Shown here in pieces: positions 1-64,000 of a DNA stretch of 64,000 bases. Position 1 is the stretch's first letter. Each line of letters begins with the position of its first letter. The notes under the pieces are model-generated. The model did not search any database and was not told where the DNA came from. It saw only the letters and a program-made list of their open reading frames with translations. The translations under genes were made by a program, and so were the position numbers. The DNA comes from Haliclystus octoradiatus (taxonomy: Eukaryota; Cnidaria; Staurozoa; Stauromedusae; Haliclystidae), in contig OU744451.1 in the NCBI GenBank assembly GCA_916610825.1, positions 868,001-932,000 of the forward strand, in the 5' to 3' direction.

Positions 1-3000
1 CTTAGTTTGTTTCAATTATATCCTATAATTTCTTGTGCTTCCATAATATACATGAAAAGTCTTATTTTCACAAACACCGTAGATGACAGATTTCGTACTA
101 TACTCAAAATTTGTCTCAATAGATCCAAAAGTAAGAGGTACACATGGATGATTTTCAGATATATTGCACAAAAAGACATATACTATCATTAAATGGAACA
201 TTCATCTTCGTTTGTTTCAATTATATCCTAAAATTTATTGTGTTTTCATATCATACATGAAAAGTCTTGATTTTCACTTACACCGCAAATGACAGATTTC
301 GTACTATACTCAAAATTTGTCTCAATAGATCCAAAAGTAAGAGGTACACATGGATGATTTTCAGATATATTGCACAAAAAGACATATACTATCATTAGAT
401 GGAACATTCATCTTCGTTTGTTTCAATTATATCCTATAATTTCTTGTGCTTCCATAATATACATGAAAAGTCTTATTTTCACAAACACCGTAGATGACAG
501 ATTTCGTACTATACTCAAAATTTGTCTCAATAGATCCAAAAGTAAGAGGTACACATGGATGATTTTCAGATATATTGCACAAAAAGACATATACTATCAT
601 TAAATGGAACATTCATCTTCGTTTGTTTCAATTATATCCTAAAATTTATTGTGCTTCCATAATATACATGAAAAGTCTTATTTTCACAAACACCGTAGAT
701 GACAGATTTCGTACTATACTCAAAATTTGTATCAATAGATCCAAAAGTAAGAGGTACACATGGATGATTTTCAGATATATTGCACAAAAAGACATATACT
801 ATCATTAAATGGAACATTCATCTTCGTTTGTTTCAATTATATCCTAAAATTTATTGTGCTTCCATAATATACATGAAAAGTCTTATTTTCACAAACACCG
901 TAGATGACAGATTTCGTACTATACTCAAAATTTGTATCAATAGATCCAAAAGTAAGAGGTACACATGGATGATTTTCAGATATATTGCACAAAAAGACAT
1001 ATACTATCATTAAATGGAACATTCATCTTGGTTTGTTTCAATTATATCCTAAAATTTATTGTGTTTTCATATCATACATGAAAAGTCTTGATATTCACTT
1101 ACACCGCAAGTGACAGATTTCGTACTATACTCAAAATTTATAGCGATAGACCCAAAAGTAAGAGGTACACATGGATGATTTTCTGATATATTGCACAAAA
1201 AGACATATACTATCATTAAATGGAACATTCAACTTCATTTGTTTCAATTATATCCTAAAATTTTATTTTAGTTGCAATATGGTATACATGAAAAGTCTTA
1301 TTTTCACAAACACCGTAGATAACAGATTTCGTACTATACTCAAAATTTGTATCAATAGATCCAAAAGTAAGAGGTACACATGGATGATTTTCAGATATAT
1401 TGCACAAAAAGACATATACTATCATTAAATGGAACATTCATCTTCGTTTGTTTCAATTATATCCTAAAATTTATTGTGTTTTCATATCATACATGAAAAG
1501 TCTTGATTTTCACTTACACCGCAAATGACAGATTTCGTACTATACTCAAAATTTGTCTCAATAGATCCAAAAGTAAGAGGTACACATGGATGATTTTCAG
1601 ATATATTGCACAAAAAGACATATACTATCATTAAATGGAACATTCATCTTAGTTTGTTTCAATTATATCCTATAATTTCTTGTGCTTCCATAATATACAT
1701 GAAAAGTCTTATTTTCACAAACACCGTAGATGACAGATTTCGTACTATACTCAAAATTTGTCTCAATAGATCCAAAAGTAAGAGGTACACATGGATGATT
1801 TTCAGATATATTGCACAAAAAGACATATACTATCATTAAATGGAACATTCATCTTCGTTTGTTTCAATTATATCCTAAAATTTATTGTGTTTTCATATCA
1901 TACATGAAAAATAGCTCTGATGGAGGAGGATTAGCTCAGATGGCAGAGCAACCGAACTTCAGATCGGATCATATCTGATCGACCGTGGTTCAAATCCCCC
2001 TAAGGTCAACTCAGCCTTGACTTTATCTGAAACATCAAATGAGTACCATCTGAGGATTGCGGATGGAATGGTCCAGAGGGAATTGCATTGTGAGTAGCTG
2101 CGGCGCATCGTTGCGCATTGACAATCGAGACCTATCTGCCATGAAATCTGTTGAAATTGATCTGCAGTGTCGCGGCTGAGATCAACAAAGAGCGTTTAAA
2201 ATCATTGCTCTCAGCGAAAAAAGCCACTCATCTAGAAATAGAGGAGTGGTACGGGTGCCTTCGGTAGGGCGACACCGTCTACATTACTTTTACTTTTTAT
2301 ACATGAAAAGTCTTGATTTTCACTTACACCGCAAATGACAGATTTCGTACTATACTCAAAATTTGTCTCAATAGATCCAAAAGTAAGAGGTACACATGGA
2401 TGATTTTCAGATATATTGCACAAAAAGACATATACTATCATTAGATGGAACATTCATCTTCGTTTGTTTCAATTATATCCTATAATTTCTTGTGCTTCCA
2501 TAATATACATGAAAAGTCTTATTTTCACAAACACCGTAGATGACAGATTTCGTACTATACTCAAAATTTGTCTCAATAGATCCAAAAGTAAGAGGTACAC
2601 ATGGATGATTTTCAGATATATTGCACAAAAAGACATATACTATCATTAAATGGAACATTCATCTTCGTTTGTTTCAATTATATCCTAAAATTTATTGTGC
2701 TTCCATAATATACATGAAAAGTCTTATTTTCACAAACACCGTAGATGACAGATTTCGTACTATACTCAAAATTTGTATCAATAGATCCAAAAGTAAGAGG
2801 TACACATGGATGATTTTCAGATATATTGCACAAAAAGACATATACTATCATTAAATGGAACATTCATCTTCGTTTGTTTCAATTATATCCTAAAATTTAT
2901 TGTGCTTCCATAATATACATGAAAAGTCTTATTTTCACAAACACCGTAGATGACAGATTTCGTACTATACTCAAAATTTGTATCAATAGATCCAAAAGTA

Positions 3001-6000
3001 AGAGGTACACATGGATGATTTTCAGATATATTGCACAAAAAGACATATACTATCATTAAATGGAACATTCATCTTCGTTTGTTTCAATTATATCCTAAAA
3101 TGTATTGTGTTTTCATATCATACATGAAAAGTCTTGATTTTCACTTACACCGCAAATGACAGATTTCGTACTATACTCAAAATTTGTCTCAATAGATCCA
3201 AAAGTAAGAGGTACACATGGATGATTTTCAGATATATTGCACAAAAAGACATATACTATCATTAAATGGAACATTCATCTTCGTTTGTTTCAATTATATC
3301 CTAAAATTTATTGTGTTTTCATATCATACATGAAAAGTCTTGATTTTCACTTACACCGCAAATGACAGATTTCGTACTATACTCAAAATTTGTCTCAATA
3401 GATCCAAAAGTAAGAGGTACACATGGATGATTTTCAGATATATTGCACAAAAAGACATATACTATCATTAAATGGAACATTCATCTTGGTTTGTTTCAAT
3501 TATATCCTAAAATTTATTGTGTTTTCATATCATACATGAAAAGTCTTGATTTTCACTTATACCGCAAGTGACAGATTTCGTACTATACTCAAAATTTATA
3601 GCGATAGACCCAAAAGTAAGAGGTACACATGGATGATTTTCTGATATATTGCACAAAAAGACATATACTATCATTAAATGGAACATTCAACTTCATTTGT
3701 TTCAATTATATCCTAAAATTTTATTTTAGTTGCAATATGGTATACATGAAAAGTCTTATTTTCACAAACACCGTAGATGACAGATTTCGTACTATACTCA
3801 AAATTTGTATCAATAGATCCAAAAGTAAGAGGTACACATGGATGATTTTCAGATATATTGCACAAAAAGACATATACTATCATTAAATGGAACATTCATC
3901 TTCGTTTGTTTCAATTATATCCTAAAATTTATTGTGTTTTCATATCATACATGAAAAGTCTTGATTTTCACTTACACCGCAAATGACAGATTTCGTACTA
4001 TACTCAAAATTTGTCTCAATAGATCCAAAAGTAAGAGGTTCACATGGATGATTTTCAGATATATTGCACAAAAAGACATATACTATCATTAAATGGAACA
4101 TTCATCTTAGTTTGTTTCAATTATATCCTATAATTTCTTGTGCTTCCATAATATACATGAAAAGTCTTATTTTCACAAACACCGTAGATGACAGATTTCG
4201 TACTATACTCAAAATTTGTATCAATAGATCCAAAAGTAAGAGGTACACATGGATGATTTTCAGATATATTGCACAAAAAGACATATACTATCATTAAATG
4301 GAACATTAATCTTCGTTTGTTTCAATTATATCCTAAAATTTATTGTGTTTTCATATCATACATGAAAAGTCTTGATTTTCACTTACACCGCAAATGACAG
4401 ATTTCGTACTATACTCAAAATTTGTCTCAATAGATCCAAAAGTAAGAGGTACACATGGATGATTTTCAGATATATTGCACAAAAAGACATATACTATCAT
4501 TAGATGGAACATTCATCTTCGTTTGTTTCAATTATATCCTATAATTTCTTGTGCTTCCATAATATACATGAAAAGTCTTATTTTCACAAACACTGTAGAT
4601 GACAGATTTCGTACTATACTCAAAATTTGTCTCAATAGATCCAAAAGTAAGAGGTACACATGGATGATTTTCAGATATATTGCACAAAAAGACATATACT
4701 ATCATTAAATGGAACATTCGTCTTCGTTTGTTTCAATTATATCCTAAAATTTATTGTGTTTTCATATCATACATGAAAAGTCTTGATTTTCACTTACACC
4801 GCAAATGACAGATTTCGTACTATACTCAAAATTTGTCTCAATAGATCCAAAAGTAAGAGGTACACATGGATGATTTTCAGATATATTGCACAAAAAGACA
4901 TATACTATCATTAGATGGAACATTCATCTTCGTTTGTTTCAATTATATCCTAAAATTTATTGTGCTTCCATAATATACATGAAAAGTCTTATTTTCACAA
5001 ACACCGTATAGATGACAGATTTCGTACTATACTCAAAATTTGTATCAATAGATCCAAAAGTAAGAGGTACACATGGATGATTTTCAGATATATTGCACAA
5101 AAAGACATATACTATCATTAGATGGAACATTCATCTTCGTTTGTTTCAATTATATCCTAAAATTTATTGTGCTTCCATAATATACATGAAAAGTCTTATT
5201 TTCACAAACACCGTAGATGACAGATTTCGTACTATACTCAAAATTTGTCTCAATAGATCCAAAAGTAAGAGGTACACATGGATGATTTTCAGATATATTG
5301 CACAAAAAGACATATACTATCATTAAATGGAACATTCATCTTCGTTTGTTTCAATTATATCCTAAAATGTATTGTGTTTTCATATCATACATGAAAAGTC
5401 TTGATTTTCACTTACACCGCAAATGACAGATTTCGTACTATACTCAAAATTTATAGCGATAGCCCCAAAAGTAAGAGGTACACATGGATGATTTTCAGAT
5501 ATATTGCACAAAAAGACATATACTATCATTAAATGGAACATTCATCTTCGTTTGTTTCAATTATATCCAAAAATTTATCGTGCTTTCATATCATACGTGA
5601 AAAGTCTTGATTTTCACTTACATCGCAAATGTCAGATTTCGTACTATACTCAAAATTTGTCTCAATAGATCCAAAAGTAAGAGGTACACATGGATGATTT
5701 TCAGATATATTGCACAAAAAGACATATACTATCATTAAATGGAACATTCATCTTAGTTTGTTTCAATTATATCCTATAATTTCTTGTGCTTCCATAATAT
5801 ACATGAAAAGTCTTATTTTCACAAACACCGTAGATGACAGATTTCGTACTATACTCAAAATTTGTATCAATAGATCCAAAAGTAAGAGGTACACATGGAT
5901 GATTTTCAGATATATTGCACAAAAAGACATATACTATCATTAAATGGAACATTCATCTTCGTTTGTTTCAATTATATCCTAAAATTTATTGTGTTTTCAT

Positions 6001-8700
6001 ATCATACATGAAAAGTCTTGATTTTCACTTACACCGCAAATGACAGATTTCGTACTATACTCAAAATTTGTCTCAATAGATCCAAAAGTAAGAGGTACAC
6101 ATGGATGATTTTCAGATATATTGCACAAAAAGACATATACTATCATTAGATGGAACATTCATCTTCGTTTGTTTCAATTATATCCTATAATTTCTTGTGC
6201 TTCCATAATATACATGAAAAGTCTTATTTTCACAAACACTGTAGATGACAGATTTCGTACTATACTCAAAATTTGTCTCAATAGATCCAAAAGTAAGAGG
6301 TACACATGGATGATTTTCAGATATATTGCACAAAAAGACATATACTATCATTAAATGGAACATTCGTCTTCGTTTGTTTCAATTATATCCTAAAATTTAT
6401 TGTGTTTTCATATCATACATGAAAAGTCTTGATTTTCACTTACACCGCAAATGACAGATTTCGTACTATACTCAAAATTTGTCTCAATAGATCCAAAAGT
6501 AAGAGGTACACATGGATGATTTTCAGATATATTGCACAAAAAGACATATACTATCATTAGATGGAACATTCATCTTCGTTTGTTTCAATTATATCCTAAA
6601 ATTTATTGTGCTTCCATAATATACATGAAAAGTCTTATTTTCACAAACACCGTATAGATGACAGATTTCGTACTATACTCAAAATTTGTATCAATAGATC
6701 CAAAAGTAAGAGGTACACATGGATGATTTTCAGATATATTGCACAAAAAGACATATACTATCATTAGATGGAACATTCATCTTCGTTTGTTTCAATTATA
6801 TCCTAAAATTTATTGTGCTTCCATAATATACATGAAAAGTCTTATTTTCACAAACACCGTAGATGACAGATTTCGTACTATACTCAAAATTTGTCTCAAT
6901 AGATCCAAAAGTAAGAGGTACACATGGATGATTTTCAGATATATTGCACAAAAAGACATATACTATCATTAAATGGAACATTCATCTTCGTTTGTTTCAA
7001 TTATATCCTAAAATGTATTGTGTTTTCATATCATACATGAAAAGTCTTGATTTTCACTTACACCGCAAATGACAGATTTCGTACTATACTCAAAATTTAT
7101 AGCGATAGCCCCAAAAGTAAGAGGTACACATGGATGATTTTCAGATATATTGCACAAAAAGACATATACTATCATTAAATGGAACATTCATCTTCGTTTG
7201 TTTCAATTATATCCAAAAATTTATCGTGCTTTCATATCATACGTGAAAAGTCTTGATTTTCACTTACATCGCAAATGTCAGATTTCGTACTATACTCAAA
7301 ATTTGTCTCAATAGATCCAAAAGTAAGAGGTACACATGGATGATTTTCAGATATATTGCACAAAAAGACATATACTATCATCAAATGGAACATTCATCTT
7401 CGTTTGTTTCAATTATATCCTAAAATTTATTGTGTTTTCATATCATACATGAAAAGTCTTGATTTTCACTTACACCGCAAATGACAGATTTCGTACTATA
7501 CTCAAAATTTGTATCAATAGATCCAAAAGTAAGAGGTACACATGGATGATTTTCAGATATATTGCACAAAAAGACATATACTATCATTAAATGGAACATT
7601 CATCTTGGTTTGTTTCAATTATATCCTAAAATTTATTGTGTTTTCATATCATACATGAAAAGTCTTGATTTTCACTTACACCGCAAGTGACAGATTTCGT
7701 ACTATACTCAAAATTTATAGCGATAGACCCAAAAGTAAGAGGTACACATGGATGATTTTCTGATATATTGCACAAAAAGACATATACTATCATTAAATGG
7801 AACATTCAACTTCATTTGTTTCAATTATATCCTAAAATTTTATTTTAGTTGCAATATGGTATACATGAAAAGTCTTATTTTCACAAACACCGTAGATGAC
7901 AGATTTCGTACTATACTCAAAATTTGTATCAATAGATCCAAAAGTAAGATGTACACATGGATGATTTTCAGATATATTGCACAAAAAGACATATACTATC
8001 ATTAAATGGAACATTCATCTTCGTTTGTTTCAATTATATCCTAAAATTTATTGTGTTTTCATATCATACATGAAAAGTCTTGATTTTCACTTACACCGCA
8101 AATGACAGATTTCGTACTATACTCAAAATTTGTCTCAATAGATCCAAAAGTAAGAGGTACACATGGATGATTTTCAGATATATTGCACAAAAAGACATAT
8201 ACTATCATTAAATGGAACATTCATCTTAGTTTGTTTCAATTATATCCTATAATTTCTTGTGCTTCCATAATATACATGAAAAGTCTTATTTTCACAAACA
8301 CCGTAGATGACAGATTTCGCACTATACTCAAAATTTGTCTCAATAGATCCAAGAGTAAGAGGTACACATGGATGATTTTCAGATATATTGCACAAAAAGA
8401 CATATACTATCATTAAATGGAACATTCATCTTCGTTTGTTTCAATTATATCCTATAATTTCTTGTGCTTCCATAATATACATGAAAAGTCTTATTTTCAC
8501 AAACACCGTAGATGACAGATTTCGCACTATACTCAAAATTTGTCTCAATAGATCCAAAAGTAACAGGTACACATGGATGATTTTCAGATATATTGCACAA
8601 AAAGACATATACTATCATTAAATGGAACATTCATCTTCGTTTGTTTCAATTATATCCTAAAATTTATTGTTTTTCATATTATACATGAAAAGTTTTGATA
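1..8700 (+). repeat. Satellite A, about 205-bp tandem repeat with higher-order structure
   Basis: About 40 head-to-tail monomers of 205-206 bp, each with landmarks such as CATGGATGATTTTCAGATAT and ACAGATTTCGTACTATACTC. Variants recur every 1646 bp (8 monomers): a 2-bp TA insertion in CACCGTATAGATG near 5004 recurs near 6650, and a CATACGTGAAAAG variant near 5592 recurs near 7238. This is a higher-order repeat of the kind seen in centromeric or heterochromatic satellites. Open frames of 61-85 codons occur on both strands of most monomers, but the period is not a multiple of three and they do not join, so I do not call genes. The array runs off the left edge. Confidence 0.97.
1911..2298 (+). 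mobile_element. tRNA-derived SINE inserted in satellite A
   Basis: A 388-bp insertion breaks one satellite monomer. It is flanked by the 11-bp target duplication ATACATGAAAA (1900-1910 and 2299-2309). Near its 5' end it has RNA polymerase III promoter boxes like a tRNA gene: box A TTAGCTCAGATGG (about 1930) and box B GGTTCAAATCC (about 1987). A tRNA-unrelated body and a T-rich end (TTTACTTTTT) follow. The tRNA-like head is too degenerate downstream to be a functional tRNA gene. The source tRNA and the partner LINE are not identified. Confidence 0.88.
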
Positions 8701-9032
8701 TTCTCTTATAGAAGGCAAGTGAGATATTTCATTCTGTCATCAAAGGATAGTAAAATTAATGATCGAATTTAACATGGATAATAGATGTTTAGGGTATTTT
8801 ACACTGCCAAAAGACCCAAAAGTTATGCATATACATTTTTATACGTTGGTTTCGGTATATTACATTAAAAAGTATTACAAAGTATATATTAATAATTAGT
8901 ACATGATTTATAGGAATAAAATATAAATCATTTGCTGCATTATATGCTATAATAGCGCAACTAAATAGCTTGACGATGGCAATACGACGAACTAATAACT
9001 GGTATCCTGTCACTAATGTAGAGTACCACAAA
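8701..9032. other. Unique spacer at the satellite A inversion point
   Basis: About 330 bp of AT-rich sequence separates plus-oriented from minus-oriented satellite. The first 60 bp still resemble a decayed monomer (ATACATGAAAAGTTTTGATA). The rest matches neither satellite, and I see no gene in it. It marks the breakpoint of the orientation switch. Confidence 0.7.
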
Positions 9033-10775
9033 GATGAATGTTCCATTTAATGATAGTATATGTCTTTTTGTGCAATATATCTGAAAATCATCCATGTGTA
9101 CCTCTTACTTTTGGATCTATTGAGACAAATTTTGAGTATAGTACGAAATCTGTCATCTACGGTGTTTGTGAAAATAAGACTTTTCATGTATATTATGGAA
9201 GCACAAGAAATTATAGGATATAATTGAAACAAACGAAGTTGAATGTTCCATTTAATGATAGTATATGTCTTTTTGTGCAATATATCTGAAAATCATCCAC
9301 GCATACATCTTACTTTTGGATCTATTGATAGAAATTTTGAGTATAGTACGAAATCTGTCATTTGCGGTGTAAGTGAAAATCAAGACTTTTCATGTATGAT
9401 ATGAAAACACATAAAATTTTAGGATATAATTTAAAAAAAACGAAGAGGAATGTTCCATTTAATGATAGTATATGTCTTTTTGTGCAATATATCTGAAAAT
9501 CATCCACGTGTACCTCTTACTTTTGGATCTATTGAGACAAATTTTGAATATAGTACGAAATCTGTCATTTGCGGTGTAAGTGAAAATCAAGACTTTTCAT
9601 GTATGATATGAAAACACAAGAAATTTAGGATATAATTGAAACAAATGAAGTTGAATGTTCCAGTTAATGATAGTATATGTCTTTTTGTGCAATATATCTG
9701 AAAGTCATCCACGTGTACCTCTTACTTTTGGATCTATTGATACAAATTTTGAGTATAGTACGAAATCTGTCATCTACGGTGTTTGTGAAAATCAGACTTT
9801 TCATGTATATTATGGAAGCACAAAATATTTTAGGATATAATTGAAACAAATGAAGTTGAATGTTCCATTTAATGATAGTATATGTCTTTTTGTGCAATAT
9901 ATCTGAAAATCATCCACGTGTACTTCTTACTTTTGGATCTATTGATACAAATTTTGAGTATAGTACGAAATCTGTCATCTGCGGTGCAAGTGAAAATTAA
10001 GACTTTCCATGTATACCATGAAACTAAAATAAATTTTACGAAATAATTGAAACAAACGAAGATAAATTTTCCATTTAATGATAGTATATGTCTTTTTGTG
10101 CAATATATCTGAAAATCATCCACGTGTACTTCTTACTTTTGGATCTATTGATACAAATTTTGAGTATAGTACGAAATCTGTCATCTGCGGTGCAAGTGAA
10201 AATCAAGACTTTCCATGTATACCATGAAACTAAAATAAATTTTACGAAATAATTGAAACAAACGAAGATAAATGTTCCATTTAATGAGAGTATATGTCTT
10301 TTTATGCAATATATCTGAAAATCATCCACGTGTACCTCTTACTTTTGGATCTATTGATAGAAATTTTGAGTATATTACGAAATCTGTCATTTGCGTTGTA
10401 AGTGAAAATCAAGACTTTTCATGTATGATATGAAAACACAATAAATTTTAGGATATAATTGAAACAAACGAAGATGAATGTTCCATTTAATGATAGTATA
10501 TGTCTTTTTGTGCAATATATCTGAAAATCATCCATGTGTACCTCTTACTTTTGGATCTATTGATACAAATTTTGAGTATAGTACGAAATCTGTCATTTGC
10601 GGTGCAAGTGAAAATCAAGACTTTCCATGTATACCATGAAACTAAATTAAATTTTACGATATAATTGAAACAAACGAAGATGAATGTTCCATTTAATGAT
10701 AGTATATGTCTTTTTGTGCAATATATCTGAAAATCATCCATGTGCACCTCTTACTTTTGGTTCTATATAGATATA
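9033..10775 (-). repeat. Satellite A, inverted block
   Basis: About eight and a half monomers of the same satellite in the opposite orientation (landmark ATATCTGAAAATCATCCA). They are more diverged than the plus block: several carry CATCCACGTGTAC instead of CATCCATGTGTAC, and a subgroup near 9870-10270 has a variant half with TACCATGAAACTAAAATAAA. The greater divergence fits an array edge. Confidence 0.95.
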
Positions 10776-11080
10776 ACTCTATTTAGTACAAAATAAAATC
10801 TACAAGTTGCGGTGTCATCATCATCATCATCATTTATTCAGAAAACCTTCAAGTTTACATTTTACGTTTAAGTTTAAGGTGTCAGAGTGTTTTTTTTCAA
10901 GAAATCAAGACTTTGCAATACTATGAAAGTGCATATCAATGTTTTGTCTTTACGGATAATACACACATAAAATGAAGCCTAGTTTAAATGTGAAATTATG
11001 TCCTGATATCATTTTCATTATATTATGTGGTGTCGAGGTGAAATGTTTCATCGCATCCTATTGTTGGTATCATGAGGGCG
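10776..11080. other. Transition between satellites with a LINE-type 3' tail
   Basis: The segment contains (CAT)n at about 10815-10833 followed by TTTATTCAGAAAACC. On the minus strand this reads TTCTGAATAAA(TGA)n, the same motif found on the plus strand near 14655-14700. It looks like the 3' end of a LINE in minus orientation. No gene is seen in the remainder. Confidence 0.5.
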
Positions 11081-13350
11081 GTTGAAACCTGAAGAAAATG
11101 AAAATAAAATTAGTAAAATTCAATATAAAACATACTTCATAATTATTACATTGAAAATCAATCCTAGTAATGTATATGAACATTATTTACCTCTTATTGT
11201 GAAATTTGTTCAATTTAGAGTTGATTCAAAGCAACAGAGTGAAGTTTTTTCAGATTGCATGCCGTAGAGCCTGCCGCGAGCGGTTAAAATCTGAAGAAAA
11301 TGAAAATAAAATTAGTAAAATTCAATATATATCATATTTCGTAACTTATTACATTCAAAATCAATCCAAGTAATGTATATGAATATTATTAACCTCTTAT
11401 TGTGAAATTTGATCAAGTTGGAGTTGATTCAAAGCAACAGAGGGAATTTTTGTCAGATCACATGCTGTAGAGCCTGCCGCGAGCGGTTAAAATCTGAAGA
11501 AAATGAAAACAAAATTAGTAAAATTCAATATATATCATATTTCGTAATTATTACATTCAAAATCAATCCAAGTAATGTAAATGAATATTATTTACCTCTT
11601 ATTGTGAAATTTGTTCAATTTAGAGATGATTCAAAGGAACAGAGGGAATTTTCTCAGATGACATGCCGTAGAGCCTGCCGCGAGCGGTTAAAATCTGAAG
11701 AAAATGAGAATAAAATTAGTAAAATTCAATATAAATCATACTTCGTAAATATTACATTGAAAATCAATCCAAGTAATGTATATGAATATTATTTACCTCT
11801 TATTGTAAAATTTGTTCAATTTAGAGTTGATTCAAAGCAACAGAGGGAACTTCTCTCAGATCATATGCTGTAAAGCCTGCCGCGAGCGGTTAAAATCTGA
11901 AGACAATGAGAATAAAATTAGTAAAATTCAATATAAATCATACTTCGTAAATATTACATTGAAAATCAATCCAAGTAATGTATATGAATATTATTTACCT
12001 CTTATTATGAAATTTGTTCAATTTAGAGTTGATTCAAGGGAACAGAGGGAATTTTTCTCAGATGACATGCCGTAGAGCCTGCCGCGAGCGGTTAAAATCT
12101 GAAGAAAATGGAAATAAAATTAGTAAAATTCAATATAAATCATACTTCGTAAATATTACATTGAAAATCAATCCAAGTAATGTATATGAATATTATTTAC
12201 CTCTTATTGTGAAATTTGTTCAATTTAGAGATGATTCAAAGGAACAGAGGGAATTTTCTCAGATGACATGCCGTAGAGCCTGCCGCGAGCGGTTAAAATC
12301 TGAAGAAAATGAGAATAAAATTAGTAAAATTCAATATAAATCATACTTCGTAAATATTACATTGAAAATCAATCCAAGTAATGTATATGAATATTATTTA
12401 CCTCTTATTGTGAAATTAGTTCAATTTAGAGTTGATTCAAAGGAACAGAGGGAATTTTTCTCAGATGACATGCCGTAGAGCCTGCCGCGAGCGGTTAAAA
12501 TCTGAAGAAAATGAAAATAAAATTAGTAAAATTCAATATAAAATCATATTTCGTAATTATTACATTCAAAATCAATCCAAGTAATGTATATGAATATTAT
12601 TCACCTCTTATTGTGAAATTTGTTCAATTTAGAGTTGATTCAAAGGAACAGAGGGAATTTTTCTCAGATGACATGCCGTAGAGCCTGCCGCGAGCGGTTA
12701 AAATCTGAAGAAAATGAGAATAAAATTAATAAAATTCAATATATATCATACTTCGTAAATATTACATTGAAAATCAATCCTACTAATGGATATGAATATT
12801 ATTTACCTCTTATTGTGAAATTTGTTCAATATTGAGTTGATTCAAAGCAACAGAGGGAATTTCTCTCAGATCACATGCTGTAGAGCCTGCCGCTAGCGGT
12901 TAAAATGTGAAGAAAATGAGAATAAAATTAGTAAAATTCAATAGAAATCATACTTCGTAAATATTACATTGAAAATTAATCCTAGTAATGGATATGAATA
13001 TTATTTACCTCTTATTGTGAAATTTGTTCAATATGGAGTTGATTCAAAGCAACAGAGGGAATTTTTCTCAGATCACATGCTGTAGAGCCTGCCGCAAGCG
13101 GTTAAAATGTGAAGAAAATGAGAATAAAATTAGTAAAATTCAATAGAAATCATACTTCGTAAATATTACATTGAAAATTAATCCTAGTAATGGATATGAA
13201 TATTATTTACCTCTTATTGTGATTTTTGTGAAATTTAGAGTTGTTTCAAAGCAACAGAGGGAATTTTTCTCAGATGACATGCCGTAGAGCCTGCCGCGAG
13301 CGGTTGAAATCTGAAGAAAATGAAAATAAAATTAGTAAAATTTAAATTAA
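11081..13350 (+). repeat. Satellite B, about 202-bp tandem repeat
   Basis: About eleven copies of a 200-203-bp unit with the GC-rich landmark GCCTGCCGCGAGCGGTTAAA at about 11269, 11472, 11672, 11875, 12077, 12278, 12480 and onward. Where the unit is 201 bp the frame carries through two copies, giving 154-codon open frames (11409-11873, 12014-12478). Frames break wherever the unit changes length and no start, signal or splice pattern is conserved, so I treat it as a non-coding satellite. The copies decay from about 13200 to 13480. Confidence 0.93.
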
Positions 13351-14590
13351 ATCATATCGTAGCGATATGCCTGATTGTAGTTTACCTATTAATCTTGAAT
13401 ATGTTATTATGGGAGTTGATTTGAAGCAGCTGATTTGAAGATTGAAATTCAGCTGATTTGATTTGAAGATCTAAAATAAAGGAAAATAAAGTATACAAAA
13501 TTCTATAAAAATCGTGTTTCGTATTTACTGCATAAAAAGTAATAGTGGCAATGTGCATGATTTTAATTCACCTGTTGATGTTGATGATCTTCGTTTTGGG
13601 GTTGATATAAGCTGACTAAATACATTTTCTAGCAGGTCAATTTCATCGTGTGTGCTTCGCCCTCGAAAATGGCGGAAGGAGGAAGATCACGAGTTTGATG
13701 CACGCAAGATAGAAAGGCCGTTGTAATCAAACGTCTACGGACATACTTTCTTTCTAGAGGACGTCCAATGTCTTTTGTCATAGAGATATGGTTGACGCTG
13801 GCGTCCTGATATTCCCAAAATCTGGTCATATGTTTTAGACCAATCAGGAAAGAGATATGGACGATGACGTCATATTTTAAAAATAGTAAAATGACGTAAG
13901 GAAGGAACAGCACTTGATCCATCGCAACCCCTGTTCTATTGTCTGATAACTTCTCGGGGGACTATGAGCTAGTTTTTCAGGGAATAAAAATTTTGTAATT
14001 AATAAAAGCTGAAAACTTTACAGCAATGATCAGTGGTTTCATTGTAAGAATGAGCCCTCCTAAAAAGAGATTTGCAAAGGTTCGTACTACATCATTTTTA
14101 GAAAGTAAAACAAGGGGTAGCTCTATACCCCCGTTCTGTATAGCATGTTTATTCAGATCCCCCTGAATAGCCATTTCCCAGACAGTCTCTTAAATAATTG
14201 ATAATACTTGCAGATGGTTTGTACCTAAAACTCAGTCTATCAATCCTCGCTTCATTTAAGATAGTCAACATTTTCATATATTATATAATGAATCATATGA
14301 TGATTTTATCATATATACTGGGTAAGTTTACATAATTATGTGATGTTTTTAAACTTGATCATTAAATAACAAAAACATAGCATAGTGAGTTATTATATGG
14401 AGTTCTATTTTTGACAATTTGCAACTCGTATTTTGTCGTGTCGTATTGCACATTTTGGCGTCGTATTCGTTTGTGTTGTCGTCATGTTTATGCTTCGTGA
14501 TCTCGTTTCTATTAATGTGTTGTCATTTCTATGTCTGTGTTGTCGGTTCTTGTTGTGTGTTGTCGTATCTGTTTTTGTGTTTTCGTTTTG
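13351..14590. other. Intergenic, no gene recognised
   Basis: The first 130 bp are decayed satellite-like sequence. Sequence around 13630-13930 has higher GC and an open frame on the minus strand (97 codons), but no recognisable motif. From 14420 to 14600 the plus strand has a GT-rich stretch with repeated TTGTCGT or TCGTATT words. I cannot assign a function. Confidence 0.4.
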
Positions 14591-14595
14591 TAAGC

Positions 14596-14664
14596 AAATA
14601 AATTAAATTAAATTAAATTAAATGTGAAAAAAAGTTATTGTAAAACTTATCAGGTTCTGAATAA

Positions 14665-14702
<38 letters not shown>
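14596..14702 (+). repeat. AAATT and TGA microsatellites, LINE-type tail
   Basis: Short (AAATT)n at about 14600-14622, then TTCTGAATAAA followed by (TGA)n to about 14701. A TTCTGAATAAA(TGA)n end is a typical LINE 3' terminus, and the same motif occurs inverted near 10815-10850. No upstream reverse-transcriptase reading frame is seen, so the copy is very short. Confidence 0.6.
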
Positions 14703-15610
14703 ATTAAAGAAGAAACGTTAGTAAAAGCTACAATATTGACTCAAGTCTAATTTATTCTGTTATGATTTAATAAGTTATTCAGGAAATTGTTCCACCATGA
14801 TATCGTTCGTATGGCAAATGCATGCTGGACGATGCTGGTTTTAGGGATTTCTTGAATTTGTAATTGCCGACACAGAATTTTGTGACAAATTTTCATAAGT
14901 GTCATTACAACAACGCGGTCGACTGTTCTACTCATATTATCATCGTTTATATCTTCAAGCTGGCTAGTAAATACACGCTTGATTATTTCATTATTTTGCA
15001 ATGGATGCTCAATTACATAGCAATGATTTTCAGTACTTCGAATTTCTTAAAAGTGGAAGGCGATGAAGAGAATGGCGAACTCAACCGGTGAAACTTTAGA
15101 AAAACGCTCGTACAGAAAAGATTTCGCTTATGCTAATATTGCTGAAGGATTTGAAAAACTAAAGGTGGTTTAACGGTGTTAGTAATCCTTCACACACGAT
15201 CAAAACACACTGATAAAAAACTATCTATCGAATCGACGAAGAGGAAGGTTTGTTCACGACCAAATGAATCTACTCTTCTCAAAAGTTACTACGAATGAGT
15301 TATTTCCTCGAACATTTCTGGGAATGTGTCAAATATATTCAACAAGTTTGATCTATTCCCTACAAATCTGCTCGGCCGTAATAAAAACATCTATCTGAAA
15401 TTCATTGCGTGGATGAGCACCTTTGGAAAGTTTAATTATTACTGTTGTGAACTGTGAAAAAGAATTTAGTAATTAATCATAAGGAGATCAGATAGACTCT
15501 TGAAGCAACCACGCTTGAATGTTTTTCAAACGCCAAAAGTTTAATCTACCTGGGATGTAGCAGTACAACACTCTGGTTTAGAAGATAACAATACTGATGA
15601 AATTATTTTT
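14703..15610. other. Intergenic, no gene recognised
   Basis: AT-rich sequence without recognisable protein motif or repeat. Overlapping open frames of 75-84 codons on both strands (about 14747-15091) show no family resemblance and no supporting splice or signal pattern. Confidence 0.4.
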
Positions 15611-17388
15611 TACGACGTGGCTAGAGCCGTCCGGTAGCCGTCTGGCACTCAATATGCGCATGCGTAATACTGTTCGAAGCAACGAAGATAAAAATTGATT
15701 CAAATAAGAAAAGAAGATAAAAATAATATTCGAACTTCAAACCATCAACAGATTATGAATTATTATATTTTTTATATTTAGTTCTCAGCAGATTAGTCAT
15801 AGTAATCGGCCGATTAATCGAATGGTTCGATTATATCTCACTCAAACAAACCATTACAAAATATTGGCCGTCTGACAACACGCGGACCGTAGATATTTTC
15901 ATCACACAAGTCAAAGTTGAAATGAAACATTAAATGTGTTACGCTCACATCGTAAATGAAATGTTTTGAATGAGAATTTAAATGGAAATTAGTACTGGTA
16001 GTAGTAAATCAGTAGCCGTTAAGCGTAAGTTTTCAACAAAATTAAATGTTGTTGATAAACCATTAACACAACAAAGAGACTTTCTTCCCATAACTGATTG
16101 GAAAATCCTTCCAAGTCTGATGAGTATTCCAATCAAAACAAGCATGATATAATCCCCACAAAAACGTTTGCTATAATATGAAACAACTTCATTTGAAGTG
16201 AAAATTATTTTCTCAAAATTTTAACTCAACCGCCGCTTTTTTGTCGTAAATAAAATTATTCATTCAACCGTGCTCACGTGTGTTATTCATCAACGCTAGT
16301 GTTGACCTTTTTCACGTTATAACAATAGAAGGTGTCAAATGGCATGACGAATTATTCAAATGTTTTGAATTACAAAACGATGTAAACAAACAGTAGCGAC
16401 GATTTCGGAATTTTTGTTTCAAATTTCATTGTCAAATAATAATCGGTTCAACGATTAAAAATCAATTTATTTGCCGATGCCGATTATTTTTCGATTACTA
16501 AAAATAGCGCCGATGATCGGCAAAATCGATTATTTTCAGAACAATCGTCTCATCCCTAATTTTTTAAGTCAACTCTTTGCTAGCCTGAAAGAAGAGTCAA
16601 ATCTAAGTTATAGAGACCTTGTTTATTTTTGTTGTTGATCAAGGTTAAGCTTTGACTTTGAAATTGCAATACTCCTCGTATTTTTCCCATCGCTTTTGAG
16701 AAGAATCGCGATGAAATTTTTGTTTATCGTGTTCGAGTGTTAATTTCAAGTTTATCCCAAATACCAATTGTGAACAAATACTGAGTGAAGTGATAAATAC
16801 ATCATTGACTTCATGAGAAAAGTTAGATTTTGATGGATAATCTTATATCGTTTGAACAATAATTACTTCATTATGATTTGCCGCCATAACTTTCTAGGCA
16901 CCCTTCGGCATTCGCGTTGTATATAAGTAGGATCAGATCAAAGATTAATGATCCCGAATAAGCATTGGAGTAATAACAAACACTCGTTGAATATTACTCG
17001 ACTTGTGTATAAATCCAATACAGAGTGAGGACATTTTACCGTGAAATATTAATATACATTTTTGAGCAGCCAAACAACTAAATGAGAAAAACGAGCGCTA
17101 GCCTGCAAGACATAACTCTAAAGCCAAAGATATTATCTTGTCGCTGTAATTCATCATTCCAAAACAGGTTTTTTTTTACTTGGGAACAGCAATATTTCAG
17201 ATCTTGAAGGTATTTAATCATCAAATCCAACAAGGAAACCACCAAATAATTGTGTGACTTGCCGTGTTGAAGTTTAGTGTGATAATAAATTCTGACACGA
17301 AGCAAAGCACACGCATGCGCAAATTGAGTGCCAGACGGCTATCATTTTGAAAATGGCGTCCGGCAACCGGACGGCTATACACTTCGTA
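15611..17388. mobile_element. Candidate DNA transposon bounded by inverted repeats
   Basis: The left end near 15611-15672 reads TACGACGTGG..AGCCGTCCGG followed by AGCCGTCTGGCACTCAAT and GCGCATGCGT. The right end near 17314-17388 contains the reverse complement of the same blocks in the same order, with about 25 extra bases between them. The ends therefore form imperfect inverted repeats about 60-75 bp long around a 1.78-kb body. No transposase frame is visible, so it would be non-autonomous. I could not define a clean target duplication. Confidence 0.55.
15797..16560. mobile_element. Possible hAT-type MITE remnant
   Basis: The right part (16440-16560) is rich in ATCGG/CCGAT words and ends AATCGTCTCATCCCTAA, whose reverse complement starts TTAGGGATGAGACG, like hAT MITE termini. 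The left part (15797-15835) has AATCGGCCGATTAATCGA but lacks the matching terminus, so the element is incomplete or misread. It lies inside the larger inverted-repeat unit. Confidence 0.35.
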
Positions 17389-18355
17389 TTTTTTATTTGT
17401 CTACAAGGTATTATAATTTAATATATGAAGTGAGATAATTTTCGTACACGAACGGCGTGGGCTTACTGCTTGTAACTTAATAGAGAAACTGGAATTGAAA
17501 AAGAAATCGCTAAGGAACAAATTAAATGAAAATTCAAACTTTGAAGTAACAGCAATTCAACATCAATTTGAATAATGAGGTGAACATCCATAATTTGATA
17601 TTGTGTAAAAATGCATTGTAAATGGAAGTGTAACATAACGTAATTACAAATGTACAATACATTGATACTGAATGTTCTTACAAGTGTTTTAATTTACCAA
17701 ATCAGTTATCGATATTTGCACCATATCTTGTTTATTCTGTGTATTGCTTGCTAAATTTTTGTAGTGTATTCACTGTTTTCCTTCTGCTGTGATACATACA
17801 CTATCCGTATTATTTGTTATATGATCAAAATTGTTGAGTGTATTTTGTGCAACTTCTATGTTGTATGCCTATATAGGCCGCCTAGCTGCTGCCTAAACTG
17901 TATCCCTGTCATTTAGAAGCGCAATTATTTTTTAGTGAACATTTCAGCTTGATTGTGATTTGTTATTTATAAGTATATTTGTAGATTAATTCAATTACGA
18001 CAATCGCATAGATTTTCTTTTTCAAAGTTACAAACATTAATTTGCAAAGTGATCGAAGCAATATTTTGGTGAAATATACCGAAAACATGGTGAATTAAAT
18101 TGGCCATATCTACTCGCTATTTTGTTTAAACGTAATTAAATTGTCATGGACATTTAAAATAAGCTCTATTTAACATTGTCAAAACATAAAACTTAAAAAA
18201 ATATTGAGCAACGTAGGATATTATAGTATGTAAGTTACGAGGATTAAAAGGTTTTGACCGTATCGTTGTAATTCTGTGTCGGCTCAAGATCACGTGACTC
18301 CGTTTCGCGCCAATTTCGACATAATCTGACCGCGCGGCCGAGAATAATAGAGTTG
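17389..18355. other. Intergenic, no gene recognised
   Basis: AT-rich sequence. I looked here for the missing 5' exons of CYS1 (exon 2 ending TGC-AG before GT, exon 3 with two cysteines eight residues apart) and found none. Confidence 0.4.
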
Positions 18356-18359
18356 CCAA

Positions 18360-19388
18360 TGTAGGGTTCAGACATATATAAAACTACATAGCTATAATGT
18401 GTGATGTATTTAGGGTATTAACCTTACAACGGTTACAAGGAAAGAGAGAGATAAATATATTACAGTTGATTATTTACATGAAGTGATAAACGGAAGTTAC
18501 AATATATATAATAACAACAGACGAACCACTATACATAGGTTCCCCCTACGAAGACGGAGTCACAGTAAACAAAAACATCAATTGCATTATAAAAATAATT
18601 AGAAGAAAGTATAATTAGATGTATATGCTTTGATAGATACGACAGTCCAGTAGTTGTTAATCAGCATTCCATATTAGTTTGAAATCTTTATTTATTCTTT
18701 ATTATTAAAACGACGTTTTCTTTAAATATTATCTTGTTGATTGTGCGTAATATCTGTTGCATGTTTTGATAAGACATTATTTGTGTGTTGATTCAAGCGA
18801 ATCAAAATATATGGGAGAAGGAGAATTATGTCTGGTTTCGATATATAAATTGATACAATTTAACATAGAATTTGTAATTACTTGCCAAGAAGATTCCAAC
18901 TTGCCAGAGTATTGGAGTATAATTAATGTCTATAACGCATATTATTATGATTGTATTCAGTATATAGTTCGTTTGTAAATATCATCGTTGACTCTTGACA
19001 TCTTATAGAAATATTTATGAAATGTAACGGGTTGCTCAAACCCTACCAAGGAAAACAAAAGTTGATGCCAAGAAGCCAATTGGTTGCTGAATTATCAGCG
19101 ATAACAGGCGGAATATTCTTGTAAAACCAATTGATAATAAATTACGACTATATCAAATATCTACCAAGTTCAGAAGGCTTTATAAAATATAGCTAAACAC
19201 ACGTCAGGTTCACCATTTGTAGGGTTCAGACATATAAATAAAACTACATATCTAATGCGTGATTTATTAGGGTGTTGACCCTACAACGGTTACAAGGAAA
19301 GAGAGAGATTATATATTACAGTTGATTATTTACATGAAGTGATAAACGGAAGTTACGATATATATAAAACAACAAACGAACCACTGCA
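18360..19388 (-). mobile_element. TRIM-like short LTR retrotransposon
   Basis: Two direct repeats, 18360-18535 and 19218-19388, both starting TGTAGGGTTCAGACATA on the plus strand and ending in CA, flanked by the 4-bp duplication CCAA (18356-18359 and 19389-19392). On the minus strand, next to the repeat at 19218, lies a primer-binding-site-like TGGTGAACCTGACGTG. At the other end a purine tract, AGGGGGAACC, precedes the second repeat. The 0.68-kb interior has no gag or pol, so it is a non-autonomous terminal-repeat element. The LTRs differ at many sites, so it is fairly old. Confidence 0.82.
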
Positions 19389-19514
19389 CCAATCTGTAAT
19401 TACATTGTATTGCTGTAAATAAAAGCTATTGCTTCTATGTATGGCTGACGATAACAAGTCACAAATAATTCAAATGAACACCAGGTCGTTTTAAATCAAT
19501 ATCGTTCATTCTAG

Positions 19515-22500
19515 CTGGCTTGTGATCATGGTGGATATCCAGATGAAATGCCAATTACTTTTAAGTCACTCTGTGGAGGAGAATTCCCAGCAAAATATCA
19601 ACATTGCACAAAGATATTTAGAGAAATGTACCTGGCAAACCGTGGAGATTTGAATCTTTGTGTGTAAGTATAATTGTAGCATGAGCGCAGACCTTTAGAA
19701 GGGATCAAAAGCAAGCTTTCTCGTTAGCTACTTAGGTAAGGTCTGCTAGTTGCCGATTACAAACTTCAGTATGTTATAATATTTACACACTAACATAATG
19801 AGATTTCTGATTGATAAAGGATGTGTTCATGGAAGAAGAAGCTTCCTATAAGCAGGGTGAGGGGACTCTAATCTGCATGAACTATTTTTGCCTTTCATGT
19901 TTTAGAAATAAAATTTATTACCGTTCATATGAGATTGGCAATTGTTGTAACGGTCCTTTCAAACCAAGAATCTTTTATTGTGGTTTTCCGCCATCTGAAT
20001 GCTCCTCAGATTATTCCAAATTTTAACGTTGAGAAAATTTTCAAAAACTGAAACGATGGTGTCATAATTGATTTTGAAAGTGAGGTTTTGGAAAACAAAA
20101 AAGTCCTCAAAAAGTTTGCTGGTCCGGTTCGCCTCTCCAGTATCATAGATTACTAATCACTCTAAATCACTCAATCATAGATCACTTTAAATACATACGG
20201 ATTTGGATTGGTGAGTCTGTTCCACGTGATAAACAGTTGTCATAACATCCCACCAGACTATGGCAAACACTAGAATGATATGGGTTTTCGTTTCCGTGCC
20301 ATGTACTTGTACTGCCATTTTACTGCCTCATCTTCATGACGGTCTTGCCAAACATTAACATACCAATCTAATATATAGAGGGACTAGACCACTTTTTTTT
20401 CTAGTTTAGACATGTTGTGAATCACAGGGACCAAATATCGATATACACGGCAGATCGTGCGAGCAAGCGATTGTAATAATCAACAATGCAGGATGAGACA
20501 AATCAATACTCAGTGATAGCGAGTGATATTTTATATATATAGATCAAGAAGAATACTCTTGTATATATCTACGTGTCATTGTCATGTGACAATGACGTCA
20601 TACTATATGATTACTACATCTCCCCCAAGTTCTGAGAATGATATGAACAGGACTGAGTAATAGAATCATATAAGTGTATACTATGTTATGAAATGCTTAA
20701 AAATTAGAGTAATTAGTTACATGATGTATCAGCTTCTGTATTGCAGATAATAAGGATCATAAGGATTAATTTGAAATGATATCGCATATGGTTTAAAATA
20801 AAATTAAGTATCAATACTGCAATAGGTGTTAAATTAACATTCCTAATAGCTATGTATACCATGATAAATATTGATATTACGGTAAATCACTGCATATGTA
20901 ATAGAATATTTGTTATAACCAGATGTTAGACGTAATGATTGCGAAGTGGCCATAATATTGTAATAATAAATTGTAAGAACCATGGTGAGTAGTAGGTATT
21001 GGTTAAATAGTTTAAATCGTTTTGAATCTGATGGAGTGGTTTAGAACGTAAATTAAGTGAATCCATAATAGTTTGGTGGTTTAATGTTACGGGTTGGTCG
21101 TCCTGAAGCTGTAGAGTCTTGCGTTGTACCCAAAGTAACTGTTGTATTTGTTACCGGTTCGTCGTTGAGAGTAGTCGACGGTAGAGGGCGTAGTAACCGA
21201 CGGTTTCGCCAAAGGACTCTTCCACTTGCACTTGCTAATTTAACATAATAATCGCGATAGCGACCAACTGCGACGATTACACCAGAACGACTCCAACGTT
21301 TTGATTTAGAGTCCTGTATATACACTGACATGCCAATTTTAAGTTTGGGTAAAGTGTGAGCTTTCTGATCGAAGTATTTTTTGGCCTTCTCTTGGATGAG
21401 GTTTGACTCTTGCTAGGCGTCTTTAAATGATCGCTGCCATTCTTGTTTAAAGGTGTTACGGTGTGCAGGAACCATAGAACGAAGTGGATGACCATACAAA
21501 ACTTGAGATGGAGATAAGCCGTTGTTGCGTGGGGTGTTACGGAATTCTAAAAGCCCTGAAAGGTATGTGTCATCCTCAAGTTGGCCGTTTTTGGTTGCTT
21601 TTACGATGAGAGCCTTCATACTTTTTACACCAGATTCAGCGAGACCATTTGATTGTGGATTTTCTGGAGTAGATGGTGCATGAATGACGTTCCACCTTTT
21701 TAAAAAATCAGTAAAGGCTTTAGCACTAAATTGTGGACCACCGTCAGAACGGAGTCGCAGCGGAACTCCGGTATCGACAAATCTCTGTCGTAGTTGTCGA
21801 ATTACATCATTTGCTGTTGGATCACGATTGTACCAAGCAGTGACAGTTGGCCACCCCGAGAGACGGTCAATGTAGACTAAGTAAGAATGGCCAGCGTGGC
21901 TAAATAGGTCAGCTGAACAGTCCTCAAATGGGAGGGATGGGTTTTTTCAACCACAAGGGGCTCATTTGGTAAGGATGCTTGACGTTCTTGACAGGCATGA
22001 CAAGCCGTAACAGTGTTTGTTATATCTGAGTTAATACCTGGCCAGTATACGGTCTGCCGTGCACGCCTTTTTGTTCGTTCGATTCCTTGATGGGATGCGT
22101 GGAGTTGCTGTAATAAATATTTCCTTTGCGTCTTCGGTATAATAATACGGTGACTATTCAAAAGGATTAATCCTGAATCATGAGATAGATTATCCTTTAA
22201 ACCCCAGTATGAACGTAAAAAGGTTGGTAGATTATTTCTGTATGATGGAAAGCCATCACTAACGAAGGTACGAAGTTGACAATATTCTACATCAGCATTG
22301 GCGGCAGTTTTCAATGTGTCCAGCAACGGATCTGTAAGATGGTGTGATGATAAAGCTTCTTCAGGCGAAATGAGAGATCCAATAATGAAATTCACAGTTG
22401 GATGGTCGTAAAGTGGGTTAGTCGGATCATCTATGTGTGGCGGACCATCCACAGGGGCCCGCGATAACGCGTCTGGTAAACAATGATTCTTTCCTTGCTT

Positions 22501-25500
22501 CCATTCAGCATTAAAAGTATATGGCATAAGTTTTTCTCTGAGACGCTGTAAACGAGAATTATCAATTTGATCTAGTGTATAATCATTTAGCATTGGAATT
22601 AGCGGTTTATGGTCAGTGTAGATCATGAAATTAGGCTGACCAAGTAAGTAATGTCTGCATTTTAATATAGCCCAAACAATAGCAAGCATTTCTAGTTCAA
22701 TGGTCGCATATCGAGATTCAGTTTCATTAATAAACCTGGAACCAGCTTGAATGAGATGCGGAATTTTTTTTTTCTTTTTTTTTTTTTTTGGATTTATCAT
22801 TTATCCACAAACCGGGTAAGCTTGCAGCCTTTTTTCACCGGGGTGGTTGGTTAAATTGGTTAGTATTTTGAAGCTTGTGTGCGTTTATAGCCGGATGCCC
22901 TTCCTGACGCCAACCTATAGTGCTCCGGCCAGGGATCACCTGCGGGCCGTGGTCCAACGCTCTAACCACTGCACCAAGGCCGCACTTTGGTGTTTGTTGT
23001 AAGGCGGCCATTTGGTGTTTGTTGTAAAAGGGCAAACCCTAGTCCATGCAAGCGAGATGCATCAGTATGTAAAATGATGGGTAGATCTGATTGAAATGGT
23101 TGTAATATTGGTGGAGATGACAATACTTCCTTGACAGTTTTAAAAGCTAGTTCATGTTCGGATGTCCAATTAAAGGCGTGATCTTTTTTCAGTAGACTTG
23201 TAGTGGATTGTTTTATGTCTATTGTCTTATCCATAATGTATTTCCTTTGTCAACTGTGAAGCTTCCGTTTGTAATCACGTATACCTTGTAATGTAAATCA
23301 CTGTATGTAATTTATCAACCCTCTTCGCGTCTGCCCTTCGTGGCGACAACATCTACATTAGCAAAGCTGGTCCACCTTCATAGAGGCTCTGTTTATCAAC
23401 GGTCATGTTAACCCTCATTCATCCTCTCCCTGTTGGTGGCCAGCTACAACTATTACACAAATATATATCTTATCAACGCCTATGTATATGTGGTGGTATT
23501 AATCAATACTTCGTTCATTCCACCCGCTACATATTGGTGACCCCGACGTGATCTGAAAAACGCAGCCGACTATTAAGCGTCGTAAACCCTGGCTAGTATA
23601 TGGCTATATCTGGTAAGATTTTAGATGAGATTCGCCCATGGGTGAGTGTTATTACAAAAAAAAAAGAAGAAAATATTAAATGCACTCACGCCGTCACAAG
23701 CTAAGTTCTGGCAGGAACCACAAAAATTATTAGGGCTTAACCCGACAAGAACTTAAAGATTGCCAGACTTAAGCACAAAGTATCTCAGCATAAAAAATTA
23801 TCAAGTTATATACCAATATACTATATACATCCAAAGCAAAACAAAAAAAACATATCTACACGAAGACATTTACAAAGATTTACTACATATAAACAAGAAT
23901 TCGTCACTATGCATAATAACCATCAAGTCGCAGAATCAAAGAAAGCAAGAACGATTACATATAAGTATACCTATTTAATTCATCACAACAAACAATTTTT
24001 ATTTCTTTTATCCTATAATTATATTTTTTTCATTCATTCCTGTAAATATTATTTCATATCTTTCACTCACAGACGGGACTCCGTCTCCGTGGGGGGAAGT
24101 TATGTAGTGGATTGTTTTATGTCTATTGTCTTATCCATAATGTATTTCCTTTGTCAACTGTAAAGCTTCCGTTTGTAATCACGTATACCTTGTAATGTAA
24201 ATCACTGTATGTAATTTATCAACCCTCTTCGCGTCTGCCCTTCGTGGCGACAACATCTACATTAGCAAAGCTGGTCCACCTTCATAGAGGCTCTGTTTAT
24301 CAACGGTCATGTTAACCCTCATTCATCCTCTCCCTGTTGGTGGCCAGCTACAACTATTACACAAATATATATCTTATCAACGCCTATGTATATGTGGTGG
24401 TATTAATCAATACTTCGTTCATTCCACCCGCTACAGACTTCGTAGAGGTTGAGCTGCCGCTGAAAGGCAACTCGTAAAATCACCGAACTGATTAGCAAGT
24501 CCTAGAAACGACCGTAGATCAGTTAGATTGTGTGGACTAGAAAATTCAGTAATTGCCTTGATATTTGCAGGATCGACTTTAATACCATGTATACCCACAA
24601 GATGACCGACGAATTTGACCTCTTGCTGTGCGAAATTAAATTTAATAGGATTTAGCGTAATGCCGTGTTCACGACAGCGTAGTAGTAGCGTAATTAATTG
24701 TTTAATATGAGCAGTAAATGATTGTTCTCTGATTAAGATGTCATCAACAACTTTGTCTACGTTTTCCACACCAGATATAGCAAGGTCGCCACGACGATTG
24801 TACTCATCTCCAGCGCCTACAAAACCCATAGGGGCCCTGAGAAATTTGTAGCGACCCCATAGGGGTAATGAAGGTTGTTAGATGTTGGCTCTCTTGATCG
24901 AGGGGGATTTGCCAGTCCTTTACCGATGGCATCGGATAAGTTTGACGTAAAACGTTTGAATTCAATTTGGTTAAGTCTACACAGATGCGGACATCCCCAT
25001 TTGGCTTAGGGACTACAACAATCGGGTGGGTCCAAATAGCAGGTTCGTCACCAATAGGGCTGATAATTCCTTAAGCAACCATAGTTTTGAGAGCTTTTTG
25101 CGCTTTATCCCGAAATGCAAGAGGGATTTTTCTGCTAGAATACAGGCAGAATGGTTGGACATTGTCTTTTAAATGAATTTTCATAGGAGCATCCGTGGTC
25201 ATACAAGGGAGTTGACCATTTGTCGAAAAGACATCCGAAAATATTGTCAATAAATGCTCTTTGAATATTGTTTTTTCTGCTTCTGAGGGATCAGATGGGA
25301 TTGAACAAGGCAGATTGGCAAAAATACCAGCCTCGGTAAATTGAGAAGCATTTGAGTCTGTTGGCATGGTAACTTTCTGTAATTGCGAGACTGTTATATT
25401 TTGCCCTTTGATGTTTGGAAGCGGCCAATTAGGAGAAAGTAGTCCAAGCTCTTTACATGCTTGGAAAGAAAGCAACGGCAAGACAACGCTGTCACAAATG

Positions 25501-27482
25501 TAAACTCGAGTAGTTGTTGAGTTGTCGTGGTAACTCAGTGATACATCAAGAAAACCTTTGCAATTTATTATTTCATTATTGGCTGAGAAAATCTTGAATA
25601 GAGTATTAAAAGTCGCAATATTAGAATGATGAACATTGAGGTTGTCCAAGAAAAATGAATTAGCAACGGATATATCTGCTCCAGTGTCAGGTTGCCATTT
25701 GATGCTAATTTTTGCAGTAGATGTCAATAATGAGACATCAACAACAATAGTGTCTGCTTTCATAGCGTTGTTAGTATTTTTGTGCATTGTCTGAATTGAA
25801 ACACGTTTAGTAGTAGTGGATTGTTGATTACCGTTTTGATTACCGTTTGATGTGCTTTGTTGTGCAGGTGTTGATTTATTTTTACGATTGCAGACGCTTG
25901 CGAAATGCCCACCTACTTGACAAAATGTGCACGTTGCTTTGGAGGCGGGGCAAGACTTGCGTTCGTTATGTTTATCTTCGCCGCACCAACGGCACTTTGT
26001 CGGTTTGTTTGACGGAGCCGGTTTTGTTGAGATTTCAGCATGTGGGCGATAAGCTGTAGTTTTCGATATTTGATGATGGGTTGGTAGTTAATTACTTAAT
26101 TGTTCTGAATTGGAAACAGCAGCCTCTTCAGAGCAACACAAATCAACAACGTCCTGGAGTGTAGGTGATGGACGTAACTTCATTAACTTGCGTTTTGTCT
26201 CCTGGGATGTAATTCCGGCAGTAAGGACCGTAGCAATTTGGTCTTCACTACAGGTTTTGCAGAGGTCGGCATTGTGAGCCAACTTTTTTGTTTTCACTAA
26301 AAAATCATTGAACAGTTCATCATTTTGCTGTTTGCAATTGATAAAGGCCACTCTGTCAATAATTATGTTTTGTTTTGAACGGAAATGTTTTTCTATGAGA
26401 AATAATATCTCATTTGCCGTTTTAGGAGTGTCATTAGGGACACCTAGAGAGTACAATAATGTATCTCTCATATCGGCAGTCAAACAACTACGGAGGCGGG
26501 CAAGCTGTTCCTGTTGAGGGAATTCATCCAACTTACCCAACTTCACGTAGTCGTGCCATTGTTCTTGCCATGTTTGGAATTCAGGGCATGTGGTTGTTGT
26601 TGCCAGTTGCGGTGGTGGTGTCGGTGCTGAATAACGTGGTGTGCCAGACGGTTTGTTTACCGGAAGAGTGTCCGGTTTCAGCCGGTTTATCAACATCTCC
26701 GTTTGTTTCAGAAGTTGATCTTCTCGGGCTCTGGATGATTGCAACATAGCATGTTGTTGCTTGATTATATCCTCTACCCATGAAGGAATATTTTGTGGAC
26801 TATTGTCGAGGTTGCTATCAGATTGACCATTCCTCTCATTGTTTGTGATATCTTCATTGACATCATTCTGAGCGAAGTCTTGAGAAGCTCCTCGTGTGTT
26901 TGGCATACTAGCTTAAACTTCGAATGATATGGGTGAAAATGAAAATAATATAATTAAATGTAAACTATCATAATTGTGAATATAGTTGGATAGATCCTGT
27001 CAACTGCGCCATGTAATAATCAACAATGCAGGATGAGACAAATCAATACTCAGTGATAGCGAGTGATATTTTATATATATAGATCAAGAAGAATACTCTT
27101 GTATATGTCTACGTGTCATTGTCATGTGACAATGACGTCATACTATATGATTACTACAGCGATGACTTCTTCTGAAATATTATTTTCTTCAAAATTTTAA
27201 TTTAACAGGGAATATTCCAAAGCCTCAGATTGCGTTCTGAACGAAATGTCAGCAAATTGCCAAAGTGACGAAGTGAAACTCACAGTTGAAATTTCAAAAA
27301 GATTTAATACAAATGCCATCAATCCGTTCTGTAGTGTCAGTGAAGGAGGAATCAGTGAAACAGAGATCTTGTCTGGAAAACTTTTGAGCCTCCCACCGGA
27401 TGGAACTTCAGGGGCTCATCTCCCTATTATTTCCCAGGTTATGATGATGTTAATGGTCTCAGCTGCAGCACTTTTAATTTAA
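19515..27482 (+). CDS. CYS1: partial gene of the 12-cysteine GPI-anchored family (exons 4 and 5)
   Basis: Two exons are recognisable by alignment to CYS2 and CYS3. Exon 4 is 19515-19663 (acceptor TCTAG, donor GTAAGT); it begins LACDHGGYPDEM and has four cysteines. Exon 5 is 27209-27482 (acceptor TAACAG); it carries three cysteines, the family motif KRFNTNAINPFC, then a small-residue stretch and a hydrophobic end (SQVMMMLMVSAAALLI), typical of a GPI-anchor signal. Exon phases match the sister genes: phase 0 into exon 4, phase 2 between 4 and 5. Exon 4 is 149 nt, as in CYS2. The intron between them holds an entire gypsy element. I found no exons 1-3 upstream; satellite and TEs occupy that space, so the gene is either 5'-truncated or has very large introns. 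The family function is unknown. Confidence 0.75.
19664..20466. other. CYS1 intron 4, part before the gypsy insertion
   Basis: Intronic sequence with no recognised element. An open frame of 71 codons (19811-20026) is rich in cysteines, but its cysteine spacing does not match any CYS exon and it lacks an acceptor in the right phase. Confidence 0.4.
20472..20618 (-). repeat. gypsy 3' LTR
   Basis: 147 bp, TGTAATAATCAAC to GATTACTACA on the plus strand. It differs from the other LTR at about one site (ATATATCTACG versus ATATGTCTACG). It includes the near-palindrome GTCATTGTCATGTGACAATG. Confidence 0.95.
21053..21945 (-). pseudogene. gypsy integrase catalytic core and C-terminal domain
   Basis: In the minus-strand frame that follows a frameshift near 21945, the catalytic core shows the three acidic positions of a DDE integrase in context: the D of SADLFSHAGHSYLVYIDRLS, the D of RSDGGPQF and the E of NGLAESGV. 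A C-terminal chromatin- or DNA-binding segment with RNRRLLRPLP follows, ending PPNYYGFT. A TAG stop after FKDA (near 21413) interrupts the frame. It would insert element cDNA into the host genome; this copy is not functional. Confidence 0.88.
21946..22763 (-). pseudogene. gypsy RNase H C-terminal half and integrase zinc-binding domain
   Basis: On the minus strand the frame opens just after the SINE and shows RNase H motifs (RYATIELEMLAIVWA, TDHKPL), a linker ending DALSRAP, and an H-H-C-C integrase domain: HASHQGIERTKRRAR, VYWPGI, then CHACQ. A one-base shift at an A/T run near 21940-21947 (GGTTTTTTCAACC) throws the following integrase core out of frame. Confidence 0.9.
22764..22984 (-). mobile_element. 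tRNA-derived SINE nested in gypsy RNase H
   Basis: Read on the minus strand it starts GTGCGGCCTTGGTGCAGTGG (box A), has a mutated box B, a core TTGGCGTCAGGAAGGGCATC, an end TGGATAAATGATAAATCC and an A-rich tail. It matches the plus-strand SINE at 28112. It splits RNase H after ALLQQTPNG. The sequence ACAACAAACACCAAA occurs twice within 40 bp at its 5' side, but I could not match a duplication across both sides. Confidence 0.9.
22985..23198 (-). pseudogene. gypsy RNase H N-terminal half
   Basis: Between the nested TRIM and the nested SINE, the minus strand encodes the RT-RNase H connection and the start of RNase H: FNWTSEHELAFKTVKEVLSS, then ILHTDASRLHGLGFALLQQT. The TDAS aspartate is the first catalytic residue of RNase H in this family. 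The fragment is fused to TRIM and SINE sequence at its ends. Confidence 0.88.
23199..24435 (+). mobile_element. TRIM (non-coding LTR element) nested in gypsy
   Basis: Two 333-bp LTRs (23199-23531 and 24103-24435) start TGTAGTGGATTG and end CACCCGCTACA. They appear to differ at a single site (CAACTGTGAAGC versus CAACTGTAAAGC). A 4-bp duplication GACT flanks the unit. A primer-binding site TGGTGACCCCGACGTGAT begins 2 bp after the left LTR (23534), and a polypurine tract with GGGGGGAAG lies just before the right LTR. The 571-bp interior has no gag or pol. The near-identical LTRs indicate a recent insertion, after the host gypsy landed. Confidence 0.95.
24436..25070 (-). pseudogene. gypsy reverse transcriptase, internally deleted
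   Basis: Minus-strand frames show RT motifs: IISPIGDEPAIWTHPIVVVP, KPNGDVRICVDLTKLN, WQIPLDQES, then in another frame VVDDILI (the YxDD-box equivalent) and FVGHLVGIHGIKVDP, ending LRSFLGLANQF. The segment between PSVKD and WQIPL is missing, which removes the first catalytic aspartate motif. Stops and frameshifts lie near 25071 and 24840. It would copy element RNA to DNA; this copy cannot. Confidence 0.88.
25071..26087 (-). pseudogene. gypsy zinc knuckles, protease and start of reverse transcriptase
   Basis: Downstream of the gag stop the same frame continues with two knuckles (CRWCGEDKHNERKSC and CTFCQVGGHFASVC, the latter CX2CX4HX4C), a serine-threonine-asparagine-rich linker, then an aspartic protease whose active site reads WQPDTGADISVA. 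The protein enters the RT domain and stops at LKTMVA (TAA near 25071). Knuckles bind element RNA and the protease cleaves the polyprotein. The same-frame stop before it is described under gag. Confidence 0.88.
26088..26906 (-). CDS. gypsy Gag (capsid-type) protein
   Basis: 272 codons from ATG at 26906, 90 bp inside the 5' LTR. The start MPNTRGASQDF is followed by an acidic, glutamine-rich N-terminus, a short coiled region (SRAREDQLLKQTEML) and a capsid-like domain with FQTWQEQWHDYVKLGKLDEF, RLRSCLTADMRDTLLY and a helix-rich stretch ending in CSEDQIATVLTAGI, as in Gag of the mag-like gypsy groups. It ends with TAA directly in front of the zinc-knuckle region in the same frame. Either this is a degenerate stop or the lineage uses readthrough. 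It would form virus-like particles. Confidence 0.88.
   Translation of the reverse strand: MPNTRGASQDFAQNDVNEDITNNERNGQSDSNLDNSPQNIPSWVEDIIKQQHAMLQSSRAREDQLLKQTEMLINRLKPDTLPVNKPSGTPRYSAPTPPPQLATTTTCPEFQTWQEQWHDYVKLGKLDEFPQQEQLARLRSCLTADMRDTLLYSLGVPNDTPKTANEILFLIEKHFRSKQNIIIDRVAFINCKQQNDELFNDFLVKTKKLAHNADLCKTCSEDQIATVLTAGITSQETKRKLMKLRPSPTLQDVVDLCCSEEAAVSNSEQLSN
27012..27158 (-). repeat. gypsy 5' LTR
   Basis: 147 bp, the first LTR in the element's own orientation. The primer-binding site abuts it at 26996-27011. Confidence 0.95.
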
Positions 27483-27509
27483 AGAACGCTGATTTGCTTT
27501 CTATGGACA

Positions 27510-28056
27510 TATTAGAATAGAATAGAATAAAATAGAATAGTGTATTTTAAGGCCTTTAAACAACTTAATACAAGTATGAATCTACGTTTTTATTTTATAC
27601 TTTAACCAACAGATATTTCGTTATTTTGCTGTTGCTCCTAGAAGCCTGGTTTTTATTAACTAATTTGGTTTATTTTGTCGATATTTTAATAAAGCTCATT
27701 TAATTTCTCTTTATATTTGCTGTTACTATCACTATGTAAATCGATATATTTGTTCATAAATTTTGCACCACGAAAAGAAAAAGATCGCTTTCCACGGTCT
27801 GAATTGAGACGTGGGAGGAATGTTTTCGTGTGTTACATGGAGACTGTGATCTTTTAAATAATCGTTCGAAGTTTGGGCCATTTTGTCTTAGAGCTGATGG
27901 CAGTTCTAAGTTCAACAGTGTCTTCAATTGTGAGCCAGTTTAGTTCATTTAATAAGTTCTGCATTGTCATATATTTTTCTACCATATATTTACTTAATGG
28001 TGCTTCTTTGTCATGTAATTGCATGTATATATGTATGTATGTATGTATCACACTAT
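27510..28056 (-). mobile_element. 5'-truncated LINE (CR1/L2/jockey-like) 3' end
   Basis: On the minus strand, from about 28000, the translation reads LLNELNWLTIEDTVELRTAI and, after a frame break, SDRGKRSFSFRGAKFMNK. This is the hydrophobic-tryptophan/arginine-rich C-terminus typical of LINE reverse transcriptases. It ends near NELY with a stop, an AT-rich 3' UTR and a microsatellite tail of (TTCTA)n (27512-27540). It lies just after the last CYS1 exon in antisense orientation. Confidence 0.7.
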
Positions 28057-28111
28057 CTTGTACCGGCTAGTAAAGGACCCAATGGTAATCCCATTGCTAC
28101 CTTGGGCCTGA

Positions 28112-28342
28112 GTGCGGCCTTGGTGTAGTGGCTAGGGCGTTGATCCACAGCCCGCGGGGTCTCGGGTTCAATCCCTGGCCGGAGCATTATAGGTTGGCGT
28201 CAGGAAGGGCATCCGGCTATTAAATGCACACAAGCTTCAAAATACTAACCAATTTAACCAACCACCCCGGTGAAAAAAAGCTGCAAGCTTACCCGGTTTG
28301 TGGATAAATGATAAATAAAAAAAAATATATATAAAAAAAAAG
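28112..28342 (+). mobile_element. tRNA-derived SINE
   Basis: The box A region is GTGCGGCCTTGGTGTAGTGG and box B is GGTTCAATCCC. The conserved middle is GGTTGGCGTCAGGAAGGGCA, followed by an end TGTGGATAAATGATAAAT and an A-rich tail to about 28342. It is the same family as the copy at 22764 and a decayed copy near 36705, and it is the best preserved of the three. Confidence 0.93.
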
Positions 28343-30183
28343 CTATACTATTTCTGTCCGTTTGTAAAGTTTGTATTGAAGTCTGAAAATTATACAATGG
28401 CGTAATTTTTACTTCAATTTGGAATTTTCTTGTTGAAGTAAACTGCTATCAAACTGATCCAGATCTCTGAGATGAATGAAGAGACTGGATCTAGATTTAT
28501 GACGTAAAACTAAGAAAGAAATTTATTTTTTAGTAGAGAAACGTATGATGCTGTCACGCGATATTTTTCTTAATTTAAAGTGCACATGACACCAAAAAAA
28601 GTTTCTTTCGGAATCGAGTAGACCATGCCAATTAAAAAGGAATTGCGACAATAATTTTTCGATTTGGACTCTTATAAGCTGGTCGGAGTTATTTAATGTT
28701 GAAAGTACCATATTTAAAAAATAGTGCTCTCTCGAAAGTTGGAACTCATTCTCGCTTTCACTGTGAAATAATATTTCGTCTTCTGTTTCCGAGTCAGAAG
28801 GAATGTAATCAACGTGATACTGATAAACTAGCCTCATTCCATCGCGGCCCTCATTTCCGCGAGGCGCTCCAGTGAGGAACAATACAACGAGGTGTGAACA
28901 AAAATTGAAATTTCAAAAGCAGAAAACATCATGTTTGAATCAAAATCAAAGAAATATTTAAAATTAAAGATCAATTCTCCAATATACAGCATTACTCTGA
29001 TTCAAAATTCCATTTCTCCGTGAAAATATGATTAGAAATTGACAATATGACAGAATAACCGATCGAACTATAAACTTTGAGAATGATTCAAGTAAGTTTG
29101 TTTACATTTTTAGTGTTTTATTCACCAACCAGCACTCAATAAATCTTCACGTGATATCAAGGTGCGCTGTGATTGGGCACACCATATTTTTAGTTTCTGG
29201 CACACTTTTTAAAGGGGCAAAATTGACTGCTGGGCTCTACGCGCTTAGAGTCACGTGCAAGTTTGTCGTTTGTATTGTTTCTGTACCGGAAACCATGATG
29301 AATCTTGAAATTTGAAGCCATGCTAAGCCATAACTGACATTGATTGATGAATTTACGTTAAGATTAATTCTAGTTGAGCTCGCAGCGACCGCTGGTCAAT
29401 GTTGCTCCTTTAACCTTCAGTTTTATTAGGCCCTCAAGCGTCGATAATTTAATGATTGAAATGATAGTCAATCATTATATTTAATATGAATCATCAATAT
29501 TAAAAGGTAAATATTTTCCACGACGGTTCAATGTTAACAATTTGAAGACTGATGCCGCCATGTTTGTACAACAGAGTTTTGTTGATGAATGGTTGGTACG
29601 AGAGGCATAACAATCAAGTTTTATGTTTTCCAACAAATAACGGATAATTAAAGTGTATTACTCATATGCAGCAGGTTATAATAAAATCAGACATGAACGA
29701 GAAGTGTTTGCAATGAAAACTATAGCAATTTAACATTCTACACGTATTTACAAAGCATTTTAATCCCAACGGCAGACATTTAAATAGCTGTATAGTCATC
29801 ATCCCGTATTCCTCTTAGTTAATTTAAATATTTTTAAAACTCAAATGGAGGCAATTCCACTCCATCGGCTTATTTATTTTCACTTTTCATTCGCCTGAAA
29901 GTCACATGAGATAGCAAAACGCATGCATGTGAATCCGCCAGATAGGCAGAAATGCATGGGTTACAAGAGGCATTGAATTCTAATAATGCGTGCTTTGTTT
30001 TATAACGTCGGAATGAAGAATAAATAGACAGCGACCAATGTATTGTGTATATCTATTGAAGTTATACGTGGAGAATGTTATGTCTAAACAAATAAATACA
30101 ACACAAACCGTAAATCTCAACTCACAAGTAGAAATTTCATAACACGGAAGAAAGCCTGTGAGAGCTGTTGCTACTTCAATAAA
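28343..30183. other. Region between CYS1 and CYS2, no firm gene
   Basis: An open frame on the minus strand (28523-28882, 119 codons) has an acidic stretch (DSETEDEILFHSESENEF) but no family I recognise. The DNA under it (about 28575-28720) resembles 33645-33790 in wording (CACATGACAC.., ATTTAATGTTGAA), so it is probably repeat-derived. A small MITE lies at 29213-29409. The rest shows nothing recognisable. Confidence 0.4.
29213..29409. mobile_element. piggyBac-type MITE
   Basis: A 197-bp unit with terminal inverted repeats (AGGGGCAAAATTGAC at the left; AGGAGCAACATTGACC read inward from the right), flanked on both sides by TTAA (29209-29212 and 29410-29413), the target duplication used by piggyBac transposases. 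There is no coding sequence. Confidence 0.68.
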
Positions 30184-31109
30184 ATGAACATTGAAATGAC
30201 ATCGTATATATTAGGTGAGTTTTTATTGGATGAGATTTTTGATATAAGTTTTCAACCATTCATGACCAATCAATAATTGTTAAGTAATCAATGAATGTTA
30301 TATTTCTTATATATCTCATATATCTGGATTGTTTCGTGTAGAATTAATAGTACGAATACTGTGCTTTATTTATACCGCACATCAGCTCCCTTCTAAATAA
30401 TGGGTTTAAAAGAAATTCATTGTAGCGATGATCGAGTCTCTTTTTAAATTAACTCTCTTAAACTTACTGGGAATTTTGAGCAACAGCGCTTGTCAATCAG
30501 ATTTATTCCTAAATGTCTAATGAGCGTCGTCTGTTGAGCGCTATCGACCGAGAGTCTGAATGACGGAGACAGCGTCTTATCTTAGACTTCATTTCTATAT
30601 TGCGCTACCAATGAAGTTATATAAATGTTGATGAACTCTCAGTGTTTATAAATGTATTCTATTGTTATCAGGTTTGAGCTGTTTGCTGATAGCGACAGCA
30701 ACATATGGAGCAGTAGATGGCGCAGCAGCCTTAGGAAGTCAATCATTACTATCCATATACAAACAGTCACGAATAGAACGAAGATCGATTGTAACTGCTG
30801 AGAATACTGCGGATGTAGGAACGTGTTCATTTGCAAAATACCAATACAATGCCATTGCATGTACAAGACTGCTTTACAATCCTTACAGAATCAAAAGTAA
30901 CAAGAAAGGATCATGCAGGTACCATATTGATCATTCCTCATGTTTATTACCCATAATGCCACAGGAAATATTGTTATTATTGTTATACAAAGGGATTACA
31001 ATCAATAAGCATTTGGCACACAGTTGATCCTATGAGCTATTGAATTTTTAGCTTGCATAATAATATCAATTAATTCTCTACCACTGACATCACATTTATT
31101 AATTACTAA

Positions 31110-31354
31110 GCAATTGGCTCACAGTTTCTGATTTTTTGATTGAGCAGGTCGAGATCCTGGCAGCACTTGGCTGATGTGGACTGAGCTAAATTGATATTTG
31201 GCGCACGAGAGGCACGTAAGGAGAAAATGAGAAGGCACTATCAGAAAATTACGAGCCGCCTCTGTGAGTAATATTTGTCGCCTACGAGTTTTCTCCTGAA
31301 GTGACTCGGATGCGCCAAATATCAATAGCTCATAGGAAACTGTGCGCCAATAGC
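31110..31354. mobile_element. Palindromic MITE in CYS2 intron 2
   Basis: The ends GCAATTGGCTCACAGTTTC and GAAACTGTGCGCCAATAGC are inverted copies. Inner blocks GAGCTAAATTGATATTTGGC and GCCAAATATCAATAGCTC are also inverted, so the whole 245 bp can fold. A related fragment (ATTTGGCACACAGTTGATCC) lies just upstream at about 31010. No target duplication was defined. Confidence 0.6.
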
Positions 31355-31603
31355 TTTTTATTATAACTAGCACAACTTCTACAATATAAGCATATAAGCA
31401 CATACATGAATTTCTTGCTCATTAAATGTTTTCAAAAACTGCTGATCAAATTGGAAATTCTCTTTTGTGACATCAAGTTCAAATTGTGAGATTAATTGTG
31501 TTTTCGAACCTTGTTTTGCTATGAGGATGTGGCGTCCAACTCTAAACCAATCAGATTGATCATATCATTTTAGTTATAATACAATTATTGATATCTCCCG
31601 GAT

Positions 31604-34600
31604 GCGATTTGACAAACAGATAGAAGTTGTGACCACCTGCGCGCGCATGTGCCGTAACATATCCAAAGCGGTCAATTTGCTCTAATTGTGCGGCCAAAGC
31701 CTAACACGTAAGTTATCTTTACAAAATGGCGATCAGAAGCAGACGTAAAACGAAGGAAACCTATGACTTATATTTAGATTACACTTTATATTTCTTAATG
31801 AAAATTGAATACTTGATTACACTTCACAATAAAAAATTTACGATTAAATGGATTCAGAAAAACTTTTATTATCAAGTCAAATAGTCGACGGCATAAATCT
31901 TGATTCCTGAATGTCATGGCCTATTATTTGATTATTCTATGGTTCTAGACACACTGTAGTCGAGAATCTATATCGCTAAATAGGTAAGCACATAATAAAC
32001 TATGACTTATCTAAGTTTGAAACTGTTGACGGTATTTGATAATGCTTCAACAAACAGCAGCTCGATATTTATTCTGCAAAAACACGACAGTCGAGTTAAA
32101 CAAAGTCTAGAAACCTTCTATACGTTGGCAATAAAAACTGTCTGGTTCTTTTAAAAGCGCGCACTAATCTATCTCAAACTGGTTGCACATTTAAAATAAT
32201 TCATAAACTACTATGATTCTATGTTTGACTATAATTGCTTGACTCTTTGATAAGTTATTTAGTTTGCAAAATACGAATTATACTATACTCATGTAACTCA
32301 TTCCGCTTTGTTGACCAAAGCCATCTTTTTCTTTTTGAATTATAAGGTCTCTCAAATCAAAGCAAGATATGCCGATGACTACATATCACTCAACATGTAT
32401 CACATGCATAGACATGTATCGACGTAAATTGATAAAATTTCATGAAAAAGTATCAAGTTTATTATGTTTAGATATATAACCATCCAGGTTGACAAAGGTT
32501 TTTTTGGGGGAGGGGGGTCAAAATGCTGGTCTTTCACTTACTTCAACTTGTAGGTCTCTCCAAATAAATTGAGACATGCAGATGACTAGATATCACTAGG
32601 TAGTACTCTTAGACATGTATCGAAGTAAATTCAAAATATTTCTCTAAAAAGGATCCAGTTTATATTTAGATATAGCCGCTTAAGTTGACAAAGGGGACAT
32701 TTGGGGTTTTTCAAAAAGCTGGGCTTACACCTTCTCCAACTTCTAGGTCCCTCAAAGTGAAACAAGGGGTGCTGATGATTAAGTATCATTAGAGATTACT
32801 CTTTGACAAATATTGAAGTAGGTTCAAAACATTTTTTGACAAAATATCAAGTTTATATTCAGATTGAGCCATTCAAGTTATCAAAGGGGGCATTTGTGTC
32901 TTTTCAAAAAGCCGGATTTACACTTTTTCCAATTTCTAGGTCCCTCATATAAAAATAAGGGATGCCGATGACTAGATATCAATAGAGATTCTCTTAGACA
33001 AGTATTCAAAACATTTCTTGAAAAAATATCTATTTCATATCTAATAATAAATAAACACAAAAATCAGACATTCATATCATATCTATAGATTAAATTGCAT
33101 GATGATCGCTCAAGGCGAAACTATTAGTAGCAAATATGAATGTCTCATTTTTGCATTTATTTATTATTAAACAGCTCTGCTTTTATGGCATCAATCAATA
33201 TTAAAACAGCAATGACTACACAATCACTTTTATGTTATTATTAGTGTATATTTAGATACATCAATTTGAGGCTACCCTATGTATTTTATATCCTAAATTA
33301 ATATTTTTTCATGAAATTTGTGCTTTTTATTTAGTTAATTAATTAATGGAATTCCTAATTTATCGGCCTCTTTTTATATTATTACACGATTGTTTAATTA
33401 CAAATGTTGAACTTGACGTAGCTACATGAATAGGTATTCTGAATTATGCCTAAGTTTGATTATGGTGTCGTTATTTGAATGTAATAGATGACAGCATGTC
33501 ATATCTTTAACTTATAACGTAATGTTACTTCGGGATTGTTTTGAGAGCACTAATATTCAATCATAACGTAACACTATTTTAGAATGCTGAGCAATTAGAT
33601 AATTTAGATATTTTGCCTATATAGGTAACCTAGTTTAAAGAGCACATGACACAACAAATTTTTAACACAGATTCAAGTAGCTGAAGCTAAATGATGAAGA
33701 ATGGTGACAATGATTTCTTAGTTTGAAACTGATAAGCGGAGATATTTAATGTTGAATCTGCCCTATTTTCAATCATTTTCTATGCTTGAAATAAATATAA
33801 TTTATTAAGAAATACATGAAATACAAGGGAATTTAGTTGTTGGATTTACTTTATCTCTCAAAAAATGTGGCAGCCTCAGCAGCATGCAGTTGGACTGTGC
33901 ACCCGCTGTTTTACGTACACATCACCTCAATTTGTGACAGTAGTAAGTCAGGTGTTTGGGTGTTCTACGACGACGGAATTACTAATTTGAAATAGTTCAT
34001 TTTAATAGCAAAGATATTCATGTGTTTAGTGTTATGTTGTTTCAATGTTCTAACAATTTCATTTGTTCCTCAATGTTATAATAGTTGAACAAATATACAA
34101 ACTGTAACACAAATTAAACTCCACAGACGCTGGGTGTTGTTTACAAGTAATATCTGGTGATATCTAGTCATCGGCATCCCTCGTTTTAATTAAAGGGACC
34201 TAGAAGTTGGAGAAAGTGAAAATGCGGCTTTTGAAAAACCCCACATGCCCCCCTTGTCAACTTCATCAAAATATAAACTAGATGTTTTTTTAAGAAATGT
34301 TCTGAATTTACTTTGTTACATGTCTAAGAGTCCCATCTAGTGATATCTAGTCATCTGCCTGTCTCAATTTACTTTCAGAGACCTAGAAGCTGGAGAAAGT
34401 GTGAACCTAGCTTTTTGAATAAACCCAAATGCCCCCTTTGTCAACTTAAGTGGCTGTATCTAAATATAAACTAGATATTTTGGCAAGAAATGTTTTGAAT
34501 TTACTTCAATACGTGTCAAGGAGTAATCTCTGATGATATCTAATCATTGGCACCCCTTGTTTTAATTTGACGGACCTAGAAGCTGGAGAAAGTTTTTAAC

Positions 34601-36131
34601 CCAGCTTTTTGAAAAACCCAAAATGCACCCCTTGTCAACTTAAATGGCTCTATCTAAATATAAACTAGATATTTTGTCAAGAAATATTTTTAATTTACTT
34701 CGATACGTGTCAAGGAGTAATCTCTGATGATATCTAATCATTGTCACCCCTTGTTTTAATTTGACGGACCTAGAAGCTGGAGAAAGTGTGAACCCAGCTT
34801 TTTGAAAAACCCAAATGCCCCCCTTGTCAACTTAAATGGCTATATTTAAATATAAACTCGATCAATTTTCGAGAATTATTTTGAATTTACTTCAATACAT
34901 GTCTAGGAGTAATCTCTAATGATATCTTATCATCGGCATCCCTTGTTTTATGTTGAGAAACCTACCTAGAAGTGGGAGAAAGTGTAAACCTAGCTTTTTG
35001 AATAAACCCAAATGCCCCCTTTGTCAACTTAAGTGGCTGTATCTAAATATAAACTCAGTCGATTTTCAAGAAATATTTTGAATTGATTTTGATACATGTC
35101 TAAGAGTACTACCTAGTGATATCTAGTCATCTGCATGTCTCAATTTATTTGGAGAGACCTACAAGTTGAAGTAAGTGAAAGACCAGCATTTTGACCCCCC
35201 TCCCCCAAAAAAACCTTTGTCAACCTGGATGGTTATATATCTAAACATAATAAACTTGATACTTTTTCATGAAATTTTATCAATTTACGTCGATACATGT
35301 CTATGCATGTGATACATGTTGAGTGATATGTAGTCATCGGCATATCTTGCTTTGATTTGAGAGACCTTATAATTCAAAAAGAAAAAGATGGCTTTGAGAC
35401 TTTGTCAACAAAACGGAATGAGTTACATGAGTATAGTATAATTCGTATTTTGCAAACTAAATAACTTATCAAAGAGTCAAGCAATTATAGTCAAACTTAG
35501 AATCATAGTAGTTTATGAATTATTTTAAATGTGCAACCAGTTTGAGATAGATTAGTGCGCGCTTTTAGAAGAACCAGACAGTTTTTATTGCCAACGTAGG
35601 CCTATCGAAGGTTTTCTAGACTTTGTTGAACTCGACTGTCGTGTTTTTGCAAAATCAATATCGAGCTGCTCTTTGTTGAAGCATTATCAAATACTGCCAA
35701 CAGTTTCAAACTTAGATAAGTCATAGTTTATTATGTGCTTACCTTTTTAGCGATGTAGATTCTCGACTACAGTGTGTCTAGAACCATAGAAAAATCAAAT
35801 AATAGGCCATGACATTCAGAAATTAAGATTTATGCCGTCGACTATTTGACGAAATTGACTTGATAATAAAAGTTTTTCTGAATCCATTTAATCGTAAATT
35901 TTTTATTGTGAAGCGTAATCAAGTATTCAATTTTCATTAAGAAATATAAAGTGTAATCTAAATATAAGTCATAGGTTTCCTTCGTTTTACGTCTGCTTCT
36001 GATCGCCATTTTGTAAAGATAACTTACGTGTTAGGCTTTGGCCGCACAATTAAAGCAAATTGACCGCTTTGGATATGTTACGGCACATGCGCGCGCAGGT
36101 GGTCACAACTTCTATCTGTTTGTCAAATCGC
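31604..36131. mobile_element. Foldback/Mutator-like element with long inverted repeats
   Basis: A 4528-bp insertion in CYS2 intron 2, flanked by a perfect 9-bp duplication CTCCCGGAT (31595-31603 and 36132-36140). It starts GCGATTTGACAAACAGATAG and ends with the reverse complement. The inverted arms are long (about 1.4-2.0 kb). Their outer 740-800 bp are near-identical; the inner parts are tandem repeats of about 190-240 bp (landmark GTCAACTTAAGTGGC and its complement), with about three units in the left arm (32340-33010) and six in the right (34140-35370). The middle (33010-34130) is AT-rich with no transposase. A 9-bp duplication and repeat-built long arms fit foldback elements and Mutator-like transposons. 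It is non-autonomous. Confidence 0.88.
33094..33135 (+). ncRNA. Degenerate hammerhead ribozyme
   Basis: Inside the foldback element: stem I TTGC/GCAA, core ATGATGA (canonical CTGATGA, so C3 is A), stem II CGC/GCG around TCAAG, then GAAAC and stem III ACT-ATT-AGT, with A before the expected cut (33129/33130). Loss of C3 should abolish cleavage. The flanks TAATAATAAATAAA and TTTATTTATTATTA form an outer inverted repeat. Confidence 0.6.
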
Positions 36132-36407
36132 CTCCCGGATTTCGATGCATTGTAAATATATGCTGCTATGCTTGAGCTGAGTGTTTTGCTCAATAACATG
36201 TCGATGCATTAGCTGCCGTTGCTTTATCATGTTTAGTAATCGTTATTACTGTATTAGATAATTAATATTATTGGTTTTTAGAACACAAGTTCCAGTGTAT
36301 AATTCTTGCATCAAAGCCGTTACCAGGCTTGTGTTAAAGATGGAAACGAATCTTTGAAATTGGAAATTAGCCACAATACAACTAGCCAAGCATCAAATTT
36401 CACCAAG

Positions 36408-36949
36408 GTTAGTACAACTCGTTGTATCATTTGAGACTAGTGGTTAGGGCTTATGTAGATGGGATACTCAAATATTAGAGGGTATACCTTTTCAACTTTG
36501 AGAAGAAAAAATATATAGGGTATGTTGTTTTAAGGGTAATATGTCATTTTTGAAAAATTATTTGGGTATCTTTTTCATGATCTCAAACGCTTTTAATGTC
36601 ATCTTCACAAACCTGGAGAACAACCCCATCGCAGCACAATGCAATTTACCCCCCGGGGGTCAATGCTTTCGACCTCAACCTTCAGAGGTTATGTGGCCCT
36701 GGCAGAAGCACTAATGGTTGGCGTTAGGAAAAGAGAATCCGGCCATAAAATGCACAAACGCTTTTCTTTAATACATAACCACTTGAACATCAATCAGCCA
36801 GCCCGGTTTGTTTATAAATGACAAATACCAAACTAAACTAAAATACTCCTAAATTAGATCCAAAAAGAAATGTAGCACACATAGCCAACACGGAAATAGG
36901 ATGAAGTGTTAACGGTGGGGTCGGAGGTGCACGCCGCACATGTAGAGTC
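36408..36949. other. CYS2 intron 3, start
   Basis: AT-rich intron sequence followed, from about 36700, by a decayed SINE. Nothing else is recognised. Confidence 0.4.
36705..36836 (+). mobile_element. Decayed SINE fragment
   Basis: TGGTTGGCGTTAGGAAAAGA, ATCCGGCCATAAAATGCAC and GCCCGGTTTGTTTATAAATG match the middle and 3' end of the SINE at 28112 with several changes. The tRNA head is barely recognisable. Confidence 0.65.
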
Positions 36950-37830
36950 AAGAAAGACACACCATTTTTGCTGTTACTTGAAGTTTCACGTTGTTAAACG
37001 ATCATCAGACAGAATACAATTAAAAACATACATACATAAAACCTAGTTAAACATATTTAATAGCAGTGCTTATTGTTATTTATTGTAATGGTTTCTATTG
37101 TTAATATTTAATCTATTGTTATTACATTTCCGTATGCTTGGTCACGTTTTGGATGTTTTGAAATTGGAAAGGTAAAATTTGTTTTCATGGCGGCATTTGG
37201 ATATTAGTTCTGATCTTTTGTTGATTAAGGTTTCTTTTGAGCAAATTATATTATATTTTTCAGCCAGGCAGAGAAAACAACGCTTTGATTTATTACTGTA
37301 TGCAGCAGCCTTGCATAAGATTGACCATTCAATCTGGTAGGACAGCTTGTTGTCTTTGGCTTGCCAAATGTATTTTGAAAGTTGGGTGTTCAATTCATAA
37401 TTTCTGTTTCTGAAAGACAGCATATGCTTTGTGTAGCGATCCTTGAAGCTACCTTCAGTCAGTCCGATGTAATTTTTGACGCAGTCATCTTCAGTTGTCA
37501 CCTTTGCTATGTAGACCACGCTTTCTGTTTGGCATTTATTTTGTAGTGGGCACGTTGGTTTTGATCTGCAGTTGCATTGTTTTGTATTTTGTTTGTCGGC
37601 CTTTGGTTCACTTGTTACTTTTCTGTTATGGTTTTTTATTATTCTTTCCATATTGCTGGTACAGCTGTAGCTGACTTTAATATTATTTTGGTTAAAAATT
37701 TTTCGATACTGGTGTTCTTTTGGGAAGTGTTTATTTAGTAGTTTCAGAAAGATGCGGCCTATGTTTGTTTTGACGCTTTTATTAAACGGCGGGTTGAACC
37801 AAATTATATTTCGTTGCCTCGTTGCCTCAT
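36950..37830 (-). pseudogene. 5'-truncated Penelope-like element, minus copy
   Basis: The minus strand starts in the last part of the reverse transcriptase (RNIIWFNPPFNKSVKTNIGR, KVSYSC) and continues into a GIY-YIG endonuclease: linker CNCRSKPTCPLQNKC, VVYIAKV, KNYIGLTEGSFKDRYTKH and LSKYIW, ending in KRSELISKCRHENKFYLSN and a stop at 37142. The 3' UTR carries a hammerhead ribozyme. PLE proteins combine an RT with this nicking endonuclease for target-primed insertion. Nearly all of the RT is missing, so the copy cannot move alone. It is head-to-head with an almost identical plus copy. Confidence 0.93.
36970..37013 (-). ncRNA. Hammerhead ribozyme (PLE minus copy)
   Basis: On the minus strand: stem I TCTGT/ACAG, core CTGATGA, stem II CGTT-TAAC-AACG, GAAAC, stem III ACT-TCA-AGT, cut after GTA. 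The core is intact. Identical to the plus copy at 38624. Confidence 0.88.
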
Positions 37831-37849
37831 TGCCTCATTGAGAAGCATT

Positions 37850-38776
37850 GAGAATAAGCGGCCATGAGTCGCACTTGCATTTCAATCAGCGCCAAATGAC
37901 AAATAACAACAGGAGAAAAAGGCAACGAAATATAATTTGGTTCAACCCGCCGTTTAATAAAAGCGTCAAAACATACATAGGCCGCATCTTTCTGAAACTA
38001 CTAAATAAACACTTCCCAAAGGCCGACCACAAAAGGCCGACAAACAAAATACAAAACAATGCAACTGCAGATCAAAACCAACGTGCCCACTACAAAATAA
38101 ATGCCAAACAGAAAGCGTGGTCCACATAGCAAAGGTGACAACTGAAGATGACTGCGTCAAAAATTACATCGGACTGACTGAAGGTAGCTTCAAGGATCGC
38201 TACACAAAGCATATGCTGTCTTTCAGAAACAGAAATTATGAATTGAGCACCCAACTTTCAAAATACATTTGGCAAGCCAAAGACAACAAGCTGTCCTACC
38301 AGATTGAATGGTCAATCTTATGCAAGGCTGCTGCATACAGTAATAAATCAAAGCGTTGTTTTCTCTGCCTGGCTGAAAAATATAATATAATTTGCTCAAA
38401 AGAAACCTTAATCAACAAAAGATCAGAACTAATATCCAAATGCCGCCATGAAAACAAATTTTACCTTTCCAATTTCAAAACATCCAAAACGTGACCAAGC
38501 ATACGGAAATGTAATAAATAATAGATTAAATATTAACAATAGAAACCATTACAATAAATAACAATAAGCACTGCTATTAAATATGTTTAACTAGGTTTTA
38601 TGTATGTATGTTTTTAATTGTATTCTGTCTGATGATCGTTTAACAACGTGAAACTTCAAGTAACAGCAAAAATGGTGTGTCTTTCTTGACTCTATTATTA
38701 TTTACCGCTCTGCTATTTACAAGCATTGAGCACTGTTCACCTGCCAATACTTTTAAATTTTTATTAAATTTGAAAC

Positions 38777-38818
<42 letters not shown>
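37850..38818 (+). pseudogene. 5'-truncated Penelope-like element, plus copy
   Basis: Inverted partner of the minus copy. The frame from about 37918 reads RNIIWFNPPFNKSVKTYIGR, then breaks near 38022 where about 60 bp are lost (CCCAAAGGCCGACCACAAAA). The endonuclease resumes as VVHIAKV (tyrosine to histidine in the first motif) and KNYIGLTEGSFKDRYTKH, and runs to a stop at 38494. The 3' end includes a hammerhead and continues through GAGCACTGTT to an (AT)n tract near 38780-38815. The head-to-head junction is GCCTCATTGCCTCATTGAG near 37820-37845. Confidence 0.92.
38624..38667 (+). ncRNA. Hammerhead ribozyme (PLE plus copy), sense in CYS2 intron 3
   Basis: Stem I TCTGT (38624-38628) with ACAG (38663-38666), core CTGATGA (38629-38635), stem II CGTT/AACG with loop TAAC, GAA at 38650-38652, stem III ACT-TCA-AGT, A at 38662. 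Predicted cut 38662/38663. All catalytic core positions are intact. Confidence 0.9.
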
Positions 38819-38820
<2 letters not shown>

Positions 38821-40010
38821 TAGGCGTAGGAGCTGGGGGGGCAGGGGGGCATTTGCCCCCCCAAACGCATTTGAGAAAAAAATTCGGGCAATTTTTCGGG
38901 CAAATCAACAAATTACAAATCTTTTGTGGTACAGTGAAAGTGTTCAGGAAATTTATTGTGTATTAATAAAATTCAACACTTCACAAAAACAGTTTTATGA
39001 ACAGGAGTATACTATGCATTGTAAGCCTACTGGCAAGCTTTCTTCTTATCATGTTCCAATCTAATATTCATAATTTTATGCAATAATTATGGTTGCTATA
39101 TCGCTTAATTATTTTGAAGACTCCACCCCCATTTGTTTTGCAATATAAAAAATCCAGAACTCATCGACACGCTTTATATATTAACGTCTGAAAAGATTAA
39201 GACCGTGATGACATGAGAAATGTAACATTGACCCAAATGTGTAAGTGGAAATTTTTAGGTCAATTTTCGGGCAGATCAAGCTATTTCTTATATCTCTTTG
39301 CTAAATGAAATTATTCAGTCGTTCAATATTTCGCAGGTTATACGTAACGTTGTCCTGAAAAATATCAGTAAACAATAATCCAAATTTTCTTGCTCGCTCT
39401 GCTCGCAACAATTCTTCGCATCAGATCATATAGGGATTAGTGAAGCAGATCACTATTTGCCATAAAATAGGCTTGTCTCGCACTTTCAAATTAAATACAT
39501 AACCCAGTGCTGCATATGACAGTGTATTTTACGGTGCCTAAAATACACTGCTATATGCAGCAAAATATTCTGCTCTAAGGTGTCTAAACATTCTCAGGAA
39601 ATAAAAGTAAATACCTAAATAGGATGACCTATATGACGAGCGAGGTATGACTAAAACGTTCTTTATAACGATCCACTACAGGGAGAAATGAACGTTATTA
39701 TTTACACCGTAAAGCTAAGTTGCAGGAGGAATGGAATAGCTGATAACGGCTTTTTGAATTCAGTAAAAAATGATATAATCATATATAATTGCTTAAAATG
39801 AATGTAAAATGAATATGTTTCAATATTTAATGACGGTATTAAAAAATTTGTGGGGCTGAAGGAGGCCTGTGATGTTTGTGTTTCTATCCTGTGATACATC
39901 TTCTGCAATTTTGCATGTGAGTTACCTCTTATAACAACATTTCCCGGAAAAAATTTTTCGGGCAAAACCATTTTTGCCCCCCTGGTTGGAAATGTGCCCC
40001 TACGCCTATG
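38819..40010. mobile_element. DNA transposon-like insertion with CATAGGCGTAGG ends
   Basis: A 1192-bp unit starting CATAGGCGTAGGAGC and ending CCCCTACGCCTATG. The outer ends are inverted repeats, followed inside by G-rich GGGGGGGCAGGGGGGC against CCCCCC near the far end, and by repeated TTCGGGCAA words at both ends. It is inserted in an (AT)n tract, so any TA-type duplication is hidden. No transposase is readable (one 89-codon frame on the minus strand has no motif). Superfamily not assigned. Confidence 0.75.
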
Positions 40011-40043
40011 TATATATATAAAATAAGAAAAGAGACGTTTTCT

Positions 40044-40083
40044 CCGTTACTCGAAGTTTCGCGCTGTAGCGCTCCTCAGACGG
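40044..40083 (-). ncRNA. Hammerhead ribozyme, left arm
   Basis: Minus strand: stem I CCGT/ACGG, core CTGAGGA, perfect stem II GCGC-TACA-GCGC, GAAAC, stem III ACT-TCG-AGT, A before the cut. Intact. Confidence 0.9.
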
Positions 40084-40107
40084 TTTTATTCATATCGATA
40101 AATAAAA

Positions 40108-40147
40108 CCGTCTGAGGAGCGCTACAGCGCGAAACTTCGAGTAACGG
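40108..40147 (+). ncRNA. Hammerhead ribozyme, right arm, sense in CYS2 intron 3
   Basis: Stem I CCGT (40108-40111) with ACGG (40144-40147), core CTGAGGA (40112-40118), stem II GCGC/GCGC, GAA at 40131, predicted cut 40143/40144. Intact; mirror image of the motif at 40044. Confidence 0.9.
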
Positions 40148-40258
40148 AGAAAACGTCTCTTTTCTTATTTTATATCTATACAGCTCTGCTTACCGGTATT
40201 GAGCACTATATTGATGTTTTGCTCTTAATAAATAAATTTATTTATTTACTAAATCAAC

Positions 40259-40303
<45 letters not shown>

Positions 40304-40330
40304 AAGAAGTCAAAGACTACACATTTTGAT

Positions 40331-40373
40331 ACTGTTACTTAAAGTTTCACGCTTTATGCGATCCTCAGACAGT
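40331..40373 (-). ncRNA. Hammerhead ribozyme, array minus unit 1
   Basis: Minus strand: stem I ACTGT/ACAGT, core CTGAGGA, stem II CGC-ATAAA-GCG, GAAAC, stem III ACT-TTA-AGT, A before the cut. Intact. Confidence 0.9.
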
Positions 40374-40595
40374 TAAAACTAATCAATAAAATACATTATA
40401 CCTCATAATTAAACTTACAAAACGCGGCTATTGTTAAATAATATAAAGGCTATTGTTTTGTTAGATGCGATAATTCTTTGTAGTTATTTCCTATGCGGTA
40501 GTTAGTTATTACAGATTATGTTTTAGTGGATTTATAATTAGAAAAATAAAATTTATTTTCATGCCTACACTTAGAGATTAATTCTGATTTTTTAT

Positions 40596-40850
40596 TTAAT
40601 CTAGTTCGAATTTCTCCAATTCACTAATTTGTGGCGGGCAATTTCTTGATTTAAATCCAAGGTTTGCATCGGTTGTATTACTGATATCGTTGGTCTCCTC
40701 TGTTTCTTCCTTTTGGAAGAAAAACGCTTTCCATCGCATTCGTTTGATTACGCTTTCAATTTTCGCAATTAGCTGCATTAAATAAGTCTTCCTAGGAGGT
40801 ATTGGTATGTTTTTAATTGAATAGTCAAATGTGATTCTTTCCATGGTCAT
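40596..40850 (-). pseudogene. PLE N-terminal remnant, array minus unit 1
   Basis: 84 codons starting MTMERITFDYSIKNIPIPPR, then LIAKIESVIKRMRWKAFFF, an acidic linker, GFKSRNCPP and ISELEKFELD with a stop. The RKxYL..VIKRMRWKA pattern is the conserved start of PLE reverse-transcriptase proteins. The deletion joins it out of frame to KKSELISKCRHENKFYFSN, the PLE C-terminus. Residue 12 is I here and M in the other units. Confidence 0.8.
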
Positions 40851-40995
40851 TTCTGCAGTAAGATTATAGTGCTCTACTAGAGATCCAGGAGCTAATAATA
40901 GTATTAGATATTATCTAATAGCAGTAAAACAGTGCTCAATGTCAGTTGACAGAGCTGTAAATATAATAAAGAAGTCAAAGACTACACATTTTGAT

Positions 40996-41038
40996 ACTGT
41001 TACTTAAAGTTTCACGCTTTATGCGATCCTCAGACAGT
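40996..41038 (-). ncRNA. Hammerhead ribozyme, array minus unit 2
   Basis: Same sequence as unit 1, exactly 665 bp further. Intact core. Confidence 0.9.
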
Positions 41039-41260
41039 TAAAACTAATCAATAAAATACATTATACCTCATAATTAAACTTACAAAACGCGGCTATTGTT
41101 AAATAATATAAAGGCTATTGTTTTGTTAGATGCGATAATTCTTTGTAGTTATTTCCTATGCGGTAGTTAGTTATTACAGATTATGTTTTAGTGGATTTAT
41201 AATTAGAAAAATAAAATTTATTTTCATGCCTACACTTAGAGATTAATTCTGATTTTTTAT

Positions 41261-41515
41261 TTAATCTAGTTCGAATTTCTCCAATTCACTAATTTGTGGC
41301 GGGCAATTTCTTGATTTAAATCCAAGGTTTGCATCGGTTGTATTACTGATATCGTTGGTCTCCTCTGTTTCTTCCTTTTGGAAGAAAAACGCTTTCCATC
41401 GCATTCGTTTGATTACGCTTTCTATTTTCGCAATTAGCTGCATTAAATAAGTCTTCCTAGGAGGTATTGGTATGTTTTTCATTGAATAGTCAAATGTGAT
41501 TCTTTCCATGGTCAT
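41261..41515 (-). pseudogene. PLE N-terminal remnant, array minus unit 2
   Basis: Same 84-codon frame as the unit-1 remnant, with SMKNIP in place of SIKNIP. No catalytic part. Confidence 0.8.
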
Positions 41516-41660
41516 TTCTGCAGTAAGATTATAGTGCTCTACTAGAGATCCAGGAGCTAATAATAGTATTAGATATTATCTAATAGCAGTAAAACAGTGC
41601 TCAATGTCAGTTGACAGAGCTGTAAATATAATAAAGAAGTCAAAGACTACACATTTTGAT

Positions 41661-41703
41661 ACTGTTACTTAAAGTTTCACGCTTTATGCGATCCTCAGAC
41701 AGT
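41661..41703 (-). ncRNA. Hammerhead ribozyme, array minus unit 3
   Basis: Third copy at the 665-bp spacing. Intact core. Confidence 0.9.
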
Positions 41704-41925
41704 TAAAACTAATCAATAAAATACATTATACCTCATAATTAAACTTACAAAACGCGGCTATTGTTAAATAATATAAAGGCTATTGTTTTGTTAGATGCGA
41801 TAATTCTTTGTAGTTATTTCCTATGCGGTAGTTAGTTATTACAGATTATGTTTTAGTGGATTTATAATTAGAAAAATAAAATTTATTTTCATGCCTACAC
41901 TTAGAGATTAATTCTGATTTTTTAT

Positions 41926-42180
41926 TTAATCTAGTTCGAATTTCTCCAATTCACTAATTTGTGGCGGGCAATTTCTTGATTTAAATCCAAGGTTTGCATC
42001 GGTTGTATTACTGATATCGTTGGTCTCCTCTGTTTCTTCCTTTTGGAAGAAAAACGCTTTCCATCGCATTCGTTTGATTACGCTTTCTATTTTCGCAATT
42101 AGCTGCATTAAATAAGTCTTCCTAGGAGGTATTGGTATGTTTTTCATTGAATAGTCAAATGTGATTCTTTCCATGGTCAT
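41926..42180 (-). pseudogene. PLE N-terminal remnant, array minus unit 3
   Basis: Protein identical to that of unit 2. Confidence 0.8.
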
Positions 42181-42325
42181 TTCTGCAGTAAGATTATAGT
42201 GCTCTACTAGAGATCCAGGAGCTAATAATAGTATTAGATATTATCTAATAGCAGTAAAACAGTGCTCAATGTCAGTTGACAGAGCTGTAAATATAATAAA
42301 GAAGTCAAAGACTACACATTTTGAT

Positions 42326-42368
42326 ACTGTTACTTAAAGTTTCACGCTTTATGCGATCCTCAGACAGT
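42326..42368 (-). ncRNA. Hammerhead ribozyme, truncated minus unit 4
   Basis: Fourth copy. Its unit is cut off at 42426 by the inversion junction, so it has no coding remnant behind it. Confidence 0.9.
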
Positions 42369-42532
42369 TAAAACTAATCAATAAAATACATTATACCTCA
42401 TAATTAAACTTACAAAACGCGGCTACAAAGAATTATCGCATCTAACAAAACAATAGCCTTTATATTATTTAACAATAGCCGCGTTTTGTAAGTTTAATTA
42501 TGAGGTATAATGTATTTTATTGATTAGTTTTA

Positions 42533-42575
42533 ACTGTCTGAGGATCGCATAAAGCGTGAAACTTTAAGTAACAGT
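42533..42575 (+). ncRNA. Hammerhead ribozyme, first plus unit, sense in CYS2 intron 3
   Basis: ACTGT (42533-42537), CTGAGGA, stem II CGC/GCG, GAAAC, ACT-TTA-AGT, A at 42570, ACAGT (42571-42575). Predicted cut 42570/42571. Confidence 0.9.
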
Positions 42576-42720
42576 ATCAAAATGTGTAGTCTTTGACTTC
42601 TTTATTATATTTACAGCTCTGTCAACTGACATTGAGCACTGTTTTACTGCTATTAGATAATATCTAATACTATTATTAGCTCCTGGATCTCTAGTAGAGC
42701 ACTATAATCTTACTGCAGAA

Positions 42721-42975
42721 ATGACCATGGAAAGAATCACATTTGACTATTCAATGAAAAACATACCAATACCTCCTAGGAAGACTTATTTAATGCAGCT
42801 AATTGCGAAAATAGAAAGCGTAATCAAACGAATGCGATGGAAAGCGTTTTTCTTCCAAAAGGAAGAAACAGAGGAGACCAACGATATCAGTAATACAACC
42901 GATGCAAACCTTGGATTTAAATCAAGAAATTGCCCGCCACAAATTAGTGAATTGGAGAAATTCGAACTAGATTAA
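42721..42975 (+). pseudogene. PLE N-terminal remnant, plus unit 1
   Basis: Protein identical to those of minus units 2 and 3. The ATG lies 145 bp after the upstream ribozyme, so a ribozyme-cleaved RNA would carry it near its 5' end. Confidence 0.8.
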
Positions 42976-43197
42976 ATAAAAAATCAGAATTAATCTCTAA
43001 GTGTAGGCATGAAAATAAATTTTATTTTTCTAATTATAAATCCACTAAAACATAATCTGTAATAACTAACTACCGCATAGGAAATAACTACAAAGAATTA
43101 TCGCATCTAACAAAACAATAGCCTTTATATTATTTAACAATAGCCGCGTTTTGTAAGTTTAATTATGAGGTATAATGTATTTTATTGATTAGTTTTA

Positions 43198-43240
43198 ACT
43201 GTCTGAGGATCGCATAAAGCGTGAAACTTTAAGTAACAGT
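43198..43240 (+). ncRNA. Hammerhead ribozyme, plus unit 2, sense in CYS2 intron 3
   Basis: Identical motif at +665 bp. Predicted cut 43235/43236. Confidence 0.9.
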
Positions 43241-43385
43241 ATCAAAATGTGTAGTCTTTGACTTCTTTATTATATTTACAGCTCTGTCAACTGACATTGA
43301 GCACTGTTTTACTGCTATTAGATAATATCTAATACTATTATTAGCTCCTGGATCTCTAGTAGAGCACTACAATCTTACTGCAGAA

Positions 43386-43640
43386 ATGACCATGGAAAGA
43401 ATCACATTTGACTATTCAATGAAAAACATACCAATACCTCCTAGGAAGACTTATTTAATGCAGCTAATTGCAAAAATAGAAAGCGTAATCAAACGAATGC
43501 GATGGAAAGCGTTTTTCTTCCAAAAGGAAGAAACAGAGGAGACCAACGATATCAGTAATACAACCGATGCAAACCTTGGATTTAAATCAAGAAATTGCCC
43601 GCCACAAATTAGTGAATTGGAGAAATTCGAACTAGATTAA
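43386..43640 (+). pseudogene. PLE N-terminal remnant, plus unit 2
   Basis: Same protein, with a synonymous change (ATTGCAAAA versus ATTGCGAAA in plus unit 1). Confidence 0.8.
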
Positions 43641-43862
43641 ATAAAAAATCAGAATTAATCTCTAAGTGTAGGCATGAAAATAAATTTTATTTTTCTAATT
43701 ATAAATCCACTAAAACATAATCTGTAATAACTAACTACCGCATAGGAAATAACTACAAAGAATTATCGCATCTAACAAAACAATAGCCTTTATATTATTT
43801 AACAATAGCCGCGTTTTGTAAGTTTAATTATGAGGTATAATGTATTTTATTGATTAGTTTTA

Positions 43863-43905
43863 ACTGTCTGAGGATCGCATAAAGCGTGAAACTTTAAGTA
43901 ACAGT
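43863..43905 (+). ncRNA. Hammerhead ribozyme, last plus unit, sense in CYS2 intron 3
   Basis: Identical motif. The unit ends about 100 bp later in (TA)n at about 44003-44022. Predicted cut 43900/43901. Confidence 0.9.
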
Positions 43906-44003
43906 ATCAAAATGTGTAGTCTTTGACTTCTTTATTATATTTACAGCTCTGTCAACTGACATTGAGCACTGTTTTACTGCTATTAGATAATATCTAATAC
44001 TAT

Positions 44004-44611
44004 ATATATATATATATATATATTTAGTCGAAATCGACTAGGGTACTATATTCGATGAGCTGCATTCTGATTGGCTGCTCAATCGTTTACTATATTTTCT
44101 CATAGTCAACGCTGGCAAGTTCCCTCACAAATTTCAAAAAGTAAACAAGGGTTCGCAAATGTTTTTAAATCAAAATTTTATACGAATTACGGGAGTAAAT
44201 TATAATTTCCGTCCTTGAGAAAACAAAACAAGTAACAAAATCTGAGATGAAGTTGCAACATGTTCAATGGCCCTTGCCCAATGGCCCAATGGTCAATGGC
44301 AACTCGCCTTTATTGTCTACCGTCTTGAATAGTCAACTCAGCGGCCTCGGTGACTATTCGACAGTAGACAACTCGGGCTCCTTGTCTAATTGTTAAATAG
44401 TACATGGATGGAAATTTATTGGGGCTGAGAGAAGTTAGTTGACTTGGTCAGTGCAGACGTGATATGTATATGAACGTTTTACAATAAACCTTACAATTGT
44501 GCGTAGGGAGTAAAATAATCCCGACGCTGGAAATAAGTCCATGATACATAGAGATTAGTTAGATAATATTGATAGTATTGATATCAGCCCTTATCATTTT
44601 TTTATCATCAG
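44004..44611. other. End of CYS2 intron 3
   Basis: A (TA)n tract to about 44022, then unassigned sequence. Around 44270-44385 the words GTCAATGGCAACTC, GAATAGTCAACTC and GACTATTCGACAG suggest a decayed inverted repeat. No gene is seen before exon 4 at 44612. Confidence 0.4.
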
Positions 44612-45525
44612 AAATTTTGTGATGACGGTGGGTACTCGGATGCATTGGTTGCAACTATTAAGGATCGGTGTCATTCAAATTTCGGTGCCAAATACATGCT
44701 CTGCACTAAAGGGTTTAAAAAAATGTTCAAAGACAATCAAACGGATGTGAAGCTTTGCGAGTGAGTAAAATATGTCACATGATGTTATTAATCATTACTG
44801 AATTATAGATTTTTGTAATGTGATGAACAAAAGAATCGTACACGACTTGGAAAACTGAATATAGAAGTTTACAAGTTTAACTTACGCCAAACGTTCCTTG
44901 GACGTCCGTTGAAGTTTACTGGGAGTTTATTGAACGCTTAAATCAACTCTATTGTTGTAGAGATGAACTGCATAACGTTTCTGTAAACCATTGCCAAACA
45001 GAATAAAGGCTATCTGCAAATCATATCCTCGACAAAGACTTGCTACTGCCTCTTTCTGTGGGTATGCCATATTTCTATGTTGTGGACTTTGTAAAGATTA
45101 AAAGCATGAAAAGCAGTAACTCATTTTCTAAATCAAAGTCATATATAGTTATATTCCATATGTAAATAAAATGCAACCGTGAAATTCCTACATGAATCGA
45201 GGACGGCAAATATGCACAACGTGATGAATATATATATAATTTCCTTTGCCGTAGAGAATACAAGAAAGCCACGGAATGCATTGTTGAGCTGATGACAACT
45301 AATTGTGAGGGTGATGTCGCCAAGGAAACAATGGAATTAACGAAAAGATTCAACACAAACGCTGTCAATCCATTCTGTACTACTAGTGAAGGAGGGGCTG
45401 ATACGGATGCCATTTTAGCAGGCAGACTCCTATCGCCCCCGCCAAGTGGAGCAAGCACCGTTATCCTTCCCAAATTCCTTGGTTCTTTGCTAGCCTTTGT
45501 TGTTATGATGTGTATGATTTTATAA

Positions 45526-46715
45526 TCAGCAAATGCAATACAGAAGAACATGAAACTTGGAATCTAGTCTGATCATGCCACACGTCACTCTGAGCAGTAT
45601 ACTTATGTTACCAAGGCTATACCTAGACCATCAGTATAAGGCCTATACCTAGACCATGAGTCCAAGACCTATACAACAAGACACCTCTGGAGACAATTAT
45701 TATAGCTTCATCAATTATTTAATAAATAATATATCAATATACTTTTATTACAGGCTATAATATTGATTGCAGTTGATTAGAATATCATATGCCTCTATAT
45801 TGACATTTTATCAACTACCAAATGAATTTGTATGAGTATGGTATAATATGAACGAATCCTTATTAGGAGATGTAGAGTAAATTAACTAGTTACGATTTGA
45901 TTTTGATCAAACAATAAGCGCTAGCAATTGTTATGTTTCTGAAATATTCCCTTGCATCAAATTAATGATCAATAATAACCGAGGTATAATGGAGCATGTT
46001 TGTAATAGTCAAACAAGCTCAGTACAAAATGGGGAACTACTGCTAAGAAATATAGTAAAGTAATCTAATAGGCAAATTCCTGTCTCCTTGAGGATTTACT
46101 TGATCTCACAAAACAAGAATTCCCATCACGTGACAGGATCTAATCTAGTTGGTCTTTATCGTTTTGACCAATAGAAGACAACATGTGGTTTGTTTTCACA
46201 GCCGTCGCTAGAAATGTTGTTAATTGAGGGAGGACATAGAGGAGAATTTGCCGATAAAATAAAATTATTTAGATTGTATTTTGTTGATTTTAAGTGACTT
46301 TAAAATGTACCGAGGAAAGTAGTCATATATTCAGTTGGCGGCAAGTGACAATAATAAACTAAAAAGGTTTTGGGAAAGCTTTTGCTGTTATTAGAAATGA
46401 GCGTACAAATCTTATCCCGAACCTTACTAACGAGCGAGGAAGTAAGATTTTCAAGTAAGGTCTGCGAGCAGGATAGGACTTCTCTAGCTGTTGGTAACTG
46501 CTGATTATCGGCTCTAATTGTATCCATAGTAACATTGGAGACTAATCAGAGTGTTGTTGATTGCATGCTGAGAGAAATCAATTTCACATTTTGACGTTTG
46601 TTTGGGAAATCCAACGAAAGGCAAATCAAAACAGAGCTATCATTTCCGCATTGGGTTTATTCGGAAAAGGCGACATAATTCTACAACTGAGACATATCCA
46701 ATTGTCTGATAGAAA
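45526..46715. other. Intergenic between CYS2 and CYS3
   Basis: A short tandem motif (CTATACCTAGACCAT.., about 30 bp) repeats near 45610-45680. No gene is recognised. The last 100 bp presumably include the CYS3 promoter; no clear TATA box is seen. Confidence 0.4.
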
Positions 46716-49586
46716 ATGGCCTCTTCTCAATTTCTCTTTGTACAAGGTGAGTGTATGTCGACATTTTGTTTGATGAAACATAATTTACATGACAAATGAT
46801 CGAATATACCATGACAGGGTGTACATTATTTTGTTGTGTGGCTCGCATCATCTGCTCGTAATAGAAATCAAATGTAAAAGAATGAATCAGTAGATAAATT
46901 AATCATAAAAACGCATAAAATGATTAATTAATATAGAAGGGATGCGAATGCCTTGAGACATCAAGAACGCCAAATAGGACCTACTTCAATAACGGACTCC
47001 AAATGATCCCAATAATAATAAGACGGATAACTCATGACACAGATTAGAATTATACAGTAATTCACTCGGGACATTTGATTATTAAATCGATTTTTCAAAA
47101 ATACCCAGTTCTACCTCTTCATACCCCCGCCCTCTATCGTTCATGAATTACCCTCTTCCCTTCGCCTTGGCCTCCGTGGTACCCAACTCACTCCATTGTA
47201 TTTAGAGGACAATCCATAAAATACGAACGCAGTAAATGTTCCAATATTTGACACCCCCTCGCACTATATGCACCTGCTGCACGCTTCTAGATTATCCCCT
47301 TCAGCGATATCCCCTGGGGGTGACCCCACAGGAAGTTTTAAATTTACTTGCAAATTATGTCAATCAGAAACCCTATAAATGATGTTGTTTATTTTATCGG
47401 TGTCATATAAGCTATAATTTATTCCCAACACAAAATGTTTGTGTAAAGATCATAGCTGTAGATATGTAATTAGAAATGATCGCAGCTCCTATTTAACGAC
47501 TTTAGATTTATGCTTCAAATTCTCATTCGCAAATTTCAGTTCTTTGCAGTGCTCTACTTCTGACCTCTCGTTGTAACAGCCTCGAATCCAATCCAAAAGG
47601 TGAGACAAGAAATCAAAGGGCGATCATTCCGCCTCCGTCGTCGAGCAAAGTCGGCGATTGTACTTCTGAAATATTCAAATACAATGAAGTATCATGTGGC
47701 TTGTTGCTTTATAAACCTTACAGAAGTGAATCAAAATCTACAAATACATGCAGGTAGCCTCTATATATATATATATATTTATATTAGATATTATCTAATA
47801 GCAAAAAATAGTGCTCGATATCATTTGACAGAGCTAAATATAATAAAAGGAGTCAAAGACTGCACATTCATAATTGTTACTAATAGTTTCATGCTTACGC
47901 AATCATCAGACAAATAATCGAAATATTTAGTATATTTTGTCTGATGATTGCGTAAGCATGAAACTATTAGTAACGATTATGAATGTGTAGTCTTTGACTC
48001 CTTTTATTATTAATATATTTATATAATGAATCTATTATTTGTTTAGCTGCCTGCTTAAGTAATAGGAGAAAACAATTTAGTTATGGTAATAAATCTGACG
48101 GCCGAAGATAATTACCTTGATATACCCTGACAGTGATCTTTCTAGATTACACGAGAAAAGGATGTCAAAAGATTATGAGAATCCAAACACTGATTTTTCT
48201 TTGAATTATGAATGATATGTTAGTCGTTGTGGTCATTTATCTACCTATCCTTAGAATTTGACAGAGGATATCTTAAAATGGTATAATTCCACAGTTTATT
48301 AATAATTAAATTATGCGGGATAATCTTTAGAGTCTTTCTTAGACATTTTTTTCACATTTTATATTAAAATAATGAAATAATTGATAATCATTTTTGTTCA
48401 CAGAGATCAAATTCCCTCCTATTTTGACTGCACGCGTGCTCTGTATCGAAAATGCATCGCTAACGAACGATTGGCTGATTTTAGCAGCAAAATGAACGAA
48501 GACAGCCTGATGACGACTAACTTTACAGAGGTTAGATTTGTTGTTATCGGATTCCTATTATCCTAAGATGTGATCCGATTATCATGGCTTGCCTTCTTTG
48601 TGTTTATAGACTTCTTGTGATAGTGGCGGCTATCCTGATCATGTGCCTTCTGAAACACAAGGGTTCTGCAACGTCACAGAATTCAAAACAGAATATTTGA
48701 AATGTATTCGAGATTTCCGCGTTCTATTTGCAAAGGATCATGGGGATGCAAGACTTTGTTTGTAAGTGTATTTTATGATTAGTTCAAATGATCTTATCTC
48801 CCAACAAATGCAAATCAATTTAGTACTGAATGCATGTATGTATGTTTGTCGTATATTTGTCGTATATTTGTCCTATAAATTTAACAGGCAAATACAGGTA
48901 GCAATTAGCTATACACTAACATGACAGCTTCAGTTAGAGGTATAATTTACAGAATAAGGCTACATTTTCAAGTGAAAATTGGAATGAGTAGACATATGGA
49001 GCTGATACAACTTCGTCATTAAAACTATTTGAATTATGCGTCGAATAATAAAAAGTATTTGTGGCAATCAATTGATCATTCAACTCTACTTAGCTGTTGA
49101 CTATGTTACTTCCGACTACGAAGGACGTAATCGGAATGTTTTTAAATAAAAAATGTTTCAGGCAGAAGGTCAACAGCACGGTTGAGGATCTTAAATACTA
49201 CGACAATGTCATTAAATATCCGCCCATACTCTAGCATTCAACGATTGTACATATTGATATTCTTTTTTTACCAATATTTTGTTCGTAGACCCATTAATTT
49301 TGTTTTTTAAATTTTTAGTGAATACGGCAAAGTGACAAACTGCGTTATCTCTGCCATGCATTCTCACTGTAGTGGTAAAGCAATTGATGAAAGTGTAGAA
49401 TTATCAAAGAGATTCAACGTCAATAGAATCAATCCGTTCTGCGCAAGAAGCCAAGGGGGAGCAGATGTTGATGTTATTTTAGCAGGGAAATTGTTAGACC
49501 CAGCTGATAGTGGGGCTAGTGTACCCTTGATATCTATGTTAACAATTAGCCTCTTAATGATGTTTGTGATGGCATATTTGTATTAA
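46716..49586 (+). CDS. CYS3: intact 12-cysteine, GPI-anchored protein of an unrecognised family
   Basis: Five exons with GT-AG borders: 46716-46746, 47540-47753, 48404-48530, 48610-48761, 49319-49586; 792 nt, 263 codons plus stop, in frame throughout. The start MASSQFLFVQ and exon 2 VLCSALLLTSRC form a signal peptide split by a phase-1 intron. A basic/proline linker (IIPPPSSSK) follows. Exon 2 gives three cysteines, exon 3 two (DCTRALYRKC), exon 4 four (SCDSGGYPDH.. to ARLC) and exon 5 three, with KRFNVNRINPFC. The C-terminus has small residues (DSGAS) then a hydrophobic 20-residue end, as in GPI-anchored proteins, so the mature form should sit on the outer cell surface. I do not recognise the domain; nematode-type 12-cysteine domains have a similar cysteine count but I cannot equate them. 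Exon structure matches CYS1 and CYS2, so the genes are tandem duplicates. Intron 2 carries hammerhead motifs. Confidence 0.85.
47873..47915 (-). ncRNA. Hammerhead ribozyme, antisense to CYS3
   Basis: Minus strand: stem I TTGT/ACAA, core CTGATGA, stem II TGC-GTAA-GCA, GAAAC, stem III ACT-ATT-AGT, A before the cut. Intact. Confidence 0.88.
47937..47976 (+). ncRNA. Hammerhead ribozyme, sense in CYS3 intron 2
   Basis: TTGT (47937-47940), CTGATGA (47941-47947), stem II TGC/GCA, GAA at 47960, stem III ACT-ATT-AGT, A at 47972; ACGA follows. Stem I has one G-U pair. Predicted cut 47972/47973. Confidence 0.85.
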
Positions 49587-49734
49587 AAACAATTTCTAAA
49601 ATTCACGACATTTTTTTTGCGTTAGATTGTACTGCATATGTGAAGAGTGAAGATAGTCATTAATTTTCCAAAACAATTGAATTTGACGAACTGTAATTAC
49701 GTTAACTTAGATCGACAACAACTGAGTAATGTCA

Positions 49735-50095
49735 TGGCCTGGCACCACTCTATGTACGAGATATTTTAATTGATTACTGCCCATCAAGATGTTTGAGATC
49801 ATCATCAAATAGTTTATTAACTGTTCAAAAAAGCAATTTGAAATCCTTTGGTGACAGAGCATTTTCGGTCATTGCTCCAATTTTGTGGAATAGCATTCCT
49901 GATGACTTGCGTAATTGCCACTCTATAACGATATTCAAGACAAAGTTTAAAACGTACTTATTTGGTATAGCCTATAAATAAATTATATATTTATGTTTAA
50001 AATTTCAACTATACATATATAATTTAATATAGATTTAGTTCAACAGAAAATGCACAGCGCCTAGAACACAACGATATAGGCGCTATATAAATGCC
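49735..50095 (+). mobile_element. 5'-truncated LINE (CR1/jockey-like), reverse-transcriptase C-terminus
   Basis: The frame from 49739 reads GLAPLYVRDILIDYCPSRCL, SFGDRAFSVIAPILWNSIPD and a final TIFKTKFKTYLFGIAYK with a stop at 49981. The FGDRAFSV..P.LWN.IP pattern is the standard C-terminal end of non-LTR retrotransposon RTs. A short 3' UTR (CGATATAGGCGCTATATAAA) leads into the (TTA)n tract. Only about 80 codons survive. Confidence 0.9.
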
Positions 50096-50745
<650 letters not shown>

Positions 50746-50984
50746 GTCTAGCTACCAACTCAAACAATACTATTGTTTTGGGGCTGCCTTACCGGCATGT
50801 AACTTTTTTTGACTACAATGCAAAATGAATGACCTTGATTTGTGACTGATGGCCAATACACTACATAATTTTTATTAGGATTTATGTCATGTATACATGT
50901 ATGTTATGATCAGTGGCTCTGATTCTCGCGAGTTTTTACATTCACTATAGGCAGGAAAACCACACCAATCAGCTGAAGTATCGC

Positions 50985-50992
50985 TATATAAA
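50985..50992 (+). promoter_or_regulatory. TATA box in front of the GGH2-like relic
   Basis: TATATAAA, 25 bp after CCACACCAATCAGCT, a block also present upstream of GGH2 (about 53761). It may still drive GGH1, whose ATG is 283 bp downstream. Confidence 0.45.
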
Positions 50993-50999
50993 ATCCTCA

Positions 51000-51114
51000 A
51001 ATTTCAGACCGACCATTAGTGGTATTTTGGAACGAGAATTACAGGTGATACCTTTCCACATTTGGTAAATTGCTCTTAAACAGCAGCGTCCTACGTAAGA
51101 TTTGTTGAAAGGGC
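51000..51114 (+). pseudogene. GGH: Truncated GGH2-like first exon
   Basis: TTTCAGACCGACCATTAGTG.. through TTTGTTGAAAGGGCTG matches GGH2 codons for FRPIIGILEQRITGD to VKFVESA (about 54110-54220), with small indels and stops. The ATG and signal peptide are gone, and the copy breaks off at 51114, where the upstream region of GGH1 begins. It shows that copy 1 once had the same two-first-exon arrangement as copy 2. Confidence 0.8.
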
Positions 51115-51274
51115 TGAAAAATATGAATCTACGGGTCCTGGGGTTGCGTGTGTGTCTTTGCGTGCACTCAAGCGAATAAAGCGCGTAATTATTCGATTGT
51201 GCAAATCCTCGATAATATCAAAGAATTTCAAAATGTATTTTATTATATTTGAGAAATTGAGATCAAACAAAATC

Positions 51275-52779
51275 ATGGACTTCACATTAAAACTGTTAAT
51301 TTATATTATATTGATTCATTGTTGCTTTAGTAAAAGTACAGTGAAAAAGAAGGTAGTTCCTCAGTTAAGGAATGATCGTCCAATCATTGGAATTGTTGCC
51401 CAACAAATTGATGATGGATTAAAAGGGTATAAAGATCGGGCATACATCGCAGCTTCTTACGTGAAATTTATTGAAAGCGCTGGTGGTAGAGCTGTACCGA
51501 TATTTACAAATCACACCGAGAAAGAAATCGGTGTAATTTTCAATTCTATAAATGCCGTTCTATTTCCTGGTGGAGGCGCACCGTTATTAAAATCTGGTTA
51601 TTACAAAACTGCGAAATTGTTGTATAATCTGGCAATAGAGGCCAATAAGAAAGGAGACTACTTCGCCATTTGGGGCACGTGTCTTGGATTCCAAACATTG
51701 CATGCAATCCGATTCGGTGGCGATTCTATTATCGAAAGAACGGATACCGTTGATTTGAGTTTAAAATTGGATTTTGCGAAAGATTTTCAGAAAAGTAGAT
51801 TATTCGAACATGCACCAGAACATATCATTGATATTTTGAAAAACGAAGAAATTACATACAACCATCATAAGCATTCCATTCAACCTATACAGTATAAAAA
51901 ACATAAACGTCTGGGTGATTTCTTTAGAATTATAAGTACAAATAAAGATAGGAAAGGCGTGGAGTTTGTTTCGACGACAGAAGGTTTGTATATTAACATA
52001 AATAAACTGATACAGAGTATACAGAGAGTACTGGGGGTCCGCTAAGGATGCATTTTTAACTGTTTGGCCGTGATTGACTATGATTGCGCAAACAGAAATC
52101 TTCACGCATGATTCTCATTTTGACCCACCAGATGTCTCTGTAGTCAGCAGTCGATGCTCTTTCGATTACAGTATCATGCCTCTCCATTTTCAACGGACAT
52201 CAAAATCATGCACTATTGTGTATAAGCTTCGTCGGCATTATAAATGACATCTGTATCAATTCTTCCTTATATCAAACCACTTCAAACGGAGGTCAACCTC
52301 GCATTATTTTCATCAGCACAAACTTGTGTCGGCTCCCACTTTCTACTGTTTGAATATTCAATATGTGACCGTGATAACATAGACCTGTGCCACATGCCCC
52401 TGTTCTTCACACGACCTGCGGCTGCTGCGTATAGGCGAGCGCGGGTACGTAGCGGAATAGTGGGCCTTGTGGAGCTAGGCTAGTGATAACAGAGTAACCA
52501 TTTTATTTTGGTTTGATTTTAGCTATTGATTATCCATTCTACGGCGTTCAATGGCATCCAGAAAAGAACCCTTACGAATGGACAACTTCAGAACAAATCA
52601 ACCACTCACCAGACGCAATAAGTACTGCGCAATACACCGCTAACTTCTTTTTATCAGAAGCAAGAAAAAATAATCATAAATTTGCAAGCGTTGAAGATGA
52701 AGCCAATAGTTTAATTTATAACTACTGCCCATACCTCACAATTGGAATTACTTATTTTGAAGAATTTTACGCATTTTAA
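51275..52779 (+). CDS. GGH: GGH1: gamma-glutamyl hydrolase
   Basis: Two exons, 51275-51983 and 52523-52779, joining in frame (g|ct, Ala 237) to 321 aa; human GGH is 318. It cleaves gamma-glutamyl tails from folate polyglutamates and works in lysosomes or outside the cell. Signal peptide MDFTLKLLIYIILIHCCFS, then RPIIGIVAQQ, a FPGG turn and the nucleophile Cys136 in WGTCLGFQ. HHK at about 209-211 holds the histidine equivalent to human His171, and exon 2 gives YGVQWHPEK with His248 and Glu250 of the class I glutamine amidotransferase-like triad. The end EARKNNHKF..SLIYNY is typical of GGH. The start is chosen because MDF begins the signal peptide and aligns with GGH3. AATAAA lies at 52920. It looks functional. 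Confidence 0.93.
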
Positions 52780-53209
52780 TTTATAGTTCGTAAACCGCGA
52801 GACAAAGTCACAATATCACGTTATCTGAAGACAACTATAGATGTCTCACGCAAATAATCCATCCGCAGGAATAATTCAATGTTTCACTCTTTAATATTGC
52901 ATTCCAATTAATCAATTCCAATAAAAGAGATCGAATACACCATCATGCACAAATAGATAAAGAGGCTACATTGATTGCACGCAGATTGATTGCACGTAGA
53001 CATATTGAACAACAACAATTAAGCGTACAACTCCTTTCAGGATTTGTTATCATGCAGAAGATTGACTTCGTTTTTAGCTTTATGTAACATCTGCCTATGG
53101 ATTTATTGACTCATGGTTATTAATAAAATATTAACAGAGTGTACACTCTTGTATGTAGATTGAAATTTTTTCCTGTCTACAATGCAAAACGAATGACGTT
53201 GATTTGTGA
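52780..53209. other. Downstream flank of GGH1
   Basis: Contains the probable polyadenylation signal AATAAA (52920-52925). A short direct repeat GATTGCACG(C/T)AGA is seen near 52973-52999. No gene. Confidence 0.5.
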
Positions 53210-53217
53210 CTGGTGGC

Positions 53218-53553
53218 CCCGGGGGTAACTTCCAATGAAGCTTCCATTGAGCTTCAACGGGGTCGTTCAAATGGAACTTTGACAGAATGACCATAAAAAA
53301 ATTGCACATGATGAAAAAGATACCCCAAATATATTTTTATGAATGGCAAATTCAACCAAAAAAAGGTAAAGAAAAAATTTCAGATGCAAAATTTCTTTTG
53401 CACCATGAAAAACTTGCAAAGGCGTCAAAAGGATACCTCAAAAAAAAACTTCTGACTAAGCATACCCAAAAAAATGTTTTATGGATGTTGAAAAAGGTAC
53501 CCTTTAATATTTGAACGTCCCCGTATACCCAAAGTATGGAAGTTACCCCCGGG
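53218..53553. mobile_element. MITE with CCCGGGGGTAACTTCCA ends
   Basis: A 336-bp insertion with 17-bp inverted ends (CCCGGGGGTAACTTCCA and TGGAAGTTACCCCCGGG) and an 8-bp duplication CTG(G/A)TGGC at 53210-53217 and 53554-53561. The paralogous block copy 1 has the empty site, GTGACTGATGGCCAATAC at about 50842, with a single CTGATGGC. An 8-bp duplication would fit hAT-like elements. The interior frame (75 codons) is lysine-rich low-complexity and not a gene. Confidence 0.9.
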
Positions 53554-53931
53554 CTGATGGCTATATACAATATAGAATGTCTACGATTTGTATCATGTGT
53601 GTAAATATTATGATCAGTGGCACGGACGATGGACAAATGGGATACACCAAAAAGCATCGTGCTCTAAGCAGCTCTACCGCTATATACGTAACTCGAATGT
53701 TCGTGTTGAATGAAAAAGCTCTGATTCTCACGAGTTTTTACATTCAATAATAGGCCGGAAAACCACACCAATCAGCTATAAGTCTCGCGTGTTCGTAAAG
53801 TATAGCATAACGTTATTAAACGCCCCGGTTGAACAGCACTCCTTTTTCAAAAGAATTCAAAGTATCCCCCGCTGTATTCAATGCATTGTGATCATTGATG
53901 TTTGAGATCACGAGTGCGTTTGAATGGCACA

Positions 53932-53939
53932 TATATAAA
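53932..53939 (+). promoter_or_regulatory. Probable TATA box of GGH2
   Basis: TATATAAA 91 bp before the GGH2 ATG, in CACATATATAAACAAACGCA. Confidence 0.6.
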
Positions 53940-54029
53940 CAAACGCAGACAGCAGATCTGATAGCAACCAGCTACGAAAAGAAGATAATCGACAACAACG
54001 TATACTCAATTTAAAAAAGGATCTACTAC

Positions 54030-54726
54030 ATGGCATGTAAAACTATATTATACATGATATTATGCAGTCTACCTCTCATATTAACACACCCTGTCACAAA
54101 ATCCTTTAATTTTAGACCGATTATTGGTATTTTGGAACAGAGAATTACAGGCGATGCATTTCCACATCATGTAAATAGCTCTTATATAGCAGCATCTTAT
54201 GTAAAATTTGTTGAAAGCGCTGGCGGGAGAGTGGTACCTATATTTACAAATCATACCCACAATGAACTAGTGCAATTATTCCGTTCAATTAATGGTGTTT
54301 TATTGCCTGGCGGAGCAGCTTCGATGATTACATCGCCTTATTATAAAACAGCCAGTGTTATTTTTGATCTCGCACAGAAGGCCAACGATATAGGAGACTA
54401 CTTTCCCATCTGGTCAACGTGCTTAGGATTCGAAACACTTCATGTTTTACGATCAAATGGCGACACATCTGTTTTATCTGAATGTGATTCCAATGACGTC
54501 AGCTGGCCCTTAAACTTCACTGAAGAAGTAACAACAAGTCGGTTATTTCACTCGGCAAGTAAATCATTGATGAAAGTCTTCCAAGAACAGGATATTGCTT
54601 ATAACCACCATCAGCAATGTGTTTATCCTGGTGAATACCTTAGGAAACATCAACTGAAAAACTTTTTCCGTATTCTGAGTACGAACCGTGATCTCCAGGG
54701 CAGAGAATTTGTGTCAACCATTGAAG
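54030..54726 (+). CDS. GGH: GGH2: gamma-glutamyl hydrolase first exon without its own second exon
   Basis: 232 codons plus one base, with a signal peptide (MACKTILYMILCSLPLILTH), RPIIGILEQR, LPGGA, the nucleophile Cys131 in WSTCLGFE and YNHHQQC with the active-site-region histidine. The donor at 54727 follows STIEG, exactly where the other GGH genes splice. The only sequence before the GGH3 start (54727-55085) holds no WHPEK exon. Splicing to 56504-56760, the GGH3 second exon, would be in frame and give 317 aa, so GGH2 and GGH3 could be alternative first exons of one transcription unit. Otherwise GGH2 is a broken gene lacking His and Glu of the triad. No disabling mutation is seen in this exon. 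Confidence 0.85.
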
Positions 54727-55085
54727 GTAATTATTTATTATGTATAATTACTTTGTTACATTTGACATAGATTTAACTCAATTATATAGTTACCTGACAT
54801 ACACATGTTTAGATTGAGAACGTAGAAAATTGCACGATCTTATAGTACATCGGATTTCGATCCGAGAATCAAATCAAGGATTCACAAATTCACACCGGCT
54901 ACATTAGATTCATCGAACGAGAACGAGGCGACGGTGAAAAATATGAATCCACGGGTCCTGGGGTTGAGTGTGTATCTTGAGGGCAGTCAAGTGAATGAAG
55001 CGCATAATTATTCGATTACGCAAATCATCGATAATATCAAAGAATTTCAAAATACGTTTTATTATATTTGAGATCAAACAAAATC

Positions 55086-56760
55086 ATGGATTTCACATTA
55101 AAAGTGTTGCTTTTCATTACGTTGATTCACTGTTGCTTTAGTAAAAGTACAGTGAAAAAGAAGGCAGTTCCTCAGTTAAGGAATGATCGTCCAATTATTG
55201 GAATTGTTGCCCAACAAATCGATGATAGACTGAAAGGGTATAAAGATCGGGCATACATCGCAGCTTCTTACGTGAAATTTATTGAAAGCGCTGGTGGTAG
55301 AGCTGTACCGATATTTACAAATCACACCGAGAAAGAAATCGGTGTAATTTTCAATTCTATAAATGCCGTTCTATTTCCTGGTGGTGATGCACCGTTAATA
55401 AAATCTGGTTATTACAAAACCGCAAAAATGCTATATAATCTAGCAATAGAAGCTAACAAGAAAGGAGATTACTTTCCCATTTGGGGCACGTGTCTTGGAT
55501 TCCAAACATTGCATGCAATCCGATTCGGTGGTGATTCTATTATCGGAGGAACGGATGCCGTTGATTTGAGTTTAAAATTAGATTTTGCGAAAGATTTTCA
55601 GAAAAGCAGATTATTCGAACATGCACCAGAACATATCATTGATGTTTTGAAAAACGAAGAAATTACATACAATTATCATAAGAATTGTGTTCAACCTATA
55701 CAGTATAAAAAACATGAACGTCTGGGTGATTTCTTCAGAATTATAAGTACAAATAACGATAGGAAAGGCATGGAGTTTATTTCGACGGCAGAAGGTTTGT
55801 ATTTGAATAAATAAAATATATAAGATACAGAGAGCATTGTTGCTCTGCTAAAGATGCACTTCAAGGGTTTGGCCGTGACTATGATCTCAGAAATCTTTAC
55901 GCATGATTTTCAGTTGGGACCGACCGAACGATGCTCTGTAGTCAGCGGTCGATTCCAGCCATCTTTTGACAACTTAGAATCGGGACACGCTTTCATGTGC
56001 CAATTTCATCTCTTATTGGACAGATGCCAGTCATGAGATTTTTGGATGCCATTTATGGAAACAAGGTTTTCATTTCAAATGAAACACGCAAAAAACGCAA
56101 CATTTTCCCGCACATGCGCACTGTTAAAAACGTACTCGGTCTAGGCCATAATTTCGAAGCGTTATTTCCAAAAGATCAAAAATGGAGTGCGTGTCTTAAG
56201 CTGAACTGTTGTAAATGGATGGCTCTGGTCGATGCTCTCTCGATTAGAATCAGAATATCAAGCGTCCCATTTTCAACGGACATCAAATGGTGGAGAGCAT
56301 AACTATTGTGCACGAGCTTCATCGGCATTATAAATGGCATCTGTATCAATTGTTCCTTAGATCAAACCACTTCAAACGGAGGTCAACCTCGCATTATTTT
56401 CATGATCAGCACAAACTTGTGTTGGCTTCCACTTTCTACTGTTTGAATATTCAATATGTGACCGTGATAACAGAGTAACCATTTTTATTTGGTTTGATTT
56501 TAGCTATTGATTATCCTTTCTACGGCGTTCAATGGCATCCAGAAAAGAACCCTTACGAATGGACAACTTCAGAACAAATCAACCACTCACCAGACGCAAT
56601 CAGTGCTACGCAATACACATCTAACTTCTTTTTATCAGAAGCAAGAAAAAATAATCATAAATTTGCAAGCGTTGAAGATGAAACCAATAGTTTAATTTAT
56701 AACTACTGTCCAAAACTTACAATTGGAATCACTCATTTTGAAGAATTTTACGTATTTTAA
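55086..56760 (+). CDS. GGH: GGH3: gamma-glutamyl hydrolase
   Basis: Exons 55086-55794 and 56504-56760 join in frame to 321 aa, the closest relative of GGH1 (first exons the same length, 709 nt). Signal peptide MDFTLKVLLFITLIHCCFS, RPIIGIVAQQ, FPGGDAP, nucleophile in WGTCLGFQ, YNYHKNC (histidine before lysine retained; GGH1 has NHHKHS), then AIDYPFYGVQWHPEK. Same enzymatic role as GGH1. Changes relative to GGH1 are scattered and mostly conservative, so both copies seem constrained. An ATG-less extension upstream (TTG AGA TCA) is not used as a start. The second exon may be shared with GGH2. Confidence 0.93.
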
Positions 56761-58533
56761 TTAATAATTCGCAGGTTGCGAGGCAAAGTCAAAATATCCC
56801 GTTATCTGGAGAGACTTATAATAGATGTCCTACGCAAATAATCCACCCGCACGAATGATTCAATCATATTTTTTACACTTAAAGATTGATTTCCAATTAC
56901 TCTGACGGAGAATACACGTATGCGCAAACAGATACTAAAGAGGCAACATCGATTGCACTACTAACTCTTAGACGTAGACGTAACTATTAAACAACTCCAA
57001 TTCAATGGTCAATTCCTTTAAGAACTCGTTATCAGAAGCGTGCTTTCGATTTATTCAGCATGGGCATATGTATTTTATTAATAGATTAACAGAGATGTAA
57101 TTACTAACTGCGACATGCGGTTAGGTCGCCACCGTAGCCGTGAATCAAAAACATAACTTGAAATAATTTTATATTATCTTTATGATCAAATAAAATAAAA
57201 TATATCAACACTATGTGTTATTTTATAATATTTAGATTATTATTAAATATATGAGAGACTGGTGTTGTTCCTCTATAAATAAATATGATGTTTCTTCCAT
57301 GTAATATCATCATTATCATCATATAAATGGAATGTATGGTGTTGTTTCATGCTTCTTTCATTTCTGTGTCTGTCAAAATCTATTGTTTCATTTTAATTTT
57401 GAAAAAATCAATCGCGAACAAAAAATTGTAATTTGTTGTTTTCTGTATCAATCATAAAATCTTCCGAATTTCTACATAAACACAAAAGTTTTGATCTTGC
57501 GGGAACTGTCTTGTGTTCGATTGTAAACCTTCTGGGATTGAATTTATAAAGTTTCATAGTTTTGAAGAATTGATCTTAAGATTTTAGAAATTTGACTTAC
57601 TTTGAAGCAAGTCGCATGGATTTCAAAACATAAAAGATATGAAATCCAAAAATAATAGATTTTAAATAAGAAAATAATGCTAAAATTGGAAACCTTCTGA
57701 TTTTGTGCTGGCCTTCTGGGAACCAGGTTCCCAGGATCCCGTACTTTGTGACAGACTGTCATTATTACAGGTCAATAGCGTATAGATACCATAGCATAGA
57801 GACCATGCATTGAAATTTCTCTTGAGCATGAATTGAAGAATGATTTCTTCAAGAAACTGCACGTAACTATTATAGTTAACATGGCAATGCCGTCTAAGTA
57901 GACTGTTCTAGACTGCAATTATAGTATGTATAGATGTGTAGTGTATAAGATTTTAGCCTCTTATCATTAAGCCTCTCAATCATGTAATCCAATATTTAAT
58001 CATTGAATTTACTTTTATAACAATATCTAATAACATTCCTCTGCCTACCGTCATTAGAACAAGACATAAATAACGATTCATCACTGTCTCGTCTATGTGT
58101 ATTTTCTAGAAGCGATTTATCCTTTTTCTCAATCCACCATCGTTACAGATGCAACCGCAAATGTGTTACACCCTTTACGTATTTGAATTATCAATTTAAT
58201 GATAAGTTTGGTACAAAATAACAACACAACTAAGTTTGCACAACGTTTCGAAAGTATGAAAAAATGATCTATTTAATTTCTAAAATCCTCACATAATTCA
58301 AACTGTATCCGAGGTTCAATAGTAAACACTCTGAACATTTATCATCTTTAATAATAAAGTTATTCTTACAATTTATAATAAGTTATTCACCTATAGCAAC
58401 ATATGCTGATGTACAATTAACCGTTGATTATGCACTATAGATACAAACTATTATCAGACGAAAACACCAGCGACATAGACATGCACAGGAGATATTTTAC
58501 AAGTATCATTTTGATAAACCAAAAAATGACAAG
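56761..58533. other. Intergenic between GGH3 and GGH4
   Basis: AT-rich. AATAAAATAAAAT near 57186 may serve polyadenylation. Open frames of 60-72 codons on the minus strand near 57544-57862 show no motif. No gene or clear transposon is recognised. Confidence 0.45.
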
Positions 58534-58541
58534 TATATAAA
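58534..58541 (+). promoter_or_regulatory. Probable TATA box of GGH4
   Basis: TATATAAA in GACAAGTATATAAAAGCAAT, 145 bp before the GGH4 ATG. Confidence 0.6.
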
Positions 58542-58679
58542 AGCAATCAAGTTGAATAATGAGGGAGCACGAGCCGTGTAAACATATTTTCAAATCCATT
58601 GTTTCGCTTCAGTGAACATGAGTATATAGCGAAGTTGCCTAATTCGGAAAAATAAACTACAGTTTTTCATCCAAACAAA

Positions 58680-60992
58680 ATGGCGAGCGATTTCTCATGG
58701 CATTTTATTCTACTTCTATGGATGTTAATTATGAATAAATATGATTCTAAATCTGTGAAGCATCAAAGGTCTTGGACTCAAACTGCTCAAAGTTATGGCA
58801 ACCCAAAACCTATGATCGGAGTCATAGCTCAAGAGACACATTACAGTCAACCAACGAAAGCTAATCATTTTTTTATAATTAATTCCTACAAAAAGTTCGT
58901 CGAAGGAGCAGGAGGAATTGTGGTGCCAATTTTAACAAATATGAGTGCCCCAGAAGTCCAAAGTATATTCAATTCAATCAATGGCATACTAATACCAGGT
59001 GGAAGTTCACCGCTGATTAATTCACCGTTCTATGCGGTTACGAAGCTACTTTTCGATTTAGCAATAACGGCGAATGACAACGGAGATTATTTCCCTATTT
59101 GGGGTACATGTTTAGGTATACAAGCTTTACATGTCTTTATAGTGCATACTGACTCTATTATCACACCGACAGACTCTAAAGATTCAAGTTGGCCTCTGAA
59201 ATTAACAAATGAAGTAGCAACGAGCCGTTTATTTTCTGGTATGCCAAAAGGAATCATTGCATCTTTAGCTAATGAATCATTAACTTATAACAATCACAAA
59301 AACTGTGTAAGATCAGATGAATATTTAAAATATCAAACTTTGAAAGGTTTTTTCAGGATATTAAGTACGAATAAAGATAGAAAAGGAGTTGAGTTTATAT
59401 CGACTGTAGAAGGTTAGTATAATAAACAAATAAGATAAATTTACCTCTATACTACGACTAAATGTCTATAGCGGTCAATATTGTCAATCACAATCATATA
59501 TGTTAATCCATTGGATGAAATTTCAGATATCAAAATCTAAAAAGTTGTAAAACTATTAAAACAACGAATTCCCTTCTGATTGAGACCACCTGTCTTAAGA
59601 GGACAATGAATCTGAAATTCTGAAGAAAACACTAGCTAGCTTGATTATATAACCACATAGGTTTTTGGGTCTCTGTTAAAAGCAGTAGTTTACATCATGT
59701 ATTTTTGCTAAAAGAGTTTCACCCTGTTTGAATAAATGTACAATATTAATATAATAATAATAACAACGGGATTGTGCCATGTTCAGTTCGTAGTAATTGA
59801 AACTAATCATTGAATTAATAGAACGCATCAAATGGCTCAAACTAGTGGTACAGTCGAACTCAAGTTATGATCCCCTCTTTCAATGTCCCCCTTGCTTAAT
59901 ATCCCCACATAAACTGATTTGAACTATTTTCCATTCTCCATACAAACTCTCGTAATCCTACCTCACTCCAGACCAGAGGGGGGATATTAAGAGAGTTAGA
60001 CTATACTCAATTTCGACTTTGTAATACTGAGAAGCGATGAAGATAACACACAATAATCTGCAACGGTTTTGATTTAATCTAAAATCATCGCCATGCAAGT
60101 AAAAGAGAGAGAACATGTGATTTACCTCTTTCAGGTTCTCTCTCTCTTTTACTTGCATGGCGATGATTTTAGAATAAATCAAAACCGTTGCAGATTATTG
60201 TGAGTTTTATTTATCGCTACTCAGTATAATGAAATTTATAGAATGAGAGTCTAAAATTAATCTATATACTAGAATTACGATATTTCAAGTTTCACACCAT
60301 AAGGTGATTTATTTCCATTATGACTCTCTGCCTGACGATGATTATTATCAAGATAACGAAATATTGTCAATTATGTCTCCCGTACAGTGTATCGCTGTCA
60401 TCTATCTCAAGTCTACAGATCAGTAGTATATATGTGTAATTTGACAATTCTTATTTCTGTACGACGTACATATTTTTATTTATAGAATGAGAGTCAAAAA
60501 TGAAACATGCTAGAATTATGCTACTTCAAAATAGAAGGTTGTCATCGATAAAATTTATTTCAACTAGACTACTACAATTTATCCATATCCTATATTAGAA
60601 TGAGCTACAATCTTTTATCGCTGTCATTTATCTCAAATTCAATATGTAAGAACTTATTAATCTATCTGTAGGCTAGACAATAGACATTACGTGAATGCTG
60701 TCAATGACTGTGATCCGTCTTTTATTTTTAAGCTATCAAATATCCATTCTATGGCTTACAATGGCATCCTGAGAAGAGCTTATACGTAACAAGTTCAACA
60801 AAAATAAACCATTCACCGCATGCGCTACAAGCCTCTCAATATCTGGCTAATTTTTTCATGGCTGAAGCAAGAAAGAGTCGACATGTTTACGCTTATGGTC
60901 CGTTGCAAAATAGACAGACTTTACGACATACAAGTCAATGTGTCAGTGGTGATGGGTTGTCAGACAAATTAGAAGAATGTTATGTTGTTTAG
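58680..60992 (+). CDS. GGH: GGH4: divergent gamma-glutamyl hydrolase
   Basis: Exons 58680-59412 and 60733-60992 join in frame (Ala245) to 330 aa. Signal peptide around WHFILLLWMLIMNKY, then PMIGVIAQE, IPGGSSP, nucleophile Cys144 in WGTCLGIQ, YNNHKNC, and in exon 2 YGLQWHPEK with His256 and Glu258. The C-terminal 40 residues differ from GGH1 and GGH3 (no SLIYNYC; instead SQCVSGDGLSDKLEECYVV with extra cysteines), so it is an older paralogue. Catalytic residues are present, so activity is likely. The 1.3-kb intron holds a long hairpin and a direct duplication. Confidence 0.92.
60022..60229. repeat. Long perfect-like hairpin in the GGH4 intron
   Basis: Arms of about 90 bp: CAATAATCTGCAACGGTTTT and ATCATCGCCATGCAAGTAAA at the left, their reverse complements at the right, with only a few mismatches around a loop of about 20 bp (ATGTGATTTACCTCTTTCAG). 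It may be a foldback MITE or a source of hairpin RNA. Confidence 0.8.
60236..60665 (+). repeat. Direct duplication of about 242 bp in the GGH4 intron
   Basis: TTTATAGAATGAGAGTC at about 60236 recurs at about 60479, and CGCTGTCATCTATCTCAA at about 60391 recurs as CGCTGTCATTTATCTCAA near 60629. The two copies are diverged. Confidence 0.65.
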
Positions 60993-61246
60993 ATTTAACT
61001 AATTTGATAGACTTAGACCTAACCAATTCAAATATATCGACTTATATTTCTCCCCGGACTTGTTATTGGGCATGAATACAAAAATTCAAAATTTAACAGT
61101 GACCTATCATAAGTATGATATATTGACTCATTTGTTATCGGACTTTAATCAGTGGGCTATATAATGGACCTACTCTTTATACATATAATTGTGTCAACAC
61201 ACTAATAGTTAAGTCATTGGAAAGAAAGGATAGCAAAATAATTAAT

Positions 61247-61360
61247 TAACAGTTATTGATCAAAGGCCAGGTGGATATCAGCGGATAATGATCGACGTCT
61301 GCCAAGGTCATTATGCTGATAGGCCTACTGTATTCATAGAGCCTGAGATCAATAACTGTT
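61247..61360. mobile_element. Short MITE
   Basis: The ends AACAGTTATTGATC and GATCAATAACTGTT are exact inverted repeats; inner blocks (GATATCAGCGGATAATGA and TCATTATGCTGAT) are partly complementary. 114 bp, non-coding. No target duplication was defined. Confidence 0.6.
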
Positions 61361-61950
61361 TCAGACATCAATTAACTTGTCAATTTTGGATTACATAATC
61401 ATTACATGAATTTTGATGCCTTTTTATGCATCAAAAGGGCAATCATCTGTTGTGTTTCCGCAATTAACAGATTTTGGAAAACATGGAGCGGTCAATACAG
61501 TTTAATATTGGCCGGAGTTCAATCATATTCAACCCCAGATTGAAAATATTGCAACTTGCGTAAATCAAGTTTAGTTGAAATCAGGCGCGCACAACAAACT
61601 TTCAGTCTGGATTCAACCATCGACTTTCTGGATTTCGTTCGATTTCCATATTGACCTGTTGAAATCTATGATTCAAGGACCTCCGCAATCTTGGATTCAA
61701 AGATTTTTGCTTTTGTCGGACCCTTCTCAGGTTACGAAGCTATTCTAGATTGGAGATGTAGCTATATTCAGGCTCCATGACATGGATGTTCACTTCAAGG
61801 GACCTAACGACCAATATTGAACCAAACACTGAAATCGTCATTCTTAAATAAGCTGTGCAACCGAATGTAATAATTTATCTGTAACATACAAAATTTAAAT
61901 ATATTGCTAATTGATTGAATTTATAAATATAAAAATACATACGTTGAAAT

Positions 61951-62700
61951 TCAATGTTTAAATCCCTTTGGTACGCCACGTCCAAAACTAAATTTTTTGG
62001 CTGTTGGTTTATGATTTGTCTTTCTGCTAATACTTTTGTTTATAGTATTTGTATCTACGTCCATAGAGATGGCTTGAACGTTTCCTAATTCTAGTGCGTC
62101 TTCAATCTCTGAATTATTCAAGCCTTGATCGTCCATTTCAATGCAATTTGATGTAGATAATTTATCTTTGGTGGATGTAAAATAACGAAAATTAGATTGA
62201 TATTTATGTATAGTTACCATGTGGTCTGTTCTCAAATGTTCAGTTGAGAATCTCTCATGACATTGTTCAATTAAACATTTTAAAACGGCATTACCTCGAT
62301 CTTTATTAGCTTCAAAGTAAGAATCGTGAACTTCTAGTAAGTGTAAATCTAATAAATGATTAGATGGGAATGGTTTGAAACAAACATTACATTTGTACTT
62401 ATGTACACTAGAATAATGATATTCATATTCATTTAAAGATTTGAATACTTCATTACATCCTTTCATGTCACAAGGAAATTTCTCTTCTAAAGTAGCCGCT
62501 CTTGAAAGGGATTGGCAAATTTCATCAACGTCGTCTTCAGCTATATATTTCTCTCCTAAAGCACATACAATATCTCCATCACGGAAAAATGAGCAGGACG
62601 GCTTGAAGCATCGTTTTACAGGTACATGATACCAACTACATTCTCTTTGGACCATCACGATCAACTTTTTAATTTGAAGGCAGAAGGGATTAAGTCTCAA
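61951..62700 (-). CDS. ZNF511: ZNF511-like C2H2 zinc-finger protein
   Basis: 249 codons in one exon. Three C2H2 fingers in the ZNF511 arrangement: C77-C82-H95-H100 (FPCDMKGC..EYEYHYSSVH), C104-C107-H120-H125 (YKCNVCFKPFPSNHLLDLH) and C142-C147-H160-H165 (KCLIEQCHERF..DHMVTIH). Also typical are the EVHDSYFE spacer, FRYF after finger three and the C-terminal FGRGVPKGFK. The family is a nuclear zinc-finger protein of poorly known function. The start is uncertain: MVQRECSWYH at residue 16 is an alternative, and a short upstream exon could exist. Transcribed toward GGH4, with about 960 bp between the gene ends. Confidence 0.88.
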   Translation of the reverse strand: MRLNPFCLQIKKLIVMVQRECSWYHVPVKRCFKPSCSFFRDGDIVCALGEKYIAEDDVDEICQSLSRAATLEEKFPCDMKGCNEVFKSLNEYEYHYSSVHKYKCNVCFKPFPSNHLLDLHLLEVHDSYFEANKDRGNAVLKCLIEQCHERFSTEHLRTDHMVTIHKYQSNFRYFTSTKDKLSTSNCIEMDDQGLNNSEIEDALELGNVQAISMDVDTNTINKSISRKTNHKPTAKKFSFGRGVPKGFKH

Positions 62701-64000
62701 GAACTTTGAACAGTTTCAGGCGGTAAACAGAATATTCAACAGGCTGCATGGAGTCATGCGCAGTAGCATCCTGTCCCGTCTGATATTTTGGCCACATCTG
62801 AATTAAATCTGAATCTCGCACGATTGATTGTACTTCGGTTTGATTTGTATTTCAAACTCAACTTGACTTTGAGATTTCTGATGGCGGTCTTGTCCGAAAG
62901 TAATGAGATTAAAGTTTCAAAATAACAGCTTTTGACAATAGTCATCGTCATATAATATAATTTGTGTGGATACAAAGTTCTTATCCTGGTCATCGTATCC
63001 AGTACAGTTGATGTAACATTTATCAATTATTTGCACGTCTACGTTCTTACTTATCAACGAACAGTCTAACAGAGACAGAGTACACGGTGTATTTTTAAAT
63101 AGCTAATATTGAATATTGGACAGGGTAAGGGAAGATATTAGAAAAATTAACATGAAGTATGGTATAATCTAACTCAGCTTTGAATAATAAGATATGATAA
63201 TATCAATATAACATCAAAACATGAATAGATTGTACACATAGAATCCGGCATAGAATAGGCTAGTCTATATTTTCTAAAGTCATTACTCATAGACCTTCAA
63301 ATCATAGTCTATAACCTACATTAATCAGGAAAGTAATGGAAGGAGCTCACTCAATCAACTGCGGTAATAATTGATGATAGTGAGGCTTAGTGATCCATTG
63401 TCTATGATATGATTATCATATATACATGTATTTATCAGCTTTAATTTTAATCAATTCATTGAATAAGAAATTGATTTTTTAAGTCTTTATAATTCTCAAA
63501 CATTCAATATATTTCAAAATGTTAGTTATGATATGATATGTTAATATAGTACTTCTTATCGATAAAATCTCTACCAAGCCACAGAGTTTTGACTGAAACA
63601 AGTCAGTTGCAGTGTATTGCGCTGAAAGTCGTCATACCATAAACAATTATATTGAAGCTTCAAAACTAACAGCGTGCAGTATTAATCAATTCAGAAAATA
63701 TCAATTATCTGAATTCCATAAAACAATGTAAATATTTAAAAATGCATGAATGAACGATAGGCTTTTAATCAATTTATTTCAATTTTAAAAACTACAAGTA
63801 GGCGTAACTGTAGTATAGTTCATTGATAGCAAGAGCCAGTATATATGTTCATGTCATCTTGAAGCAAGACCATACGCATTGAAGTGTGCATCAGATCGAA
63901 TTTACACAAAATTGATTAGGGGTATGAATGTTGTAATGATCCGATTCCAATCCGATTTGAAGCAATATGCCAATTATAAATATAATCCGATTCGAAGCAA
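62701..64000. other. Right edge, no gene recognised
   Basis: AT-rich sequence. A 90-codon minus-strand frame (62754-63026) has no motif and may only be upstream sequence of the ZNF511-like gene. Nothing else is supported. Confidence 0.45.

Follow-up and report, generated by a model that had tools for sequence, protein, structure and literature searches.

Hammerhead ribozymes, which are small self-cleaving RNA motifs, are known to occur in Penelope-like elements (PLEs), an established type of animal transposable element. The described examples include minimal type I hammerheads (Cervera and de la Pena 2014; Lunse, Weinberg and Breaker 2017), for which dimer cleavage has already been reported (cited in PMC6466107). 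For rotifer Penelope a self-priming model was proposed (PMC3846280), in which a single cDNA (or an antisense copy) folds back and is copied into a hairpin. In a study on an Anolis PLE, no strand difference was seen in the start site of reverse transcription in vitro (PMC11167929). Here, these systems are compared with hammerhead-bearing inserts in 64,000 nucleotides of Haliclystus octoradiatus DNA (the window) and with related copies across the genome, where more than 1,700 exact motif copies, many of them in head-to-head pairs, constitute a record of the insertion reaction.

Hammerhead motifs and their identity

The window was scanned with a descriptor for type I hammerheads (CTGANGA, stem II of at least 3 bp, GAA, stem III, H17 and stem I of at least 3 bp), which identified 13 motifs and no further match, as compared to a mean of 0.04 motifs per window (maximum 1) in 100 dinucleotide-preserving shuffles. 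These are the same 13 intact hammerheads, on the same strands, that an initial annotation had reported, and the decayed motif which it had placed at 33094 was likewise recognised, C3 being changed to A and stem II being disturbed.

36975..37008, minus strand, hammerhead A- (H17 to C3)
38629..38662, plus strand, hammerhead A+
40048..40079, minus strand, hammerhead B-
40112..40143, plus strand, hammerhead B+
40336..40368, minus strand, hammerhead C1-
41001..41033, minus strand, hammerhead C2-
41666..41698, minus strand, hammerhead C3-
42331..42363, minus strand, hammerhead C4-
42538..42570, plus strand, hammerhead C5+
43203..43235, plus strand, hammerhead C6+
43868..43900, plus strand, hammerhead C7+
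47878..47909, minus strand, hammerhead D-
47941..47972, plus strand, hammerhead D+
33099..33129, plus strand, decayed hammerhead E (C3 = A), in the right arm of insert E

All 13 motifs possess the core C3UGANGA9, G12AA14, H17 and three stems, and end in stem I. They fall into four sequence families corresponding to four insertions (A with two motifs, B with two, C with seven and D with two) and hence are not independent. Across the whole genome, the strict hammerhead pattern gave 1,722 exact matches and the control none. When the five distinct sequences (A, B, C and both D arms) were aligned, all 50 pair cells held standard pairs and 4 of 10 pairs were changed on both sides, stem III being invariant. 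Given the few families, this covariation supports the assignment but does not prove it. Among distinct stem II segments, 14 of 23 form at least 3 bp, as compared to 2.6 expected after shuffling.

None of the Rfam families matched the window at the gathering threshold, and a search of positions 32000-49000 with E values up to 10 returned 25 matches, none of them a hammerhead; the same holds for three single hammerhead sites, where no hammerhead match was obtained. As to the 25 weak matches themselves, most are microRNA models located at palindromes B and D, with some at other positions. For RF00163 the best score genome-wide was 30.9 bits as compared to a cut-off of 34. Of the 8 matches listed (73 of 24,130 first-look candidates were scored), none falls in the window, and sub-threshold matches occurred in 11 of 14 control genomes. 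The covariance-model search that the initial annotation had proposed as a check therefore gave no Rfam hammerhead match above threshold, an outcome which in part counts against its claim but which may reflect that the Rfam models are insensitive to a stem III of 3 bp. In fetched viral and bacterial DNA, none of at least 125 matches to the bare core plus stem III pattern had stem I and stem II both of 3 bp; the strict pattern had no match in viral contigs and five in bacterial contigs, all without stems.

Despite no Rfam model reaching threshold, core, stems, covariation and the exact genomic matches argue for hammerhead identity, and it is considered quite probable that the motifs are minimal type I hammerheads residing in pseudo-LTRs of several PLE subfamilies, an assessment which includes the whole insertion model given below. 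Positions 1 and 3 of loop III are able to pair in all four window families, meaning that ACUnnnAGU can self-pair with one mismatch, and 5 of 7 distinct loops of the fetched loci likewise allow for this self-pairing, which is suggestive of hammerheads acting as dimers.

PLE coding remnants and tandem units

The earlier assignment of four families to PLEs is corroborated by family A, in which a PLE endonuclease domain is present, by family C, which holds both N- and C-termini of a PLE, and by copies of B and D outside the window, which continue into PLE N-termini. All seven C motifs are found within tandem repeats of a PLE that carries an internal deletion; neither this arrangement nor the head-to-head structure of the inserts and their two end sites had been noted in the initial annotation.

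37142..37834, minus strand, PLE C-terminal open frame with GIY-YIG endonuclease fold, left arm of insert A
38009..38494, plus strand, inverted second copy of the PLE C-terminal open frame, right arm of insert A
40336..41000, minus strand, 665-bp unit, internally deleted PLE
41001..41665, minus strand, 665-bp unit
41666..42330, minus strand, 665-bp unit
42571..43235, plus strand, 665-bp unit bounded by two successive predicted cuts
43236..43900, plus strand, 665-bp unit
42721..42972, plus strand, PLE N-terminal frame (84 codons) inside the 665-bp unit, with a PLE C-terminal remnant behind it in a different frame

The C-terminal GIY-YIG endonuclease expected of a PLE was thus found; Foldseek alone was weak (best E 0.2), and a second look with VIA was clear for the family A endonuclease. 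Pfam and NCBIfam recognised neither the PLE fragments nor the 607-aa parent frame, in which no reverse transcriptase domain was matched, and a PDB sequence search with the parent frame gave nothing useful. As to the telomerase-like reverse transcriptase expected in the same frame of a PLE, open frames of at least 607 aa are present in 5 of 7 parent loci, which show reverse transcriptase-like motifs by eye and no Pfam or NCBIfam match; 40 relatives gave scattered matches only, with one of the 40 matching RVT_1. A separate search for PLE relatives in viral contigs yielded 84 pattern matches, none of which was confirmed.

The 665-bp array has analogues in a 352-bp array and in 94-bp arrays. Metazoan retrozymes are characterised by tandem units that are non-coding and about 170-400 nt long. 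Remnants of PLE coding sequence persist in the 665- and 352-bp units, and the 94-bp unit is shorter than a retrozyme unit. These arrays link PLEs to retrozymes and suggest that animal retrozymes can arise from PLEs.

Unequal outer ends of head-to-head inserts

The outer ends of head-to-head pairs were found to differ, one (S) lying about 40 nt and the other (L) about 95-135 nt after the predicted cut. Within the window, this arrangement is seen in inserts C and D.

40293..44003, unstranded, insert C, head-to-head palindrome of 665-bp tandem units, left end S and right end L
47784..48012, unstranded, insert D, 229-bp head-to-head pair, left end L and right end S
47773..47783, plus strand, 11-bp target site duplication ATATATTTATA, left copy, insert D
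48013..48023, plus strand, 11-bp target site duplication ATATATTTATA, right copy, insert D
from near 33043 to an unplaced point beyond 33170, insert E, diverged head-to-head insert with the motif in the right arm only

In insert A the short end precedes the usual S by about 9 nt, and the tail match of insert E is weak (p 0.01 for the long arm, p 0.13 for the short arm). Genome-wide, 50 pairs were fetched, six of which were unused, and 42 of the 44 pairs classifiable at both ends are S/L, none is S/S and two (L204 and L233) are L/L. In two of the unused pairs (L199 and L223) the left arm passes S before a nested insertion interrupts it, hence they may be L/L, in which case the count becomes 42 of 46 (p 3e-9). 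For arms on which the two automatic rules conflicted (L194, L203, L205, L208 and L215), the class was decided by alignment or visual inspection. All 13 family-C pairs genome-wide are S/L, with S and L both upstream of the ATG of a recognisable PLE N-terminus, and the rule holds in six hammerhead families sampled outside the window. Head-to-head inserts with one S and one L outer end are a new observation; among the literature on PLE tails and inverted ends and on PLE hammerheads, the rule is stated in no abstract found.

Further features expected of PLEs are pseudo-LTRs arranged in tandem or inverted and bearing a tail at one end, and a short target duplication in an AT-rich target, both of which were found, although most duplications are (TA)n and hence not decisive. 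Repeats flanking the insert were detected in 31 of 38 true pairs and in 69 of 114 mismatched pairs, and as the targets are (TA)n this test alone cannot separate the two; the test and the (TA)n count cover the 38 D, B and F pairs then classified as S/L, including L220 and L223, which were subsequently excluded.

The one-short, one-long rule separates two-ended priming from self-priming, which predicts equal tails at both outer ends, whereas 42 of 44 pairs differ, and do so at two fixed sites. Palindromic centres and short homologies as assumed for self-priming do exist, as exemplified by the join of insert C, where 3 bp of shared letters were read near 42423-42425, and by the identical 24-bp centres of L218 and L232. 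However, the left arm of insert C carries four hammerheads and the right arm three, so the shorter right arm cannot have served as template for the left one, unless the number of units changed later. Taken together, S/L ends and the lack of any S/S pair argue against self-priming, which is regarded as decidedly improbable, and for reverse transcription from both DNA ends.

Assembly of long near-perfect palindromes is error-prone, and palindromes and arrays might be assembly artefacts or recombination products; the arms nevertheless differ in tails and unit numbers, and target duplications bracket whole pairs. Comparison of flanks (80 of 100 were long enough, few of them from family F) gave 52 similar flank pairs between loci, and on inspection by eye, no pair of loci within a family was similar at both of these comparable flanks. 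An artefactual or recombinational origin is thus very improbable.

Arm 5' ends and the predicted cut

The 5' ends of the arms cluster about 8-14 nt upstream of the hammerhead, a position which probably corresponds to the RNA 5' end. A second class of ends locates to the predicted cut, as documented by the 29 family D arms to which this count refers: 16 end within 1 nt of the cut and seven exactly at it. One-sided junctions (11 matches) showed no sharp peak at the cut, and in a narrower two-sided search the ends spread, mostly over 0-7 nt. The family D ends are possibly a genomic footprint of cleavage, and cleavage in vivo gains some independent support from them.

Reverse transcriptases can be stopped by structured RNA, hence arms ending at the predicted cut could also reflect stalling at the folded hammerhead instead of a cleaved template, a reading with which the spread of ends in both junction searches agrees. 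The ends, however, sit at the scissile bond, which is reached only once copying of the downstream strand of stem I is complete, and 16 of 29 family D arms end within 1 nt of it. Stalling is considered unlikely, though a serious alternative to cleavage.

That the hammerheads are passive relics which never cleave would fit the lacking Rfam match and the behaviour of the Anolis PLE in vitro, whose hammerhead is described as protein-dependent and dispensable for insertion, mutants inserting normally and no RNA reads ending at its cut (PMC11167929). Against this stand stem sequences that change with pairing kept, including the stem II segments mentioned above, and the clustering of insertion ends at the predicted cut, rendering passive relics improbable. 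Selection for self-cleavage, as proposed in the initial annotation and suggested by the conservation of the motifs, would act on the replicating lineage and not on the window copies, since the motif at 33094 is decayed and since, for RNA running through the B or D pair, folding predicts hairpins of -165 and -143 kcal/mol at 25 C, as compared to about -10 and -2 kcal/mol for the respective hammerhead folds.

Proposed insertion mechanism

The suggested mechanism assumes that the PLE RNA starts about 8-14 nt upstream of the hammerhead, which would be followed by S and then L. Upon insertion both target strands would be cut, whereby one DNA end would prime cDNA synthesis at S and the other at L. 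Both cDNAs would extend upstream to the RNA end, i.e., the original 5' end or the hammerhead cut, and further up if the template is circular or multimeric or if the RNA starts in the 3' pseudo-LTR. Finally, the two cDNAs would be joined head-to-head via short homology or filler. Elements with internal deletions would insert alike and give rise to tandem arrays, provided that hammerhead, S and L are retained. The sequences themselves show the PLE identity, the S/L asymmetry, the clustering of 5' ends, some target duplications and how the arrays are built, whereas priming from two ends, the RNA 5' end, in vivo cleavage and templates that are circular or multimeric are inferred. On balance, we slightly favour the view that PLE integration is asymmetric and two-ended, with one reverse transcription per target strand using S and L on cut and uncut RNA templates, and that remnants reduced largely to hammerhead, S and L yield retrozyme-like arrays; if true, this would account for inverted pseudo-LTRs and the optional PLE tail.

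Comparison with known systems

With the minimal PLE hammerheads (Cervera and de la Pena 2014; Lunse, Weinberg and Breaker 2017) the motifs share core, topology, a very short stem III, location in pseudo-LTRs, tandem copies and possible dimers. They differ in that stem III is ACU/AGU with a 3-nt loop, which is partly imposed by the search pattern, and in that stem II closes with U-U in several families.

Metazoan retrozymes (PMC7229834) likewise are non-autonomous, AT-rich tandem repeats with one type I hammerhead per unit. In contrast, PLE coding sequence is partly retained in the 665- and 352-bp units, the 665-bp array ends at the PLE sites S and L, and the hammerheads are minimal. A further hallmark of retrozymes is abundant circular RNA. 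The internally deleted tandem forms support the proposal that PLEs move animal retrozymes.

Inverted head-to-head pseudo-LTRs, an optional tail at one end, short target duplications and AT-rich targets are shared with Penelope of Adineta vaga and Drosophila virilis (PMC3846280), whereby the tail measures about 55-97 bp here and 31 bp in the rotifer example. The S plus L ends, present in 42 of 44 pairs, are not expected from the self-priming model published there.

With the Anolis Poseidon PLE (PAc; PMC11167929) the inserts have in common two nearby internal start sites of reverse transcription, cutting and extension of both DNA strands, and a hammerhead at the border of pseudo-LTR and ORF. From the genome copies an RNA 5' end is predicted in addition, and their sequences provide evidence that templates may be cleaved by the ribozyme in living cells. 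The PAc sites lie 111-118 bp inside the ORF, whereas in family C both S and L precede the N-terminal ATG. Since no strand difference in start site was seen in vitro, the S plus L rule is not predicted by that study, and most insertions here use one S and one L.

Hammerhead motifs and their controls

Using a structural descriptor, all 13 intact hammerhead motifs claimed in the initial annotation were recovered at their positions and on their strands, and no further hammerhead was found in the window by this descriptor, with 0.04 being expected per shuffled window. The intact motifs form four families, A (n = 2), B (n = 2), C (n = 7) and D (n = 2); the motif described as decayed (33099-33129) is indeed so and represents a fifth family, E. 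The proposed covariation was likewise supported, as stems I and II vary with pairing preserved, the core is invariant among the intact motifs and stem III is constant. Recognition by the Rfam covariance model failed, the window motifs going unrecognised. As a control, 125 bare-pattern matches were collected from fetched viral and bacterial DNA, and none of them has both stem I and stem II. Within the animal's own genome (262 Mb, 33 contigs) the strict pattern gave 824 + 898 exact matches and the reversed pattern none, and together these controls disfavour a chance origin of the motifs. Exact core matches genome-wide number 343 for family D, 153 for family B and 308 for family F, the last being without a member in the window.

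Head-to-head inserts of the window

Each of the inserts A to D consists of an inverted pair of Penelope-like elements (PLEs) with outward-facing hammerheads in both arms, insert D being bracketed by an 11-bp target duplication; in insert E, an older pair, a single arm has the motif. In A-D the two arms are alike for ~32-40 nt past the predicted cut, where one ends and the other runs on; the two stops are termed S (short, ~40 nt after the cut) and L (long, ~95-135 nt after it). The left end of insert A lies ~9 nt short of the usual S, and in A, B and E the position of the L end is only approximate. The tail of the longer arm in A-D is common to the interior of the C unit (the internally deleted PLE repeated in insert C), a score reached by 0 of 2,000 shuffles; for the short arms a fraction of 0.03 to 1.0 of shuffles reached it, 0.03 belonging to the AT-rich flank of D. 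Insert E gives a weak result in this comparison (0.01 for its long arm, 0.13 for its short arm).

Further features of the window are:
1-10766, satellite blocks of a 205/206-bp family in long arrays
11078-13356, long satellite array of a 202-bp family
21413-26912 (-), retroelement in broken pieces, with RNase H and integrase zinc-binding domain matches in the frame at 21877-22800
32000-35726, large inverted repeat (89%) with ~194-bp tandem repeats, adjoining decayed insert E; possibly a fold-back DNA transposon
38817-39990, ~1.2-kb segment between inserts A and B with inverted ends acataggcgtagg (by eye); probably another mobile element
50096-50386, perfect (TTA)97 microsatellite
51080-59417, row of four similar open frames, the first matching Peptidase C26 (gamma-glutamyl hydrolase-like); probably a local gene family

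End classes across the genome

Neighbouring opposite-strand hammerheads of one family were paired from roughly the first hundred listed places per search on six contigs (C1-C6), and a subset of 50 head-to-head pairs was fetched (D 15, B 20, F 11, G 2, C 1, H 1), whereby the F pairs comprise, out of 21 in the family-F list, the 10 with the smallest spacing, plus one from the strict-pattern list, and G and H were sampled as hammerhead families of putative PLEs. End classes were set by alignment to same-family arms, a tail-motif rule and partly by inspection. This gave 42 S/L, two L/L (L204, L233) and no S/S pairs, with six unusable owing to an internal pseudo-LTR (the hammerhead-bearing terminal repeat) on one side (L198, L217, L220), an arm cut at 13 nt (L203) or one arm broken by a nested insertion past S (L199, L223). 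Taking L199 and L223 as L/L leaves 42 of 46 as S/L (p 3e-9, presuming independent events and equal odds, with one genome sampled). The tail-motif rule alone (n = 44) returned 39 S/L, counting L203, three S/S and two L/L; the three S/S calls are explained by long tails found on them, namely by alignment in L194 and L205 and, in L208, on the last unit towards the outside of its 94-bp array, an insert enclosed as a whole by a 14-bp duplication. L215, at first unclear, became S/L by alignment. BLAST end points of family C terminal rows (n = 44) are bimodal, with 21 at 38-43 and 23 at 93-110, and its pairs are S/L in 13 of 13 (window insert C counted, one superseded older row left out), the remaining 17 rows having no partner inside 10 kb. 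As no two same-family loci were alike on both sides in a comparison of 80 of 100 flanks, most pairs are separate insertion events.

Frangieh et al. (PMC11167929) described two adjacent start sites with both strands extended in vitro. The S/L rule, as read from sequence, fits two-ended target-primed reverse transcription. Self-priming is favoured by Arkhipova et al. (PMC3846280), who described inverted pseudo-LTRs that may bear a tail at one of the ends; self-priming should yield equal tails, and the S/L rule is not what it would lead one to expect.

cDNA stops at the probable RNA 5' end and the predicted cut

At the join of the two arms, short-centre pairs have arm ends 11-14 nt (family D, 15 of 20) or 12-17 nt (family B, 15 of 20) upstream of GTCTGA. 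Among 50 listed of 80 D-type pairs, an upstream match was recognisable in 39, and 60 of 78 arms end at 7-14 nt, in a search which itself restricts centre length to 10-40 nt. This cluster is most simply read as cDNA synthesis running off uncut RNA at its 5' end. Another class of pairs, without hammerhead, was reached by a downstream anchor (32 pairs, 25 once seven near-identical ones were removed). The cut-site count was limited to family-D arms, with letters at the cut known from intact copies; 29 such ends fall between -12 and +8 relative to the scissile bond, of which seven are exact (p 3e-4 versus uniform) and 16 lie within 1 nt (p 3e-7), events again being presumed independent. In a narrower search (12 pairs, partly overlapping) with 24 arms, nine lay at 0-1 nt and 17 at 0-4, and one-sided junctions (11 matches, two identical) gave no clear peak at the cut. 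These end positions provide moderate evidence that PLE RNA is cut by its own hammerhead in the germ line, the cut RNA still being usable as template. For their in vitro system, Frangieh et al. report that insertion was unaffected by hammerhead mutations and that no read ended at the cut.

Tandem arrays and retrozymes

The array of insert C consists of 665-bp units, with four hammerheads in the left arm against three in the opposing right arm. Other arrays are:
C2:13912557-13916566, family F (L244), five minus then seven plus hammerheads, 352-bp spacing
C2:34664446-34664951, family D, hammerhead array of 94-bp spacing
C2:34904417-34904640, family D, hammerhead array of 94-bp spacing

Over 801 bases read, each family F unit carries a hammerhead together with ~30 codons of a PLE start (by-eye translation), which makes this a second array of an internally deleted PLE, as judged from its sequence. 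In the family D array at L208, the 94-bp unit begins at the probable RNA 5' end, extends to S and is completed by a 10-nt filler. The C, F and D arrays may have been copied from RNA in circular or multimeric form, or amplified later as DNA, either origin being compatible with them. Animal retrozymes have reported units of 170-400 nt, whereas the family D arrays are shorter, at 94 bp. PLEs are named as strong candidates for moving retrozymes by Cervera and de la Pena (PMC7229834), and this link is supported by those arrays in which hammerheads occur jointly with PLE coding remnants, and in that of insert C with PLE ends as well.
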